DNA from: Arctopsyche grandis
Lineage: Eukaryota > Arthropoda > Insecta > Trichoptera > Hydropsychidae
Direction of reading: 5' to 3'
DNA length: 64,000 bases
Assembly: GCF_051622035.1 (NCBI RefSeq)
Contig: NC_135357.1
Span: 32,716,191 to 32,780,190 of the forward strand
Below are positions 1 through 64,000 of the stretch, piece by piece. The notes below the pieces were generated by a model that searched no databases, had not been told where the DNA came from, and saw only the letters and a program-made list of their open reading frames with translations. The stretch's first letter is position 1. Each line of letters begins with the position of its first letter. The position numbers were made by a program, and so were the translations under genes.

Positions 1-3000
1 ACACACTAACAGACATTTGTTTACGTTTTTACATTTCACATTTGACGTGTGTGCATTCATACCTACCGCGACATATATAATCCATTCATGACTCAGTCAG
101 TCAGTCAGTCACTTTTCTTCGAAGCCGCTGATATAGCTGAACGCATATCTAACATCTACTGCCCCTCCTCTATCATGTCCAACTTTTATAAAGAATACAA
201 ACATAACATATGGTGGAGGCAGTTATCATATATAATGCAATTGTCCGACCACATTTTATGTGTTGTGGATCTTTTCTGTAGGCTAGGCTAAGATAGGCTA
301 CAAACATTACAGAATAGAGCCACGAAGAGTATCTTAGATGCACATAAATAGGTATATTAGTATAAGATCCTTGTTAAAGTATTTTATAAATTTGATGATA
401 CTCTGAAAATATATATGTCGGTTTTTATTTATAAGTTAGATAAGAAAATGTTACCTAGGTATTTCGATAGATATTTTATTAGAGGTATGGGGGAAGGCGA
501 GTGCAACAGTGACGGTGTTGTTTATTCTGACGAAGAGAATGCTTCCCGCAAAACGGTGACTGACCGTGCATCGCATTGGTACTGCCAGAACCCCGGCGGT
601 CACCACAGAGGGTTACATTTATATAAATATAGCATTAGAGGTAGCAATAAATCACAGAATTTAAAATTAAATAAGAGTAGGAAAAATGTGTATGTATGGA
701 AGTGTTGTTACTTATAATAAGCTGCCAGATGAAATTACAAATATACTTGTAATATTGATAAACTTATGGTAGCTGTAAGGTAACATCTCAAACAGTGTGT
801 ATGTATCTATGTACATATGTGAATGTATGTGTATATATTAATACATTATTATTTGTGTGATTGAATATAATTAGTTATTAAGCTTGGCTATATCTTAAAT
901 AAACAAATAAAACCTTTATTGTTTCAACACTCTACAATCACACATCCTATTCAAATCTAAACTGTCAAATATCATTCTGATTGTATAGATACTCCTTTCA
1001 AAATTTCAAAACTTGTCTACCTAAATCTTGTTTACACAAAACTGCTATTTGGAAAATATAATATAAGCATTTGAGAATAATTGTTATAATTTTTATCATC
1101 TCTTCCTCCTCCCTGTAACAAGCTATTCGCTCCACAAAATAATTTTATTTCAGAAAAGCTCGCCAGCCGCTACACACATGAATTGTCATCGTAGTATATT
1201 CTGCTTACAATCTACTATTTCTGCTTTTTAATTTACATGTTATATTTAAGAAAGAAAATAACTGTATCATAATGCAATTTTATAGAGTTATAATTACTTA
1301 GGTATGTTTCGAAATCTTAATTCATTGAAATAAATCCCAATTTATGATTGATCGTGTAAATACAATATGACTCGGAATTCCCAAACATTGGCTATTTTTT
1401 TTTTTTTTTTTTGATGCTTGACCATTTCTCGTCCACCTTGATTTTTCGGTTTTAAATTGATATAAGAGTCAGGTAATTGGGTTTATATATGGGCCACTCA
1501 AGCAACAGAATAGCATTTATTCATATAAAAGCATTAAAATATAATTTTAATAACATTTAAAACAATCGTAACAAAAAATATATATTCATTAATGTAAAAC
1601 ACAAAAAAGACACATGAAATAAGTGATTTCAACATTGAATCATTGAAGAATCACCAAATAAAAAAAAATCAGATATCTCCGTTCTTCGGTGAATTCTTTT
1701 CATGAGTTTTAAGACACAATATCGATAATGGACTTTTCGCAAGAGAATAGGTAAAAGACAATGATTACAACTATTAAATTATTTGAATTAAAAGAGATAA
1801 ACTTTATATGGTGAGTGATTGGCTGATTAATATTAAAGTCATATATGTAATTATGAGAATAACAGAATTAAGAAAAGAATCTTAAGAAAAATTGCTTTTA
1901 ACAATATAAATAAGTAATAAAGGTAAAACATTATAAACAAACAATATATGTAAAACATTAATTATTTAGAAAAGTTAAAAACATATATACATAATTTAAA
2001 AAACATGAAGATACATACATATATACAAAAAAAATGTATGTATCAATTTTAAGTTCTGGTAGAACAATGTGAAAACAAGGTTATAATCTAATCGTGATAT
2101 TTAAGTCAGTTTGGAACCATAAATAAACAATATTTTTATGGAAAACAAAAGTTTAAACCAGTCTAAGTATTTTCTGCATACCTCTGAACTATTAAATATA
2201 ATAAAGTTTATTTCTGCTTCATGAGATGGGATGAGTTGGAAATAATTATATTTTTAAATAATCTATATAATATCTGTCTATCCACTATTAAAACTCCAAT
2301 CATAGATCCATCTCCAAATCCTTAACAACATTAGTGAGAGCTAAGCGTTCGGCATGAGAATCGGCAGTCACTATATATTTTGGATTTATGTTCCCCAGAA
2401 ATCTTTCAAAAGAGCAAATGCTGAAAAATTCTCAAAAGTTGTTAGACTTTAGTAGTGATAACTGCTAATGGAACAGCGCTGGCTATACTTTCTGTCAGAA
2501 CAAAAGTTATAGTGTGTGGTTGCAAATCACAGGATGACGTTGAGTCAATAAATATAATGTTATTATGGTTTGGTCTCTCTTCATTAGCGGAGTTGTGATT
2601 ATTACAGTAAAGGGATTTTCTATAAATTTAATTTTGGCGCCTCCTATTCTCCCTATACATTGAATGTATATTTTCTGTAAGAAAATTATTTTAAATTTAT
2701 TATGTACATATGTAGCTTTATAAAATGTTCATTGTCATAATATTCATTACCTTGATCATACTAGTCATTTTTCCACCTCTTTCATATAAAAATGCAGCAT
2801 GCTGTTGAACTGCCTCCACCACATCCACTATACTATGAAAATAGCATTGAAATCACTTGGAAACGATCCACCTTGAATTTGTTAGACCAGCATACAATGA
2901 AATCCATCCCGGCAAAAAGCTTTATGGATAAGCCGTCATCTGATGTGGAACCCAGGGGGTTATGTTTGTATTCTTTATAAAAGTTGGAGATGATAGAGGA

Positions 3001-3168
3001 GGGGCAGTAGATGTTAGATATGCGTTCAGCTATATCAGCGGCTTCGAAGAAAAGTGACTGACTGACTGACTGAGTCATGAATGGATTATATATGTCGCGG
3101 TAGGTATGAATGCACACACGTCAAATGTCAAATGTAAAAACGTAAACAAATGTCTGTTAGTGTGTGTG
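1..3168. mobile_element. Element with long inverted terminal arms
   Basis: Bases 1-207 recur in inverted orientation at about 2963-3168, differing at only a few positions. A shorter match (TGGTGGAGGCAGTT) shows that the arms once reached further inward, to about 2810. The outer tip reads CACACTAACAGACATTTG on both sides. The left tip may continue outside the window, so no target-site duplication can be read. The 2.75 kb between the arms is AT-rich and nearly gene-free. It contains a long T run near 1397 and one decayed coding stretch near 2300-2520. Long arms with little coding content fit a foldback or MULE-type non-autonomous DNA transposon. The superfamily is not determined. Confidence 0.7.
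2300..2520 (-). pseudogene. Decayed coding fragment inside the inverted-repeat element
   Basis: On the minus strand two short open stretches lie end to end. One contains LTESIASAVPLAVITTK. The next contains CSFERFLGNINPKYIVTADS and ends at a TGA at 2300-2302. A stop and a shift of about 30 bp separate them, so this is not a working exon. The protein family is not recognised. It may be the last trace of the element's own transposase or of a captured gene. Confidence 0.35.
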
Positions 3169-3327
3169 TGTGAGCTATCGACGCGACACCGGTGGCGAGT
3201 AGTAGCATGACAATTCCGTGGAGGTTACGGATATACCTCACTATGTGCACGAGTGAGAGGTGTATATGAGTGGTGATTCTCGTATCATTTATGGGAATAT
3301 GCAGCACTATATGGATTTAACGCGTGC

Positions 3328-4852
3328 GAGCGAGATCGCACGTAAATTTTAATGTGTTGGGTTTTTAACGACCGTGTCTTTAAAAAATATGGATGTATTA
3401 GAAGGTTTGAGGTTATTTTCGTTCGACACTTCGTCTTGGAAGGATCACAATTTTAAAACATGAGTTCGTACGTCCAAAGATCGTCCGAAGAGATAGTGAA
3501 AATCGTGAGTTTGGCGGGTTGCGGACTTCCAATGCGATCAATCGCTGATCAAATTGGATGTTCGGTATCAACAGTGTCAAGAATATTAAAGAAAACCCGA
3601 GAATCGGGAACGTTAGCTCGGAAGAAAGGATCGGGACCGAAGCGAGGCACAAATGAGAAACAAGATCGATTGATAACACGTTTATCTTTACAGCAGCAGT
3701 TTAAAACTGCTGTAGAGATAAGAAGAGATCTCTCCAGTGAATTTTCGATCGAATTAAGTGTCGAAACCATAAGAAGTCGACTTCGAGAAGCAGGACGTCG
3801 GAGACCCGCGATTAATCCTCCTCTAACGAAAGAAATGATGGTGACTCGATTAGAATGGGCGAAGAGGCATAAAAAATGGACGGCATTGGATTGGCGACGA
3901 GTGATGTTTTCGTATGAATCCAAATTTAACCTGTCCAGCTCTGGTGGATTTCAATATGATCGACGCAAAGTTGGTGAAAAATACAAACCAAATTGCACTC
4001 GGAAAACAGTGAAGCATTGTCAAAGTCAAATGGTCTGGGGGTGCGTTTCTTATTCAGGAATTGGTCGCATGAAGTTCGTCCAAGGTTTAGTCAACGGACT
4101 AATGTATCAAAAAATTTTGGAAGAATGTTTCATTCCATCGATGGAAGACCACCTTTCACATTTTGATGATATTATTCTTCAAGATGACTCCGCGCCTTGT
4201 CATGGATCTAAAACGGTAATTATCATTATTTTTTTAATGTCATTAATAAGATTTCGAGCAAAATACTGAAGTATTTTCGTGACTTTTCTGTGCAGGTACA
4301 GGATTATTTGCACCAACTGGGAGTTTCCACATTAACTTGGCCAAAAAACAGTGCCGATTTGAACCCGATAGAAAACCTCTGGATGGCCATTAAGTGCCGG
4401 ATTAACAAACATAACATAACATCTTTACCCTCATTTAAGGAAACGATAGAAAAAATGTGGTACGATGAATTCCCGATTGAAATTCTGAGAGTTTTTATAG
4501 ATTCCATGCCTACTAGAATAAAAGCTGTGATAAAATCAAAAGGAGCCAGAACCAAATATTAATTTTTAAATAGTTTATATGATCGAAATAAAATTTAAAA
4601 TGTACATACATGTAAACTGTTATTTTAATTCCAAATATCATTCTTGCACATCGTCGTTAAAATCAAATAGCCATAAAACTTGTCTCGGCCCTTTTCTTTA
4701 ATATATTTTTAATTCTTCTTTTTATTTAAACAGTGCACTGCGATATCATCTACTATTTTAACGACTTTGGGTGTTGATTTTAAGTACGTTACACATTTAA
4801 TGTTAAAATTTCACGCACAATCTCGGTGTTCCACTTTTCGTGACCTCGACTG
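3328..4852 (+). mobile_element. Tc1-like DNA transposon, left end lost
   Basis: The right end reads as a Tc1-type terminal inverted repeat (GTGACCTCGACTG) followed by a TA dinucleotide at 4853-4854. Its reverse complement matches the plus strand from about 3328 onward (CGAGATYGYRCGTRAAATTTTAA). The inner part of the left repeat is therefore present, but the outermost 30 bases or so are missing or replaced. The transposase gene fills the middle. With one end gone and a mutated transposase, the copy should be immobile. Confidence 0.8.
3460..4562 (+). pseudogene. Tc1-like transposase, two exons, first catalytic Asp lost
   Basis: Tc1/mariner transposases bind the element's ends through an N-terminal helix-turn-helix and cut with a DD34E triad. 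Exon 1 (3460-4215) and exon 2 (4296-4562) join in frame through an 80-bp GT-AG intron (4216-4295) and give about 340 residues, the usual Tc1 length. The N-terminal half has the paired-like DNA-binding region (about residues 10-110). The second Asp lies in QDDSAPCH (about 242-243) and the Glu in NSADLNPIENLW (278). Asp 243 gives exact D34E spacing. The first Asp, expected in the motif FSDESKF, is Tyr 152 here (codon 3913-3915), so the enzyme should be dead. Without splicing, the frame stops at 4267-4269. The frame is otherwise open, which suggests recent loss or retention for DNA binding only. Confidence 0.8.
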
Positions 4853-4854
4853 TA

Positions 4855-5559
4855 TTAATGTATGTAGTTAATTTTAGCTAAATTAGCTAGTAATGTCTCA
4901 GCAATGCTCTTTATTTTAATAAAAATTACACACTACAGTACAATAAATAAGTAAATATACCACGGCCGTAGCCAGGATTTTTTTTAGAAGGGGGGAAGAA
5001 GGGTGGCTTAAACATATGCGCAAAATGTGTTTGTGAAAATTAGGGTTTGTTTGTTCAAGTTTATTTTTTTACTTCATATATTTTTAAATACATATTTTCG
5101 ACAAATACAATTGCAGACAAATGAACAGTATATAATATTAAAATTGCACATATTCAACGATTCGTTTATACATATATGATAAAATACTTTTTTACAATAA
5201 TCCGGGTAACTCGCATCTATATAAATGAATACCCGGTAACACATAACATCACATTCAATCAACTTAAACACCAACTAACAGAGTGGAGCTAATAAAAAGC
5301 TTGTAAAAAGGGCCTTTTATGTAGGACAGTCTATAAGTATATATACAGTAAATTTTAGCTCATCCGTGATCAACAAAATCCACTAAGTACAAACAGGTGT
5401 ATAATAAGCAGACTTGGAGGGTGAGGATGCTGCCATAAAATAACAATAGATCTCTTCATTATCCGAGAAAGCAAGAGAGTAAAAAAAATGGTTGACAATA
5501 GTGAACCATCTTTTTTTAGCCGTCAAGCATCGTGTTTGTCGGTCTCTGGTAATAAGTAC
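4855..5559. other. Non-coding, transposon-derived stretch
   Basis: No credible gene. Near 4966 the sequence CACGGCCGTAGCCAGGA followed by a T run and a G-rich patch looks like a transposon terminus of a type common in arthropods, but no partner end was found. The rest is AT-rich and featureless. Confidence 0.4.
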
Positions 5560-6180
5560 TTTGAAACCAGGGCTGTGGAGTCACTTCAGAATTCACCGAC
5601 TCCGACTCCGACTTGATCTTACTTTTCTCGCCAACGTATAAAATTGTTAATAATAAAATAATATCGATTTTCTAAATATAAAAAAATTTGAGGAATTAAA
5701 AAAATCATTAAAATAAAAATTAAGTGCATTCATAGTGTATGTGTATGAATTAAATACACAAACAAATCAATTTAATAAAAAATAGTATGAGACTCGGGAA
5801 GCAATGTATTATGGCCACAAAACCCCAACATATGTACAAGCAATTCAACTAATTAATTTCATAATATAATTTAAATTCATGATTTTTATAAAGAAATTAT
5901 TAAATATCAATTTATTAGTGGATTTACATAAAAATATTAAAAATAATAAAAACATGATAAATTATCAGGGCCAGCCCGAGAGGCAGGCAGGCAGGGGGGC
6001 GCTAAAAACCAAAATTTGTCAAATTATGATAAATTATTCAGTATAATTGAAATTGTCTGATGGCAAAATTTATATATAAAAATAATCTTATAATCTTAAA
6101 TAGCTTAACATCACAGAAATAGTTGTTTTATTTATGTTTAAAATTGCAACATATACTAATTTTTTAACACATTTTTAAAA

Positions 6181-6543
6181 TCTTATATATAATTTCGAAA
6201 GAGACTGTATATATGTATATATATGTAACTGTCGTTGGGAACTTTGTAAACAGGTAAGTTTCTATGACGATATATTTTCTTTTCGATTCAAATAAATTCG
6301 CCCCCGGCAGCGAAGGCTCAGACGCCGGCGCCGGATTCTGGTCTACATATAATTTCGAACGAGACAGTATATATGTTTATTTGTTCGTGACAGTCTATTT
6401 AATAAAAAAACAAATGAATATTCAAATAAATTTATATGAAATAAAGCTATTCAAATAAATTTAATAAAATGTTTACTATAAGATTAGTCATGTTTAAGCA
6501 GTTTATATCACAAATACCGAGCGAAGCCGGGTAAAACCACTAG
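6181..6543 (+). mobile_element. Helitron-like non-autonomous element
   Basis: The 5' tip is TCTTATATATAA preceded by A. The 3' tip is CACTAG followed by T, which matches the TC...CTRR ends and the A/T insertion site of Helitrons. An imperfect hairpin (ACCGAGCGAAGCCGGGT) sits just inside the 3' tip. A segment around TAATTTCGAAMGAGACWGTATATATG occurs twice (about 6189 and 6349). There is no coding capacity. Confidence 0.6.
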
Positions 6544-6571
6544 TATACTATATGTATATAATAATTTTACA

Positions 6572-7125
6572 TTAACCCTTTGGATGCTGACCAGCGCCGA
6601 TCGGCGTTTTGCCAACTAGTCCATGAGTTTGAAATACGCCGATAGGCGTTATTTTATGGGTATGTAAAAAGTAGACAAGAACACTAACCGCTAAGCCTTT
6701 CCAGGTAGCATTGAAAAAAAGGCATAGAATGGGTCGTGTAATCCGTACCAATGTTTATAAAGACTGGTTTACACCAGAATTTCTGAATTTATAACCCTAG
6801 CAGCATTTATTGTGGCTTGGAATTTAGATTGTGAGCATTACATTTTAACAACAATGAAGAAAATTGAACTAGTTCTGGAAAAATACATTCATTAATAGAC
6901 TTCTTTGGCTTATTTTATATTGTTGTAAGATACATTAGAGAGTCTATACACACCTTTATAAAACTCGAAATCCTCGGCAGTAGTTATCTAGGGTTTGTTT
7001 GTGTTAGCTACAATTTTTATACCTGCTTTCTATTGGATTTCTAAACAATTCTAGTTGCAAATGTTGACGAAATTTTCAGCGTGGCGGGCTTTCAACAGAA
7101 AAGACGTCAGCACTCAAAGGGTTAC
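6572..7125. mobile_element. piggyBac-like MITE
   Basis: The left side is TTAA followed by CCCTTTGGATGCTGA. The right side is TCAGCACTCAAAGGG followed by TTAC, probably a mutated TTAA. The inverted CCCTTTG ends at TTAA indicate a piggyBac-type MITE of about 546 bp (6576-7121). It has no coding sequence. Confidence 0.6.
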
Positions 7126-7743
7126 CGAAGCGAAATATTAAAAAACATATATATACATACATAGGGGGGCGCAAATTAAGATTTTTGCCTGGAGCACTAA
7201 ATACGAGTAAGCTATGTAGGTCCGGCCCTATACACAATTATAAAAAGAAAATAATATAAAAATATCCATCGTAAGTCTCAAAACGATCGGAAGATTGTAG
7301 GAATTTCAGCTCAATCGTTTGCAAAGTGAAACATAAATAAAAGAGCCTTGTAATAATAAAAAGGAGTCCGATTCAGTTGATTTTTTTTATGACTCCGACT
7401 CCGCTCGAAATGCTAAGAGTCGGCGATTCCGGCTCCACAGCCCTGTTTCAAACAAATCTCACCCTAGTGCAGGTTTTTCCTCATCGTGAGACTTCACATG
7501 TTGCTCTAAATACTCAAAATAACATTCGAATGGCACGAGAAACGTCGATAGTTGCATTCCATAAAGATTGCAGGACTCCAAGAGCGTAACGAAGATCACA
7601 ACCTACATAGTAGGATCTCTAGATACAGCCCCAAAGTGGTTTTGATCACCGACAAATCCCTCTACTTCTATTATACACATAATTCAGGAACTTGACTTTC
7701 AACTGTTCAGACTAGATTCATATGTAGTGAATACTTTAAAGTA

Positions 7744-10700
7744 TTATTCACATGGGAATGTTTTAGTCCAATTGTGAGTTTTCATATGATCCGAAAGGGA
7801 ATAATTGTGAGTGAACACACTCGAGCAAATGTTGCACTTGTACGGTTTTTCCATTGTGTGTGATTTCAAATGTTTCTCAAGGCACGCCATACGATTGAAC
7901 ACCTTTGAACACGTTTCACACTTGTACTGTTTATCCCTAGTGTGGGAGTTCATATGGATAGCGAGCGCCGATTTGCACGAGTATGCTTTCGAGCAAACAT
8001 TGCACACGTGCGGTTTCATCCCGGAGTGAGCTCTCACGTGCATCGTCAGGGTGGACTTCAAAGCGAACGCTTTCAGACAAATGTGACAGTTGTACGGTTT
8101 TTCGTCGGTGTGAGACACCATGTGGTACACGAGGTGGCATTTGAATGTGAACGACTTCATGCAGATTTTGCAATGGTGGATCTTTAGCTTGGCGCACCAT
8201 CTCAGGTGACTGGAGAGGAGGGATTTGTTTTGGTATGATTTTGAACAGATATCGCACTTGTACGGCTTTTCCGCACAGTGAGACTTGACGTGTGCCACCA
8301 GGTACGATTTGGAAATGAAAGAATTCAAACAAATTTCGCATTTGTATTGGGTGTGTTGTGGTTGGTCCAATTGTAATATTTTATAATTGCTGATGAGCTT
8401 TTTCGGGCCATTGAAGTAGTTCGCTTTAGAATTGTCGGAGTTGACGTTTGAAATTTTCCTCAATGTTATTTCTGTATTTGAAATTTTAAAGCTCTTTACA
8501 ATTTCTTCTAAGTTGTCACAAAAAGGAACATTTTCCCTGTGAATCTGCAAGCAAAAAGGGGAACTTTAACATTTTTGGCAAAAATTCGTCATACAGATTC
8601 TCTGATGACACTGCAAGAATTTGACTAATACTAAAAATATTATCTAATTTGACTAATACTAAACTACTACAGAAGTGTAGGGAATTCAAAAAGAGGTCTG
8701 TTTCATCGACTTCGAAAAGGCATTCGATAGAGTGGAACATGACAGATTAATAATTTTAACGGGTTCGATTCCCGCTAGAGTCACGTTGTTGGCATTCGTT
8801 TGTCAAGGTCGATCGTTTCTTATTAGAATTTGCCAATTTTTTTGATTTTAATTGAAACGGTTCCTGTAAACATTAGCATTCCTCCCCAATTTCTATCGAA
8901 AACTTTGAGTTTTTCAGTGTCTCATGGTTCGCCCATTGTATACAAAAACGCTGTAAAAAATTTTTCTCCGTAGATGATTAATGCACAAAAAATATATACG
9001 TACTGTATAAAAAAATGGAATAGGTGCCATTCGAAAAAGAACTGTGCGAGCAGGAGGTACAACCATCAAATGATAATGTCTACCACGCACATAATTATTA
9101 GGAACATAAAGTCTCAAGTGATTGAACAGGTCAAACCTAGGAGCAATGATCAATACGGATATCAGTTCCGAAATGGAGATAAGAAGAAGAAGGATCGAAA
9201 TAGCAAGAAATGCCTTCGGCAGCATGAAAAATGTTTTATGTTGTCTATGAAATTGCGCTTAACCCTTTGCCCGCGGCAATAAATATAGCGAACAAGCCCT
9301 GTACGTGGCACCTTTTTCGCGAATTTGGCAATCGAGTTTTCGACCTTAAATACAGATTTTAATATTTACTCAAGTAACCAGATATGTTAATTAACACATA
9401 AACTATTATTTTAAACAATAAAATACATAATATATCTCGTAGTTTTGGCTTAATTGTCAAATAATCATTCTTCATACAATTGAGACGTATCGTCGCCATT
9501 GTTCAACAGACGTGACGTCACATAAACGAGGTTTCGGTATGGTTCAACAAAAAACTAATTTTGACTGGTATATATTCATTTTAAGCAAATTGAATAGATG
9601 GCATTCAACTCTCAGTAATATATTCAACCAATTTTGAACCTTAAAACAGTTGAAATAGGCGCATATAAGGCTCAAAATCCCGTGCAAAGTTCAGAGATTC
9701 TATGGAAGACAGCCGCCCTACAGACTTGTCGCCCAAAGCTTCCATAGAAGACGGCCGCGGGCAAACGGTTAAGAATCCTGCACTCTTATGTTTGGTCGGT
9801 GTTGCTGTACGGATGCGAAACGTGGACGCTGGTAGAGGCATTCCTGAACAGGATAGAGTCCTTTGAAATGTGGTGTTACCGGAGGATGCTAATGATCTCA
9901 TGGAAGGAGCATGTAAGGAGCGAAACGGTCGTCCAGCTTCTTCATAAACAGAGAGAGAGAGCTTCTTGACACAGTAAAGCGCCGTAAGATACTTTGGCCT
10001 CAAATATCGCCTTCTACAAACAATCATACAGGGGAAATTAGAAGGCAAACAGTGGCTTGGGAGAAAGAAGCTCACTTGGCTCCGGAACATCAGGTCATGA
10101 CTTGCCCATGATAGAGAGGAATTCGCACGGGCCATAAACGATGTCTGCCCATGGTAGTCCGAATACGGATTCAGCATTAGAAGTATTCCTAAATAATACT
10201 AAATAATTCATATCTAAGTACCTTTACCGATGCATCTTTGTCATTATATTCATTTTTTATTAAGCGGATGTCTGGCTTTGATTCGATTTCTTCCGAGGCG
10301 CTCGATTCACATTCAATAACATCATTATTAACGTCCGGTAACGAATTATTATCGTTCACTTCCAACCATAGCACTTCATTGAGAAAGGAGTCTTCTTTTT
10401 TGATGTCTAAACACTTGGACTGCCGGAGTTTCAACGCCTCTTCACTCTGAATGCAAATGTCCCTAAAACGGCAGAACAACTCCAGGTTGTTTTCACACGT
10501 AAGGCATATCGTACCTGGCAGTCCGTCTTCTTTCGTAACCTGAAAAATATAATCAAGATAGTAGTGAATTATCTGTATGGTAATCAGTTTACTGAAAAAT
10601 TTAGATTTATTTATTTCTCAACTAAAAACAGTAAACACTAGTCGTCGTTGGCCCATAACAAGTTCATTTCGTCAAAAGACTTTATTACAATTTTTAATTT

Positions 10701-11732
10701 AATTGATGGAAACGTTCAGAAGTTATATTGAATTTACAAAACCTATTACTTCTGCCGTTTGCAAAAAATACGCAGACTCTCATAGTTTTCATTGTTTGTT
10801 TTTTGTTCTTTTGGAAATATTAAGTAGTATATACATAAAACTGAATAATTAAATCTCATCCTAAAAAGGGTGCAATTTTTATTATTATTTTTTGAAGAAA
10901 CAAATGTAGCATTTTACATTGTCTCATGTATGTATTATTCTCACGTGGATTTCTTTCAATTCCTTATTATTAAACATTTCAATGAATTACTTTGAATGAT
11001 AATATTATATATTCCTGATTTATTAGTTGATACATTTAAAGTTACTTTACATTTTTTTCGCACTTGGTTCGTCGGATTTTCTATTCTTGTCTATCATCGA
11101 CGATTTTTTGTTGTCTTCTTAAAAAAATAAATAAATAACTGCACTTATTTAAGATTGAGAAGTTCTATACTTACGTAGGTACATATATTACATCCCTAAA
11201 AGAAAAAAAATACAAAAATTAACGAAATAAAGAACAAAAATAAAACATTTTTGACAAAATGAGACCGTTGAAAAATAAAATGTGATAATCATTCCGAATT
11301 CATAAGACCAACAAATTGATATATTTTTATCGGCTAGTTCTGTCGATGAGTCCAATATTTAACTTAACGCTTGTTCACATTAAATTGTTTCTTCTTGGCA
11401 CATTAATATACAACATACAGTATTCAATGAAGGTTCACGGCGAAATATAACCTACAGTTTGTCATTATTTTTTTTTAATATTTAGTTACATAAATAAAAA
11501 AGGCTGAAATTTTGATGGAAATTACGGTTTTTTAGAAAAACAAGACAAAAGCTTTAGTTCGGAAAGTAGTTGCAAATGAATGAAAAAAACCCATGTAGAT
11601 TATGGTAAATATATTGTAGCAGACCTTCAACTGACAACAAGTCCAAATACGTTGCGCCAGCGGTTCAGGATTGTCGTGGATGGAGACGGAAGACGAGACC
11701 GGAGCAGAACAAAGACAGAGTCTGCACTCCAT
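7744..11732 (-). CDS. ZAD-C2H2 zinc-finger protein, three exons
   Basis: A predicted nuclear DNA-binding transcription factor of the insect ZAD family; its target genes are unknown. Exon 1 (11732-11625) starts MECRLCLC. Exon 2 (10539 to about 10222) completes the ZAD domain with ICLTC and an FR-x2-C-x2-S helix, then gives an acidic linker. Exon 3 (8544-7744) carries seven fingers. All introns are GT-AG in phase 0. The product is about 408 residues. ZAD is the zinc-linked dimerisation domain: CxxC at residues 3-6 pairs with CxxC about 45 residues later. Finger 2 ends H-x3-C-type (SSHLRWC) and the last one closes HMKTH. The protein stops at FPCE, four residues into an eighth finger, so the array is truncated. 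The exon 2 donor could be TCG|GTAAAG or AAG|GTACTT, which differ by two residues. Intron 2 is full of retrotransposon pieces. Confidence 0.8.
8685..8850 (+). pseudogene. Short reverse-transcriptase fragment with tRNA-like B box behind it
   Basis: The frame reads VCFIDFEKAFDRVEHDRL, the conserved reverse-transcriptase block around the first catalytic Asp (F-x-D-F-x-KAFD). It breaks off near 8755. Immediately after is GGGTTCGATTCCCG, a good match to the internal B-box promoter of tRNA-derived SINEs, but no A box was found. Both pieces are fossils inside intron 2 of the zinc-finger gene. Confidence 0.55.
8914..9125 (-). pseudogene. 3' fragment of a non-LTR retrotransposon
   Basis: The minus strand encodes YVPNNYVRGRHYHLMVVPPA and continues to FRMAPIP. 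This is nearly the same as the C-terminal reverse-transcriptase segment at 28,590-28,690 on the plus strand. It is a short, inverted fossil of the same retrotransposon family. Confidence 0.65.
9130..10160 (+). pseudogene. Reverse-transcriptase C-terminus split by a piggyBac-like MITE
   Basis: The plus strand reads EIRRRRIEIARNAFGSMKN before the MITE and RILHSYVWSVLLYGCETWTL with RIESFEMWCYRRML after it. This is the characteristic C-terminal region of a non-LTR retrotransposon of the jockey/RTE kind. Removing 9263-9768 and one TTAA restores the frame exactly across the junction (KLRL then RILH). The second part then decays through a stop near 9967. Confidence 0.75.
9259..9772. mobile_element. 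piggyBac-like MITE with TTAA duplication
   Basis: Direct TTAA copies lie at 9259-9262 and 9769-9772. Inside them the ends are CCCTTTGCCCGCGGC and, inverted, CCGTTTGCCCGCGGC. TTAA target choice and CCC-type tips are typical of piggyBac elements. The 506-bp body has no coding sequence. It interrupts a retrotransposon fossil, so it is the younger insertion. Confidence 0.85.
10541..11624 (-). other. Intron 1 of the ZAD zinc-finger gene
   Basis: The donor GTCTGC follows the AAG of exon 1, and the acceptor TTTTTCAG precedes the GTTACG of exon 2. It splits the ZAD domain at the same place as in the paralogue at 13.9 kb. The body is AT-rich, and no other gene or clear transposon was seen in it. Confidence 0.7.
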
Positions 11733-11961
11733 AGTTTACCGTTCACTTCTTGCTGATAGCAATGTCTCAAATTGAACAAAACGCTCACATATGTAATAAA
11801 CAAAACAACTAATGCCGGGAATTGTCAAAAAAATCTTGTCGAGATGTGACCTATATTAACGCAATTTCCAGCCATGCACTGCATCTGTAAATTTATCCTT
11901 TCGATGGTTGACTAGTTTTTGGGATCGGACATAGGATATTACTTTACAGCGGATATACAAG

Positions 11962-12132
11962 TACAGTGTACTCTCGATTATCCGTGCTTGAAAAATATTA
12001 ATTATTTTTTTTTCAATTAATTAAATTTTGTTCTTATATGATAATGAGACGTACCGATTGATTGCGACCGTAAACATACGTGTTATTTGAAACAAATTAT
12101 GTCACACAGAAATGCTTGTCGTTCCCTTTTTA
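11962..12132 (+). mobile_element. pogo-like element end
   Basis: TA followed by CAGTGTACTCTCGATTATCC is a pogo/Tigger-type terminal repeat at a TA target. The following 150 bp, up to GCGACCGTAAACAT, recur at 52,561-52,703. The far end is missing, cut off at the Harbinger element that starts at 12,133. Confidence 0.65.
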
Positions 12133-13749
12133 GGTCTGTTCATACTTAACAGCACTGCACGACTCCGTTTCAAATGTGTCATTTTATTACATTTCTATTC
12201 ATATCTACCTACACGTCACGGTCACGTCACGCTTACGGCACTTTAGCCGAGTGCAAGGCAAAATCGGCTTACTTATACATTAGAGGCCATGACGATACGG
12301 TGCAATATTGCTTACGTCGAATTGTCGAGTACTTACAATATGAATGCATACACGTGCATTCGTAGCTACGCGTCAGAATACAAGTCAACAAAAATGTTTC
12401 GGTGTTTATCGAACGAAAAAGTATGTATAATCGCGTTGTTGTTGGAAGAAGAAGCTTGTAGGAATCTCGTCGTCGTCATCGTCATCGAAACATTCGAGAA
12501 TATTCCGCAACAACAAACTACATTCCCGAAACCCAGACGACATGCACCTGCAGTCATTATATTAAACTCAAGCGGAACGCCCCTACCAGTCGAGTGGAAC
12601 CAAAACGGTCGAAACACGCCGCCACCATTAAATTACATCGAGCGGAACGGCGCCCAGCATTCCAGAAAATTCTACGCCTCGACGAAAGCAAATTCCTCTC
12701 GTACGCATCAATAACCACTTCCATCAAGCATTCCAGAAAATTCTACGCCTCGACGAAAGCAAATTCCTTTCGTACGCATCAACAACTAAATGCTTGCACA
12801 CATCAATAACCACTTCCATCAAGCGTTCCAGAAAATTCTACGCCTCGACAACAGTGCATTCCTTTCTTACGCATCAACAAACCACCACCATCGGTCAGGC
12901 GATTCCAGAAACACTATAAAAGGAGGTACAACCCAAACAACGCCAGTCGACCCACAGCAGCAAGCGTCGACATACAGCTCCTGACCAGCCACCACTACAC
13001 TACGCGGACTTGGAAGATCAACCAGCCGGACGAGCCAGCAACACACTGCCGTATCCAGAGACCTTCCGAACATAGCCGAACACCGAGCCAGCAACACACT
13101 GCCGCATCCAGAGACCTTCTGAACATAGCTGAATGCCGAGCCAGCGACACTCTACCATATCCAGAGACCGCTGAACGACATACTTTTGCCCACAAATACC
13201 ATACCTTTGTACAACCATAGGCAAACAATAAAACTTTATAAAACTAGCACAACAGTGTTTCGTTAGGCTGGGATACGGTCAACACATACCTACCCCGCCT
13301 ACAAGCTCGAGAAGGCAATAAAAAAGCACGGAAGCGTTTTGATGTGCATCCCATGTTAAAAAATAGAAAAACCGAAGGAGAGTTTTGGACACTGTATAAG
13401 GAGCTTGTGGATGATGGAAATTTTTTTTTAAATATTTGCGACAAAACTATATCGAAAGATTGAACAGCTGTCAACTGTCACTATCGATTGGTCCAAAACA
13501 GCAAAGCGGCAGACTCATGGCACGTAATTCGCGTGTATATTTCCACGATGGCCAAAAAAACGGATACGATACGTTGACGGATGTTGCTGTAAGGTATGAA
13601 CAGGAAATGTCGGGTACTGCTGTAAGCCTGCCGTGGCGTAAACGTGACGGTTAGTATGAATATACCCATACAAAATGTACCAAAGAATACTTTTCGTACG
13701 GCCGGATACTTGCTGAAGTCGATACGTGCTGACTAGGTATGAACAGACC
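12133..13749 (+). mobile_element. PIF/Harbinger-like element carrying a solo LTR
   Basis: The ends are GGTCTGTTCATAC at the left and the inverted GTATGAACAGACC at the right, next to T/A-rich 3-bp targets (TTA/TTT). With the solo LTR at 12457-13303 removed, the plus strand encodes the start of a Harbinger nuclease. It reads MFRCLSNEKVCIIALLLEEE and then, past the LTR, KRFDVHPMLKNRKTEGEF, the usual F-x-VHP block. The frame dies within 50 residues and the rest of the nuclease is absent. A second copy of the family lies inverted at 18.9-19.5 kb. Confidence 0.75.
12457..13303 (+). repeat. Solo LTR, family 1, with AGCT duplication
   Basis: It begins TGTAGG and ends CCTACA, with the 4-bp direct duplication AGCT on both sides (12453-12456 and 13304-13307). 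It contains a TATA box (TATAAAAG at 12915) and a polyadenylation signal (AATAAA near 13228) in the plus orientation. Two internal tandem arrays are visible: a unit of about 62 bp around GAAAATTCTACGCCTCGAC, about three copies, and a unit of about 57 bp around GAGACCTTCTGAACATAGC. A sister copy lies at 17414-18105. A solo LTR is what remains after recombination between the two LTRs of a full element. Confidence 0.85.
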
Positions 13750-13822
13750 TTTAGTGTGACGGGTGATCACGTGTGACCGGTTCACATCTGACTAGTAGTC
13801 CGTTTAGTACCCATTTTTCTGG

Positions 13823-13830
13823 TATAAATA
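13823..13830 (+). promoter_or_regulatory. Candidate TATA box of the second ZAD gene
   Basis: TATAAATA lies about 100 bp upstream of the ZAD-coding exon of the right-hand zinc-finger paralogue. The placement fits a core promoter. No initiator could be assigned with confidence. Confidence 0.4.
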
Positions 13831-13891
13831 GTACCAAATTTAGACCAAAAATAAGTTGCAAGGCGTAGGCGAGTCGTCGCTGTCAAAGTTG

Positions 13892-13926
13892 ATGGAGTGC
13901 AGGGACGATGGAGTGCAGGGACGTTG
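13892..13926 (+). repeat. 16-bp tandem triplication over the ancestral start codon
   Basis: ATGGAGTGCAGGGACG occurs at 13892 and 13908, and a third, partial copy at 13924 begins TTGGAGTGCAGG. The paralogue at 11.7 kb starts ATGGAGTGCAGG, so the third copy is the ancestral start with ATG changed to TTG. The two upstream ATGs are 32 and 16 bases away and so are out of frame with the ZAD domain. Confidence 0.75.
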
Positions 13927-14874
13927 GAGTGCAGGCTTTGTCTTGAACCAGCTCCGGCCGAATCTTCCGTCTCCATCTTCAGCTCCACACCAGATCCTCA
14001 TCCAGAGCGTCTGGAGCAACGCATTCGGACCTGCTGTCAAATTCAGGTCGGTGCTGCTTATAGGTTATAATATTCAGGTTATAATTATTGTGGTTAACTC
14101 TTCTCACCGCTCGATCCTACTTTTTTCATCTGCAGGTTAAAAGAAGCGATGGGTTTCCAGACGCGGTGTGTCTTTCGTGTAAAACCAATCTGGAATTATT
14201 GATCAGCTTTCGAAAGGCTTGTTTTCGAAGCAACGAAAAGTCTCAACTGAGGTTAGATGATTGCTTGAAGATCAAGACTGAAGAAGTTTTATTGGAAGTA
14301 TGGAGGATGAACGAATGAGACGACTGGCATGTTAATGCACGTGTTTATTATATGACAGCTGAAGACAGAGTGAGTAGTAGCTCTCCGAACCCAGCCGAGT
14401 TGGTTCCCACTCGCAGGAAGGCAACCAAACTCGGCCATGTCGTATAAGCGAGCCGCCACATCACTCCCCCCCCAGCATCAGCGATACCAAAATTACAAAG
14501 AAATAAATTTTACAATAGAAAAAAAAATATTGTTACACAAAGAAAGAGAAAAAATTATTACGTGGGGAGAAAAAAAATTGTTGACGTGGGTCATCCGCTG
14601 TGTACATAGGTGTACCGCCCTGAATGGTCGGTAGATTCGAGGGCGGTGACGTCGCGAGCAGGACGGTGGGTGGTCCGATGGTCGCGCGATGCGATGCTGC
14701 GGCGGCGCCGCTCTTCCGAGGCTGATGTCGGTTGGTGGGGCGGCGGGGGCGGCAGGGGCATCGATGTGGTTGATGATACTCCGAGCTGGACTGTGAGTCG
14801 TTGTGGCTCGTGGAGGTGTTGTAGCGCTACCGCCCGTCTCGGCGTGACGACGCTCGTGGGGACGGACGGGGCCT

Positions 14875-14906
<32 letters not shown>

Positions 14907-15723
14907 GTGCTGAGGTGGTGTATGTCTTGTGGTGCTGAATGACCGTTCTATGTGTAGTGGATCGCGCATGACTCCACATCCAGCTGTCAAGATCGTCGTC
15001 TCATTCGCTCCCCCATTTTGTAAGCACCTGTCATCGACGTTGTGGCTGGACGTCGGTAGGTAGGTAGGTAGGTAGGTAGCCGTGTCTGCTCGTTTATTGT
15101 CACCCGCGGGCCGCGGCGTGCTGTGTTGATGGCGATGGGGGCGCGGCGGGTAGCTTCCCCGCCTGGCTCGGCGAGGCAGGGATGAGCGGCATGTTGAAAT
15201 GATCGAGGCTGCGTGGCTCGATGTCGGGGGTCACCAGTATGGAGGATGAACGAATGAGACGACTGGCATGTTAATGCACGTATTTATTATATGACAGCTG
15301 AAGACAGAGTGAGTAGTAGCTCTCCGAACCCAGCCGAGTTGGTTCCCACTCGCAGGAAGGCAACCAAACTCGGCCATGTCGTATAAGCGAGCCGCCACAG
15401 AAGATTTAATATGGGACGATGAGCCTTCACTACCAACAATTCACCGAAAGAATAGTGAAATTTGTTTAAAGCCATTTCCCAATAAATCCGAACTTATGTT
15501 TAACAAAAAATCACATACAGGAGAAAACCTGTTCAAATGTGATATTTGTTTAAAATCATTTCTTCGAAAAAGTACAATTGTCAGAAATTTAAGAATTCAC
15601 ACGGGGGAAAAGCTTTACAAGTGTGAAATTTGTTTAAAATCATTTTCTGTTAAATCTTACCTCAAGAAACATAAAAAATTGCATGAGGTTTGTAAAAAAT
15701 TGTCATTATATAAATACTGTTAA
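13924..15723 (+). pseudogene. ZAD-C2H2 zinc-finger paralogue, start lost and split by a TRIM
   Basis: Exon 1 (13924-14046) encodes LECRLCLEPAP and the first half of the ZAD domain. Exon 2 starts at 14136 after TTCATCTGCAG and gives VKRSDGFPDAVCLSCKTNLE. The join sits at the same place as in the minus-strand gene at 7.7-11.7 kb, so the two are head-to-head duplicates. A 1,101-bp LTR element interrupts exon 2 at TTGGAAG. The frame resumes exactly at 15400 with EDLIWDDEPSLPTIH. Three fingers follow: the first lacks a Cys, the second has Asn for its first His (IVRNLRIH), and only the third (YKCEICLKSF) is complete. Stop at 15721. No in-frame ATG exists upstream before a TAA. The gene is probably dead; initiation at TTG is an unlikely alternative. 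Confidence 0.75.
14299..15399 (-). mobile_element. TRIM (miniature LTR retrotransposon)
   Basis: Two direct repeats of 162 bp (14299-14460 and 15238-15399) differ at one base that I can see and are flanked by the duplication GAAG (14295-14298 and 15400-15403). Read on the minus strand, the LTR starts TGTGGCGGC and carries AATAAA. Next to the 5' LTR is a primer-binding-like TGGTGACCCCCGAC. Next to the 3' LTR is the purine tract GCTGGGGGGGGAGTGA. The 777-bp interior is GC-rich, with a GAT run (about 14876-14906) and GGTA repeats (about 15056-15080), and encodes no gag or pol. Near-identical LTRs mean a recent insertion, which must have been driven by proteins from another element. Confidence 0.85.
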
Positions 15724-16180
15724 AATTTCAACATTTTGGCTGCATGCGTGCCATGGTGTTTCTGGTGCCCCCTTCTCATGAAATTTCTTCTCATTGCAGT
15801 TTATTTAAATAATTTTAAGAGAAATTATAATTGAAAATTAAATACACAGATCTATTAGTTTGCTTACTTGTTTTATTTATTTTAAATGTTATAATTTTTA
15901 TTTATTGGATGAAATTGAGATAATTTTGGCAAACATTCTTCATCATCCTAAGCCAGGGGTCGGCAAACCAAATATTCATTCTTTCAATACAAACATTTTC
16001 ATTGAACATCTGAATTATTGTTTTATTACAAATCGGCTATTCAGTACATAAGTAAGTATATGCAATGAAAACATACATATGTATGTATGTACTTAAATGT
16101 TTCTTAAATCTGTCCGTAACGCGATAGATTTACAAAATGTGAACGAAACATACAGCTTATATGTAAATAAACATTCTTAA
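15724..16180. other. Non-coding flank of the second ZAD gene
   Basis: AT-rich with no credible gene. CAGGGGTCGGCAAACC near 15954 resembles one hAT terminus, but no inverted partner was found. At 16177 TTAA is followed by CCTTTCCCTTACGG, a possible left tip of the piggyBac relic that lies further right. Confidence 0.35.
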
Positions 16181-16429
16181 CCTTTCCCTTACGGTGCTAA
16201 AAAATTATCCCCTTGCAGCGGTGATGTCGAATTCGTCGTTCTAGAAATTCGTGATTTTAAAGTCGGATAAATATGAATATTTAACCATTTTTCCTTCTAT
16301 TTATGACTATAGTAATAGTCCGTATCAATATTGGTAATATACTGCTAAAAACGATCTAAATACCATGAAAACGAAGACGCGCGCACAACGCCTCTAGAAC
16401 AGCGCGTATTCCGCCTCTGACTGATGACT

Positions 16430-16562
16430 AGAGGTAGGATAGTCACAGTGCTATCCACTGTTCCATTGTTGTAAATCCTTTGTAAAAAAGGTTCGTCAAA
16501 CCTTTAACAATGCATTTACAACCTTTGAACAATACGCGGCACCTTCTGGGTCCGGTGACTAC
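16430..16562. mobile_element. Small palindromic MITE, copy 1
   Basis: The core (GGTTCGTCAAACCTTTAAC then AATGCATTTACAACC and GAACAATACGCGGCACC) is the same family as the 133-bp MITE at 31,616-31,748. The tips are diverged here (TAGAGG at the left, GACTACTC at the right) and no clean target duplication is visible. Confidence 0.55.
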
Positions 16563-16935
16563 TCATGACGCACTCTGACCCCCCACTCCGACGACTCACG
16601 CCATAAAAAAATACAATGTCCCAAAGCCTCTGCGCAAAAGTATATTTAATTTTTTTCATAAAATATGTACATATGTACTTTTAAAGTATTTATTTTTACA
16701 ATAATAATTTTAATACATAAATTGATAAAAAAAAAATTTTTGAGAAGTAAACGTAAATAAAAAAAAATATAAGATAATAAGAAAACGTTGAAAATTAATT
16801 GATAAATATAAGTATTCATCCTTGCTATAATACAAGTAGACAATTACACAATTTACATGAATGATAAAAATATAAATTTTATGTAAATGTAAGTAAAAAA
16901 CATGAAAAATGTACGAAAACCAAATAAAAATAAAA

Positions 16936-17331
16936 TTAAACATTTGTGTCCATTACATAACAATCAGAGCATGAAATATTTTTTTGTAAAATTCTGTGCG
17001 TTATACATACAGGTTTTTGACAGATATGGCACAATAGCCGAGTCCTTTTTTTTATCATTGGATAAGGGCAGAATCTGCAGTTTCTCGTTTGCACTCTAGA
17101 AATGGTAGATGTACTCTCCGATACGCCCTCTTGCGGAATGTTGGTGGAATGTGCTTCTAGTGATTGTCGATTATACTGCGATATAACCATATCAATACCA
17201 TCCTGTTGTTGTTTATGGAGTTTTACTGTAATTTTTTTTCTCCTTACAATATTGGACATAGCTAATTCCAAACCGAGTTCTCTAATAAATAAGTTTAAAA
17301 ATCGGAAAACAGTTTGAATTGGTTCGGTTAT
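16936..17331 (-). pseudogene. piggyBac transposase C-terminus
   Basis: The minus strand is open from about 17331 to a stop at 16936. It begins with a helical segment (FRFLNLFIRELGLELA) and ends with a cysteine-rich module: CRFC, then LLCHICQKPVCITHR, then CSDC. The spacing C-x2-C...C-x2-C-x4-C-x2-H...C-x2-C is the C-terminal zinc-binding module of piggyBac transposases, which reads the element's ends. The catalytic DDD part is missing, so this is a fragment. It has no stop within the module and could be a young deletion derivative. Confidence 0.65.
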
Positions 17332-17413
17332 TACTAGTCAAATGTGAACCTGTCACAGGACAACTGATCGCTCTAGATCGGTCACTCGTGATCATCCGTC
17401 ACGCTAAAACTGG

Positions 17414-18105
17414 TGTAGGAATCTCGTCATCGTCATCGTCATCGAAACATTCGAGAATATTCCACAACAACAAACCACATTCCTCGCAGAACTCACCACA
17501 CAACACGTGCACTTCTTGGAATCAATCGCCAGTTCCTTCGAGAATGTTCCACCCCTCACACTCGAGCGGAACGAAACCCAGACGACGCACACCTGCAGCC
17601 ATTATATTAAACTCAAGCGGAACGGTGCCAAATCCAACTCAAGCGGAACGGTGCCAAATCCTTCGAGAATGTTCCACCCCTCACACTCGAGCGGAACGAA
17701 CCCCAGTCGACACACAGCACCAGACCAGTCGACCCACAGCATCAAGCGTCGACACACAGCACCAGACCAGTCGACCCACAGCAGCAAGCGTCGACACACA
17801 GCAGCAGACCAGAGACCTTCTGAACATAGCCGAACAACGAGCCAACAACACACTGCCGCATCCAGAGACCTTCTGAACATAGCCGAACGACGAGCCAACA
17901 ACACACTGCCGCATCCAGAGACCTTCTGAACATAAACGAATGCCGAGCCAGCGACACTACCATATCCAGAGACCGCTGAACGCCATACTTTTGCCCAAAT
18001 ATAATACCTTTGTACAACCATAGGCAAACAATAAAACTTTATAAAACTAGCACAACAGTGTTTCGTTAGGCTGGGATACGGTCAACACACAGTACCCCGC
18101 CTACA
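17414..18105 (+). repeat. Solo LTR, family 1, with CTGG duplication
   Basis: It starts TGTAGGAATCTCGTC and ends CCCCGCCTACA, like the copy at 12457-13303. The duplication is CTGG (17410-17413 and 18106-18109). The last part holds a tandem repeat of about 57 bp (CATAGCCGAAC then ACGAGCCAACAACACACTG) and AATAAA near 18029. Compared with the first copy, it lacks the 62-bp array and the TATA-bearing segment. It inserted into a short TGGTCAC-type tandem repeat. Confidence 0.85.
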
Positions 18106-18205
18106 CTGGTCACGAGAAAATTGGTCACACGATAAAACTGGTCACGAGAAAACTGGTCACACCCAAAAATTTAAAATTGGTCACACAAACAAAAATATTC
18201 TCAAA
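18106..18205 (+). repeat. Short degenerate tandem repeat, TGGTCAC type
   Basis: Units of about 15-17 bp share the pattern YTGGTCACNNGANAAAA: CTGGTCACGAGAAAA, TTGGTCACACGATAAAA, CTGGTCACGAGAAAA and then longer, decaying units. The array also includes the bases just left of the solo LTR (17403-17413). It may be the subterminal array of an unidentified DNA transposon. Related inverted sequence occurs at 13,753-13,800 and 17,335-17,407 (GTGTGAC, GATCAC and TTCACAT motifs). Confidence 0.5.
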
Positions 18206-18859
18206 TAGTTTTTATTTACGAAATTTTTATTACTATCGACTAGACATATGTTCGAGCCAAAGGCCCTCGTGACAGCTCATCTGACGCTCTCTAGCCTCTA
18301 GCCACGCCGAGAAGGTTGGCAATCGCTTTTGCGTTCATTTCACTTTGACAGTTCGAATGTCAAATCACTAATCCTAATTCACCGCGGGGAGGTCTATGAA
18401 AACACTGATTGTAAGAGGATCCTTTATTTATGTTTACTTGTTACAATATTAATTATATTAAAAAAGAAGGTCGTTTTCGTTTCTCAGCTTCGGAGCCAAT
18501 GGGACGTTGCCAGAAATTCATTCTGCATGTTTGTACATTCTGCACGAAGATTTGAAATTTTCAACTATTATATCACCTCAGTCTCTCGGCTCTATTGTTC
18601 CAGAAACCCGTGACGCTATTTACAGAGTTTCATAGAAGGTCATCAACAACAATAGTAAAAAAAGAGGTATGTAATAAAAAACAAATCACGCACACTGGGC
18701 TGGGCTGGGAGAGGGGGTATCCACCGTCCGGCGACAATACAGAATTTCGTTCGACGTCCGGCCAGCTGAAAAAGTTTCAATCTGACGATGAATTCACCTA
18801 CAAACGTTCCGGCCTGCGTCGACATCGATCGCCGGACCGACGGCCGGTCCAATAATCCG

Positions 18860-19523
18860 GAGCGTCTATGGCACCCTTAACAGCAACATTCGTCAACGTA
18901 TCGTATCCGTTTTTTTGGCCATCGTGGTCATCATACACGCTAGTTACGTGCCATGAGTCTGCAGCTTTGCTATTTTGGACCAATTATCGATAGTGAAAGT
19001 TGACAGCTGTTCAATCTTTCGACATGGTTTTGGCGCAAATATTTAAAAAAAATTTAAATTTTTTACGGAAATATTTAAAAAATTTTTGTCCATCATCCAC
19101 AAGCTCCTTATACAGTGTCCAAAACTCTCCTTCGGTTTTTCTATTTTTTAACATGGGATGCACATCAAAACGCCTCCGTGCTTTTTTATTGCCTTCTTGA
19201 GTGTCTTCTTCCAACAAAAACGCGATTATACATAATTTTTCGTTCGATAAACGCCGAAACATTTTTGCTGACTTGTATTCTGACGCGTAGCTACGAATGC
19301 ACGTGTATGCATTCATTTTGTAAGTACTCGACAATGCAACGTAAGCAATATTGCGCCATATCGTCATAGCCAGTAATGTATAAGTAAGCCGATTTTGCCT
19401 TGCACTCGGCCAAATTGCTATAAGCGTGACGTGACCGTGACGTGTAGGTAGATATGAATAGAAATGTAATAAAATGACATCTTTGAAACGGAGTCGTGCA
19501 GTGCTGTTGAGTATGAACAGACC
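18860..19523 (-). mobile_element. PIF/Harbinger-like relic, second copy
   Basis: The minus strand starts at the tip GGTCTGTTCATACTCAACAG (ending at 19523) and matches the copy at 12.1-13.7 kb. It encodes MFRRLSNEKLCIIAFLLEED, then RRRFDVHPMLKNRKTEGEF and TLYKELVDDGQKFFKYFR, the N-terminal part of a Harbinger nuclease. It then shifts frame and stops near 19011. This copy has no LTR insertion and so shows the empty site. The other end is lost. Confidence 0.7.
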
Positions 19524-20189
19524 ATTAAATGTATTTTACTATGGCGTCAATTCTTTCAGTCGCATTTTCTCATCGAAGAAGTAACAAGTGCGTGTATTCC
19601 GAGCAGATTTTTTCGAACATACGTATTTTTAATTATTATCAATTATAATACTTTGTGTGAAATTATTTTCTTTGCTATTGTTACGTATACTAAAAAGAGC
19701 CGCCGGTTAGTTGCAATCGGATTAGGCCGGGTGACCAGAGACTGTGTGACCGTTATAATTGGTTTCAAGGATTATATCTAGACTCTGAATGCATGTAGGC
19801 TAAACAATGGCCGTTATTGGTCCCTTCTCAGAAGTGACCGATACCATGGTACCGTGGGACCGAATGTCGTGGAAATACATATCCAAGTACGTGGCCATAA
19901 CAATAGGTAAACAAATCAGACGTCGAAGATGTCCTGAGAGGATTGTGATAGTTCTGCAGGTCCTTCGAAACGAAAAAGTATGAAAATGTCAAGATACGAA
20001 GATTTGGTTGCAACTATACTCGTATAGTAAAATAAAAAATGAGCAGAAGGAATACCAATAGTGGTCAAATGTGTACAGAAATTAGGAAAAAATGAAAAAT
20101 TAGGATTAGTAGACAATTTCAATGCTTCGTCTGGCTGGTTGACTAGATTTTTTTTATATTTTGGCAAAAGTAGTAATTTAGTACATATA
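19524..20189. other. Non-coding stretch
   Basis: No gene seen. A piece near 19,694-19,760 (GCCGCCGGTTAGTTGCAATC) resembles a short motif next to the serpin promoters at 47.19 kb and 57.81 kb (AGGAGCCGGTGGTTAATTGG). It may be a shared repeat of unknown kind. Confidence 0.3.
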
Positions 20190-20632
20190 CATAGGTACTG
20201 AAGGCCACACATCTGCTTAACTATAAGTATTTTTCTTAATAAATAATGCGTATTAAAATTATGAAACAAAAATTTGTGTTGTTAATATGATATTATACTC
20301 GAAACCAAGTCAAATTTTGATGATTCGGATTATCCGTATTTTTCAATTATCCGTGCTCTCCCTCTCCAGCATTAGCCCGGATAATCGAGAGTGTACTGTA
20401 CATATTTTTTTTTAATTCGTTGGATTGGTTCAACAAAACGCGTAATACAGAACACTCTCGATTATCCGGGCCAATGCTGGGGAGGAAGAGCATGGATAAT
20501 CCGAATCATCAAGTTTTGACTTGGTTTCGAATGTAATATCATATTTACAACTCAAATTTTTGTTTCATAATTTTAATACGCATTATTTATTAAGAAAAAC
20601 GCTTATAGTGGAGCAGATAAGTGGCCGTTAGT
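20190..20632. mobile_element. Two pogo-like ends facing each other
   Basis: Two arms of about 185-210 bp (20190-20398 and 20448-20632) are inverted copies separated by 49 bp. Each arm has its outer tip toward the centre: CACTCTCGATTATCCGGGC next to TA. These are pogo/Tigger-type termini. Together they form a large palindrome that could extrude as a hairpin. Whether this is one rearranged element or two insertions is not clear. Confidence 0.65.
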
Positions 20633-21290
20633 ATTTATTTTATTTTATTTTTTTTATTTTATTTTATTAATTGAAAAATCAACAGACAGGATGTACAGAG
20701 ATAGGTATAAAAAACACAAAAAGTAAATAAATAATATATGTAACACCCGAGTCCAATAATAGATTTTTACAAAAATGAAAAAGATAAATATAAGGAAAAC
20801 AAATTAAAAAGTAAAGAATAAAGGCATGACAAAATATGTAGTACATTGCATAATTAAACTATAGTATTAAAATAATTGGAAAAGGTTATAAGATAGAATA
20901 TAAGAAGAAATTGAAATTTACAAATATAAAAAACAAATGAAAAAGGTAAATACAAAATAAACAAATGAAATGGAAAGGAATGAAAGCTATAATATGATTA
21001 AATAGCACATTACATAACTAAACTAAAGTATAAAAATAATGGAAATATTGGAAAAATAGAATAGAAGAAAAAATGAATCAATCGGTCAAGATTCTCTTGA
21101 TGTTAGACCTGAATTGATGTAGGGAAATACCAAACAGATCAACCTCATTCAGCTCTCCGTTAAACATACGATAAACGCGCTGCAGATAAAAATTTTTTTG
21201 GGAATTAGTATTGAAAGGATCAAGTGAAAAGAGTGCAACGCGTCTAGGGTATCTAGGGTATTTATGTAGAACTAGTGTTGCCAAAATGGG
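20633..21290 (-). pseudogene. 3' end of a non-LTR retrotransposon
   Basis: The minus strand encodes YPRRVALFSLDPFNTNSQKN and then FNGELNEVDLFGISLHQF, a C-terminal tail typical of jockey-like reverse transcriptases, with a stop at 21078. An A-rich tail lies at the low end (20635-20672, TAAAA repeats read on the minus strand). It is 5'-truncated, as usual after target-primed integration. Confidence 0.6.
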
Positions 21291-21333
21291 TGACCGTCAC
21301 CGCACCGAATGTTGAAAAATCGAAAATGTTCGT

Positions 21334-24300
21334 TTATTTATTTATTTATTTATTTATTTGGAAAATTTACAGTTTATTAAGTTACATAGATTGATAGTAA
21401 AAAAACATAATAATGTAAAGTAAACCATTAATAATTTTCACATATAGGTAAAAAAAAGAAAAGCTCAAACATTTAAAATAAGAAACAAAAATGATAATAG
21501 AGTAAGATAGTTAAAGAAAACAAAAAGAAAAAAAAATAGAAATAAACAGTACATATAATAAAAATATCAAAATAATAAGAATAATAATATGATAAAAATT
21601 ATGAAATAATAAAAATAATATAATATATAACAATAAACAAAAAGACAAAACAAATACATCAAAATAAAAATTCATAATCACAATCGTAAATTTTCAATAA
21701 AATTAATCATCGAAAAACAAATTTGCAATAATCACTCTAGCTTGTATAGCATTAATATTAAATAAGTCAAACAGAAATTGTTAAAATTAGTGTGTTGACG
21801 GTGGAGCTTGCACGCCAGATGAATGAGCTTCTTCCATAATTAGAAAAAGTATTAGGTATGTAAAGGAGCTCATTACATCTAGTCATTCTATTTGGCACAC
21901 GCAATGATAGTCTGCTCAATAATTGAGGACAGTCGATCGAGCCGTTAAGGATGTTCAAAATTGTTGAGATGTCAGCTATCTCCCTTCTTTTGACAAGTGG
22001 AAGTAGATGCTGACACCTACAAGCATCTTCATAGGAAGTATAGGATAATCCAAAACGGCTACTGATATACCTCAAGAATCTCTTCTGAATGCGCTCCAAT
22101 TCAAATTCAATCCAAAACTCTTGCACCAGAGTACTCTGGGTTCCAAACTTGGGATGCAAACTCAACAATACTTCTTACGTATGCACAATATAGTATTCTG
22201 TATGATTTAATAGAAGTAAAGCATTTGGAGGACCGGACGACGAACCCGAGGGCCTTCGACGCTCGAGCTACAACATTGTCAATATGTTTACTAAAGGATA
22301 GATCAGAGTTTAAAAAGACTCCCAAATCCCTAATTTCCGATACCCTTGTGAGTCTATGTCCGTTGATTGAATGAGGAAAGTCAACTGGACATAGTTTTCT
22401 GGTGAAGGTTATGCAGGAGCATTTTGCTACATTAATTTCCAACTTATTTATGCTGCAATAAGCCTCTAGTCTGAACAAATCATCTTGTAGGGCCAAAGCA
22501 TCATTTCGGTTGTCTATTCTCTTGAAAATCTTCATATCATCAGCAAATAATAGTACACTTGAATTCTGAAAACATTTTTCAATATCGAAGATGAAGATAT
22601 TGAATAATAGAGGTCCCAAGAGGGAGCCTTGCGGAACACCAGAAGGAATATTCATCCATCTCGATATAAATCCATTTAATAAGACAGCCTGTGATCGACG
22701 TGTAATGTATGAGGTGAACCATCTATAGAGATCACCATGAATACCGATCTGTAAAAGTTTTTCAAGGAGAATATCGTGATCAATCCTGTCAAATGCCTTA
22801 CTATAATCTGTATATATAGTATCAACCTGAGACCGATCGTTCATGGTATTAGTAACGAAATCATTAAATAGTAGTAAATTTGTTGTAACTGAGCGTCCTT
22901 TCTGAAAACCATGTTGTTGCATACTAAGAGATTGCGAGATAGCTGGAAAAAGTTGGTCGTACACTAATTTTTCTAGTATCTTAGCAAATATACATAGCTT
23001 TGATATAGGCCTGTAATTGGAAATTTCGTTTTTTTTTTCCTTTCTTATGTACAGGAGATATGAATGCTGATTTCCAGATACAAGGTACAAGGCCCTCACT
23101 AATAGATCTTTTATAGATAATGGTTAGTGGCAAAGTTAGGCTTTCAGCACATTTTGAGATAAAAATTGGAGAAATTAAATCTGGGCCTGCTGATTTATGA
23201 ATATCAGTTGATTTCAAAATATTTAATACTTTTTCACTTCCAATTTCAATTGATCCAATTTCAGAGGAAGTTGTGACAGAACAGACGTTGGTTGGTAAGG
23301 GATAAGAGGAAGTCGATTGATTAGAGACAGGTTTAAGGAACGTCGAGTAAAAGAAGGAAGAAAACAAATTACAAATGTCCACCCCCGTACCAGCAGTAAT
23401 GTCACCATGATACAGAATATGAGGTAGGACGTTGTTTTTGTTCCTTGATTTAATGTAGGACCAGAATGCTTTGGGATTCAAGGAAATGTCGTTTTCTACT
23501 TTAGTCATATAATTTTTGAAACATTCTTTCTCTAAAGTTTTTGCCCGATTGCGTAATAGTACAAAGGTATGATGGTCAGCCAAGTTGTTATAATTTTTGA
23601 ATTTCTTAAAAAATTTGTACTTTTCCTTCAGGATTTTTTTTAGGGATGCAGTATACCAAGCGGGAAATTTTCTACTTTGAACATGTTTTTGTGGGATATA
23701 TTTATCCCTTAAATTATATATAAGATTATAAAATGAATTTACAGCATCATCAAGAGAAACAGTGTGTAAATAAGACCAAGAAACAGAGTTCGTTATAGTT
23801 ACCAAGATCAAAAAGGAATCTAGTATAAGGTTTAGATCTAAGTGATCGATAAATAGTTAGATCAGCAGTAATTAAAAGAGATTTATGATAAGGATCCTCA
23901 GGAACGAGAGGATCTAAACAGGCATCTACTACCAAATGTTCATTTGATAAAACTAGTAAAGTACTCCATTATATTGTTTAAAATTACAAAAATGTAATGC
24001 ATCAATAAGAGTCATTTCGGTGCTTCTTAACGAATTGATAGGTATAAGTCCTCCTCTGGAGATATCCTGGGACCATTGGATGTTACTTAGATTGAAATCT
24101 CCAACGATTAAAAATCTATCATCCGGGTAGTTAGTTGAAATAGTAGACATGTTTTCAAGAAAATTAGTAAGTTGAGTATTAAAAAATTACCTATGTTCTC
24201 AGAACATAAATACAATACACATACATGAAATTTGAGAAGGTTGCGATGATTAGTGGTGTTGCATAAAGTGAGAGATATCCAGATATCCTCCGCAGAAGAG

Positions 24301-24510
24301 TGCCACTCTGGACGTGAAACAACTCCAAGTTCACGCTTAGTAGCCACAAGGCAACCACCACCACGTTTTTGGTTTAAGCTAACATAATTACGATCTCTTC
24401 GCCACACTATATATCTTTCATCAAAGAGTTCCTCATCACTTATAGTGTCCATTAACCAAGTTTAAGTAAGCAAAATAATATCATAATTGGACATGTTTAC
24501 CACGTATATT
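21334..24510 (-). mobile_element. jockey-like non-LTR retrotransposon, decayed
   Basis: Read on the minus strand, it starts inside the endonuclease domain (TWLMDTISDEELF near 24,460, FLIVGDFNLSNIQW near 24,090). It then passes through a linker (23,811-23,030) into the reverse transcriptase: NYRPISKL, YTDYSKAFDRIDHDIL, IPSGVPQGSLLGPLLF and the catalytic LLFADDMKIF. A C-terminal domain follows, to 21767. Frame breaks are visible at an A run near 23,030 and near 22,140, and a TAA replaces the Glu of the TETW motif. The A-rich tail is at 21,334-21,360 (TAAA repeats). The 5' end is truncated. It is inactive. Confidence 0.85.
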
Positions 24511-24567
24511 TTGATAATATAAATTAATAGAATCCATTAAGTGGTCTCAGAAAAATAATAAAAAGGT

Positions 24568-24676
<109 letters not shown>

Positions 24677-24679
24677 CAT

Positions 24680-24950
24680 ATACAAACTCTGATGGGAAAC
24701 GATTGACTTGGAGTCATATATGTATGTATGTATATCCGAGTCAGCTATCACATGTGACCAATAACAGCACCACATAATTATTTTCAATCGACGTCAAAGT
24801 TTGAAACCGGGATCTCTCGGTAGTTATGTAGCATTAACGCAAATACCGAGCAATGCTACTGGCTAAATAGATAAATCATTATTTATGTAGTCGATAGTTA
24901 AGAAGATTTGTAAATTGTATTAGACAAAATTGTAATGATTGTTTAATAAA
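24680..24950. other. Non-coding gap
   Basis: No gene or recognisable transposon is seen between the TA run and the serpin relic. It contains one TATGTATG run. Confidence 0.4.
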
Positions 24951-25846
24951 AATCTGTGCATCCCACTGTGGTAGGTTTGCATAACCAAACGTATCCTCTT
25001 GGTTCATCATATCCACTTCAAACGCTTTAGTGGAATTAATACTGAATTCTGTTTTGACTGTACTTGCAACTTTGAATTGCGAACTCCAGTTACCCTATAT
25101 AATAATAATAATTTTGTGTCAATTAACAATATATGTAGTTTCATATATTATATGTATATTATAATGATATACAAATCATGTAATCTTTTATGACTTACCT
25201 TATAATAGATGGCATTGACAAGAACTTAAACGATGGCAGGACTTAATTTCTTTGGATCAATTATATTTTGAATTTTACTGTTAGTTTTCTTGTCAACCTA
25301 TGGATGTACATATGCTATTAAGAAATAAGTATATGTATATAATAAATAACATAATTAATAATTCAAAATTACAAAAAAAAAACTGCTAGAATACAAACCC
25401 AAGCGTTTATAATAGCAGCAGCTTTCTCTGGTACAGCGAACTCAACATTTTCGATTTCAGATGAAAATGAATCGATTGCAGTCTTTTTATAGTCTGAATT
25501 AAGTTCTAGTCCTTGTTTTACGTAAATTTTATTGGCAATATTTAGTATCACACCTTGAATGGTGTTTAAGCGTTGCATAGCCGATTTGAAAGCCACTTTC
25601 GTCTACAAATATGTTTGAAAATGTGTATCATTGGTAAATGTATTTACTTGTTCAGTACATATTAAATTCAAAGACTTACAAAATCTGAATTCGTTAAGTG
25701 AAGAGCTGTGTTGATTTCATCTAAAGTCGATCATCCAGCTCCCAATGATAATAGAGCGAGAGCAAAGTGCGCAGACATTCCTGACATTATCAAATCGTCT
25801 GTTGATTTACTTGCAGCTATTTTCTAAGCATAAAATTTTGTTCAGT

Positions 25847-26007
25847 CAGTGGCGTGCGGTGAAATTCTTTCTCTTTTTGTCGTACAGCCTTACTTAATAT
25901 GCGCGAACAGGATACAAGGGGAACAGCCTGTTCCTATTGTATCCTGCTCGCGCACATTATTTAAGGCTGTACGACAAAAAGAGAGAGAATTTCACCGCAC
26001 GCCACTG
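25847..26007. mobile_element. Palindromic hAT-like MITE, 161 bp
   Basis: CAGTGGCGTGCGGTGAAATT at the left is answered by the inverted AATTTCACCGCACGCCACTG at the right. Most of the element is self-complementary, with GTCGTACAGCC and TGCGCGA arms. The flanks TGTTCAGT (25839-25846) and GGTTCAGT (26008-26015) match at 7 of 8 bases, as for hAT. It inserted in intron 2 of the serpin pseudogene. Confidence 0.85.
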
Positions 26008-26027
26008 GGTTCAGTGTATATGTTACA

Positions 26028-26275
26028 GTTGAACTGTATCTTCCAATTGTAATATATTTTGACTAGAAGGAATATATTCCATCTAACCTGGTACCGACTA
26101 CCGTTATAGTTGAAGTGTATTTTCAGTTATAATATATTTTGACTAGTTGGGATATATTCCGTCAATCTAACATAAGCCGATTCATAAGGCGAATTACATT
26201 CCAACCAGTCAAAATATACTACAACTGAAAATAAACCTCAATTATAAGTTGATACTAGGTTAGATGGAGAGGTTA
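26028..26275. repeat. Direct and inverted repeat cluster
   Basis: A segment of about 70 bp (AGTTGAASTGTAT then AATATATTTTGACTAG) occurs twice in direct order (26030 and 26105). It occurs a third time inverted (about 26195-26262, CCAGTCAAAATATACTACAA). It is probably a palindromic MITE with one arm duplicated. Confidence 0.6.
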
Positions 26276-26378
26276 GGATTTCGTGTAAACGTCACTCAAA
26301 CTTTCAGGAGAGTCACATTTTTGTTTTGAACACATCTTAGAATTATCATAAAACGATACGCATTACCTTTATTCATAA

Positions 26379-26535
26379 CTAGTGTTGTACCCGATGATAT
26401 ATCATCGCATTAGTGTTGGCATATTAAGTTATTAAATAAAAAAACATTAAAAGAAATGTGGCGTCGGTCATGTGTTCGATCCCCCACGCGGTTCAATTTT
26501 TTCAAATAACTTTTAAATAAGATTTTAAATCATCA
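26379..26535 (-). mobile_element. Helitron-like 3' end
   Basis: Read on the minus strand, the perfect hairpin CGATGATATATCATCG is followed by a short spacer and the tip ACACTAG, then T. This is the classical 3' terminus of a Helitron. Upstream of it (26,460-26,500) is TGTTCGATCCCCC, a tRNA B-box-like motif. The same arrangement, more decayed, is at 32,770-32,885. The 5' tip was not found. Confidence 0.5.
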
Positions 26536-27110
26536 CGTGTGTTACGTAATTTTTTGAATATACATACATATAGCCAAAATGGATCAATAGTAGATACAAT
26601 ATAAGTCAAATCATTATAATTAAAAATAAACTAGAAAATATGTATGTATATATTTCAGTAAAAGCGTAAAGTCTCGCAGATGTGTACATTGTCTAGAAAG
26701 TGCATAAACCCAACCAATTTCGACGATGCATACACAGTCTAGAGAATGTATATGTTACAGTGAAAGCATATTCAATTCAAGCAGTGAAAATGTATCAAAC
26801 AATGAACTTACAACGCTTAACTCTACAAAGTTAACCCTAACAACCCGATCTTAAATTAATAGGGCCAACCCTTACTTAACCTAACCTATCCTAACCCTTA
26901 AATAATACCAATTCTAACAATCTAATCTTAAATGAATAAAACCAACCTCGAAAATGTAACTGTTTATGATTTCACTGAAACGCCAGAGAAAATATATTTT
27001 CACTTGAAATATAATTTCACTATTCATCAGCACGCTTTACAGTCTTACTGTAACGTATACATAGTTACCGAGCATAATCTTCTTTAACATATGTATGTAT
27101 GTTTATTATA
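26536..27110. other. Non-coding stretch in the swollen serpin intron
   Basis: AT-rich with no gene. Around 26,830-26,960 there are scattered CTAACC and CCTAACC motifs (AACCCTTACTTAACCTAACC), resembling the complement of the insect telomere unit TTAGG but not tandem. They are probably decayed relatives of the satellite at the right end of the window. Confidence 0.35.
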
Positions 27111-28199
27111 ATATTATTATTGAAGGGGTCTGTTGGGCCTGACGGTGTGCCCCCTGACGTATTAAATGCATGCTGTAATTCGCTCTTAGAGCCTCTTCAG
27201 TTTATTTTTAACCTTATTCTGGGTTCTGGTATTATCCTGAAAAATGGAAATTATCTAGAGTCATTCCCATTCATAAAAGTGGCTCTAAAAATGAGGTTGA
27301 AAATTACAGACCTATTGCTATCATCTCGGCTATTCCCAAAATTTTCGATAATATCCTTCACCGTTTGATTCTTTTGCAGTTCAAAAGATTGTTGTGTGAT
27401 GAGCAGCATGGTTTTTCACCATGTCGTTCCACTACCACTAATCTTGCCTGCTTTTCACATTAAACCATGTCTAAAGTTGACCGTGGACAACAAGTTGATG
27501 TAGCCTACTTTGACTTTCGAAAAGCATTTGATCTTGTCAACAATGACGCTCTTATGATCAGATTAGCTGAAGTGGGCTTTTCTCCACGTCTTCTTAAACT
27601 CTCTGCTTCTTATCTTAGTGATAGGAAGCAATTTGTTAGATATGGTATTTATGAATCTCCTTCATTTTTAACGCGATCTGGTGTAACTCAGGGGTCCACC
27701 TTAGGCCCTTTACTATTTACAATAGTCATTAATAACCTCCCTAAAGTACTACGCAATGCTTCATGTCTCTTGTTTGCAGACGACGTTAAACTATTCTTTG
27801 CTGTTAAGGATGAGAGGCAAGCCTCTCTCCTTCAAGCTGATATTAACGCTGTTTTAGAGTTCAGTTCCAGTTTAGGGCTTGAACTGAATACTAGTAATGT
27901 GCCATTATGAGTTATGGACGTGCGAATTCGCTCTATTGTCACGGATATTCCATTGGATCCGTATTGTTGAAGCGCGTGGAATCAATGGTCGACTTGGGTA
28001 TCACTTTTGATCCTCAATTCACCTTTCACAACCACATCAAGACAATCGCTGACGATTCCTTTCGTCGACTTGGATTTGTCTTGAGATATGCTAGATTATT
28101 CTCCAACCCCTTGTCTTCTCGCTTGCTTTTCAACTCGCTTGTTAGAAGTAAGCTAGAGTATAATGCAATTGTGTGGAATCCGCATGAAGCAAACTACTC

Positions 28200-28387
28200 T
28201 CTTATAATAATAATAATAATAATAATAATAGCTTTTATTCCAGACGATGAGGAGAATAGTGCAATCCCCAACGCCCATATAAATAATATATAGATAATAA
28301 AAAAAAAAGTATTGAAAAATGGTAAACAAAAAATAAATAAATAAATACAATTAAATAATAAATTAAATAAATAAATTAATAAATTAT
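28200..28387. repeat. TAA-repeat-led insertion in the retrotransposon
   Basis: A TAA run (28,204-28,230), then about 70 bp of unique sequence, then an A-rich tail with AAATA repeats (28,300-28,386) interrupt the reverse-transcriptase frame between ANYSL and EKVQKAF. A simple-repeat head with an A-rich tail suggests a short 3' piece of another retroelement, possibly a SINE. The family was not recognised. Confidence 0.5.
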
Positions 28388-29159
28388 AGAAAAAGTGCAA
28401 AAAGCATTTCTTCGTTTTCTTTATAAGAAAGAGTATGGGTATTACCCATATATCTATCCTACTCCTTTCCAATTGGGCATGCTTGGGTATAATTCCCTTG
28501 AACTTCGGAGAAACTTCTCGTTAATTCGTTTCGTTGTCCAGCTATTGCGTGGTAATACGTCATGCCCGTTGTTGCTGGAACAGTTGGGACTTTATGTCCC
28601 TAATAATTATGTGCGTGGTAGACATCATCATTTGATGGTTGTACCTGCTGCTCGCACAGTTCTTTTTCGAATGGCTCCTATTCCAAGAGCTATTCGACTC
28701 CTCAATTAGATCATTGCTGCTGTCCCTGAATGTGATATTTTCCACCTTGGGGAGCGTAGATTATCGGATATTATCTTAACATATTTATCTGGTAACCTGC
28801 GCTCATCATTACTTTCTTAATTTGAGTGTGATGAATGAGTGGAATCTTAATCTACTCTCTTCCATTTGGGCCTCGCTGTGATTTTATTTTTTATTCATAT
28901 TTTGTTTTATTTTATTTTAATTTTTCTTTCTCCTTTGTACATATTTATATACTATTTTAATTTTGTTCAGTGTAAACAAAGAATGGGATTTATGGATTTT
29001 ATTTTTAATTTTTACACTTTTGTTATTTTTTTTTCTCTCTGAATGATGTATTATATTCCTTTTGTTACTTTTTTTTTATTATTTTATTTTACCATGTTTT
29101 CTGCTTTTGCTTTTTTTCTTTATTTACAGTTTACTTGTTTTTATATATTTTTCAAATGT

Positions 29160-29207
29160 AGGCCATTGTGGCGCATTAGGTTCTTCCTGTAATGCCACAA
29201 TGGTCCA
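29160..29207 (+). repeat. Stem-loop at the retrotransposon 3' end
   Basis: GGCCATTGTGGCGCATTA pairs with TAATGCCACAATGGTCC across the loop GGTTCTTCCTG. It lies directly before the A-rich tail. Non-LTR elements often end in a structure that their reverse transcriptase recognises. The 47.6-kb relic keeps the first half (GACCATTGTGGC), which supports a family trait. Confidence 0.65.
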
Positions 29208-29761
29208 AAACTATTAAATTAATAAATAATTTCACCGAATCGAATGTAAGCAAATAAGCTGAGACTGACACTTATTTAAAAAAAGAAGGGGTTTTTCAGG
29301 AGAAATTAAGTGTACAAAATACGAGAAAACGTTTAAAAAAATTACATATACTTATAGTATGGAACTGAATAGACATTTTTCATTTAATTTTAATTTTGAT
29401 GAAATTACTCTTACTAATAAATTCTTACCCAAAAAATTTTGGGAAAATCTGTTTTGGTATACATATATGTATGTATGTACAGACATACATACATATAACT
29501 ACTTGACTTGGAAACAGAATTTAAGTAATTGTGAAAAAGTACTTGTGAATTGTGAAAAAGTACCATGTATAACTCATTTGAAAATTTATTGATAGAAGTC
29601 GACAGTTGATTTTGAATTTCTACATCAGTTGTCTGACAGCATCCCAGTATAATAAACGACATCAGTAAAATTACTAAGAACAAAATTCATCTAAATGTAA
29701 AATAACAATTTTTTTTTTAAATATCGAATAAAATGGTGTATTTTTATTTGATACCTCTCAT

Positions 29762-30602
29762 GGTGGGTTTTGAAGTTTGCGATCTGGAAAATTTGAAATT
29801 GATCACATCTAGCAACATTTCAACTGCTGTGCTTCAATGTGTCAACGCTGAGAAACAAACTGCAAATGAAATTAAAGCTGTAAAATGTGATGCGAATACA
29901 GCAACCTCTTGTGCACACAACGCTAGTAATTTATGGATTTTATTATTATTACTAGCCTCTTCTTACTTCACTTTAGATTTTTTCGTCTGACGAAATTTGG
30001 GTTCTTTTCCCTGCTTTTCCGATCGTTTTCAAACTTTGCCATTTTGCTCGATTTGGTCATCAATATATGTATATGGAAGTCCAACATTACGATGGTGAAA
30101 AATAATCGTAATAGACACGTTTGAAAATACTCCATAATCTTTCTCGGTGATATCTATTGTCCACATTGACGCATGTTCCGGTCGTTTTTTCTCTTTTCGC
30201 CACACTCTCGCTATGTCAGATTTTACAACTTTTTCTTTTTTCACACTATATTTTATAAAATTTTCTTTATACGCTATCATTATATCTCGTATATACATAC
30301 ATATGTACATATATATTTTTAGTTGTATCTCTCATATAATTAAAATTTAATTTTTGAAAAAAAATCCAAATGAAATTCATCCTTAAATGGTTGATAGATT
30401 AACGAGACTAATGTCAAATTACCTTCTGTTTTTATGTAATGCAAATCTACAGTTTTCAATTACGAACCATCACTAAATAGTTTGATGTAGTCGAAGTAGT
30501 TAATTTTTTTCAATTTACATCCACCCGAGCAACGCCTTGCATTAAAATTTCAAGTAACATTTAATAATAAAGTTGTTTTGCTCAATATGTATATGTATGT
30601 AT
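29762..30602. other. Upstream flank of the serpin pseudogene, non-coding
   Basis: Near 29,762-29,905 it still resembles the promoter and leader of the intact serpins (GTGTCAACGCTGAG, TGCAAATG) but the TATA box is lost. From about 29,985 to 30,260 the minus strand is open (ARVWRKEKKRPEHASMW, then DITEKDYGVFSNVSITIIF). Its origin is not recognised, and I do not call it a gene. Confidence 0.4.
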
Positions 30603-30979
30603 TGTTGCGTAGGGGTGGGTGGAGGATCCAAATAAAAGACCAAAGTCGCTTCACAGCATTTATTGAGTGATTAAGGAGATCCACGCCCTGCCAGTGCTCC
30701 GTCCAGAATGCCTACATATAGTCTAAGTACCTGCTTATAAAGGGCAGGTCGCTCACCGTATCTTCGACGACGCGTTTTTTTACCTATTGTTATAGTACCA
30801 GATATGCTATCCCACCGTCTCGGCACGACATTCCACGCTTTCTTGAGAGCTCTAGCAGGAACCACTTACCTGCCGCTAAGTCAATTCGGGTGTCTCCATT
30901 GTTAGCTGACTTGAACTTAAGCCTGGAGATAATCCTCAAAACCAATTAAGACGGTGGCTCCTTTTTCGGATACGTTACA
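30603..30979 (-). repeat. Solo LTR, family 2, with GTAT duplication
   Basis: The plus strand reads TGTTGCGTAGG at one end and CGTTACA at the other, flanked by GTAT at 30599-30602 and 30980-30983. Read on the minus strand, it begins TGTAACG, has TATA (TTATAAGCAGG) and, downstream of it, AATAAA. The minus orientation is therefore favoured. It is unlike the LTRs at 12.5 and 17.4 kb. Confidence 0.75.
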
Positions 30980-30983
30980 GTAT

Positions 30984-31607
30984 AATCCATCCGCTGTATT
31001 TAACTAAGTGTTATATTACCCAAGTGTCTTACTTCAGTGGATGGATTATAGGAATTTATGCATTCATTATTTTATTATTTTGATTTTTAAATCTTGTGGG
31101 TCACAACGCCGTATTTGTATCAACTAGTATAATTTTTAAATTATTGTGTAGATATATCCTATTAACGAATTTAGTTGGATTTTTAATTTAATTTTCTTTC
31201 AGACCTGTATATTATTCTACGTGTAATGTACATATAGGAATATGGCTGTAATATTCATTATTGTATTAATTACATAAATATTAACTTCAGCACATCTGTT
31301 TCGATCCCCAAATGGTACACAATTGCTAAATCATTTTCATAATCATTATAACAAGATGATATCCAGCTGAAAACATTCATTTTATCTGTTTATTCTAAAA
31401 AATAAATTTGTTTAAATGACTTAAAACGCACTTGTGCTTCTTCTTAAACAAAATATTTTTTTGGAAATGTCATTGCAATTTTTAAAAAAATATCGTTTTC
31501 ATTTTAGCTCAATTTCATTTTTGGGGGGGCGGGGGTTTGACACCTTTAAAATATTCCGAAAAATATTTACCGGTCCATGGCATGAGAAAGAATGAGAAAA
31601 GTACAGT
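30984..31607. other. Non-coding stretch
   Basis: AT-rich, with a G run (GGGGGGGCGGGGG) near 31,523. No gene, no transposon ends seen. Confidence 0.4.
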
Positions 31608-31615
31608 ATTATGAT

Positions 31616-31748
31616 TAGAGCCCGGGTAACCAAGGTGCCGTTTATTGTTTAAATGTTGTAAATGCATTGTTAAAGGTTTGCCGAACCTTTTTTACGAAGC
31701 ATTTACAACAATTGAACAATAAGCAGCACCTTGGCTATCCGTACTCTA
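31616..31748. mobile_element. 133-bp MITE with perfect 8-bp duplication
   Basis: The tips are TAGAGCCCGGGTAACCAAGG and the inverted CCTTGGCTATCCGTACTCTA. The interior is largely palindromic (AATGCATT, AAAGGTTTGCCGAACCTTT). ATTATGAT lies directly on both sides (31608-31615 and 31749-31756). The 8-bp duplication points to hAT or a similar superfamily. A diverged copy is at 16.4-16.6 kb. Confidence 0.85.
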
Positions 31749-31756
31749 ATTATGAT

Positions 31757-32630
31757 TATGAACAAAGATCGGCTTCGAAATGACTAATTATAAGTTGGGC
31801 GCGGATGGATACTCACTGGGGCGTTATGGCTATTGTTAATTTCGCATATAACCTTTTTTGATATTGGAAAATGATATTACTATGATGAACCTAGTACCAA
31901 GCCGATGAAACAAGTATAGAAACAGAGAGTTCATTTAACGAGAATTGATGTTTTGCAGGGGACCACTTCTCAGTTTTGTTTATTATATTGTTTTAAATAT
32001 ACATATAGAGAATGCATTATATATCTATGTAAATTAATTCAGTATGTTATTCAAAATTTAGTATGAATTACATACACAAATCTATTACTTACATGTGCAT
32101 AGGATTTAATGTTAATATGTTTGTATAATTTAATGTAAAATATGTGGGTTTGGTGCAAACGATCGAAAAGCGCCAGACAGATTGAACCACAGATTAACTG
32201 GATGGCTGCTTTAAACGCAATTCTCGACTTCACGAATGAACAATTGCACATCAGATGACGAGTAACCTTTCGATGTGCACAGATGCAATTATTAAAATGG
32301 TAATTATTAAAATTGAGTTGGATCTTTCTGGCGAGTTTTTAATAATTTAATAAGGAACAATTTGGAACTAAAGTATGTTTATATAATTTATGTATGTATT
32401 AGATTTAATAAAATATTATACTAATAAAATATGTATGTATTAGATTTAATGTCGTGACTATTTGCAGTAAGGAAAAAAATCCCGATTTAAATTGGCAAGC
32501 GTTCTGGCCAATAGAATTTGCGTATTTAGAGGTTTTAGTTATTTTGCTCAATGCAAAGACTACTGAAATTCAATATACAATAATAAACAGACGCTGATCG
32601 TCAAGAAATCCCTGACGATCAGCTGACGAA
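31757..32630. other. Non-coding stretch
   Basis: AT-rich without a credible gene. The short direct repeat AAAATATGTATGTATTAGATTT occurs near 32,390 and 32,425. The inverted motif CTGACGATCAGC lies near 32,611. No known element. Confidence 0.35.
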
Positions 32631-32635
32631 TAGCT

Positions 32636-32762
32636 GATTTGAAAATGTATTGATGAAAGTCGATAGTTGATTTTGAATGTCTATTCAGTTCTTTGACAGC
32701 ATCCCAGTACAATAAACGACGTAAGCAAAATTACTGAAATTTAAATTTAAATGTGAAATGGC
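32636..32762 (-). pseudogene. Serpin exon 2 relic
   Basis: The minus strand matches exon 2 of the array serpins: acceptor TTTCAG, then VILLTSFIVLGCCQR, but with ACG where the others have ATG. A TAG follows at the position of Asp in TTDLD. Nothing else of this copy remains in place. The sequence to its right is a Helitron-like relic. Confidence 0.7.
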
Positions 32763-32765
32763 GAT

Positions 32766-32890
32766 TATTATCGACATATCATCGCATGGGCGATAGGCAT
32801 ATTATGTAATTTATTAAAAAAATAAATAATTAAAAGAAATGTGTCGGTTGGATCCGCACGCGGTTGAATTTTTTTCAAATACCTTTTAAT
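32766..32890 (-). mobile_element. Decayed Helitron-like piece
   Basis: It shares the blocks CATATCATCGCAT, GGCATATTA, AAAAGAAATGTG and CGCACGCGGTT with the Helitron end at 26,379-26,535. The CTAG tip is gone. Confidence 0.45.
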
Positions 32891-34990
32891 TATATTTATA
32901 TTAAATTGTTTAACATGAAAATAAAAAAGGTGAAAACAAACCTTAATGCAAACAATATAACCAATAGAAAAATTTATTAATTAAATAGATTTTCAATAGA
33001 TGGCAGTAAATTCTCTGCTAAGAGGAAACATTGGTAGCAAATAATATATATATAAAAGTTTTTTTCTTGTATTATTGTATTTGTATATACTTTTTGGCAG
33101 TGGTTTAGCTGTGACGTACATACATACATATGGATTATGTACATAATCCAAATGACTATTATAGTACGGCGATCGTCATCTCAGACAGACAGACACACAT
33201 AAAGAATAGCCATATTATATACATGATAATATCACATAGTGTGTTTTTGGACTTTTACCTTTGCCTTTTACCTTGGCTTTTAAATATTGTAAATTGTGAA
33301 GTTTGAATTCGAACAGGATTGAGAGACAATCTATGAATTAAATTAAAGCTGTGGAAAATGATATAGCTGTAGCTCTACGTTTGTACAATCATATAAATTC
33401 ATAATTCATAATAATAATTAAAATAAAAATTTTCATCCAAGCAGTGCTTTAATTAAAATACTTATATAACTTTATTAAATGATTATAAAAGACTTGTATG
33501 AATTTATTTCCACTGCTTATGAATACTATGAATAACACATTTTAGTTGTTTCATTAGTTTATTTATTGCTTAGTGAGCCAAACATATGTAATTGATTTTT
33601 AATAAATACATACATATGCATAATCGTACTTAATTGCATAGATAAAACCATTTGTAACATACTGAAATTTATTGTAAAATAAATATTGATAAAGCACATC
33701 TGGTGTGATCGCAAAATGGTTTACATTTGCTAAAATTAAAACCATTATTCCACGACGTAATGTTTAGTCTGGTGAAAGTTAAATATTACTTATGAAGTTA
33801 AATATTAAATATGAAAGTTAAATATATACTTGTTTCTAAATTAAAATGCTTAAAATGCACTTTTCATAGTAAATAATTACATGAAATACCCGAGGAGAAA
33901 AATTTTCATAATTAATCTACGAAATGCAAGACATTTAAATTTATCACTTCATAAAATAAATACATACATACTATATGATATGCATGACAGTTTGTTTCAG
34001 CGCATTGAAAACGTGGCTTGAAGCGCTGAACGAGTCCATTGACCTCCTGCATCACGTGTCCGTTCACGAACGGAATCCTAAACACGTATGTGATTTTTGA
34101 AACAAATAGGGCCGAGTATTTGTGTGTATGTGTATGTGTCACCCATGACTCGGGCCAACGAATCCCCCCTCCCCCACTTCCACGATACCTCGCGTCTCGA
34201 ATACTTGGCTCTGATTGGTTGTGTGTCCACGCGTATGCCACACACATAGTCACATATCCACATCTCTACATCTCTTTTTATATGTATTACTGTATTATTA
34301 CATATATATTTCATTTTACATATACTAATGAAATCTTTATTTTCTTCATGAGGACATTTCATTTTACAACTAACTTGAGAAAAATATCAAAAATACGTCT
34401 TAGTTGTTTCATCAGTTTATTTATTATCAAGTGAATAAAATACTTAAATATAATATTAATTTTAATAAAAACCTATTATGTGCATATATAATATAACAGT
34501 GGCGTGTTGTGAGTTTTAAAACAGGGGACAAAATAGGTATGGACAAAAATATATATATTTTTAAATTACAATAGTCTTGAAGTGATGAGTGTAATTTTTC
34601 ATTTTTGTGCTAACAGAAATATCCTTAGCGGCCTACCATTCTCAATAACATCTTGTATGTCTTCAAAAGTTAATCTTCTGAATGATTTTTCGAACAATCG
34701 ATCGAGAATGCAACATTCCAAGGCCTCGTCATTTGTATCTGCGCGGTCCACACTGATTTGTTTGAGGTTATTATTTCATGAGCCAAGAACCTTGCCATAT
34801 GTATTTGTAATCAAGATTTTTTATTTTAACAAAAAAAAAAAATTAGCATGATGTTTGTTAGACAAATTAGAATATTCGTAGTGAACATTCCATAAATGCA
34901 TGAAGAGAAGAGTAAATTAAAAAATGTTTTATCTTCGACGGCACGCCCATATTTAATATATTATGTAACAATTCACCAGTACCATGTAGG
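32891..34990. other. Non-coding, repeat-derived stretch
   Basis: Contains TACATACATA runs (about 33,115), a GACAGACAGACACACA patch (about 33,185) and a serpin-spacer-like segment (33,540-33,620, TTTATTTATTGCTTAGTGAGCC). A minus-strand open stretch near 34,010-34,110 (YVFRIPFVNGHVMQEVNGLV) is not recognised. At 34,498 CAGTGGCGTGTTGTGAG resembles a hAT tip. The minus strand just inside it (34,740-34,600) reads NDEALECCILDRLFEKSFRR, probably a transposase relic. No host gene was found. Confidence 0.4.
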
Positions 34991-35217
34991 GAACAGAATT
35001 AAGAATATTGAGTCCGTGCAAGCGACAAACGTAGCGAACCATACCATAACAATCCACTACCCCTATATCAGGTAGAGCCGATTTCGGTTTCTAAACTTCG
35101 CTAATCCGAGTGAACAATGTCAATATGGACAACGATTTTAATTTATTGTAATTGAATTGATGATATTTTTAAATTTTAGGTAAAAGATCTTAGGGAACTA
35201 GCCCAGTACCTCTAGTC

Positions 35218-36840
35218 CAGTGGTTCTCAGGCGAAATTTTACCGTGGCCGCACAGGTGATAATAGTAGTCCCATGGAAATGTCTGGTGGCCGCACCAAAT
35301 TTAATCAAATAAATTAAAGTTACAAAAAAATGGATCAATTTATTCATAAAATAAAATAAATTTTAACATTTTGGTATCCATTTATTTAATAATAATGTAA
35401 TGGAAATTGCTCATTACTCCTATCTTCCAGTGCAAGCCGCATTGCTGCTTCTAAGTTTGCGTCTGTCAGCTGGTTTCTAAATTTATTTTTAATTAAGTGC
35501 ATTACACTGAATGATCTTTCGCAATATACGGTAGTGGGAAAAATAGACAATATTAATAAAACAATTGTTGCCAAACATTAAAGTATAATGTATAGAATAG
35601 TCATTCCTAACAAAAGTATCGCTTAAAAGCGAGCCATCGAAGAGAGAGACGGAAAGTCAGAAGAGAGACAAAAGAGTGAGGAAAAAAAATTCGTGGAAGT
35701 GATCGTCCCTTACAACAACTGGACAAAACAGCTGAAATCTCCGGGCACACGGATTTTTTGTGGCAACATTTTTAGGGGCTGAGAGCAATTCTATGGATAC
35801 TACTTCAATGACTACCACACAATTTCACTAGTAGAGCCTATTTCAAAGAGATCCTATTGCTACAGAGCTCAACAAACAACTGAGCAAAACAGCCGAAATC
35901 TCCGTCTGCACGGAGTTTTTGTAGCAACATTTTTGGAAGCTGAGAGCGCTTCTACCCATTCTACTTCAATGTTGCCAAATCTTTATATTGGTTTCATTGT
36001 CAACGTATGTATGTTTCCGACCAAAATTTTTTAACCGAAATATTATTAAAATGGTTATTAAGTACTTGATCGTAACTAATTTCTAATAATGCATATTTTA
36101 CGTTAGCCCAGCTAATTAATCTCAATACTGAAAATGATTTTAATCTATTTTGTAGTACTAGGAAATTTTCATTTTTCATCATAATAAAAGGGAAAGATAC
36201 ATAAAGAAACGGTTTTAAAAAAATTCAATTCTTCGAACCTTTTATCAAGTTCCAGATTCAGAGATTTAAGACACTCTATTATTTTAAGTTTTAATTTTAA
36301 TTTTGAAGTTGTTTCTGTCATATTATCTATGAAATCACTAACAGAAGATAAAATTGAAAAATTGACATTTTCAACTTCTGTCACAAGGCTTTTCGCTATA
36401 TTTTTTAGTTTGTCAATGATGAGCATGGTTTCTATTATTGTTAAGTTACTTTTTTGTAGTTGTTTATTAATCGAACTAATGTGCGGCAAAAAATCCTTTA
36501 GGAATAAAATCGAGCCTTTTATATAATTACTTTGAAGCTTTTCACTTAAATCTTTATGATTTACGGCCAAAGCAGATATAACATAATCATTTCATTCACA
36601 AAGACGTTGTACACTGTTATCAAAACTTAGCCATCTAATATGATTGTAATTGAGCAATATATTGTGTTTTTCACCGTTGATTTCTTATATAGAACTAAAC
36701 GTGTTCGACAATTTACCACTGGTATTAATTGCATTTAACTCCACATCTTCCATGCATTTAATAACAGATTTACTAACTAGCACTTCTTGATGCACAATTC
36801 AATGCATACGAAATATTTCGTTTTCGGTTACAAATTTGAA
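35218..36840 (-). pseudogene. hAT-family transposase relic (DUF4371/ZBED-like)
   Basis: Read on the minus strand, the pieces come in the expected order. VHQEVLVSKSVIKCMEDVEL is near 36,790. IRWLSFDNSVQRLCE is the RWLS block. A helical region follows (LKDFLPHISSINKQLQKSNL, 36,570-36,169). The C-terminal dimerisation domain is FPTTVYCERSFSVMHLIKNK then NQLTDANLEAAMRLAL (35,574-35,386). Several stops and a tandem-repeat insertion break it. The 3' tip near 35,219 reads CAGTGGTTCTCA, a common hAT end. The 5' part is missing. It interrupts the spacer where another serpin copy would be expected. Confidence 0.7.
35716..35985. repeat. 157-bp tandem duplication inside the hAT relic
   Basis: The block CAACAACTGGACAAAACAGC to CTACTTCAATG (from 35,716) is repeated from 35,873 with about ten substitutions. 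It splits the transposase relic. Its source is unknown. Confidence 0.7.
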
Positions 36841-36851
36841 AGTTTGAAAAG

Positions 36852-37374
36852 TTAAGAGGGCTGGACAGCAGCGCCTTGTCCTTACAAACTTACTATACTT
36901 CTCCCTTCCTCAATTATGGCAATAGAGAAATTATTTTTTAAAATGCTATGGATATCCACCATTGGGGTGCATCTATCGCTTTATTTTTTTGATTAATTAT
37001 TTTTAATAGGAGCTAGGAGCCGCCAAACATCTATAAAATCGCCTCTTTTTTACACCCACGAAACGAGTCCAGCGTTCTTGTTTAACGGTCGATTTAAAAA
37101 AAAATACGCCGATAGATGCACAGAAAGTATCTTTCTCAAACCGATGATGAAATTTTTTTAAAAATTGGTCCAGTTTTGGAGCAGAAACAATACGAAACCT
37201 CGATTTTGTCAATTTAAAATACGTTTTATCTGGTCGAAGCGCAACTGTCGCATTCACTCAATATATATATTGATATATATTGTCGCATTCACTCAATATA
37301 TACATACACTCAATATATATATCGAAGAAAGGAACGGTAACAAAATTAAGGTTTCGGGTGTACAGCCCTCTTAA
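36852..37374. mobile_element. piggyBac-like MITE in spacer block D (copy 1)
   Basis: TTAA lies at 36852-36855 and 37371-37374, with the inverted tips GAGGGCTGGACAGC and GTACAGCCCTC inside. The matching spacers at 47,259 and 57,893 read GAAAAGTTCACAGTCG with no insert, which shows the empty site. The minus strand is open for 84 codons (37,257-37,003) but the peptide is not recognised. Confidence 0.8.
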
Positions 37375-38029
37375 CAGTCGATTACCTAACCGGAAACGAC
37401 CTTTTTTCCGTTATGCACAAGCAAAATTGACTGTTAGCCGTTAAATGTGTCTGCAGTCTGCACTCAGAATCATCTTTCCAAGTAAAACTCAAAGAGAAGC
37501 TTGATAAAAAAATAGATGTAGATTTATACCAAATATTAATTGATATAATTCATTAATTACATATTATCTAAATATTTGAAATTAATCAATTCACTAATTA
37601 ATTTAAAATATTAATATTTTCAAGTATTTTATAGAAGTGTACATATTTGCATGTTTTAATGCTTCTAAAGGTTATTTTATATATGGTACGATTTTATGTA
37701 TTTAAAATTTAATTTATTTTAGTTTGGAGATTTTAAAATTTTAAGCATTTTGGAAAACTGCGAACACTTACTTGAAAAGTGTCAAAATTTTAAATTAGAA
37801 ACGTAAAAAAATCAAATTATACTATTGAATCAAATTTAACAGGTATTGGATTTATACAAATAATCATATGAAATATTATAACATTCAAGTAAGAAAAAAT
37901 TAGAAATTATATATATTTATTTTAATTTAAATTTAAATTTTCACTTAATAGTGCCTTGGACGAATAAAAATATAAACATATAAATTGAAAAAAAAAAATA
38001 AGAAATATATAATAATATATGTATGTATA

Positions 38030-38245
38030 TTAAAAAAAGTAAAAAATATATAAATTGAAGAAGTTTTTGGTAACTCTTCGTTTCCAAATTGGGGTGACAA
38101 CACTGGTCATTGCCCATAATCGTGCAATTTGCGGCAATAACTGTGATGTTAGGGTATTTTCTTTAAATGCGAAAGGGCCATATGCATCATTCAAGGTTTC
38201 AATTCCAGCTTCTATGGCTGAGATATTGTGTGTATTATGTTTCAT
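38030..38245 (-). other. Conserved spacer reading frame (copy 1), function unknown
   Basis: The minus strand reads MKHNTHNISAIEAGIETLND, then AYGPFAFKENTLTSQLLPQI and ARLWAMTSVVTPIWKRR. Copies occur in the other serpin spacers: identical at 49,753-49,968, diverged at 58,477-58,830 and internally deleted at 42,519-42,667. The opposite strand is also open over most of the same stretch. It may be a relic exon carried by the array duplications. I do not recognise a family. Confidence 0.3.
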
Positions 38246-38816
38246 TTTACATATATGTATTATACTGGACCGTATCTAATTTTGATTTTCTGAAAAGGGG
38301 CACTTTTTTCTTATTAACTCGGGAACAGTATAGAAAAATGCGTTTTTGTTTTTTCAACAGTTTATTTATTATCAAGTGAACCAAACACATGTATGTAATT
38401 GATTTTTTTTTAATTCTATATTTATTATGTATGTGCACAAATGAATTAGTATACATATTTGCGAATGTTCAATTGAATCCTGTGTTTACAAATTGCATAT
38501 TTGTATTGCCCTATTTACGTACATAAATACATCTGTTCCAATCGTAAAATAATTTAAATTTATTACAAGGCTTTTTATTGACATTAACGATTAATTACAA
38601 GATGTAAGGTACATATAATGTCAGTTGAAAGTTAAATTTACGTACTTTTTGAAAAAATTATTATATAAACTTATGTTTTTGATTATAAAACAAAACATTT
38701 TTTCATCAAATAATTATATAAGCACGCGAAGAACATGAACAAAATTAATCCACGGAATGCAAAATATATGAATATATCAATTTAAATATAAAGTTGGCTG
38801 TGTAAAGTAAATATTT

Positions 38817-41505
38817 TTATAGAAAACGTTTTGTATATTTTCGAGTAGCTCTTGGATTGGGTGTACGTGTTTTACGTGGCCTAGGTTTCGGCGTAGGATA
38901 AATTACATTTATTGGCTTAGGAGTAACCACTTCCATCGGTTTTTTGTCGATTATGATTCTATTTTCAGTGCTAACTCCGAATCGTCCCATAAATAATATA
39001 TCGCCAGTCGACGTCTTTATAAAGTACAAAAATGGATGGTCAGCATTAAACCTCTTCGGTTCTTCAACATCGATAACAGAAGTTATTCCAGATCCTCCAA
39101 TAGCTATAACAAAATTTGAATTTAGATTAATAAACTGCTAAAAATAAATCTTAACGTAGAGCTCGTTCCGTTTTCAAAGGCCCATCTCCAGGGACGTCAT
39201 ATATCAGCCTTTTCTTGGGGGTGGGGGGGGGGGGGCAGACAAAAAATTATCTAATTAAATTTTTTTGTAATGAAAATGTTGTAATAAAAGCGAATGTATA
39301 TCTTACGGTGAAACTATTATGAAGCGAGTATACCCTTTTTGTATTGCTGGAGATTTTTGTACCAAATCTAGATAGGCTTTCGGATTCTCATTTACATATT
39401 TTAGCATTATTTAGAAACTACTTTAAATAAGTTTACAATTATAATTACATTTTTTTCAGTTAATAGATATATGTATTATGTACTATTTTTTTTATATTTT
39501 GTAAATAAAAAAATATATTTTTTTATTAATAAAAAATATATTAAATTGAAAAAAAAATGTTTTTTTTACATGTGTCCGAGAATTCCGGGAATCCCGTGAT
39601 CCGTTCCGTGCCCCGGGAATTGAAAAAGTCCGGGTATGCAAAAACCCTAGTAGTGGTAGAGGTAGTTAACTACCTACTCTTAGCACAAAATGGTCATTGG
39701 TCGATGTGTCGGGAGATCTTTTTGGCTGTTGTATACAGCTTGTTCATTGGTCGAGACTTTTTGGAGCGAATTGATCCAGATGGTCCATGAGCATAAATTA
39801 CCTAATCTCTACATAACAATATCTTACACAATTGGAAAGATCTCCACTACATTTTTTGGATATTTTTTGCTCACCTGTGACAGCTGCAGCTTCTGCTCCT
39901 TCTTCATTCACTTCAATGAAAGCTTTCTGAATGACAAAAGTTACGTAAATTTGTTCATCAGATTTAAGTAATCCCAATAAATTTGCACTTTTCGGAGAGA
40001 ACATCGACGTCATACCCAACTGATTTAAAAAAAATAATGTTTAAAATAAAATCAATAGCAATTCAAGTATTGTATACATTTTTTTTTACAAACACCTTTT
40101 GCAATATTGGATTTAGTTTCATCGTGGTTTCAATTTTGAATTTTGGAATGCTAACTGAAAGTTCGTTTGGGAGCAGTTCATCAAATACTGTCTGTTTCAA
40201 ATTTGAATTCATGACGTTTTTCTCCAAATTTGCCAATCCGTCGATTTGATTAGGTAGAATTATAACCATAGACACATTTCGTTTCTCATATTGCATTTCT
40301 AGAGCCTAAGAATAAAACAAATATTATGAACCAAACATGCTATAAGTGCATATAAATCAAAATTTCATATTTTACTCCAGACTTTTTATTTATATAATAG
40401 ATAACCTGTGCATCCCATTGTGGAAGATCTGCGTATTTAAACGAATCAACTTTGTTCATCATATCGACTTCAAATGCTTTACTAGAACTCAAACTGAATT
40501 CGCTTTTGATTGTTTTTGCAGCATCAAATTTTAATTCCCACGTTCCCTATAGAAATGACTGTTAATTTATTATAATCACTCAGATAAAAAAAATAACGGA
40601 AATAACCCCAAAAGTCATTTTACCTTAAAGTAAATGGCGTTTATGAGAATTAAGCGTGTAGATTCATTAAGTAAATCTTGGGAAATTATATTTTTAATTT
40701 TACTGTTTGTTTTCTCCTCAACCTGTATAAATAAGAAAACACATATAATGCACTCAATTAAATTAATAAAATGAGAAAAAGTTCTGAATACGAACCCAAG
40801 TGTTTATTATAGCAGCAGCTTCCTCACTTAAAGCGAATTCGATATTTTCTATATCAGATGAAAATGAATCGACTGCCGAGCTTCTAAAATCTTCGTTCAG
40901 AACGAGATTTTTTTTGACGTAGAGTTTATTGGCAATATTTAGTGTGACGCCTTGAATATTGTTTAAACGATTCATGGCAGATTTAAAAGCTGATTTTGTC
41001 TACAAGTAATACTACACATAAAAGAAATTCATTTCTCATCAAGAAGATATCAAGTCATCAAGAAGATATTATTGTCGTACAAAATCTGAGTTCGGTAAGT
41101 GAAGAGCAGTGTTGATCTCATCTAAAGTCTTTCCTCCAGCTCCCAATGACAATAGAGCAAGAGCAAAATGTGCAGACATTCCTGACATTATCAAATCATC
41201 AGATGGTTGAGCCTCAGCTACTTCCTAGTCATCAAATGTTGTTCAATATATTACTTAACATGTATAAATTTATACTTCTGAAATATTAGTGGAAAATATA
41301 TAAATTATTTAAGTACTGTATAAAACTGATTCGAAAATTTATTGCTGGAACTCAAAAGTTGAATGTCTAGATCAGTTGTTTGACAGCATCCAAGTATAAT
41401 AAACGACATCAGCACAATTACTGAAATCGAAATTTTAATTTATAATAATGGAAAATTTTGTATAATACAGTGTGTGTGTATTTTATTCTATTTGTTACCT
41501 CTCAT
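38817..41505 (-). pseudogene. Serpin S1, nine exons, frameshift in the reactive-loop exon
   Basis: Serpins are secreted suicide inhibitors of serine proteases. Exons: 41505-41499, 41420-41317, 41224-41081, 40999-40796, 40722-40624, 40546-40406, 40305-40096, 40019-39875 and 39104-38817. Exons 1-2 give the signal peptide ([15 protein letters not shown]). Exon 6 has GTWELKF. Exon 8 ends with the inhibitory hinge [11 protein letters not shown]. In exon 9 the frame set by the hinge reads AIGGSGITSVIDVEETEEV and meets TAA at 39048-39046, giving about 370 residues. The conserved [17 protein letters not shown] follows in another frame, so a net one-base change disables it. The exon 3 donor is weak (GTACGA). 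Expected P1 is near Ile. An assembly error at one base would restore it. Confidence 0.8.
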
Positions 41506-41605
41506 GGTTGGTTTTAAAGATTGTGACTTGGGATGTTTAAAATCGATAACACCTGGCAATATTTCAATTGCCATATTTTGATGTGTCAACGTTGAGAGTC
41601 GAACA

Positions 41606-41642
41606 GAAAATGACAATTAATCGGCGAAAAGTGTGATTTATA
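41606..41642 (-). promoter_or_regulatory. Core promoter of serpin S1
   Basis: On the minus strand TATAAAT (41642-41636) is followed about 25 bases later by an initiator-like TCATTTTC (41613-41606). The start codon lies 100 bases further down. The same pair occurs at S2 and S3. Confidence 0.6.
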
Positions 41643-42017
41643 CGAGTTTTGTTGTTTACAGTGCAAATTTCGGAATTATATTTATATTAAAACTAGTGTA
41701 GGGCCCGTTGATTTCAACGGGTGGTTTCGAAAAGAAATTGAAACTCGAATAAAAATAAAGTTAAAGATATGGAATCGACTGGTTTCGGAAAGCCAAAGGC
41801 ACAAAAAAATGAAAATTATGAAAAAAATGAAAAATATGAAAATAATGAAAAAAATGAAAAATATGAAGAAAAAAAAAAATTGCTCCCCATACTGGTTGAT
41901 GGTTGATCATAAGAAATCGGAAATCGATTGTCGACGAAAGCCGAAGATACGCGAATGATTGGTTCCCCATACTTCTAAAGGATAATCGAATATTAAGTAA
42001 TTTTAGAGCGTTTTTTC

Positions 42018-42085
42018 TGTCGAGGCCGTAGTCTGATGGCTAGCGACCTTTTCTGGGCAAGGGGGCCTTAGTTCGATTCCGTGAT
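42018..42085 (+). repeat. tRNA-derived (SINE-like) segment
   Basis: GTAGTCTGATGGCTAGCGAC resembles the A box of a tRNA promoter. TTAGTTCGATTCCG, about 43 bases downstream, matches the B box. It lies within the Helitron, and similar B-box pieces sit in the related elements at 26.4 and 32.8 kb. It cannot fold as an intact tRNA as far as I can see. Confidence 0.45.
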
Positions 42086-42435
42086 TTGGAATTAATTTTA
42101 TTTTTCAAATATCGCTAAAATATAAATTAATTTCAACTAAAAATATATATTTAATTGTTTTATATGAAAAGAAAAAAAAATGGTTCAAAACCTCGCTAAA
42201 TAAAATTATTATAATTACGTATTTTTATATGGCGAGAAGGAATATTTCAATTAATGTTTAAAAAAAAAAGGCGAAATGAAGAATTGGATTTGGCGTGATG
42301 CACGTGACCATTAGCTGAATTTAGACCCATATTAAGGCTATTTGGGGTGATCGGTTCGAGTCGCGACAAAGTCGTCTCGTCGAAAAATTAATTTATCGAT
42401 TTTTATCGATTCATTCATTATGTTCGGCGAGAGTA

Positions 42436-42493
42436 AGGACACACACACACCCCCACACATACACACCCCCACCCCCACACACACACACACACA
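42436..42493. repeat. CA-rich microsatellite
   Basis: A run of ACAC units broken by CCCCC blocks within the Helitron-like element. Confidence 0.85.
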
Positions 42494-42518
42494 GATTACT
42501 GTCTTTATATATATGATT

Positions 42519-42667
42519 TGAAAAATTGAAACTCTTTGTTCCCAAATTGGGGTGACACCACTGGTCATTGCCCATGTTCGTGCAATTTGCGGCAATGCAT
42601 CATTCAAGGTTTCAATTCCAGCTTCTATGGCTGAGATATTGTGTGTATTATGTTTCATTTTACACAT
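42519..42667 (-). other. Conserved spacer reading frame, internally deleted copy
   Basis: The minus strand reads MKHNTHNISAIEAGIETLND and then jumps to ALPQIARTWAMTSGVTPIW, lacking about 20 residues relative to the copies at 38.0 and 49.8 kb. Confidence 0.3.
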
Positions 42668-43260
42668 ACGTATTATACTGGACCGTATCTAATTTTGATT
42701 TTCTGAAAAGGGGCAATTTTTTTAATTAACTTGGGAACAGTATAGAAAAATGCGTTTTTGTTTTTTCAACAATTTAATTATTATTTAGTGAACCAAACAT
42801 GTATGTATATAATTGATATTTTTTTATAATTCTATACTAATTATGTATGTACATATTTACACAAATGCATTAGTCCAGTTGCGAATTTTCAATTGAATCC
42901 CGTGTATACAAATTGCATATTTGTATTGCGCTATTTACGTACATACATCTGTTCCAATTGTAAAATTATTTCCATTTATTACAAGGCTTTTTATTCAAAT
43001 TATAACGATAAAATACAAGATGTAACTTACATATAATGTCAATTGAAAGTTGAATTTACGTACTTTTTTAAAAAATAAATGTAATTAATTATAAACTTAC
43101 ATATGATTTTGATTAGAAAACAAAATATTTTTATAGTAAATAATTATGTAAGTACACAAAGAACAGAAAAAAAATTGTATGTAATTAATCAAGGAATGCA
43201 TAATATTTTAATTTATGAATTTAAATATAAAGTTGGCAGTTTAAAGTAAATATTTTTAAT

Positions 43261-46200
43261 TTACTTAGTTATAGGCATCGTTTTGTATATATAGCGAGTA
43301 GCTCTTGGATTGGGTGTACGTGTTTTATGTGGTCTTGGTTTCGGCGTGGGATAAATTACATTTGTTGGTTTAGGAGTAACCACTTCCATCGGTTTTTTGT
43401 CGATTATGATTCTATTTCCAGTGCTAACTCCGAATCGTCCCATAAATAATATATCACCAGTCGACGTCTTTATAAAGTACAAAAATGGATGGTCAGCATT
43501 AAACCTCTTAACAGACATAGCAGCAGATGTTGCAGATACTCCAATAACTATAAACAAAATTGAAAATAGATTAATAAACTGCTAATAAGAAGAGGTTAGT
43601 AAAAATAAATCTTAACGTAGAGCTCGTTCGGTTTTTAAAGGACCATCTCTACTCCTTAGGAAAGGTGTGCAGACATAATGATTAGTATAGACAGTGCCGA
43701 ATTTAGGAGAAGGCTTGGTCGGGGGGGCACCCGAGGGCGCCGAGTAAGTTAGGGCGCCACTCGATGCACCGAATGCGCTTTGAAATTTAAAATTAGAATG
43801 CAATAGGCCCTAATTTTTTTAGATTTGAGGGCCAAAAGCCATTGATGCTTTTTTGAAGGGTTTTAATGGATAGCTTTGTGGAAGATGATTTATAATTTTG
43901 TGTTATATGCATTAGCAGTTCGCTAAATAAATAAAACATAAAAGCGCTTCTACTTTCTAAACTGTACACATGTTTACACCATGTTTAGCTTCAATATATC
44001 GCTGGACGATTCTAACTGATTCACGTGCAATTATATTCCTTAAATAATTCTTTATTATCTAACACACGATGGGAAGCGAAAAAATCAAGTGTCAAAGCAG
44101 TTCGTTATTAAATTGTTGACGTTCATGAGGTTTTAATTACTTTATCTGAAACTGAATTGAATGATCCAGGTGTAGCTCATGAAGCAATCACATTAGAGGA
44201 ACAATTAAAAGATTTCAGCTTTCTTGTTTCATTTATTGTTTGGTACGGTGTTCTTTAGCAATTAAATTCATTTTTATTTCTCAGATACAACATTAGTGTC
44301 AATGAAAGAAAGATTCGAACAGTTGAACAAATATTCAGAGACGTGCTGGTTTTGTGTATTTTGTTAACAATCTACCGGAAAGAGCCGATCTTCAAATTAA
44401 GCTCACCGCGAATTAAATATATGATATTATTAGTAATGAACTTAGCGTAGAATCTAGTATTTTAAAAGCCTTTCTTTCAAATAAAAATTTAGGTAAAATA
44501 ATTCCACTCATTGTATTAAATTTTATTAGACAGTATGATTTACAAGAATTGTATCCGAACATTTGGGTTGCTATGCAAATTTTGCTGACACAGCATGAAA
44601 CTGTATCAAGTGGTGAACGTAGTTTTTTGAAACTTAAAACTTATCTCCGGTCTACAATGTCATAAAATAGACTTTCCAAATTTCAAACTCTATGTACTCA
44701 TAATGATATCGCAGAAAATTTTGATTTTTCAGCTTTAAGATTTTAGATTTTCAGCTTTAAGGTTGATTTTACTGAAAGAAAGGCTCGGAAATTTAACTTT
44801 TGAATTGTCATTTTATTTATTTTTAACTACGCCGTTGAGAAATATTGTTAACCATTTTGCTTCAGACGGTTTATTGGTTTAAGACAAATTCCAACAAATA
44901 TCGATGAAATAATATGAATGGACAGACGGAGCATCGCGTATGCATTTGCGCAACTGAGCATCGCATATGCAAATTTTCCGGCTGTCGTTTTTCTGCATCG
45001 GAATTGGTCGTTTGTTTATTGGTTCCCTTGGTAGAATTAACGGAACGGGAAATACAACTGCAAAGGGATTCGTTGACTCCAACCAACAATACCACGTTGC
45101 ACCCCTTTTTAGCACGAATGCGCGATCAGGCGATTCGTGATGGTAGACCAGTGGTCCATGAGCATAAATTACCTAATCTCTACATGACAATATCTTACAC
45201 AATTGGAAAGATATCCACTAGATTTTTTGGATATTTTATGATCACCTGTGACAGCTGCAGCTTCTGCTCCTTCTTCATTCACTTCAATGAAAGCTTTCTG
45301 AATGACAAAAGCTACGTAAAGTTGCTCATTAGATTTAAGCAATCCCAATAAATTTGCACTGCTCGGCGAGAACATCGACGTCATACCCAACTGATTTAAA
45401 AATAATAATGTTTAAAATAAAATCAATAGCAATTCAAGTATTGTATACATTTTTTTTTACAAACACCTTTTGCAATATTGGATTTAGTTTCATCGTGGTT
45501 TCAATTTTGAATTTTGGAATGCTAACTGAAAGTTCGTTTGGGAGCAGTTCATCAAATACTGTCTGTTTCAAATTTGAATTCATGACGTTTTTCTCCAAAT
45601 TTGCCAATCCGTCGATTTGATTAGGTAGAATTATAACCATAGACACATTTCGTTTCTCATATTGCATTTCTAGAGCCTAAGAATAAAACAAATATTATGA
45701 ACCAAACATGCTATAAGTGCATATAAATCAAAATTTCATATTTTCCTCCAGACTTTTTATTTATATAATAGATAACCTGTGCATCCCATTGTGGAAGATC
45801 TGCGTATTTAAACGAATCAACTTTGTTCATCATATCGACTTCAAATGCTTTACTAGAACTCAAACTGAATTCGCTTTTGATTGTTTTTGCAGCATCAAAT
45901 TTTAATTCCCACGTTCCCTATAAGAAATGACTGTTAATTTATTATAATCACTCAGATAAAAAAAAATAACGGAAATAACCCCAATAGTCGTTTTACCTTA
46001 AAGTAAATGGCGTTTATGAGAATTAAGCGTGTAAATGCATTAAGTAAATCGGGGGTAATTATATTTTTAATTTTACTGTTAGTTTTCTCTTCAACCTGTA
46101 TAAATAAGAAAACACATATAATGCACTCAATTATTTAAATTAATAAAATGAGAAAATGTTCTGAATACGAACCCAAGTGTTTATTATAGCAGCAGCTTCC

Positions 46201-46871
46201 TCATTTAAAGCGAATTCGATATTTTCTATATCAGATGAAAATGAATCGACTGCCGAGCTTCTAAAATCTGCGTTCAGAACGTAATCTTTTTTGACGTAGA
46301 GTTTATTGGCAATATTTAATGTGACGCCTTGAATATTGTTTAAACGATTCATGGCTGATTTAAAAGCTGATTTTGTCTACAAGTAATACCACACATACAA
46401 TGAAATTCATTTCTTAATAAGTTATCAAGAAGATATTATTATCTTACAAAATCTGAGTTCGGTAAGTGAAGAGCAGTGTTGATTTCATCCAACGTCTTTC
46501 CTCCAGCTCCCAATGACAATAGAGCAAGAGCAAAATGTGCAGACATTCCTGACATTATCAAATCATCAGATGGCTTAGCCTCAGCTACTTTCTAGTCATC
46601 AAATGTTGTTCAATATATAACTTAACACGTATAAATGTATACTTCTGAAATATTAGTGGAAAATATATAAATTATAAAGTACCGTATAAAGCTGATTCGA
46701 AAATTTATTGCTGGAACTCAAAAGTTGAATGTCTAGATCAGTTGTTTGACAGCATCCAAGTATAATAAACGACATCAGCACAATTACTGAAATCGAAATT
46801 TTAATTTATAATAATGGGAAATTTTGTTTAATTCAGAATTTGTGTATTTTATTGTATTTGTTACCTTTCAT
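43261..46871 (-). CDS. Serpin S2, nine exons, intact
   Basis: A predicted secreted inhibitor of a serine protease. Exons: 46871-46865, 46786-46683, 46591-46448, 46376-46173, 46095-45997, 45917-45777, 45676-45467, 45390-45246 and 43547-43261. All junctions are GT-AG and the frame is open for 446 residues. The signal peptide is [19 protein letters not shown]. The core has [41 protein letters not shown] and [13 protein letters not shown]. The hinge [11 protein letters not shown] matches inhibitory serpins. The loop [14 protein letters not shown] puts Thr-Ser at P1-P1' by alignment with moth serpin-1. [20 protein letters not shown] is the signature. A basic, proline-rich tail of about 55 residues ([18 protein letters not shown] and on) follows; typical serpins end near there. 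Intron 8 holds a hAT relic. Confidence 0.85.
43690..44862 (+). pseudogene. hAT transposase relic in S2 intron 8
   Basis: It starts with the tip CAGTGCCGAATTTAGG and a GGGGGGGCACCCGAGGGCGCC patch. The plus strand then reads [35 protein letters not shown] and, near 44,590-44,660, the dimerisation block [20 protein letters not shown], with stops between. It is the same family as the copy in S3 intron 8. The right tip was lost in a deletion at 44,862. Confidence 0.65.
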
Positions 46872-46971
46872 GGTTGGTTTTAAAGATGGTGACTTGGGAT
46901 GTTTAAAATGGATAACACCTGGCAGTATTTCAATTGCCATATTTAGATGTGTCAACGTTGAGAGTCGAACA

Positions 46972-47008
46972 GAAAATGATAATTAAACGGCAAAAAGTGT
47001 GATTTATA
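46972..47008 (-). promoter_or_regulatory. Core promoter of serpin S2
   Basis: On the minus strand TATAAAT (47008-47002) is followed by the initiator-like TCATTTTC (46979-46972), about 30 bases from TATA. A leader of about 100 bases leads to ATGAAAG, where the first coding exon ends after seven bases. Confidence 0.65.
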
Positions 47009-47179
47009 CGAGTTTTTTTGTTTACAGTGCAAATTTCGGAATTTTTTTTTAAATAAAATTTGGCATGATATTTGTCTAGATACAATTTCTCGCATTGAGA
47101 GAAGATTAAGTATTGAACAATTAATAATGAGTACTGCTTCTCCAACTGGTGATAATATCGTAGCGTAGGCAAAGAGGAG

Positions 47180-47827
47180 CCGGTGGTTAATTGGATTCGA
47201 GGATTATCCCCCGCCAGTCGGGTTGTTTTCGACGGTTACAAATTTGAAAGTTTGAAAAGTTCACAGTCGATTACCTAACCGGAAAAGACCTTTTTTCCAT
47301 TACGCACAAGCAAAATTGACTGTTAGCCGGTAAATGTGTCTGCAGTCTGCACTCAGAATCATCTTTCCGAGTAAAACCCAAAGAGTAGCTTGATAAAAAA
47401 TAGATGTAGATTTATACCAAATATTAATTAATATAATTCATTAATTACAATTTATCGTACCGCTCGTGTTATCTCAGACACACATACACACAGACGAAAT
47501 AGCGAAATTATAGACATATTTGATGATGTATTTTTTTGTCTGTTTATATATAAGTATTGAAGCGTGTGGGATCTACGGTTGATTCGGGATCAGTTTTGAT
47601 CCCGATGGATGATTGTATATTTTTATTTTTCTCATCTCCCTGTATTTTTTCGACCATTGTGGCCCACCAAACTTAAATTAAAAATAAATAAATATATGTT
47701 TTTGCAAGCAAACAGAAATGAGTACTTCTACATTGTATGTATTATATTTCATTTTACATATTGTACATACATACGTGTTATACTGGACTGTATCTAATTT
47801 TTATTTGGAAAAGGGGCACTTTTTATT
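47180..47827. other. Shortened S2 spacer with a retrotransposon relic
   Basis: From 47,240 to 47,450 it matches the spacers at 37.4 and 57.9 kb, without the MITE. At 47,555-47,610 the text TTGAAGCGTGTGGGATC to TTTTGATCCCGATGG matches the reverse-transcriptase region at 27,966-28,015 and then jumps straight to its 3' end (GACCATTGTGGCCCACC, A-rich tail to 47,700). This is an internally deleted copy of the 27-29 kb retrotransposon family. From 47,700 to 47,760 the sequence is low in information. Confidence 0.6.
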
Positions 47828-48438
47828 AATGATTAAATTGGGAACAGTATAGAAAAATGCGTTTTTGTTTTTTCAACAGTTTATTTATTATCAAGTGAAC
47901 CAAAAGCATGTATGTAATTGTTTTTTTTTTATAATTCTATACTAATGTATGTATGTGCACACATGCATTAGTCCAGTTGCCAATATTCAATTGAATCCTG
48001 TGTTTACAAATTGCATATTTGTATTGCCCTATTTACGTACATACATCTGTACAATCGTAAAATATTTTCAATTTATTACAAGGCTTTTTATTGACATTAT
48101 AACGATTAATTACAAGATGCAAGGTACATATAATGTCAGTTGAAAGTTAAATTTACGTCCTTTTTGAAAAAATAAATGTGCTTGATTATTATATAAACTT
48201 ATGTTTTTGATTATAAAACAAAACATTTTTTCAGTAAATGATTATATAAGCACGCGAAGAACATGAAAAAAATTAATTCACGGAATGCAAAATATTTGAA
48301 TTTATCAATTTAAATATAAAGTTGGCTGTGTAAAGTAAATATTTTTAATTTACTTACATAGTTATAGACAACGTTTTGTATATTTTCGAGTAGCTCTTGG
48401 ATTGGGTGTACGTGTTTTACGTGGCCTTGGTTTCGGCG
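47828..48438 (-). pseudogene. Serpin 3' flank and tail-exon fragment
   Basis: This 610-bp block is almost the same as 50,040-50,642, the 3' flank and last coding bases of S3. Bases 48,438-48,357 on the minus strand encode [20 protein letters not shown], the end of the serpin tail. The block then breaks off at GGTTTCGGCG and joins spacer block D without any upstream exon. It is a truncated gene end left by a duplication. Confidence 0.75.
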
Positions 48439-48568
48439 GTATTAATTGCATTTAACTCCACATCTTCCATGCATTTAATAACAGATTTACTAACTAGCAC
48501 TTCTTGATGCACAATTCAATGCATACGAAATATTTCGTTTTCGGTTACAAATTTGAAAGTTTGAAAAG

Positions 48569-49097
48569 TTAAGAGGGCTGGACAGCAGCGCCTTGTCCTT
48601 ACAAACTTACTATACTTCTCCCTTCCTCAATTATGGCAATAGAGAAATTATTTTTTAAAATGCTATGGATATCCACCATTGGGGTGCATCTATCGCTTTA
48701 TTTTTTTGATTAATTATTTTTAATAGGAGCTAGGAGCCGCCAAACATCTATAAAATCGCCTCTTTTTTACACCCACGAAACGAGTCCAGCGTTCTTGTTT
48801 AACGGTCGATTTAAAAAAAAATACGCCGATAGATGCACAGAAAGTATCTTTCTCAAACCGATGATGAAATTTTTTTAAAAATTGGTCCAGTTTTGGAGCA
48901 GAAAATAGTAGAATACGAAACCTCGATTTTGTCAATTTAAAATACGTTTTATCTGGTCGAAGCGCAACTGTCGCATTCACTCAATATATATATTGATATA
49001 TATTGTCGCATTCACTCAATATATACATACACTCAATATATATATCGAAGAAAGGAACGGTAACAAAATTAAGGTTTCGGGTGTACAGCCCTCTTAA
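48569..49097. mobile_element. piggyBac-like MITE in spacer block D (copy 2)
   Basis: Same element as 36,852-37,374, with TTAA on both sides and tips GAGGGCTGGACAGC/GTACAGCCCTC. It moved here as part of the duplicated block, not by a new insertion, because the flanks are identical as well. Confidence 0.8.
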
Positions 49098-49752
49098 CAG
49101 TCGATTACCTAACCGGAAAAGACCTTTTTTCCGTTATGCACAAGCAAAATTGACTGTTAGCCGTTAAATGTGTCTGCAGTCTGCACTCAGAATCATCTTT
49201 CCAAGTAAAACTCAAAGAGAAGCTTGATAAAAAAATAGATGTAGATTTATACCAAATATTAATTGATATAATTCATTAATTACATATTATCTAAATATTT
49301 GAAATTAATCAATTCACTAATTAATTTAAAATATTAATATTTTCAAGTATTTTATAGAAGTGTACATATTTGCATGTTTTAATGCTTCTAAAGGTTATTT
49401 TATATATGGTACGATTTTATGTATTTAAAATTTAATTTATTTTAGTTTGGAGATTTTAAAATTTTAAGCATTTTGGAAAACTGCGAACACTTACTTGAAA
49501 AGTGTCAAAATTTTAAATTAGAAACGTAAAAAAATCAAATTATACTATTGAATCAAATTTAACAGGTATTGGATTTATACAAATAATCATATGAAATATT
49601 ATAACATTCAAGTAAGAAAAAATTAGAAATTATATATATTTATTTTAATTTAAATTTAAATTTTCACTTAATAGTGCCTTGGACGAATAAAAATATAAAC
49701 ATATAAATTGAAAAAAAAAAATAAGAAATATATAATAATATATGTATGTATA

Positions 49753-49968
49753 TTAAAAAAAGTAAAAAATATATAAATTGAAGAAGTTTTTGGTAACTCT
49801 TCGTTTCCAAATTGGGGTGACAACACTGGTCATTGCCCATAATCGTGCAATTTGCGGCAATAACTGTGATGTTAGGGTATTTTCTTTAAATGCGAAAGGG
49901 CCATATGCATCATTCAAGGTTTCAATTCCAGCTTCTATGGCTGAGATATTGTGTGTATTATGTTTCAT
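49753..49968 (-). other. Conserved spacer reading frame (copy 2), function unknown
   Basis: Its peptide is identical to the copy at 38,030-38,245 because it lies in the duplicated block. Its preservation here says nothing about selection. Confidence 0.3.
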
Positions 49969-50565
49969 TTTACATATATGTATTATACTGGACCGTATCT
50001 AATTTTGATTTTCTGAAAAGGGGCACTTTTTTCTTATTAACTCGGGAACAGTATAGAAAAATGCGTTTTTGTTTTTTCAACAGTTTATTTATTATCAAGT
50101 GAACCAAAAGCATGTATGTAATTGTTTTTTTTTTATAATTCTATACTAATGTATGTATGTGCACACATGCATTAGTCCAGTTGCCAATATTCAATTGAAT
50201 CCTGTGTTTACAAATTGCATATTTGTATTGCCCTATTTACGTACATACATCTGTACAATCGTAAAATATTTTCAATTTATTACAAGGCTTTTTATTGACA
50301 TTATAACGATTAATTACAAGATGCAAGGTACATATAATGTCAGTTGAAAGTTAAATTTACGTCCTTTTTGAAAAAATAAATGTGCTTGATTATTATATAA
50401 ACTTATGTTTTTGATTATAAAACAAAACATTTTTTCAGTAAATGATTATATAAGCACGCGAAGAACATGAAAAAAATTAATTCACGGAATGCAAAATATT
50501 TGAATTTATCAATTTAAATATAAAGTTGGCTGTGTAAAGTAAATATTTTTAATTTACTTACATAG

Positions 50566-53500
50566 TTATAGACAACGTTTTGTATATTTTCGAGTAGCTC
50601 TTGGATTGGGTGTACGTGTTTTACGTGGCCTTGGTTTCGGCGTAGGATAAATAACATTCGTTGGTTTAGGGCTACCTCCTTCAATGGGAATCGGATCAAT
50701 AGTATTTATTGGCTTGGGAGTAACCACTTCCATCGGTTTTTTGTCGATTATGATTCTATTTCCAGTGCTAACTCCGAATCGTCCCATAAATAATATATCA
50801 CCAGTCGACGTCTTTATAAAGTACAAAAATGGATGGTCAGCATTAAACCTCTTAACAACCCTAGCAGCAGACATTCTAGATACTCCAATAACTATAAAAA
50901 AAATTGATTATAGATTAATAAACTGCTAATAAGAAGAGGTTAGTAAAAATAAATCTTAACGTAGAGCTCGTTCGGTTTTTAAAGGACCATCTCTACTCTT
51001 TAGGAAAGGTGTGCAGACACAATGATCAGTATAGACAGGGCCGATTTCAGGGAAGGTCTTGGTCGGGGGGAGCCCGAGGGTGCCGAGTAAGTTAGGGCGC
51101 CACTCGATGCACCGAATGCGCTTTGAAATTTAAAATTAGAACGTAAAAGGCCCTAAAATTTTTAGATTAGAGGGCCAAAAGCCATTGATGCTTTCTTGAA
51201 GGTTGTTAATGGATAGCTTTGTGGAAGATGATTTATAATTTTGTGTTATATGCATTAGCAGTTTGCTAAAAAATTAAACATAAAAGCGCTTCTACTTTCT
51301 AAACTTTACACATGTTTACACCATGTTTAGCTTCAATATATCGCTGGACGATTCTAACTGATTCACGTGCAATTATATTCCTTAAATAATTCCTTATTAT
51401 CTAACACACGATGGGAAGCGAAAAAATCAAGTGTCAAAGCAAAAAAAAAAATAGAAACTGAAAGAAATGATCCAGGTGTAGCTCATGAAGCAATCACATT
51501 AGAGGTACAATTAAAAGATTTCAGCTTTCTTGTTTCATTTATTGTTTGGTACGGTGTTCTTAAGCAATTAAATTCATTTTTATTTCTCAGATACAACATT
51601 AGTGTTAATGAAAGAAAGATTCGAACAGTTGAACAAATATTCAGAGACGTGCTGGTTTTGTGTATTTTGTAAACAATCTACCGGAAAGAGCCGATCTTCA
51701 AATTAAGCCCACCGCGAATTAAATATCTGATATTATTAGAAATGAACTTGAATTTATTGTAAAGTTATTAAGAAAGACGCCCGTAGACCGATGACGTCAT
51801 GGTGACGCCAACCAATGGTGGAGTCGGGCGTTGCGGCCAATGGCTGCGCCAGACTCCTTGACCAATGATAATACGTGTATGCGCTGAGCGCTCTATGATA
51901 TAAATATGGTACGCTCTCGATCGGTGGCATTTGGATCCTGGCCTCTACCTGACAAGCAGCTAATAAAGACTTGGAACCTGCCTGCGTGTTTTCTTGTACC
52001 TCGACTTGACTCCACTTACCTCTGATTACTCTTCACTATTATTTTAAAAACCTTTCTTTCAAATAAAAATCAAGGTAAAATGAATCCAATCATTGTATTA
52101 AATTTTATTAGACAGTATGATTTACAAGAATTGTATCCGAATATTTAGGTTGCTATGCAAATTTTGCTGACACAGGATGAAACTGTATCAAGTGGTGAAC
52201 ATAGTTTTTCGAAACTTAAAACTTATCTCCGGTCTACAATGTCACAAAATAGACTTTCCAATTTTGAAACTCTATGTACTCATAATGATATCGCAGAAAA
52301 TTTTGATTTTTCAGCTTTAAGGTAGATTTTACTGAAAGAAAGGCTCAGAAAGTTAACTTTTGAATTATCATTTTATTTATTTATTTACACCTGGGATTGA
52401 GAAATATTGTTAACCATTTTGCTGCCGGTCCCAAGACCTTAAGAAGAGGATGGTAATCAATTTTTAAAAAAAATTCTAGGGGCGCTTGGAAATTATTGCC
52501 CGAGGGCGCCATAGGTCCGGGCCGCACCGTGCAACTTTGTTGGCCCGGACCTATGGCGTACAGTGTTCTCTTGATTATCCGGGTGCGGATTATCCGGTTT
52601 GCGGATTATCCGTGCAAATATTAATTATTTTTTTTAAATTAATTAAATTTTGGTCTTATATAATAATGAAACGCACCGATTCATTGCGACCGTAAACATT
52701 TCAGACTAGAGTTTGCTTCCGACGGTTTATTGGTTTAAGACAAATTCTAACAAATATCGATGAAATAATATGAATGGACAGATGGAGCATCGTGTATGCA
52801 TTTGCGAAACTGAGCACCATGTATGCAAATGTTCCGGCTGTCATTGTGTTAACTTTCGTTTTCCTACGTCGGAATTGGTAGTTTGTTTATTGGGTCCCAT
52901 GGTAGAATTAACGGAACGGGAAATACAACTGCAAGGGGTTTCGTTGACTCCAACTAACAATACCACGTTGCACGTGTCACGACATAAGGTCCAAAGCTAT
53001 AAGATCCAACGACAAGGGCACCACGAAAGAAGATCCACCCGTTAGAATGCCCACCTGCTAAGTGATCCAGACAATAAAAAGCCCAGTTGATAAAACGTCC
53101 AACCGAAAATCGCCCACCCTGTTAAAGGTCCAGCCACAAAAAGTCCGAAAACAAAATATAAAACATAGATAAAGTAATAATGCTTAATAAAACGCTCCAT
53201 ATTTACATAAATCGGATATCGAGTCAATTTGACTCGATACTCGATTGAATACTCGGCGGGCTTAAATATTTTTAATTAATTTCCGAATATAATAATAATG
53301 TTAGATTAAATCGTTGCAGCAGCTGACATCGAGTCAGGTGCTGCCAATCTATTCAGCTCAACGACAATTCAGCGCAAAATCAATTTTTTCAATAAGTTTT
53401 AAATGCGTTTTCGAAAATAATTACTGTATTGAAATTGTCGGCCATATCTACATGATAATTTCATAAATGCGAATAAATTTATTTGATACTCTTTGTGCCT

Positions 53501-56500
53501 TGAAATATTATGCAAGCAGGGTTTCTCAACTAAGACCGCAAACATTTATTTTTAAGCAGGGTTTCTAAACCGGGCAGCAATTTTTTTTTTCAAATAGTTT
53601 TTCTTAGCAATCCAAACTTTTACGTATGCAGGGCTTCTGAACCAAGGTTCGCAAATCGTCATTATGAAACTTTTCATTTGATAAAAAATGGGAGATTCTT
53701 TGGTTTTCGATTTTTTCCCCAAAAATTATGTTTTCAAATCCTACGTATTCAGGGTTTCTCAACTGAGTTCCGCAAAAAATATTTCTTAAAAAGAGTAAAA
53801 TCTTACGTATGAACGGATTCTAGACCAAGGTTCGCAAGCCCGTCTTCATGGGTTCTGCTATTCATATCTAAAATGTATGTATGTATGTATTGACGTATTT
53901 ATCGGCCATTGATTTAAATTATCGTGCATTTCAAACCAATTGCAAAAAGATGCATTTGCTGTTCGTACCACTTCGGGTCTAGATATTCGGGTCTGCATAT
54001 TCACACTTACCCTATATCAAATATACGAATAATAATAATTTTTCTATAATTTTAAATATAATATGCATTACTTTGTAACGTCTATTAGACTGTTTACCGA
54101 ACAACTTAAGCTTTTATACCTTTCACTCGAACCGTATTTCCGAAATTTCATTCATTGATAGCATTTTTTTCGTCCAAGGCACAATTACATGAGAGTTCAT
54201 TAAATATTCAAAATTTGTATAATTTTTGACAAGCATTATATGAATTTTTAGATTAAATAACGGGTTTCCGGAAACTTTTGATTTTTAACAACGAGTTTCC
54301 GGAAATCCATGGAAACACCACTGACTATATGTTGAAAGAAACGGTGCCACGCCTCCAACGAATTATGTATTTGTTCTGGGAAGATTACCTATTACGCGAC
54401 TTCCAACATTCCAAATATTCGACCATTGATTTAAATTATCGAGCATTTCAATGGTGTCTTTATTAATTTAATTCAATTCACATAACAAAAAGCATTTCCT
54501 GTATTATTCTAGTCATTTTGACTTTGAGATTCGGCATACGATCCAGCTGATTGTTTGTCATATCTCATATAGTCATATGACGGCAGTTTTTATACCTACT
54601 AATCTGACCGAAAGTAAACAAAGTCATCCAAATTCTATGAAAAGGACAATGAAAATGTGTACCGTTATATGCGGGTAGGGCCTAGCGACTACCTGCGAAT
54701 ATTTCGTGTACATCGCATCGCAGAAGTGCATAAAGATATCTTCAAATGAAATATAAAAAAATAAGTTTGTAAAAAGAGCGAGCTCCAAGACTGTATGTCA
54801 GAAACTATCCAGTGCAGGGATTTCCAATCTTTTTATGCAATGGAACACTTTACAAACCCCGAAATTTTAACGGAACGTTTAGCTTATTTTTAAAGTTGAG
54901 TAAATATAAAATAAAATGTATTACTAAAACACTTATTATCCATTTCATAAATATAATTATAAATATAGTAAACAAAGCTCTCAACGACTTTGATGATTTT
55001 TAATCCTTGAATCGCAAATCTTCTTGATATCAGACACAATAAAGGTGAGCTCAATTCTTATAAATGGGGTAGCGTCGATTGTGTTCCTGCACTTTGACCA
55101 TTGTAGCATAATAAGAAAATTCTGCTGCGCATAAATAGGATGTAGAAAACAGAAGTAAGACAAAAATAGCTGGGTTTTGCCATTTTGGGGTTTTCTTCTT
55201 ACAAACTCGCTCAGAAATCTTTTAATGGCTTTAAAATTCATCTACTTTCAAATTTAAGCCATTCATCTAAGGCAGGAAAACAATCAAAATTATTAGATTC
55301 AACTGATGAAATCCAAAATTGAATTTTATCTCTTGTATTAAAAATTGTATTACCTGACTCGATATCAGCTGCTGCAACGATTTAATCTAACATTATTATT
55401 ATATTCGGAAATTAATTAAAAAAAATTAGGCCCGCCGAGTATTCAATCGAGTATCGAGTCAAATTGACTCGATATCTGATTTATGTAAATATGGAGCGAT
55501 TTATTAAACATTATTACTTTATCTATGTTTTATATTTTGTTTTCGGACTTTTTGTGGCTGGACCTTTAAAAGGGGGGACGATTTTCGGTTGGACGTTTTA
55601 TCAACTGGGCTTTTTATTGTCTGGATCACTTAGCAGGTGGGCATTCTAACGGGTGGATCTTCTTTCGTGGTGCCCTTGTCGTTGGATTTTATAGCTTTGG
55701 ACCTTATGTCGTGGAACCCACGTTGCACCCCTTTTTAACACGAATGCGCGATCAGGCGATTCGTGATGGTAGACCAGTGGTCCACGAGCATAAATTACCT
55801 AATCTGTACATGACAATATCTTACACAATTGGAAAGATATCCACTAGATTTTTTGGATATTTTATGATCACCTGTGACAGCTGCAGCTTCTGCTCCTTCT
55901 TCATTCACTTCAATAAAAGCTTTCTGAATGACAAAAGATACGTAAAGTTGCTCATCAGATTTAAGTAATCCCAATAAATTTGCACTTTTCGGCGAGAACA
56001 TCGACGTCATACCCAACTGATTTAAAAAAAATAATGTTTAAAATAAAATCAATAGAATTTCCAGAATTGAATAAAAAATATTTTTTTAAAAACCTTTTCC
56101 AATATTGGATTGAGTTTCATTGTGGTTTCAATTTTGAATTTTGGAATGCTAACTGAAACTTTGTTTGGGAGCAGTTCATCAAATACTGTCTGTTTCAAAT
56201 TTGAATTCATGACGTTTTTCTCCAAATTTGCCAATCCGTCGATTTGATTAGGTAGAATTATAACCATAGACACATTTCGTTTCTCATATTGCATTTCTAG
56301 AGCCTAAGAATAAAACAAATATTATGAACCAAACATGCTATAAGTGCATATTAATCAAAATTTAATATTTTCCTCCAGACTTTTTATTTATATAATAAAT
56401 AACCTGTGCATCCCATTGTGGAAGATCTGCGTATTTAAACGAATCCAATTTGTTCATCATATTAACTTCAAATGCTTTACTAGAACTCAAACTGAATTCG

Positions 56501-57506
56501 CTTTTGATTGTATTTGCAGCATCAAATTTTGATTCCCACGTTCCCTATAGAAATGACTGTTAATTTATTATAATTACTCAGATAAAAAAAATAACGGAAA
56601 TAAACCCCAATAGTCGTTTTACCTTAAAGTAAATGGCGTTTATGAGAATTAAGCGTGTAAAATCATTAAGGTCAACGGGATCAATTATTTTTTGAATTTT
56701 ACTGTTAGTATTCTGTTCAACCTGTATAATTAAGAAAACACATATAATGCAATCAATTATTTAAATTAATAAAATGAGAAATAGATCTGAATACGAACCC
56801 AAGTGTTTATTATAGCAGCAGCTTCCTCATTTAAAGCGAATTCGATATTTTCTATATCAGATGAAAATGAATCGACTGCCGAGCTTCTAAAATCTGCGTT
56901 CAGAACGTAATCTTTTTTGACGTAGAGTTTATTGGCAATATTTAGAGTGACGCCTTGAATATTGTTTAAACGATTCATGGCAGATTTAAAAGCTGATTTT
57001 GTCTACAAGTAATACTACACATAAAAGAAATTCATTTCTCATCAAGAAGATATCAAGTCATCAAGAAGATATAATTGTCTTACAAAATCTGAGTTCGGTA
57101 AGTGAAGAGCAGTGTTGATTTCATCTAAAGTCTCTCCTCCAGCTCCCAATGACAATAGAGCAAGAGCAAAATGTGCAGACATTCCTGACATTATCAAATC
57201 ATCAGATGGTTTGTCCACAGCTACTTCCTAGTCAACAAATGTTGTTCAATATATAACTTAACATGTATAAATTTATACTTCTGAAATATTAGTGGAAAAT
57301 ATAAATTATTTAAGTACTGTATAAAGCTGATTCGAAAATTTATTGCTGGAACTCAAAAGTTGAATGTCTAGATCAGTTGTTTGACAGCATCCAAGTATAA
57401 TAAACGACATCAGCACAATTACTGAAATCGAAATTTTAATTTATAATAATGGGAAATTTTGTTTAATTCAGTATTTGTGTATTTTATTGTATTTGTTACC
57501 TTTCAT
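50566..57506 (-). CDS. Serpin S3, nine exons, intact, with a 5-kb intron 8
   Basis: A predicted secreted protease inhibitor. Exons: 57506-57500, 57421-57318, 57227-57084, 57002-56799, 56721-56623, 56544-56404, 56303-56094, 56016-55872 and 50891-50566. The frame is open for 459 residues. The signal peptide and the hinge ([11 protein letters not shown]) are as in S2. The loop VIGVSRMSAARVVK places Met-Ser at P1-P1', with Arg at P2 (or P1 if the register shifts), so the target protease should differ from that of S2. The C-terminal tail is longer than in S2 by one proline-rich segment (INTIDPIPIEGGSPKP) and ends RKYTKRCL. The exon 7 donor is poor (AAG|GTTTTT). Intron 8 (55871-50892) carries a hAT relic with a solo LTR, a pogo-like end and a 2.7-kb long-TIR element, so correct splicing over 5 kb is the main doubt. 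Confidence 0.8.
51030..52520 (+). pseudogene. hAT transposase relic in S3 intron 8
   Basis: The tip is CAGGGCCGATTTCAGGG with a GGGGGGAGCCCGAGGG patch. The plus strand reads [36 protein letters not shown] and [20 protein letters not shown], then is broken by a solo LTR. It continues with [13 protein letters not shown] and [20 protein letters not shown], the hAT dimerisation region. It ends near 52,520 in a GGGCGCC patch. It shares its intron position with the S2 copy, so the insertion predates the S2/S3 split. Confidence 0.65.
51758..52038 (+). repeat. Solo LTR, family 3, with TTAT duplication
   Basis: It runs from TGTAAAG to CTTCACTA between direct TTAT copies (51754-51757 and 52039-52042). 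Promoter motifs lie in order: TGACGTCA (CRE-like), two CCAATG boxes, TATAAATATGG, and AATAAAG as the polyadenylation signal. The S2 copy of the same hAT relic lacks it, which gives an empty site. Confidence 0.75.
52507..52558. repeat. Perfect 17-bp inverted repeat
   Basis: CGCCATAGGTCCGGGCC (52507-52523) and its exact complement GGCCCGGACCTATGGCG (52542-52558) are separated by 18 bases. It joins the end of the hAT relic to a pogo-like tip. It may be two hAT termini brought together. Confidence 0.75.
52559..52703 (+). mobile_element. pogo-like element end
   Basis: TA then CAGTGTTCTCTTGATTATCC, with two further GGATTATCCG units. The following bases match the copy at 11,964-12,080 up to GCGACCGTAAACAT. 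No second end is present. Confidence 0.6.
52985..53150 (+). repeat. Degenerate 15-16 bp tandem repeats in the arm of the long-TIR element
   Basis: Successive units keep a TCCA or CCCA core every 15-16 bp: AGGTCCAAAGCTATA, AGATCCAACGACA, AGATCCACCCGTTAGA, ATGCCCACCTGCTAAG, TGATCCAGACAATAAA, AAGCCCAGTTGATAAA, ACGTCCAACCGAAAAT and more, about eleven in all. The inverted counterpart is at 55,545-55,705. Such arrays can serve as transposase-binding sites. Confidence 0.65.
53515..53850 (+). repeat. Five dispersed copies of a 27-bp motif
   Basis: Variants of GCAGGGTTTCTNAACC followed by NAGGTTCGCAA occur near 53,516, 53,555, 53,629, 53,748 and 53,812, separated by T- and A-rich filler. They lie inside the long-TIR element. 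They resemble repeated hAT tips, but no pairing is seen. Confidence 0.55.
54814..55245 (-). pseudogene. hAT transposase C-terminal fragment
   Basis: The minus strand ends TIDATPFIRIELTFIVSDIK then KICDSRIKNHQSR, the C-terminal signature of ZBED/SCAND3-type hAT transposases. A degraded dimerisation region precedes it (about 55,230-55,080). The tip CAGGGATTTCCAATC at 54,815 is a plausible hAT end. The fragment is nested in the long-TIR element. Confidence 0.6.
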
Positions 57507-57606
57507 GGTTGGTTTTAAAGATGGTGACTTGGGATGTTTAAAATGGATAACACCTGGCAGTATTTCAATTGCCATATTTAGATGTGTCAACGTTGAGAGT
57601 CGAACA

Positions 57607-57643
57607 GAAAATGACAATTAAACGGCAAAAAGTGTGATTTATA
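57607..57643 (-). promoter_or_regulatory. Core promoter of serpin S3
   Basis: TATAAAT (57643-57637, minus strand) and TCATTTTC (57614-57607) are spaced as in S1 and S2. The region up to the start codon is almost identical to S2, so the two genes are probably expressed alike. Confidence 0.65.
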
Positions 57644-57649
57644 CGAGTT

Positions 57650-58476
57650 TTTTTGTTTACAGTGCAAATTTCGGAATTTTTTTTTAAATAAAATGTGACA
57701 TGAATTTGTCTAGATGCAATTTCTCGCATTGAGAGAAGATTAAGTATTGAACAATTAATAATGAGTACTGCTTCTCCAACTGGTGATAATATCGTAGCGT
57801 AGGCAAAGAGGAGCCGGTGGTTAATTGGATTCGAGGATTATCCCCCGTCAGTCGGGTTGTTTTCGACGGTTACAAATTTGAAAGTTTGAAAAGTTCACAG
57901 TCGATTACCTAACCGGAAAAGACCTTTTTTCCATTACGTACAAGCAAAATTGACTGTTAGCCGTTAAATGTGTCTGCAGTCTGCAATCAGAATCATCTTT
58001 CCGAGTAAAACTCAAAGAGAAGCTTGATAAAAAATAGATGTAGATTTATACCAAATATTAATTGATATAATTCATTAATTACATATTATCTAAATATTTG
58101 AAATTAATCAATTCACTAATTAATTTAAAATATTAATATTTTCAAGTATTTTATAGAAGTGTACATATTTGCATGTTTTAATGCTTCTAAAGGTTATTTT
58201 ATATATGGTACGATTTTATGTATTTAAAATTTAATTTATTTTAGTTTGGAGATTTTAAAATTTTAAGCATTTTGGAAGACTGCGAACACTTACTTGAAAA
58301 GTGTCAAAATTTTAAATTAGAAACGTAAAAAAATCAAATTATACTATTGAATCAAATTTAACAGGTATTGGATTTATACAAATAATCATATGAAATATTA
58401 TATCATTCCAGTAAGAAAAAATTGTAAATTAGAAATTAGAAATTATATATATTTATTTTAATTTAAATTTAAATTT
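57650..58476. other. Upstream spacer of S3 without the MITE
   Basis: Matches block D (37.4-38.0 kb and 49.1-49.7 kb) except that the piggyBac-like MITE is absent at 57,893. No gene is seen. Confidence 0.6.
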
Positions 58477-58830
58477 TCACGTAATAGTGCCTTGGACGAA
58501 TAAAAATATAAACATATAAATTGAAAAAAAAATAAGAAATATATAATAATATATGTATGTATATTGAAAAAAGTAAAAAATATATAAATTGAAGAAGTTT
58601 TTAGTAACTCTTCGTTTCCAAATTGGGGTGACACCACTGGTCATTGCACATAATCGTGCAATTTGCGGCAATAACTGTGATGTTAGGGTATTTTCTTTTA
58701 ATGCGAAAGGGCCATATGCATAATTCAAGGTCTCAATTCCAGCTTCTATGGCTGAGATATTGTGTGTATTATGTTTAATTTTACATATATGTATTATACT
58801 GGACCGTTTTGATTTTCTGAAAAGTGGCAC
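58477..58830 (-). other. Conserved spacer reading frame (diverged copy)
   Basis: The minus strand keeps IKHNTHNISAIEAGIETLNY, then AYGPFALKENTLTSQLLPQI and ARLCAMTSGVTPIWKRR. Compared with the 38.0-kb copy, about six residues differ over 60, without stops in the shared part. This is the only comparison that hints at constraint, and it is weak. Confidence 0.3.
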
Positions 58831-58870
58831 TTTTTTCTAATTAACTTGGGAACATTATAGAAAAATGCGT

Positions 58871-59260
58871 TTTTGTTTTTTCAACAGTTTATTTATTATC
58901 AAGTGAACCAAACACATGTATGTAAATGATTTTTTTTTAATTCTATATTTATTATGTATGTGCACAAATGAATTAGTATACATATTTGCGAATGTTCAAT
59001 TGAATCCTGTGTTTACAAATTGCGTATTTGTATTGCGCTATTTACGTACATCTGTTCCAATTGTAAAATTACATATTTCCATTTATTACAAGGCTTTTAT
59101 TAACATAATAGCGATTAATTACAAGATGTAAATTACATATAATTTCAGTTGAAAGTTAAAAGTGCTTAATTATAAACTGATGTTTTTGATTAGAAAACAA
59201 AAAAAAATACAGTAAATAATTATATAAGTAGGTACACGAAGTAGGTAAGTAGAACAGAAA
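58871..59260. repeat. Relic 3' flank of a further serpin copy
   Basis: It matches the 3' flanks of S1 (38,385-38,720) and S2 (42,780-43,150), so another serpin once lay to the right. The match breaks off near 59,230, shortly before the satellite. The array was cut here. Confidence 0.6.
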
Positions 59261-59509
59261 AAATGTTGTATGCAGAGAGATGTTATAAGAATAGGGGAGC
59301 CCTTACGAATAAATAAATGTTGTCAATTTTACGCGGTACGTCTCTATAAATACGCTACATCGCACGGAATACAATCGGATCAATTCAATTATAAAAATGT
59401 ATCCCATGTAGTTTATTGCGTGTTTTTGAATGTATTGTGCAATTTTTAGAGATGCTTGCCCATCTTGCGAGTAATATAAAAAAATAGAGAAGTTTTTATC
59501 GGACATACG

Positions 59510-62500
59510 GTTTGGTTAGGTTAGGTTGGGTTAGGTTTGGTGAGGTAAGCACGTTTTGTGGATATTTTTGCAATGTCGAAATCTGTGATTTCGGTGAGGG
59601 TTAGGTTTGGTGAGGTAAGCACGTTTTGTGGATATTTTTGCAATGTCGAATTCTTCGATTTCGGTGCTGTTTAGGTTAGTTTGGGTTTCGTCTGGAGAGG
59701 TAAGCAAGGTTTGTGGATATTTTTGCATTTTCAAATTCTTTGATTTCGGTGATGGTTAGGTTAGGTTGGGTAAGGTTTGGTGACGTAAGCAAGTTTTGGG
59801 GATATTTTTGCATTGTCAAATTCTTTGAATTCGGTGATGGTTAGGTTAGGTTGGGTAAGGTTTCGTGAAGCTAGCACGATTTGTGTATATTTTTGCAATC
59901 GCCAATTCTTTCATTTCGGTGATGGTTAGGTTAGGTTGGGTTAGGTTTGGTGAGGTAAGCACGTTTTGTGGATATTTTGGCAAAGTCGAATTCTTTGATT
60001 TCGGTGATAGTAAGGTTAGGTTGGGTAAGGTTTGTTGAGGAAGCACGTTTTGTGGATATTTTTGCAATGTCGAATTCTTTGATTTCGGTGATTGTAAGGT
60101 GAGGTTGGGTTAGGTTTCGTGAAGCTAGGACGTTTTGTGTATATTTTTGAAATGTCCAATTCTTTCTTTTCGGTGATGGTTAGGTTAGGTTGGGTTAGGT
60201 TTGGTGAGGTTAGCACGTTTTGTGGATATTTTGGCAATGTCGAATTCTTTGATTTCGGTGATGGTTAGGTTAGGTTGGGTTAGGTTTGGTGAGGTAAGCA
60301 CGTTTTGTGGATTTCTTTTACAATGTCGAATTCTTCGTTTTCGGTGCTGTTTAGGTTAGTTTGGGTTTCGTCTGGTAAGGTAAGCAAGAATTGTGTATAT
60401 TTTTTCATTTTCAAATTCTTTGATTTCGGTGATGGTAAGGTTAGGTTGGGTAAGGTTTGGTGAGGTAAGGACGTTTTGTGGATATTTTGGCAATGTCGAA
60501 TTCTTTGATTTCGGTGAAGGTAAGGTAAGGTTGGGTTAGGTTTGGTGAGGTTAGCACGTTTTATGGATATTTTGGCAATGTCGAATTCATTGATTTCAGT
60601 GATGGTTAGGTTAGGTTGGGTTAGGTTTGGGGAGTTTAGCACGTTTTGTGGATATTTTTGCATTGTCAAATTATTTCATTTCGGTGTTGGTTAGGTTAGG
60701 TTGGGTTAGGTTTTGTAAATTGAGCACGTTTTGTGTATATTTTTGCAAAGTCTAATTCTTTGATTTCGGTGATGGTTAGGTTAGGTTGGGTTAGGTTTGG
60801 TGAGGTAAGCAAGTTTTGTGGATATTTTTGCATTGTCAAATTCTTTGAATTCGGTGATGGTTAGGTTAGGTTGGGTAAGGTTTCGTGAAGCTAGCACGAT
60901 TTGTGTATATTTTTGCAATGTCCAATTCTTTCTTTTCGGTGATGGTTAGGTTAGGTTGGGTTAGGTTTGGTGAGGTAAACAAGTTTTGTAGATATTTTTG
61001 AAATGTCGAATTCTTTGAATTCGGTGATAATAAGGTAAGTTTGGGTTAGGTTTCGTGAGGTAAGCAAGCTTTGTGGATATTTTGGCAATGTCAAATTCTT
61101 TGATTTCGGTGATGGTTAGGTTAAGTTGGGTTAGGTTTAGTGAGGTAAGGACGTTTAGTGTATATTTTTGCAATGTCGAATTCATTGATTTCGGTGATGG
61201 TTAGGTTAGGTAAGGTTAGGTTTGGTGAGGTAAGCAAGTTTTGTGGATATTTTGGCAATGTCGAATTCTTTGATTTCGGTGAAGGTTAGGTTAGGTTGGG
61301 TTAGGTTTGGTGAGGTTAGCACGTTTTGTGGATATTTTGGCAATGTCGAATTCTTTGATTTCGGTGATGGTTAGGTTAGGTTGGATTAGGTTTGGGGAAG
61401 TAAGCACGTTTCGTGGATATTTTTGCATTGTCAAATTATTTGATTTCGGTGTTGGTTAGGTTAGGTTGGGTAAGGTTTTGTCAATTGAGCACGTTTTGTG
61501 TATATTTTTGCAAAGTCTAATTCTTTGATTTCGGTGATGGTTAGGTTAGGTTGGGTTAGGTTTGGTGAGGTAAGCAAGTTTTGTGGATATTTTTGCAATG
61601 TCGAATTCTTCGATTTCGGTGCTGTTAACGTTAGTTTGAGTTAAGTTTAGAAAGGTAAGCAAGTTCTGTGGATATTTTTGCATTGTCAAATTCTTTGATT
61701 TCGGTGATGGTTAGGTTAGGTTGGGTTAGGTTTTGTCAATTGAGCAGGTTTTGTGTATATTTTTGCAAAGTCTAATTCTTTAATTTCGGTGATGGTTAGG
61801 TAAGGTTGGATTAGGTTTGGTGAGGTAAGCACGTTTTGTGTATATTTTTGCAATGTCGATTTCATTGATTTCAGTGATGGTAAGGTTAGGTTGGGTAAGG
61901 TTTGGTGAGGAAGCACGTTTTGTGGATATTTTTGCAATGTCAAATTCTTTTATTTCGGTGATGGTTCAGTTAGGTTGGGTTAGGTTTCGTGAAGCTAGTG
62001 CGATTTGTGTATATTTTTGCAATGTCCAATTCTTTCTTTTCGGTGATGGTTAGGTTAGGTTGGGTTAGGTTTGGTGAGGTAAGCAAGTTTTGTGGATATT
62101 TTTGCAATGTCGAATTCTTCGAATTCGGTGCTGTTTAGGTAAGTTTAGGTTACGTTTGGAAAGGTAAGCTAGTTCTGTGGATATTTTTGCATTGTCAAAT
62201 TCTTTGATTTCGGTGATGGTTAGGTTAGGAAAGGTAAGGTTTGGTGAGGTTAGCACGTTTTGTGGATATTTTGCAATGTCGAATTCTTTGATTTCGGTGA
62301 TGGTTAGGTTAGGTTGGGTTAGGTTTGGTGAGGTAAGCACGTTTTGTGGATATCATTGCAATGTCGAATTCTTCGATTTCGGTGCTGTTTAGGTTAGTTT
62401 TGGTTTCGTCTGGTGAGGTAAGCAAGGTTTGTGTATATTTTGGCATTTTCAAATTCTTTGATTTCGGTGATGGTAAGGTTAGGTTGGGTAAGGTTTGGTG

Positions 62501-64000
62501 AGGTAAGGACGTTTTGTGGATATTTTTGCAATGTCGAATTCTTTGATTTCGGTGATGATTAGGTTAGGTTGGGTTAGGTTTGGGGAGGTGAGCACGTTTC
62601 GTGGATATTTTTGCATTCTCAAATTATTTGATTTCGGTGATGGTTATGCTAGGTTGGGTTAGGTTTTGTGAAGTGAGAACGTTTTGTGTATATTTTTGCA
62701 AAGTCTAATTCTTTGATTTCGGTGATGGTTAGGTTAGGTTGGATTAGGTTTGGTGAGGTAAGCAAGTTTTGTGGATATTTTTGCAATGTCGAACTCCTTG
62801 ATTTCGGTGATGGTTAGGTGAAATTGAGTAAGGTTTCGAGAAGCTAGCACGATTTGTGTATATTTTTGCAATGTCCAATTCTTTCATTTCGGTGATGGTA
62901 AGGTTAGGTTGGGATAGGTTTGGGGAGGTAAGCACGTTTGTGGATGTTTTGGCAAAGTCGAATTCCTTGATTTCGGTGATGGTTAGGTTAAGTTGGGTTA
63001 GGTTTGGTGAGGTAAGCACGTTTTGTGGACATTTTGGAAATGTCGAATTCTTTGATTTCGGTGATGGTAAGGTTAGGTTGGGTAAGGTTTGGTGAAGAAG
63101 CACGTTTTGTGGATATTTTTGCAATGTCGAATTTTTCGATTTCGGTGATGGTTAGGTTAGGTTGGGTTAGGTTTGGTGAGGTTATCTCGTTTTGTGGATA
63201 TTTTTGCATTATCAAATTCTTTGATTTCGGTGATGGTTAGGTTAGGAAAGGTAAGGTTTGGTGAGGTTAGCACGTTTTGTGGATATTTTGCAATGTCGAA
63301 TTCTTTGATTTCGGTGATGGTTAGGTTAGGTTGGGTTAGGTTTGGTGAGGTAAGCACGTTTTGTGGATTTCTTTTACAATGTCGAATTCTTCGTTTTCGG
63401 TGCTGTTTAGGTTAGTTTGGGTTTCGTCTGGTAAGGTAAGCAAAAATTGTGTATATTTTTGCATTTTCAAATTCTTTGATTTCGGTGATGGTAAGGTTAG
63501 GTTGGGTAAGGTTTGGTGAGGTAAGGACGTTTTGTGGATATTTTGGCAATGTCGAATTCTTTGATTTCGGTGAAGGTAAGGTAAGGTTGGGTTAGGTTTG
63601 GTGAGGTTAGCACGTTTTGTGGATATTTTGGCAATGTCGAATTCATTGATTTCAGTGATGGTTAGGTTAGGTTGGGTTAGGTTTGGGGAGTTAAGTACGT
63701 TTTGTGGATATTTTTGCATTGTCAAATTATTTGATTTCGGTGTTGGTTAGGTTAGGTTGGGTTAGGTTTTGTCAATTGAGCACGTTTTGTGTATATTTTT
63801 GCAAAGTCTAATTCTTTGATTTCGGTGATGGTTAGGTTAGGTTGGGTTAGGTTTGGTGAGGTAAGCAAGTTTTGTGGATATTTTTGCATTGTCAAATTCT
63901 TTGAATTCGGTGATGGTTAGGTTAGGTTGGGTAAGGTTTCGTGAAGCTAGCACGATTTGTGTATATTTTTGCAATGTCCAATTCTTTCTTTTCGGTGATG
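59510..64000. repeat. 85-bp satellite with TTAGG-like motifs and a 3,056-bp higher-order period
   Basis: Each unit of about 85 bp has GGTTAGGTTAGGTTGGGTTA, then GGTTTGGTGAGGTAAGCACG, then TTTTGTGGATATTTTTGCAA and a TCGAATTCTTTGATTTCGG end. There are roughly fifty units to the end of the window. Neighbours differ at several positions, but blocks 3,056 bp apart are nearly identical (60,301 and 63,357 onward). That marks a higher-order repeat of about 36 units. The open frames across it (PNLTQPNLTITEIKEFDIAK on the minus strand) are by-products of the repeat. Confidence 0.9.

Follow-up and report, generated by a model that had tools for sequence, protein, structure and literature searches.

The window analysed here, a 64,000-nt stretch of DNA from Arctopsyche grandis, carries three tandem serpin genes on its minus strand, S1, S2 and S3, each with nine exons in splice models whose boundaries were placed by hand from protein continuity. 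It also holds a degenerate fourth copy (S0), an orphan tail fragment and an insertion:

38817..41574, minus strand: serpin gene S1 (splice models), with 356/374 pre-loop residues common to S2 and 343/374 to S3; exons 1-9 at 41574-41499, 41420-41317, 41224-41081, 40999-40796, 40722-40624, 40546-40406, 40305-40096, 40019-39875, 39103-38817
43261..46940, minus strand: serpin gene S2 (splice models); exons 1-9 at 46940-46865, 46786-46683, 46591-46448, 46376-46173, 46095-45997, 45917-45777, 45676-45467, 45390-45246, 43547-43261
50566..57575, minus strand: serpin gene S3 (splice models); exons 1-9 at 57575-57500, 57421-57318, 57227-57084, 57002-56799, 56721-56623, 56544-56404, 56303-56094, 56016-55872, 50891-50566
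24954..29827, minus strand: S0, with exons 1-2 at 29827-29567 and exons 3-6, which contain in-frame stops, at 25823-24954
48365..48436, minus strand: orphan tail fragment without a serpin body, matching the end of the S3 tail in 24/24 residues
52978..55713, plus strand: 2.7 kb insertion in S3 intron 8, with 362-nt terminal inverted repeats (97% complementary) and CCACGTTGCAC on both flanks

All 24 introns of S1-S3 have GT...AG ends, several of them with weak donors (GTTCGT, GTTATC, GTGTTT, GTTTTT). Exon 8 ends in ..GTC ACA G in every one of the three genes, checked against the rule given in PMC10513286, and the same TATA-containing sequence lies upstream of each. S3 intron 8 is 4980 nt long. 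That S3 exon 9, at 50.9 kb, might be part of another gene was ruled out, because the intron aligns piecewise to that of S2 on both sides of the inverted-repeat insertion; S2 is insert-free and has the CCACGTTGCAC stretch once. A search of the window for exons 7-9 of S0 found none. The earlier note had placed the paralogues in 43261..57506, a range which covers S2 and S3 but leaves S1 outside and ends at the second in-frame ATG of S3 (57506), short of the first at 57575. Its view that variation arose by whole-gene duplication holds up: the three bodies are 92-95% identical, and tblastn over the window found one full exon 9 per gene.

The family assignment is clear: a profile scan of S3 alone matched PF00079 (Serpin) at E 1e-103 over residues 50-413. 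In a PDB sequence search, the best solved relatives of the S genes were Manduca serpin-1K (E 8.6e-83) and serpin-1B (E 2.1e-82). The hinge is of inhibitory type and is the same string in all three models. NxWVxxxTxxKI, the breach motif of inhibitory serpins, occurs in S1 and S2 and, as INTWVEQNTNSKI, in S3. From these sequences, S1-S3 appear to belong to the insect serpin-1 group and to be of the inhibitory type, and they are predicted to be secreted and to inhibit proteases.

Where the copies part company is the reactive loop, encoded at the start of exon 9:

39051..39103, minus strand: the part of the S1 reactive loop that follows the hinge, AIGGSGITSVIDVEEPKR, three codons longer than in S2 and S3
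43504..43547, minus strand: S2 reactive-loop segment (splice models)
50848..50891, minus strand: S3 reactive-loop segment, VIGVSRMSAARVVKR, with Arg-Met-Ser at residues 16-18 from the first hinge E

The contrast of a common body and hinge with differing loops in S2 and S3 had been noticed from the raw letters, and the strings quoted at the time were recovered in the spliced models (VSRMSAARVVK in S3, GGSGITSVIDV in S1). Pairwise, the loops have only 6-11 of 15 residues in common, and Ser occupies the expected P1' place in only two of the three. Loop pN was 0.308, 0.305 and 0.199 in the three pairs against gene-wide pS of 0.055, 0.058 and 0.059 (Fisher 3.6e-5, 7.3e-5 and 0.020), and nonsynonymous differences were concentrated in the loop relative to the rest of the gene (Fisher 5.9e-9, 7.7e-7 and 4.4e-4; the three pairs are not independent). 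After duplication, the loops were thus probably pulled apart by selection, and each copy probably reads a different protease. It is rather improbable that the differences instead reflect relaxed constraint, or conversion with other exon-9 sequences. S3 exon 5, where divergence is raised at both kinds of site (pN 0.14-0.17, pS 0.09-0.19), is what patchy conversion would give. However, loop changes are almost all at the amino-acid level (6.5-10 nonsynonymous and 0-0.5 synonymous per pair) and are flanked by sequence that does not vary, the hinge on one side and the FNADHPF..GVS block (27/27) on the other. Relaxation, moreover, would not push loop pN to a level three to six times that of pS across the gene. 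Loop diversification through gene copying is already published; the less usual part of these genes is the tail that follows.

38817..38969, minus strand: S1 tail, basic and rich in Pro, 50 codons after FGVS, stop included in the span, with one internal AATAAA
43261..43422, minus strand: S2 tail, 53 codons after FGVS, stop included in the span, its last residues unlike S1 and S3 through compensating 1- and 8-nt indels
50566..50766, minus strand: S3 tail, 66 codons after FGVS, stop included in the span, with a 48-nt in-frame stretch beyond S1 and S2 and one internal AATAAA

The tail runs for 50-66 residues after MGRFGVS. Counted from the signature G[KR], it measures 54, 57 and 70 residues in S1, S2 and S3; the first estimate had been about 55-70. 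TPKP occurs in all three tails and PRPHKTR in that of S2. The S1-S3 tail is very probably translated, because its frame is open in all three genes (composition-preserving shuffles stay open in 1.7-4.0% of cases), the 48-nt indel is in frame, and pN is below pS. Up to RATR, pN was 0.031, 0.026 and 0.010 against pS of 0.158, 0.109 and 0.155 (one-sided Fisher 0.022, 0.037 and 0.0036 for the three pairs), with the small counts of close relatives, at 1-3 nonsynonymous and 3.5-5 synonymous differences per pair. Indels that are not multiples of three make up 18/20 of the pairwise indels in introns 1-7 and 8/12 in the 260-nt 3' flank; the coding figure is 4/8, because the S2 end carries the 1 + 8 nt pair through which it drifted into another sequence.

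On the open frame, the in-frame indel and pN below pS, the tail was rejected as a UTR. A wider possibility, that the tail is 3' untranslated, that transcripts end within it or that the exon-9 copies are unused, is very improbable. The AATAAA inside the S1 and S3 tails speaks for it: if used for polyadenylation, it would shorten the reading frame, and truncated transcripts are possible. Against this, no stop interrupts the stretch from signature to tail in any of the genes, each has at least two AATAAA signals 238-285 nt past its stop, and S2 exon 9 contains none.

Serpin ends elsewhere in the same genome place the tail in context. The counts cover 26 matched ends and 12 exon-9 copies, six of the 12 being already among the 26. 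They exclude a copy on C5 (28349707) whose signature is interrupted by a stop, a pair of genes on C6, near 9.188 and 9.335 Mb, whose ends the signature pattern missed, four loci in which a scan for the C-terminal signature gave no match (L001, L003, L004 and L006), and most of two clusters detected by profile (C7 22.2 Mb and C6 22.23-22.29 Mb). The earlier note had called a long tail abnormal for serpins. This stands for the C6 and C1 clusters, where all 11 matched ends stop four residues after the signature and none has a basic tail, but not in general, since basic tails of 40-66 residues also occur on five C5 ends and one C3 end, and alpha2-antiplasmin is a known serpin with a tail of about 55 residues (PMC7785519). 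The last 25 residues of all nine tails contain 7-10 Lys/Arg and 0-2 acidic residues. Among the serpin ends examined in this genome, most of those outside S1-S3 lack the charged tail that the copied genes keep. Searches for the lepidopteran chorion and coleoptericin families drew a blank, as did their controls.

The nearest relative found, a gene at C3:20.87-20.89 Mb, has a single exon 8 followed by 12 exon-9 copies, whose ends are 4-27 residues long. S1-S3 and this gene are probably sisters, and the contrast drawn earlier with the moth arrangement is thereby sharpened, as a moth-like gene lies in the same genome. Alternative last exons and whole-gene copying, two routes to new inhibitor specificity, would then stand side by side in sister genes.

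In sequence, the window tails are unlike those of the other clusters. All eight comparisons of the S1 and S3 tails with C5a, C5e, C5f and C3t were no better than shuffles (p 0.21 or more), and shared ancestry with the C5 and C3:20.855 tails was rejected for want of similarity beyond shuffles. Between C5 and C3t tails, shuffle tests gave p 0.024 for C5a, 0.08 for C5f and 0.64 for C5e, so the C5 and C3:20.855 tail groups may be remotely linked. Uniting all the tailed genes in one clade gave a p-AU of 0.12 when the 12-cassette gene was left out and 0.42 when it was included, in a tree that omitted C5d (152/314 columns filled).

Such dissimilarity would also be expected of loosely constrained charged tails. 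It also fits the idea that the tail is a tolerated by-product of a lengthened ancestral last exon (e.g. through stop-codon loss) with little function, as do the drifted S2 end and the small tail counts. This idea is unlikely, as pN lies below pS in all three pairs and basic composition recurs in three separate gene groups, against 0/11 of the matched C6/C1 ends. A loop that changes fast while the tail is kept suggests that the tail has a job of its own, e.g. finding a target or surface.

The reading we favour, with a probability of roughly 0.57, is that S1-S3 are recent duplicates encoding secreted inhibitory serpins, with loops selected apart and a tail that is translated and kept as an exosite or tether. 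Each protein, once expressed, would trap a serine protease via its reactive loop, and selection following duplication would have separated the loops, giving each copy a different protease. The last exon would also encode the Pro-rich cationic tail, retained by selection. Most likely, this flexible tail would act in the manner of the alpha2-antiplasmin tail, binding the target protease at an additional site, or the anionic surface on which that protease works, which would lead to faster capture.

Alternatively, the tail might be a cationic peptide resembling proline-rich antimicrobials, freed by a separate cleavage (e.g. after basic residues), with the serpin as its carrier. We consider this improbable. 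After cleavage a serpin keeps its C-terminal fragment within the fold, so cutting the loop would probably not be enough to free the tail, which would stay attached. When a shortened S3 tail was searched against the PDB, the single match was to an unrelated protein (E 0.5). On the other side, the S1 and S3 tails and a C5 tail containing RPRPTFPPWWPRLPYRQRSPRYYR appear to resemble proline- or arginine-rich peptides in composition, and some parasitoid serpins are reported to be bacteriostatic (PMC10735303).

Extending the exosite or tether reading, the serpin-1-type last exon might here be a two-part cassette in which the loop picks the protease and the cationic tail sets the place or speed. Cationic tails would have arisen or been rebuilt in three separate gene groups, with the 12-cassette sister gene ending in only 4-27 residues, and gene copying would let the loop vary while the tag is conserved, in an independent invertebrate parallel to alpha2-antiplasmin. 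This generalisation is tentative and, on balance, doubtful.

Among known systems, Manduca sexta serpin-1 is the closest in sequence of those with a solved structure (1sek for serpin-1K, 1k9o for serpin-1B), with S1-S3 being 42-43% identical to serpin-1K over exons 3-8 and having a hinge of the same kind (NEEGAEAAA). Its loop is reportedly varied through alternate exons, as Jiang is said to have described in 1996; S1-S3 differ in that each gene has a single exon 9, the copies are of whole genes, and a tail is present. A Pteromalus puparum serpin-1 study attributes insect serpin diversity to both splicing and gene duplication, and gives alternative regions of 44-50 residues for the insect clade with C-terminal splicing, whereas exon 9 of S1-S3 codes for about 95-108 (PMC10513286). 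Cotesia vestalis serpins, like S1-S3, are arranged in tandem, and positive selection on them is intense around P1-P1'; the terms C-terminal, tail and extension do not occur in the text of that paper that was searched (PMC10735303). Thermopin and aeropin are described in PMC8233489 as serpins with C-terminal tails, as in S1-S3, but are prokaryotic.

For the tail, alpha2-antiplasmin is the best analogue, in what would be a likeness of working rather than kinship. It is a vertebrate plasma serpin, its structure (2r9y) is absent from the best 60 of 198 PDB matches, and the search with the shortened S3 tail found no similarity to its tail. That tail follows the serpin domain for a length comparable to the 50-66 residues of S1-S3, and its lysines bind plasmin kringles, according to PMC7785519, which also gives the cleavage site as Arg376-Met377. 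In S3 alone, counting from the residue that opens the hinge, positions 16 and 17 are Arg and Met, the pair that alpha2-antiplasmin (2r9y) has there. The tail-less form of alpha2-antiplasmin is described as a slow inhibitor (PMC12384537). If the tail of S1-S3 is an exosite, these genes would form a natural series, with the loop varying independently of the tail, from which the roles of the two in target choice and speed become measurable. They would also offer an independent counterpart of the tail to which alpha2-antiplasmin owes its speed against plasmin.

The window lies on chromosome C3 (C3:32716191-32780190) of a 475.7 Mb assembly and carries three serpin genes, S1 to S3, together with a degenerate fourth copy, S0, and a stray piece of tail, the last two located by similarity search in the window:

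38817-41574, minus strand: S1 serpin gene, nine exons, in tandem with S2 and S3
43261-46940, minus strand: S2 serpin gene, nine exons, in tandem with S1 and S3
50566-57575, minus strand: S3 serpin gene, nine exons, in tandem with S1 and S2
29827-29567 (exons 1-2) and 25823-24954 (exons 3-6, with stops), minus strand: S0, a broken copy
48365-48436, minus strand: orphan tail piece

The gene structure of S1-S3 is coherent. Every intron has GT..AG ends, some donors being weak in splice models, the sequence 5' of the first ATG, including TATAAATCACAC, is common to all three genes, and at least two AATAAA signals lie 238-285 nt beyond each stop. For S3, the Pfam serpin profile gives an E-value of 1e-103, and the closest solved relatives are Manduca serpin-1K (E 8.6e-83) and serpin-1B (E 2.1e-82). 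Exons 7-9 of S0 were not found in the window.

Intron 8 of S3 measures 4980 nt, a length largely accounted for by one element:

52978-55713: 2.7 kb insertion in S3 intron 8, with 362-nt terminal inverted repeats (97% matching) and CCACGTTGCAC on both flanks

The flanking stretch occurs once in S2, at the matching site, so that the distant exon 9 most likely, judging from this comparison, belongs to S3. Long similar segments adjoin the serpin copies (36721-39188, 48438-50993 and 57894-59228) and, by their likeness, are a segmental duplication; the first two are 93% alike and cover the last exons of S1 and S3, and the orphan tail piece sits at the edge of the second. A satellite array (59598-64000; 85-nt unit, ~52 copies, GGTTAGGTTAGGTT motifs) reaches the window edge.

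Serpins offer their reactive loop as bait, and a protease that cuts it becomes trapped. An earlier note described one shared body with different loops, and the counts bear this out: 343-356 of the 374 residues upstream of the loop are identical per pair, against only 6, 6 and 11 of the 15 aligned loop residues, while all 27 residues beyond the loop are identical in the three proteins. S1 additionally has three extra loop codons. Loop differences are almost entirely nonsynonymous (10, 10 and 6.5 per pair, with 0, 0 and 0.5 synonymous), and loop nonsynonymous divergence (pN 0.308, 0.305 and 0.199) exceeds gene-wide synonymous divergence (pS 0.055, 0.058 and 0.059; Fisher 3.6e-5, 7.3e-5 and 0.020), although the three comparisons are not mutually independent and, the genes being close copies, every within-window statistic rests on few events. 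The pattern fits diversifying selection on target choice. With counting carried over by hinge alignment from the cleavage sites of Manduca 1K and 1B, the predicted P1-P1' bond is Ile-Thr in S1, Thr-Ser in S2 and Met-Ser in S3. A second divergence patch lies in exon 5 of S3 (56623-56721; S3 versus S1/S2 pN 0.14-0.17, pS 0.09-0.19), for which gene conversion is one possible source and an additional contact site another.

The basic proline-rich tails measure 54-70 residues past the signature, in line with the 55-70 or so proposed earlier. Beyond MGRFGVS the frame stays open for 50 (S1), 53 (S2) and 66 (S3) codons, thus in all three genes, compared with 1.7-4.0% of same-letter shuffles. The 48-nt length difference between the S3 tail and those of S1 and S2 is in frame. 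Four of eight pairwise coding indels are not multiples of three, all four tracing to a compensating 1 + 8 nt pair at the S2 end that is counted in two comparisons; in contrast, 18/20 intron indels and 8/12 3'-flank indels have lengths not divisible by three. As far as RATR, tail pN is 0.010-0.031 against pS of 0.109-0.158 (one-sided Fisher 0.0036-0.037). These small counts point to coding constraint on the tail; that it is a tolerated extension seems doubtful.

The best explanation, at a probability of roughly 0.57, is that of tailed serpins whose tail aids capture. Secreted S1-S3 would present the loop as bait and trap the protease that cuts it, as is family behaviour. The flexible cationic tail, encoded in the same last exon, would most likely bind a second protease site or a negatively charged surface, and could thereby speed capture or set its place, like the alpha2-antiplasmin tail. 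Release of the tail as a cationic peptide is rather unlikely: the part of a serpin beyond the loop remains in the fold after loop cleavage, and loop cutting alone would thus leave the tail attached. Transcripts ending early, within the tail, are highly improbable, even with one further AATAAA inside the tails of both S1 and S3; these signals lowered our estimate for capture-aiding tails from 0.58 and raised that for early ends equally slightly.

Serpin ends were also compared across the genome, where the serpin profile has 140 matches, counted exon by exon. Twenty 10-kb stretches, and later one more, were sampled; the fetched stretches before the later one, together with the window, gave 26 C-terminal ends. 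In the C6 and C1 clusters, 11/26 finish 4 residues past the signature. Basic tails occur in 9/26, namely three in the window, five on C5 (40-48 residues) and one at C3:20.855 Mb (66), and the last 25 residues of all nine include 7-10 Lys/Arg and 0-2 acidic ones. The other 6/26 all come from one gene at C3:20.88 Mb, the 12-cassette serpin below, whose count of exon-9 copies rises to 12 once the later stretch is included. Window tails showed no similarity to the other tails above shuffles in 8/8 comparisons, and a whole-genome search with the S3 tail returned, among the best candidates scored, only S1-S3 and the orphan piece. Such searches can miss distant tails, since one with a C5 tail found five places, all on C5, and missed the diverged tail of another C5 serpin, C5f.

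The C5 cluster (C5:28324347-28377600, L015-L021) has Tyr/Trp/Arg-rich tails of 40-48 residues and short, differing loops. Two of its genes, nearly together in the body tree, carry AVLTESLNE and AIVTKGLSE, and another copy, at 28349707, has a stop within the signature. The tail of the serpin gene at C3:20855350-20857000 (L032) has a basic end with two Cys (KPFCQKLPWRFYQKPLSNKWMKNCRRRD). At C6:9315756-9316268 (L025, L026), one serpin body is followed by two exon-9-like copies, perhaps a small instance of the alternative-exon arrangement, which is seen at larger scale on C3:

C3:20874116-20890600 (L033, L035): 12-cassette serpin, in which a single exon 8 is followed by 12 serial exon-9-like copies, every one having a separate loop and stop

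The ends of these copies measure 4 residues (six), 5 (three), 9, 22 and 27. By its structure, the gene is of the alternative-exon type, like moth serpin-1. S0-S3 cluster with it (support 92/90, not starred) in a 24-row tree built on exons 3-8, and therefore the window genes with their tails and this cassette gene, which has no long tail, are probably sisters whose loops diversified by two different routes. The same tree places the C5 genes in a single clade (99/99) but does not resolve the deep branches; one shared origin for every tail is compatible with these sequences, as are separate origins.

Tandem serpin copies with positive selection near P1-P1' are described in PMC10735303. No basic proline-rich tail on an insect serpin came up in the portions of open-licence literature consulted, which is weak evidence of newness. 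The C-terminal extensions described in PMC5691223 concern a different protein, A2M. Among serpins, tails have been described in thermopin and aeropin (PMC8233489) and in alpha2-antiplasmin (PMC7785519 and PMC12384537), which is cleaved at Arg376-Met377 (PMC7785519). The S3 loop has Arg and Met in exactly the positions of this scissile pair. Because the Manduca-style count gives Met-Ser and the alpha2-antiplasmin register Arg-Met, cleavage of S3 may follow either the Arg or the Met.
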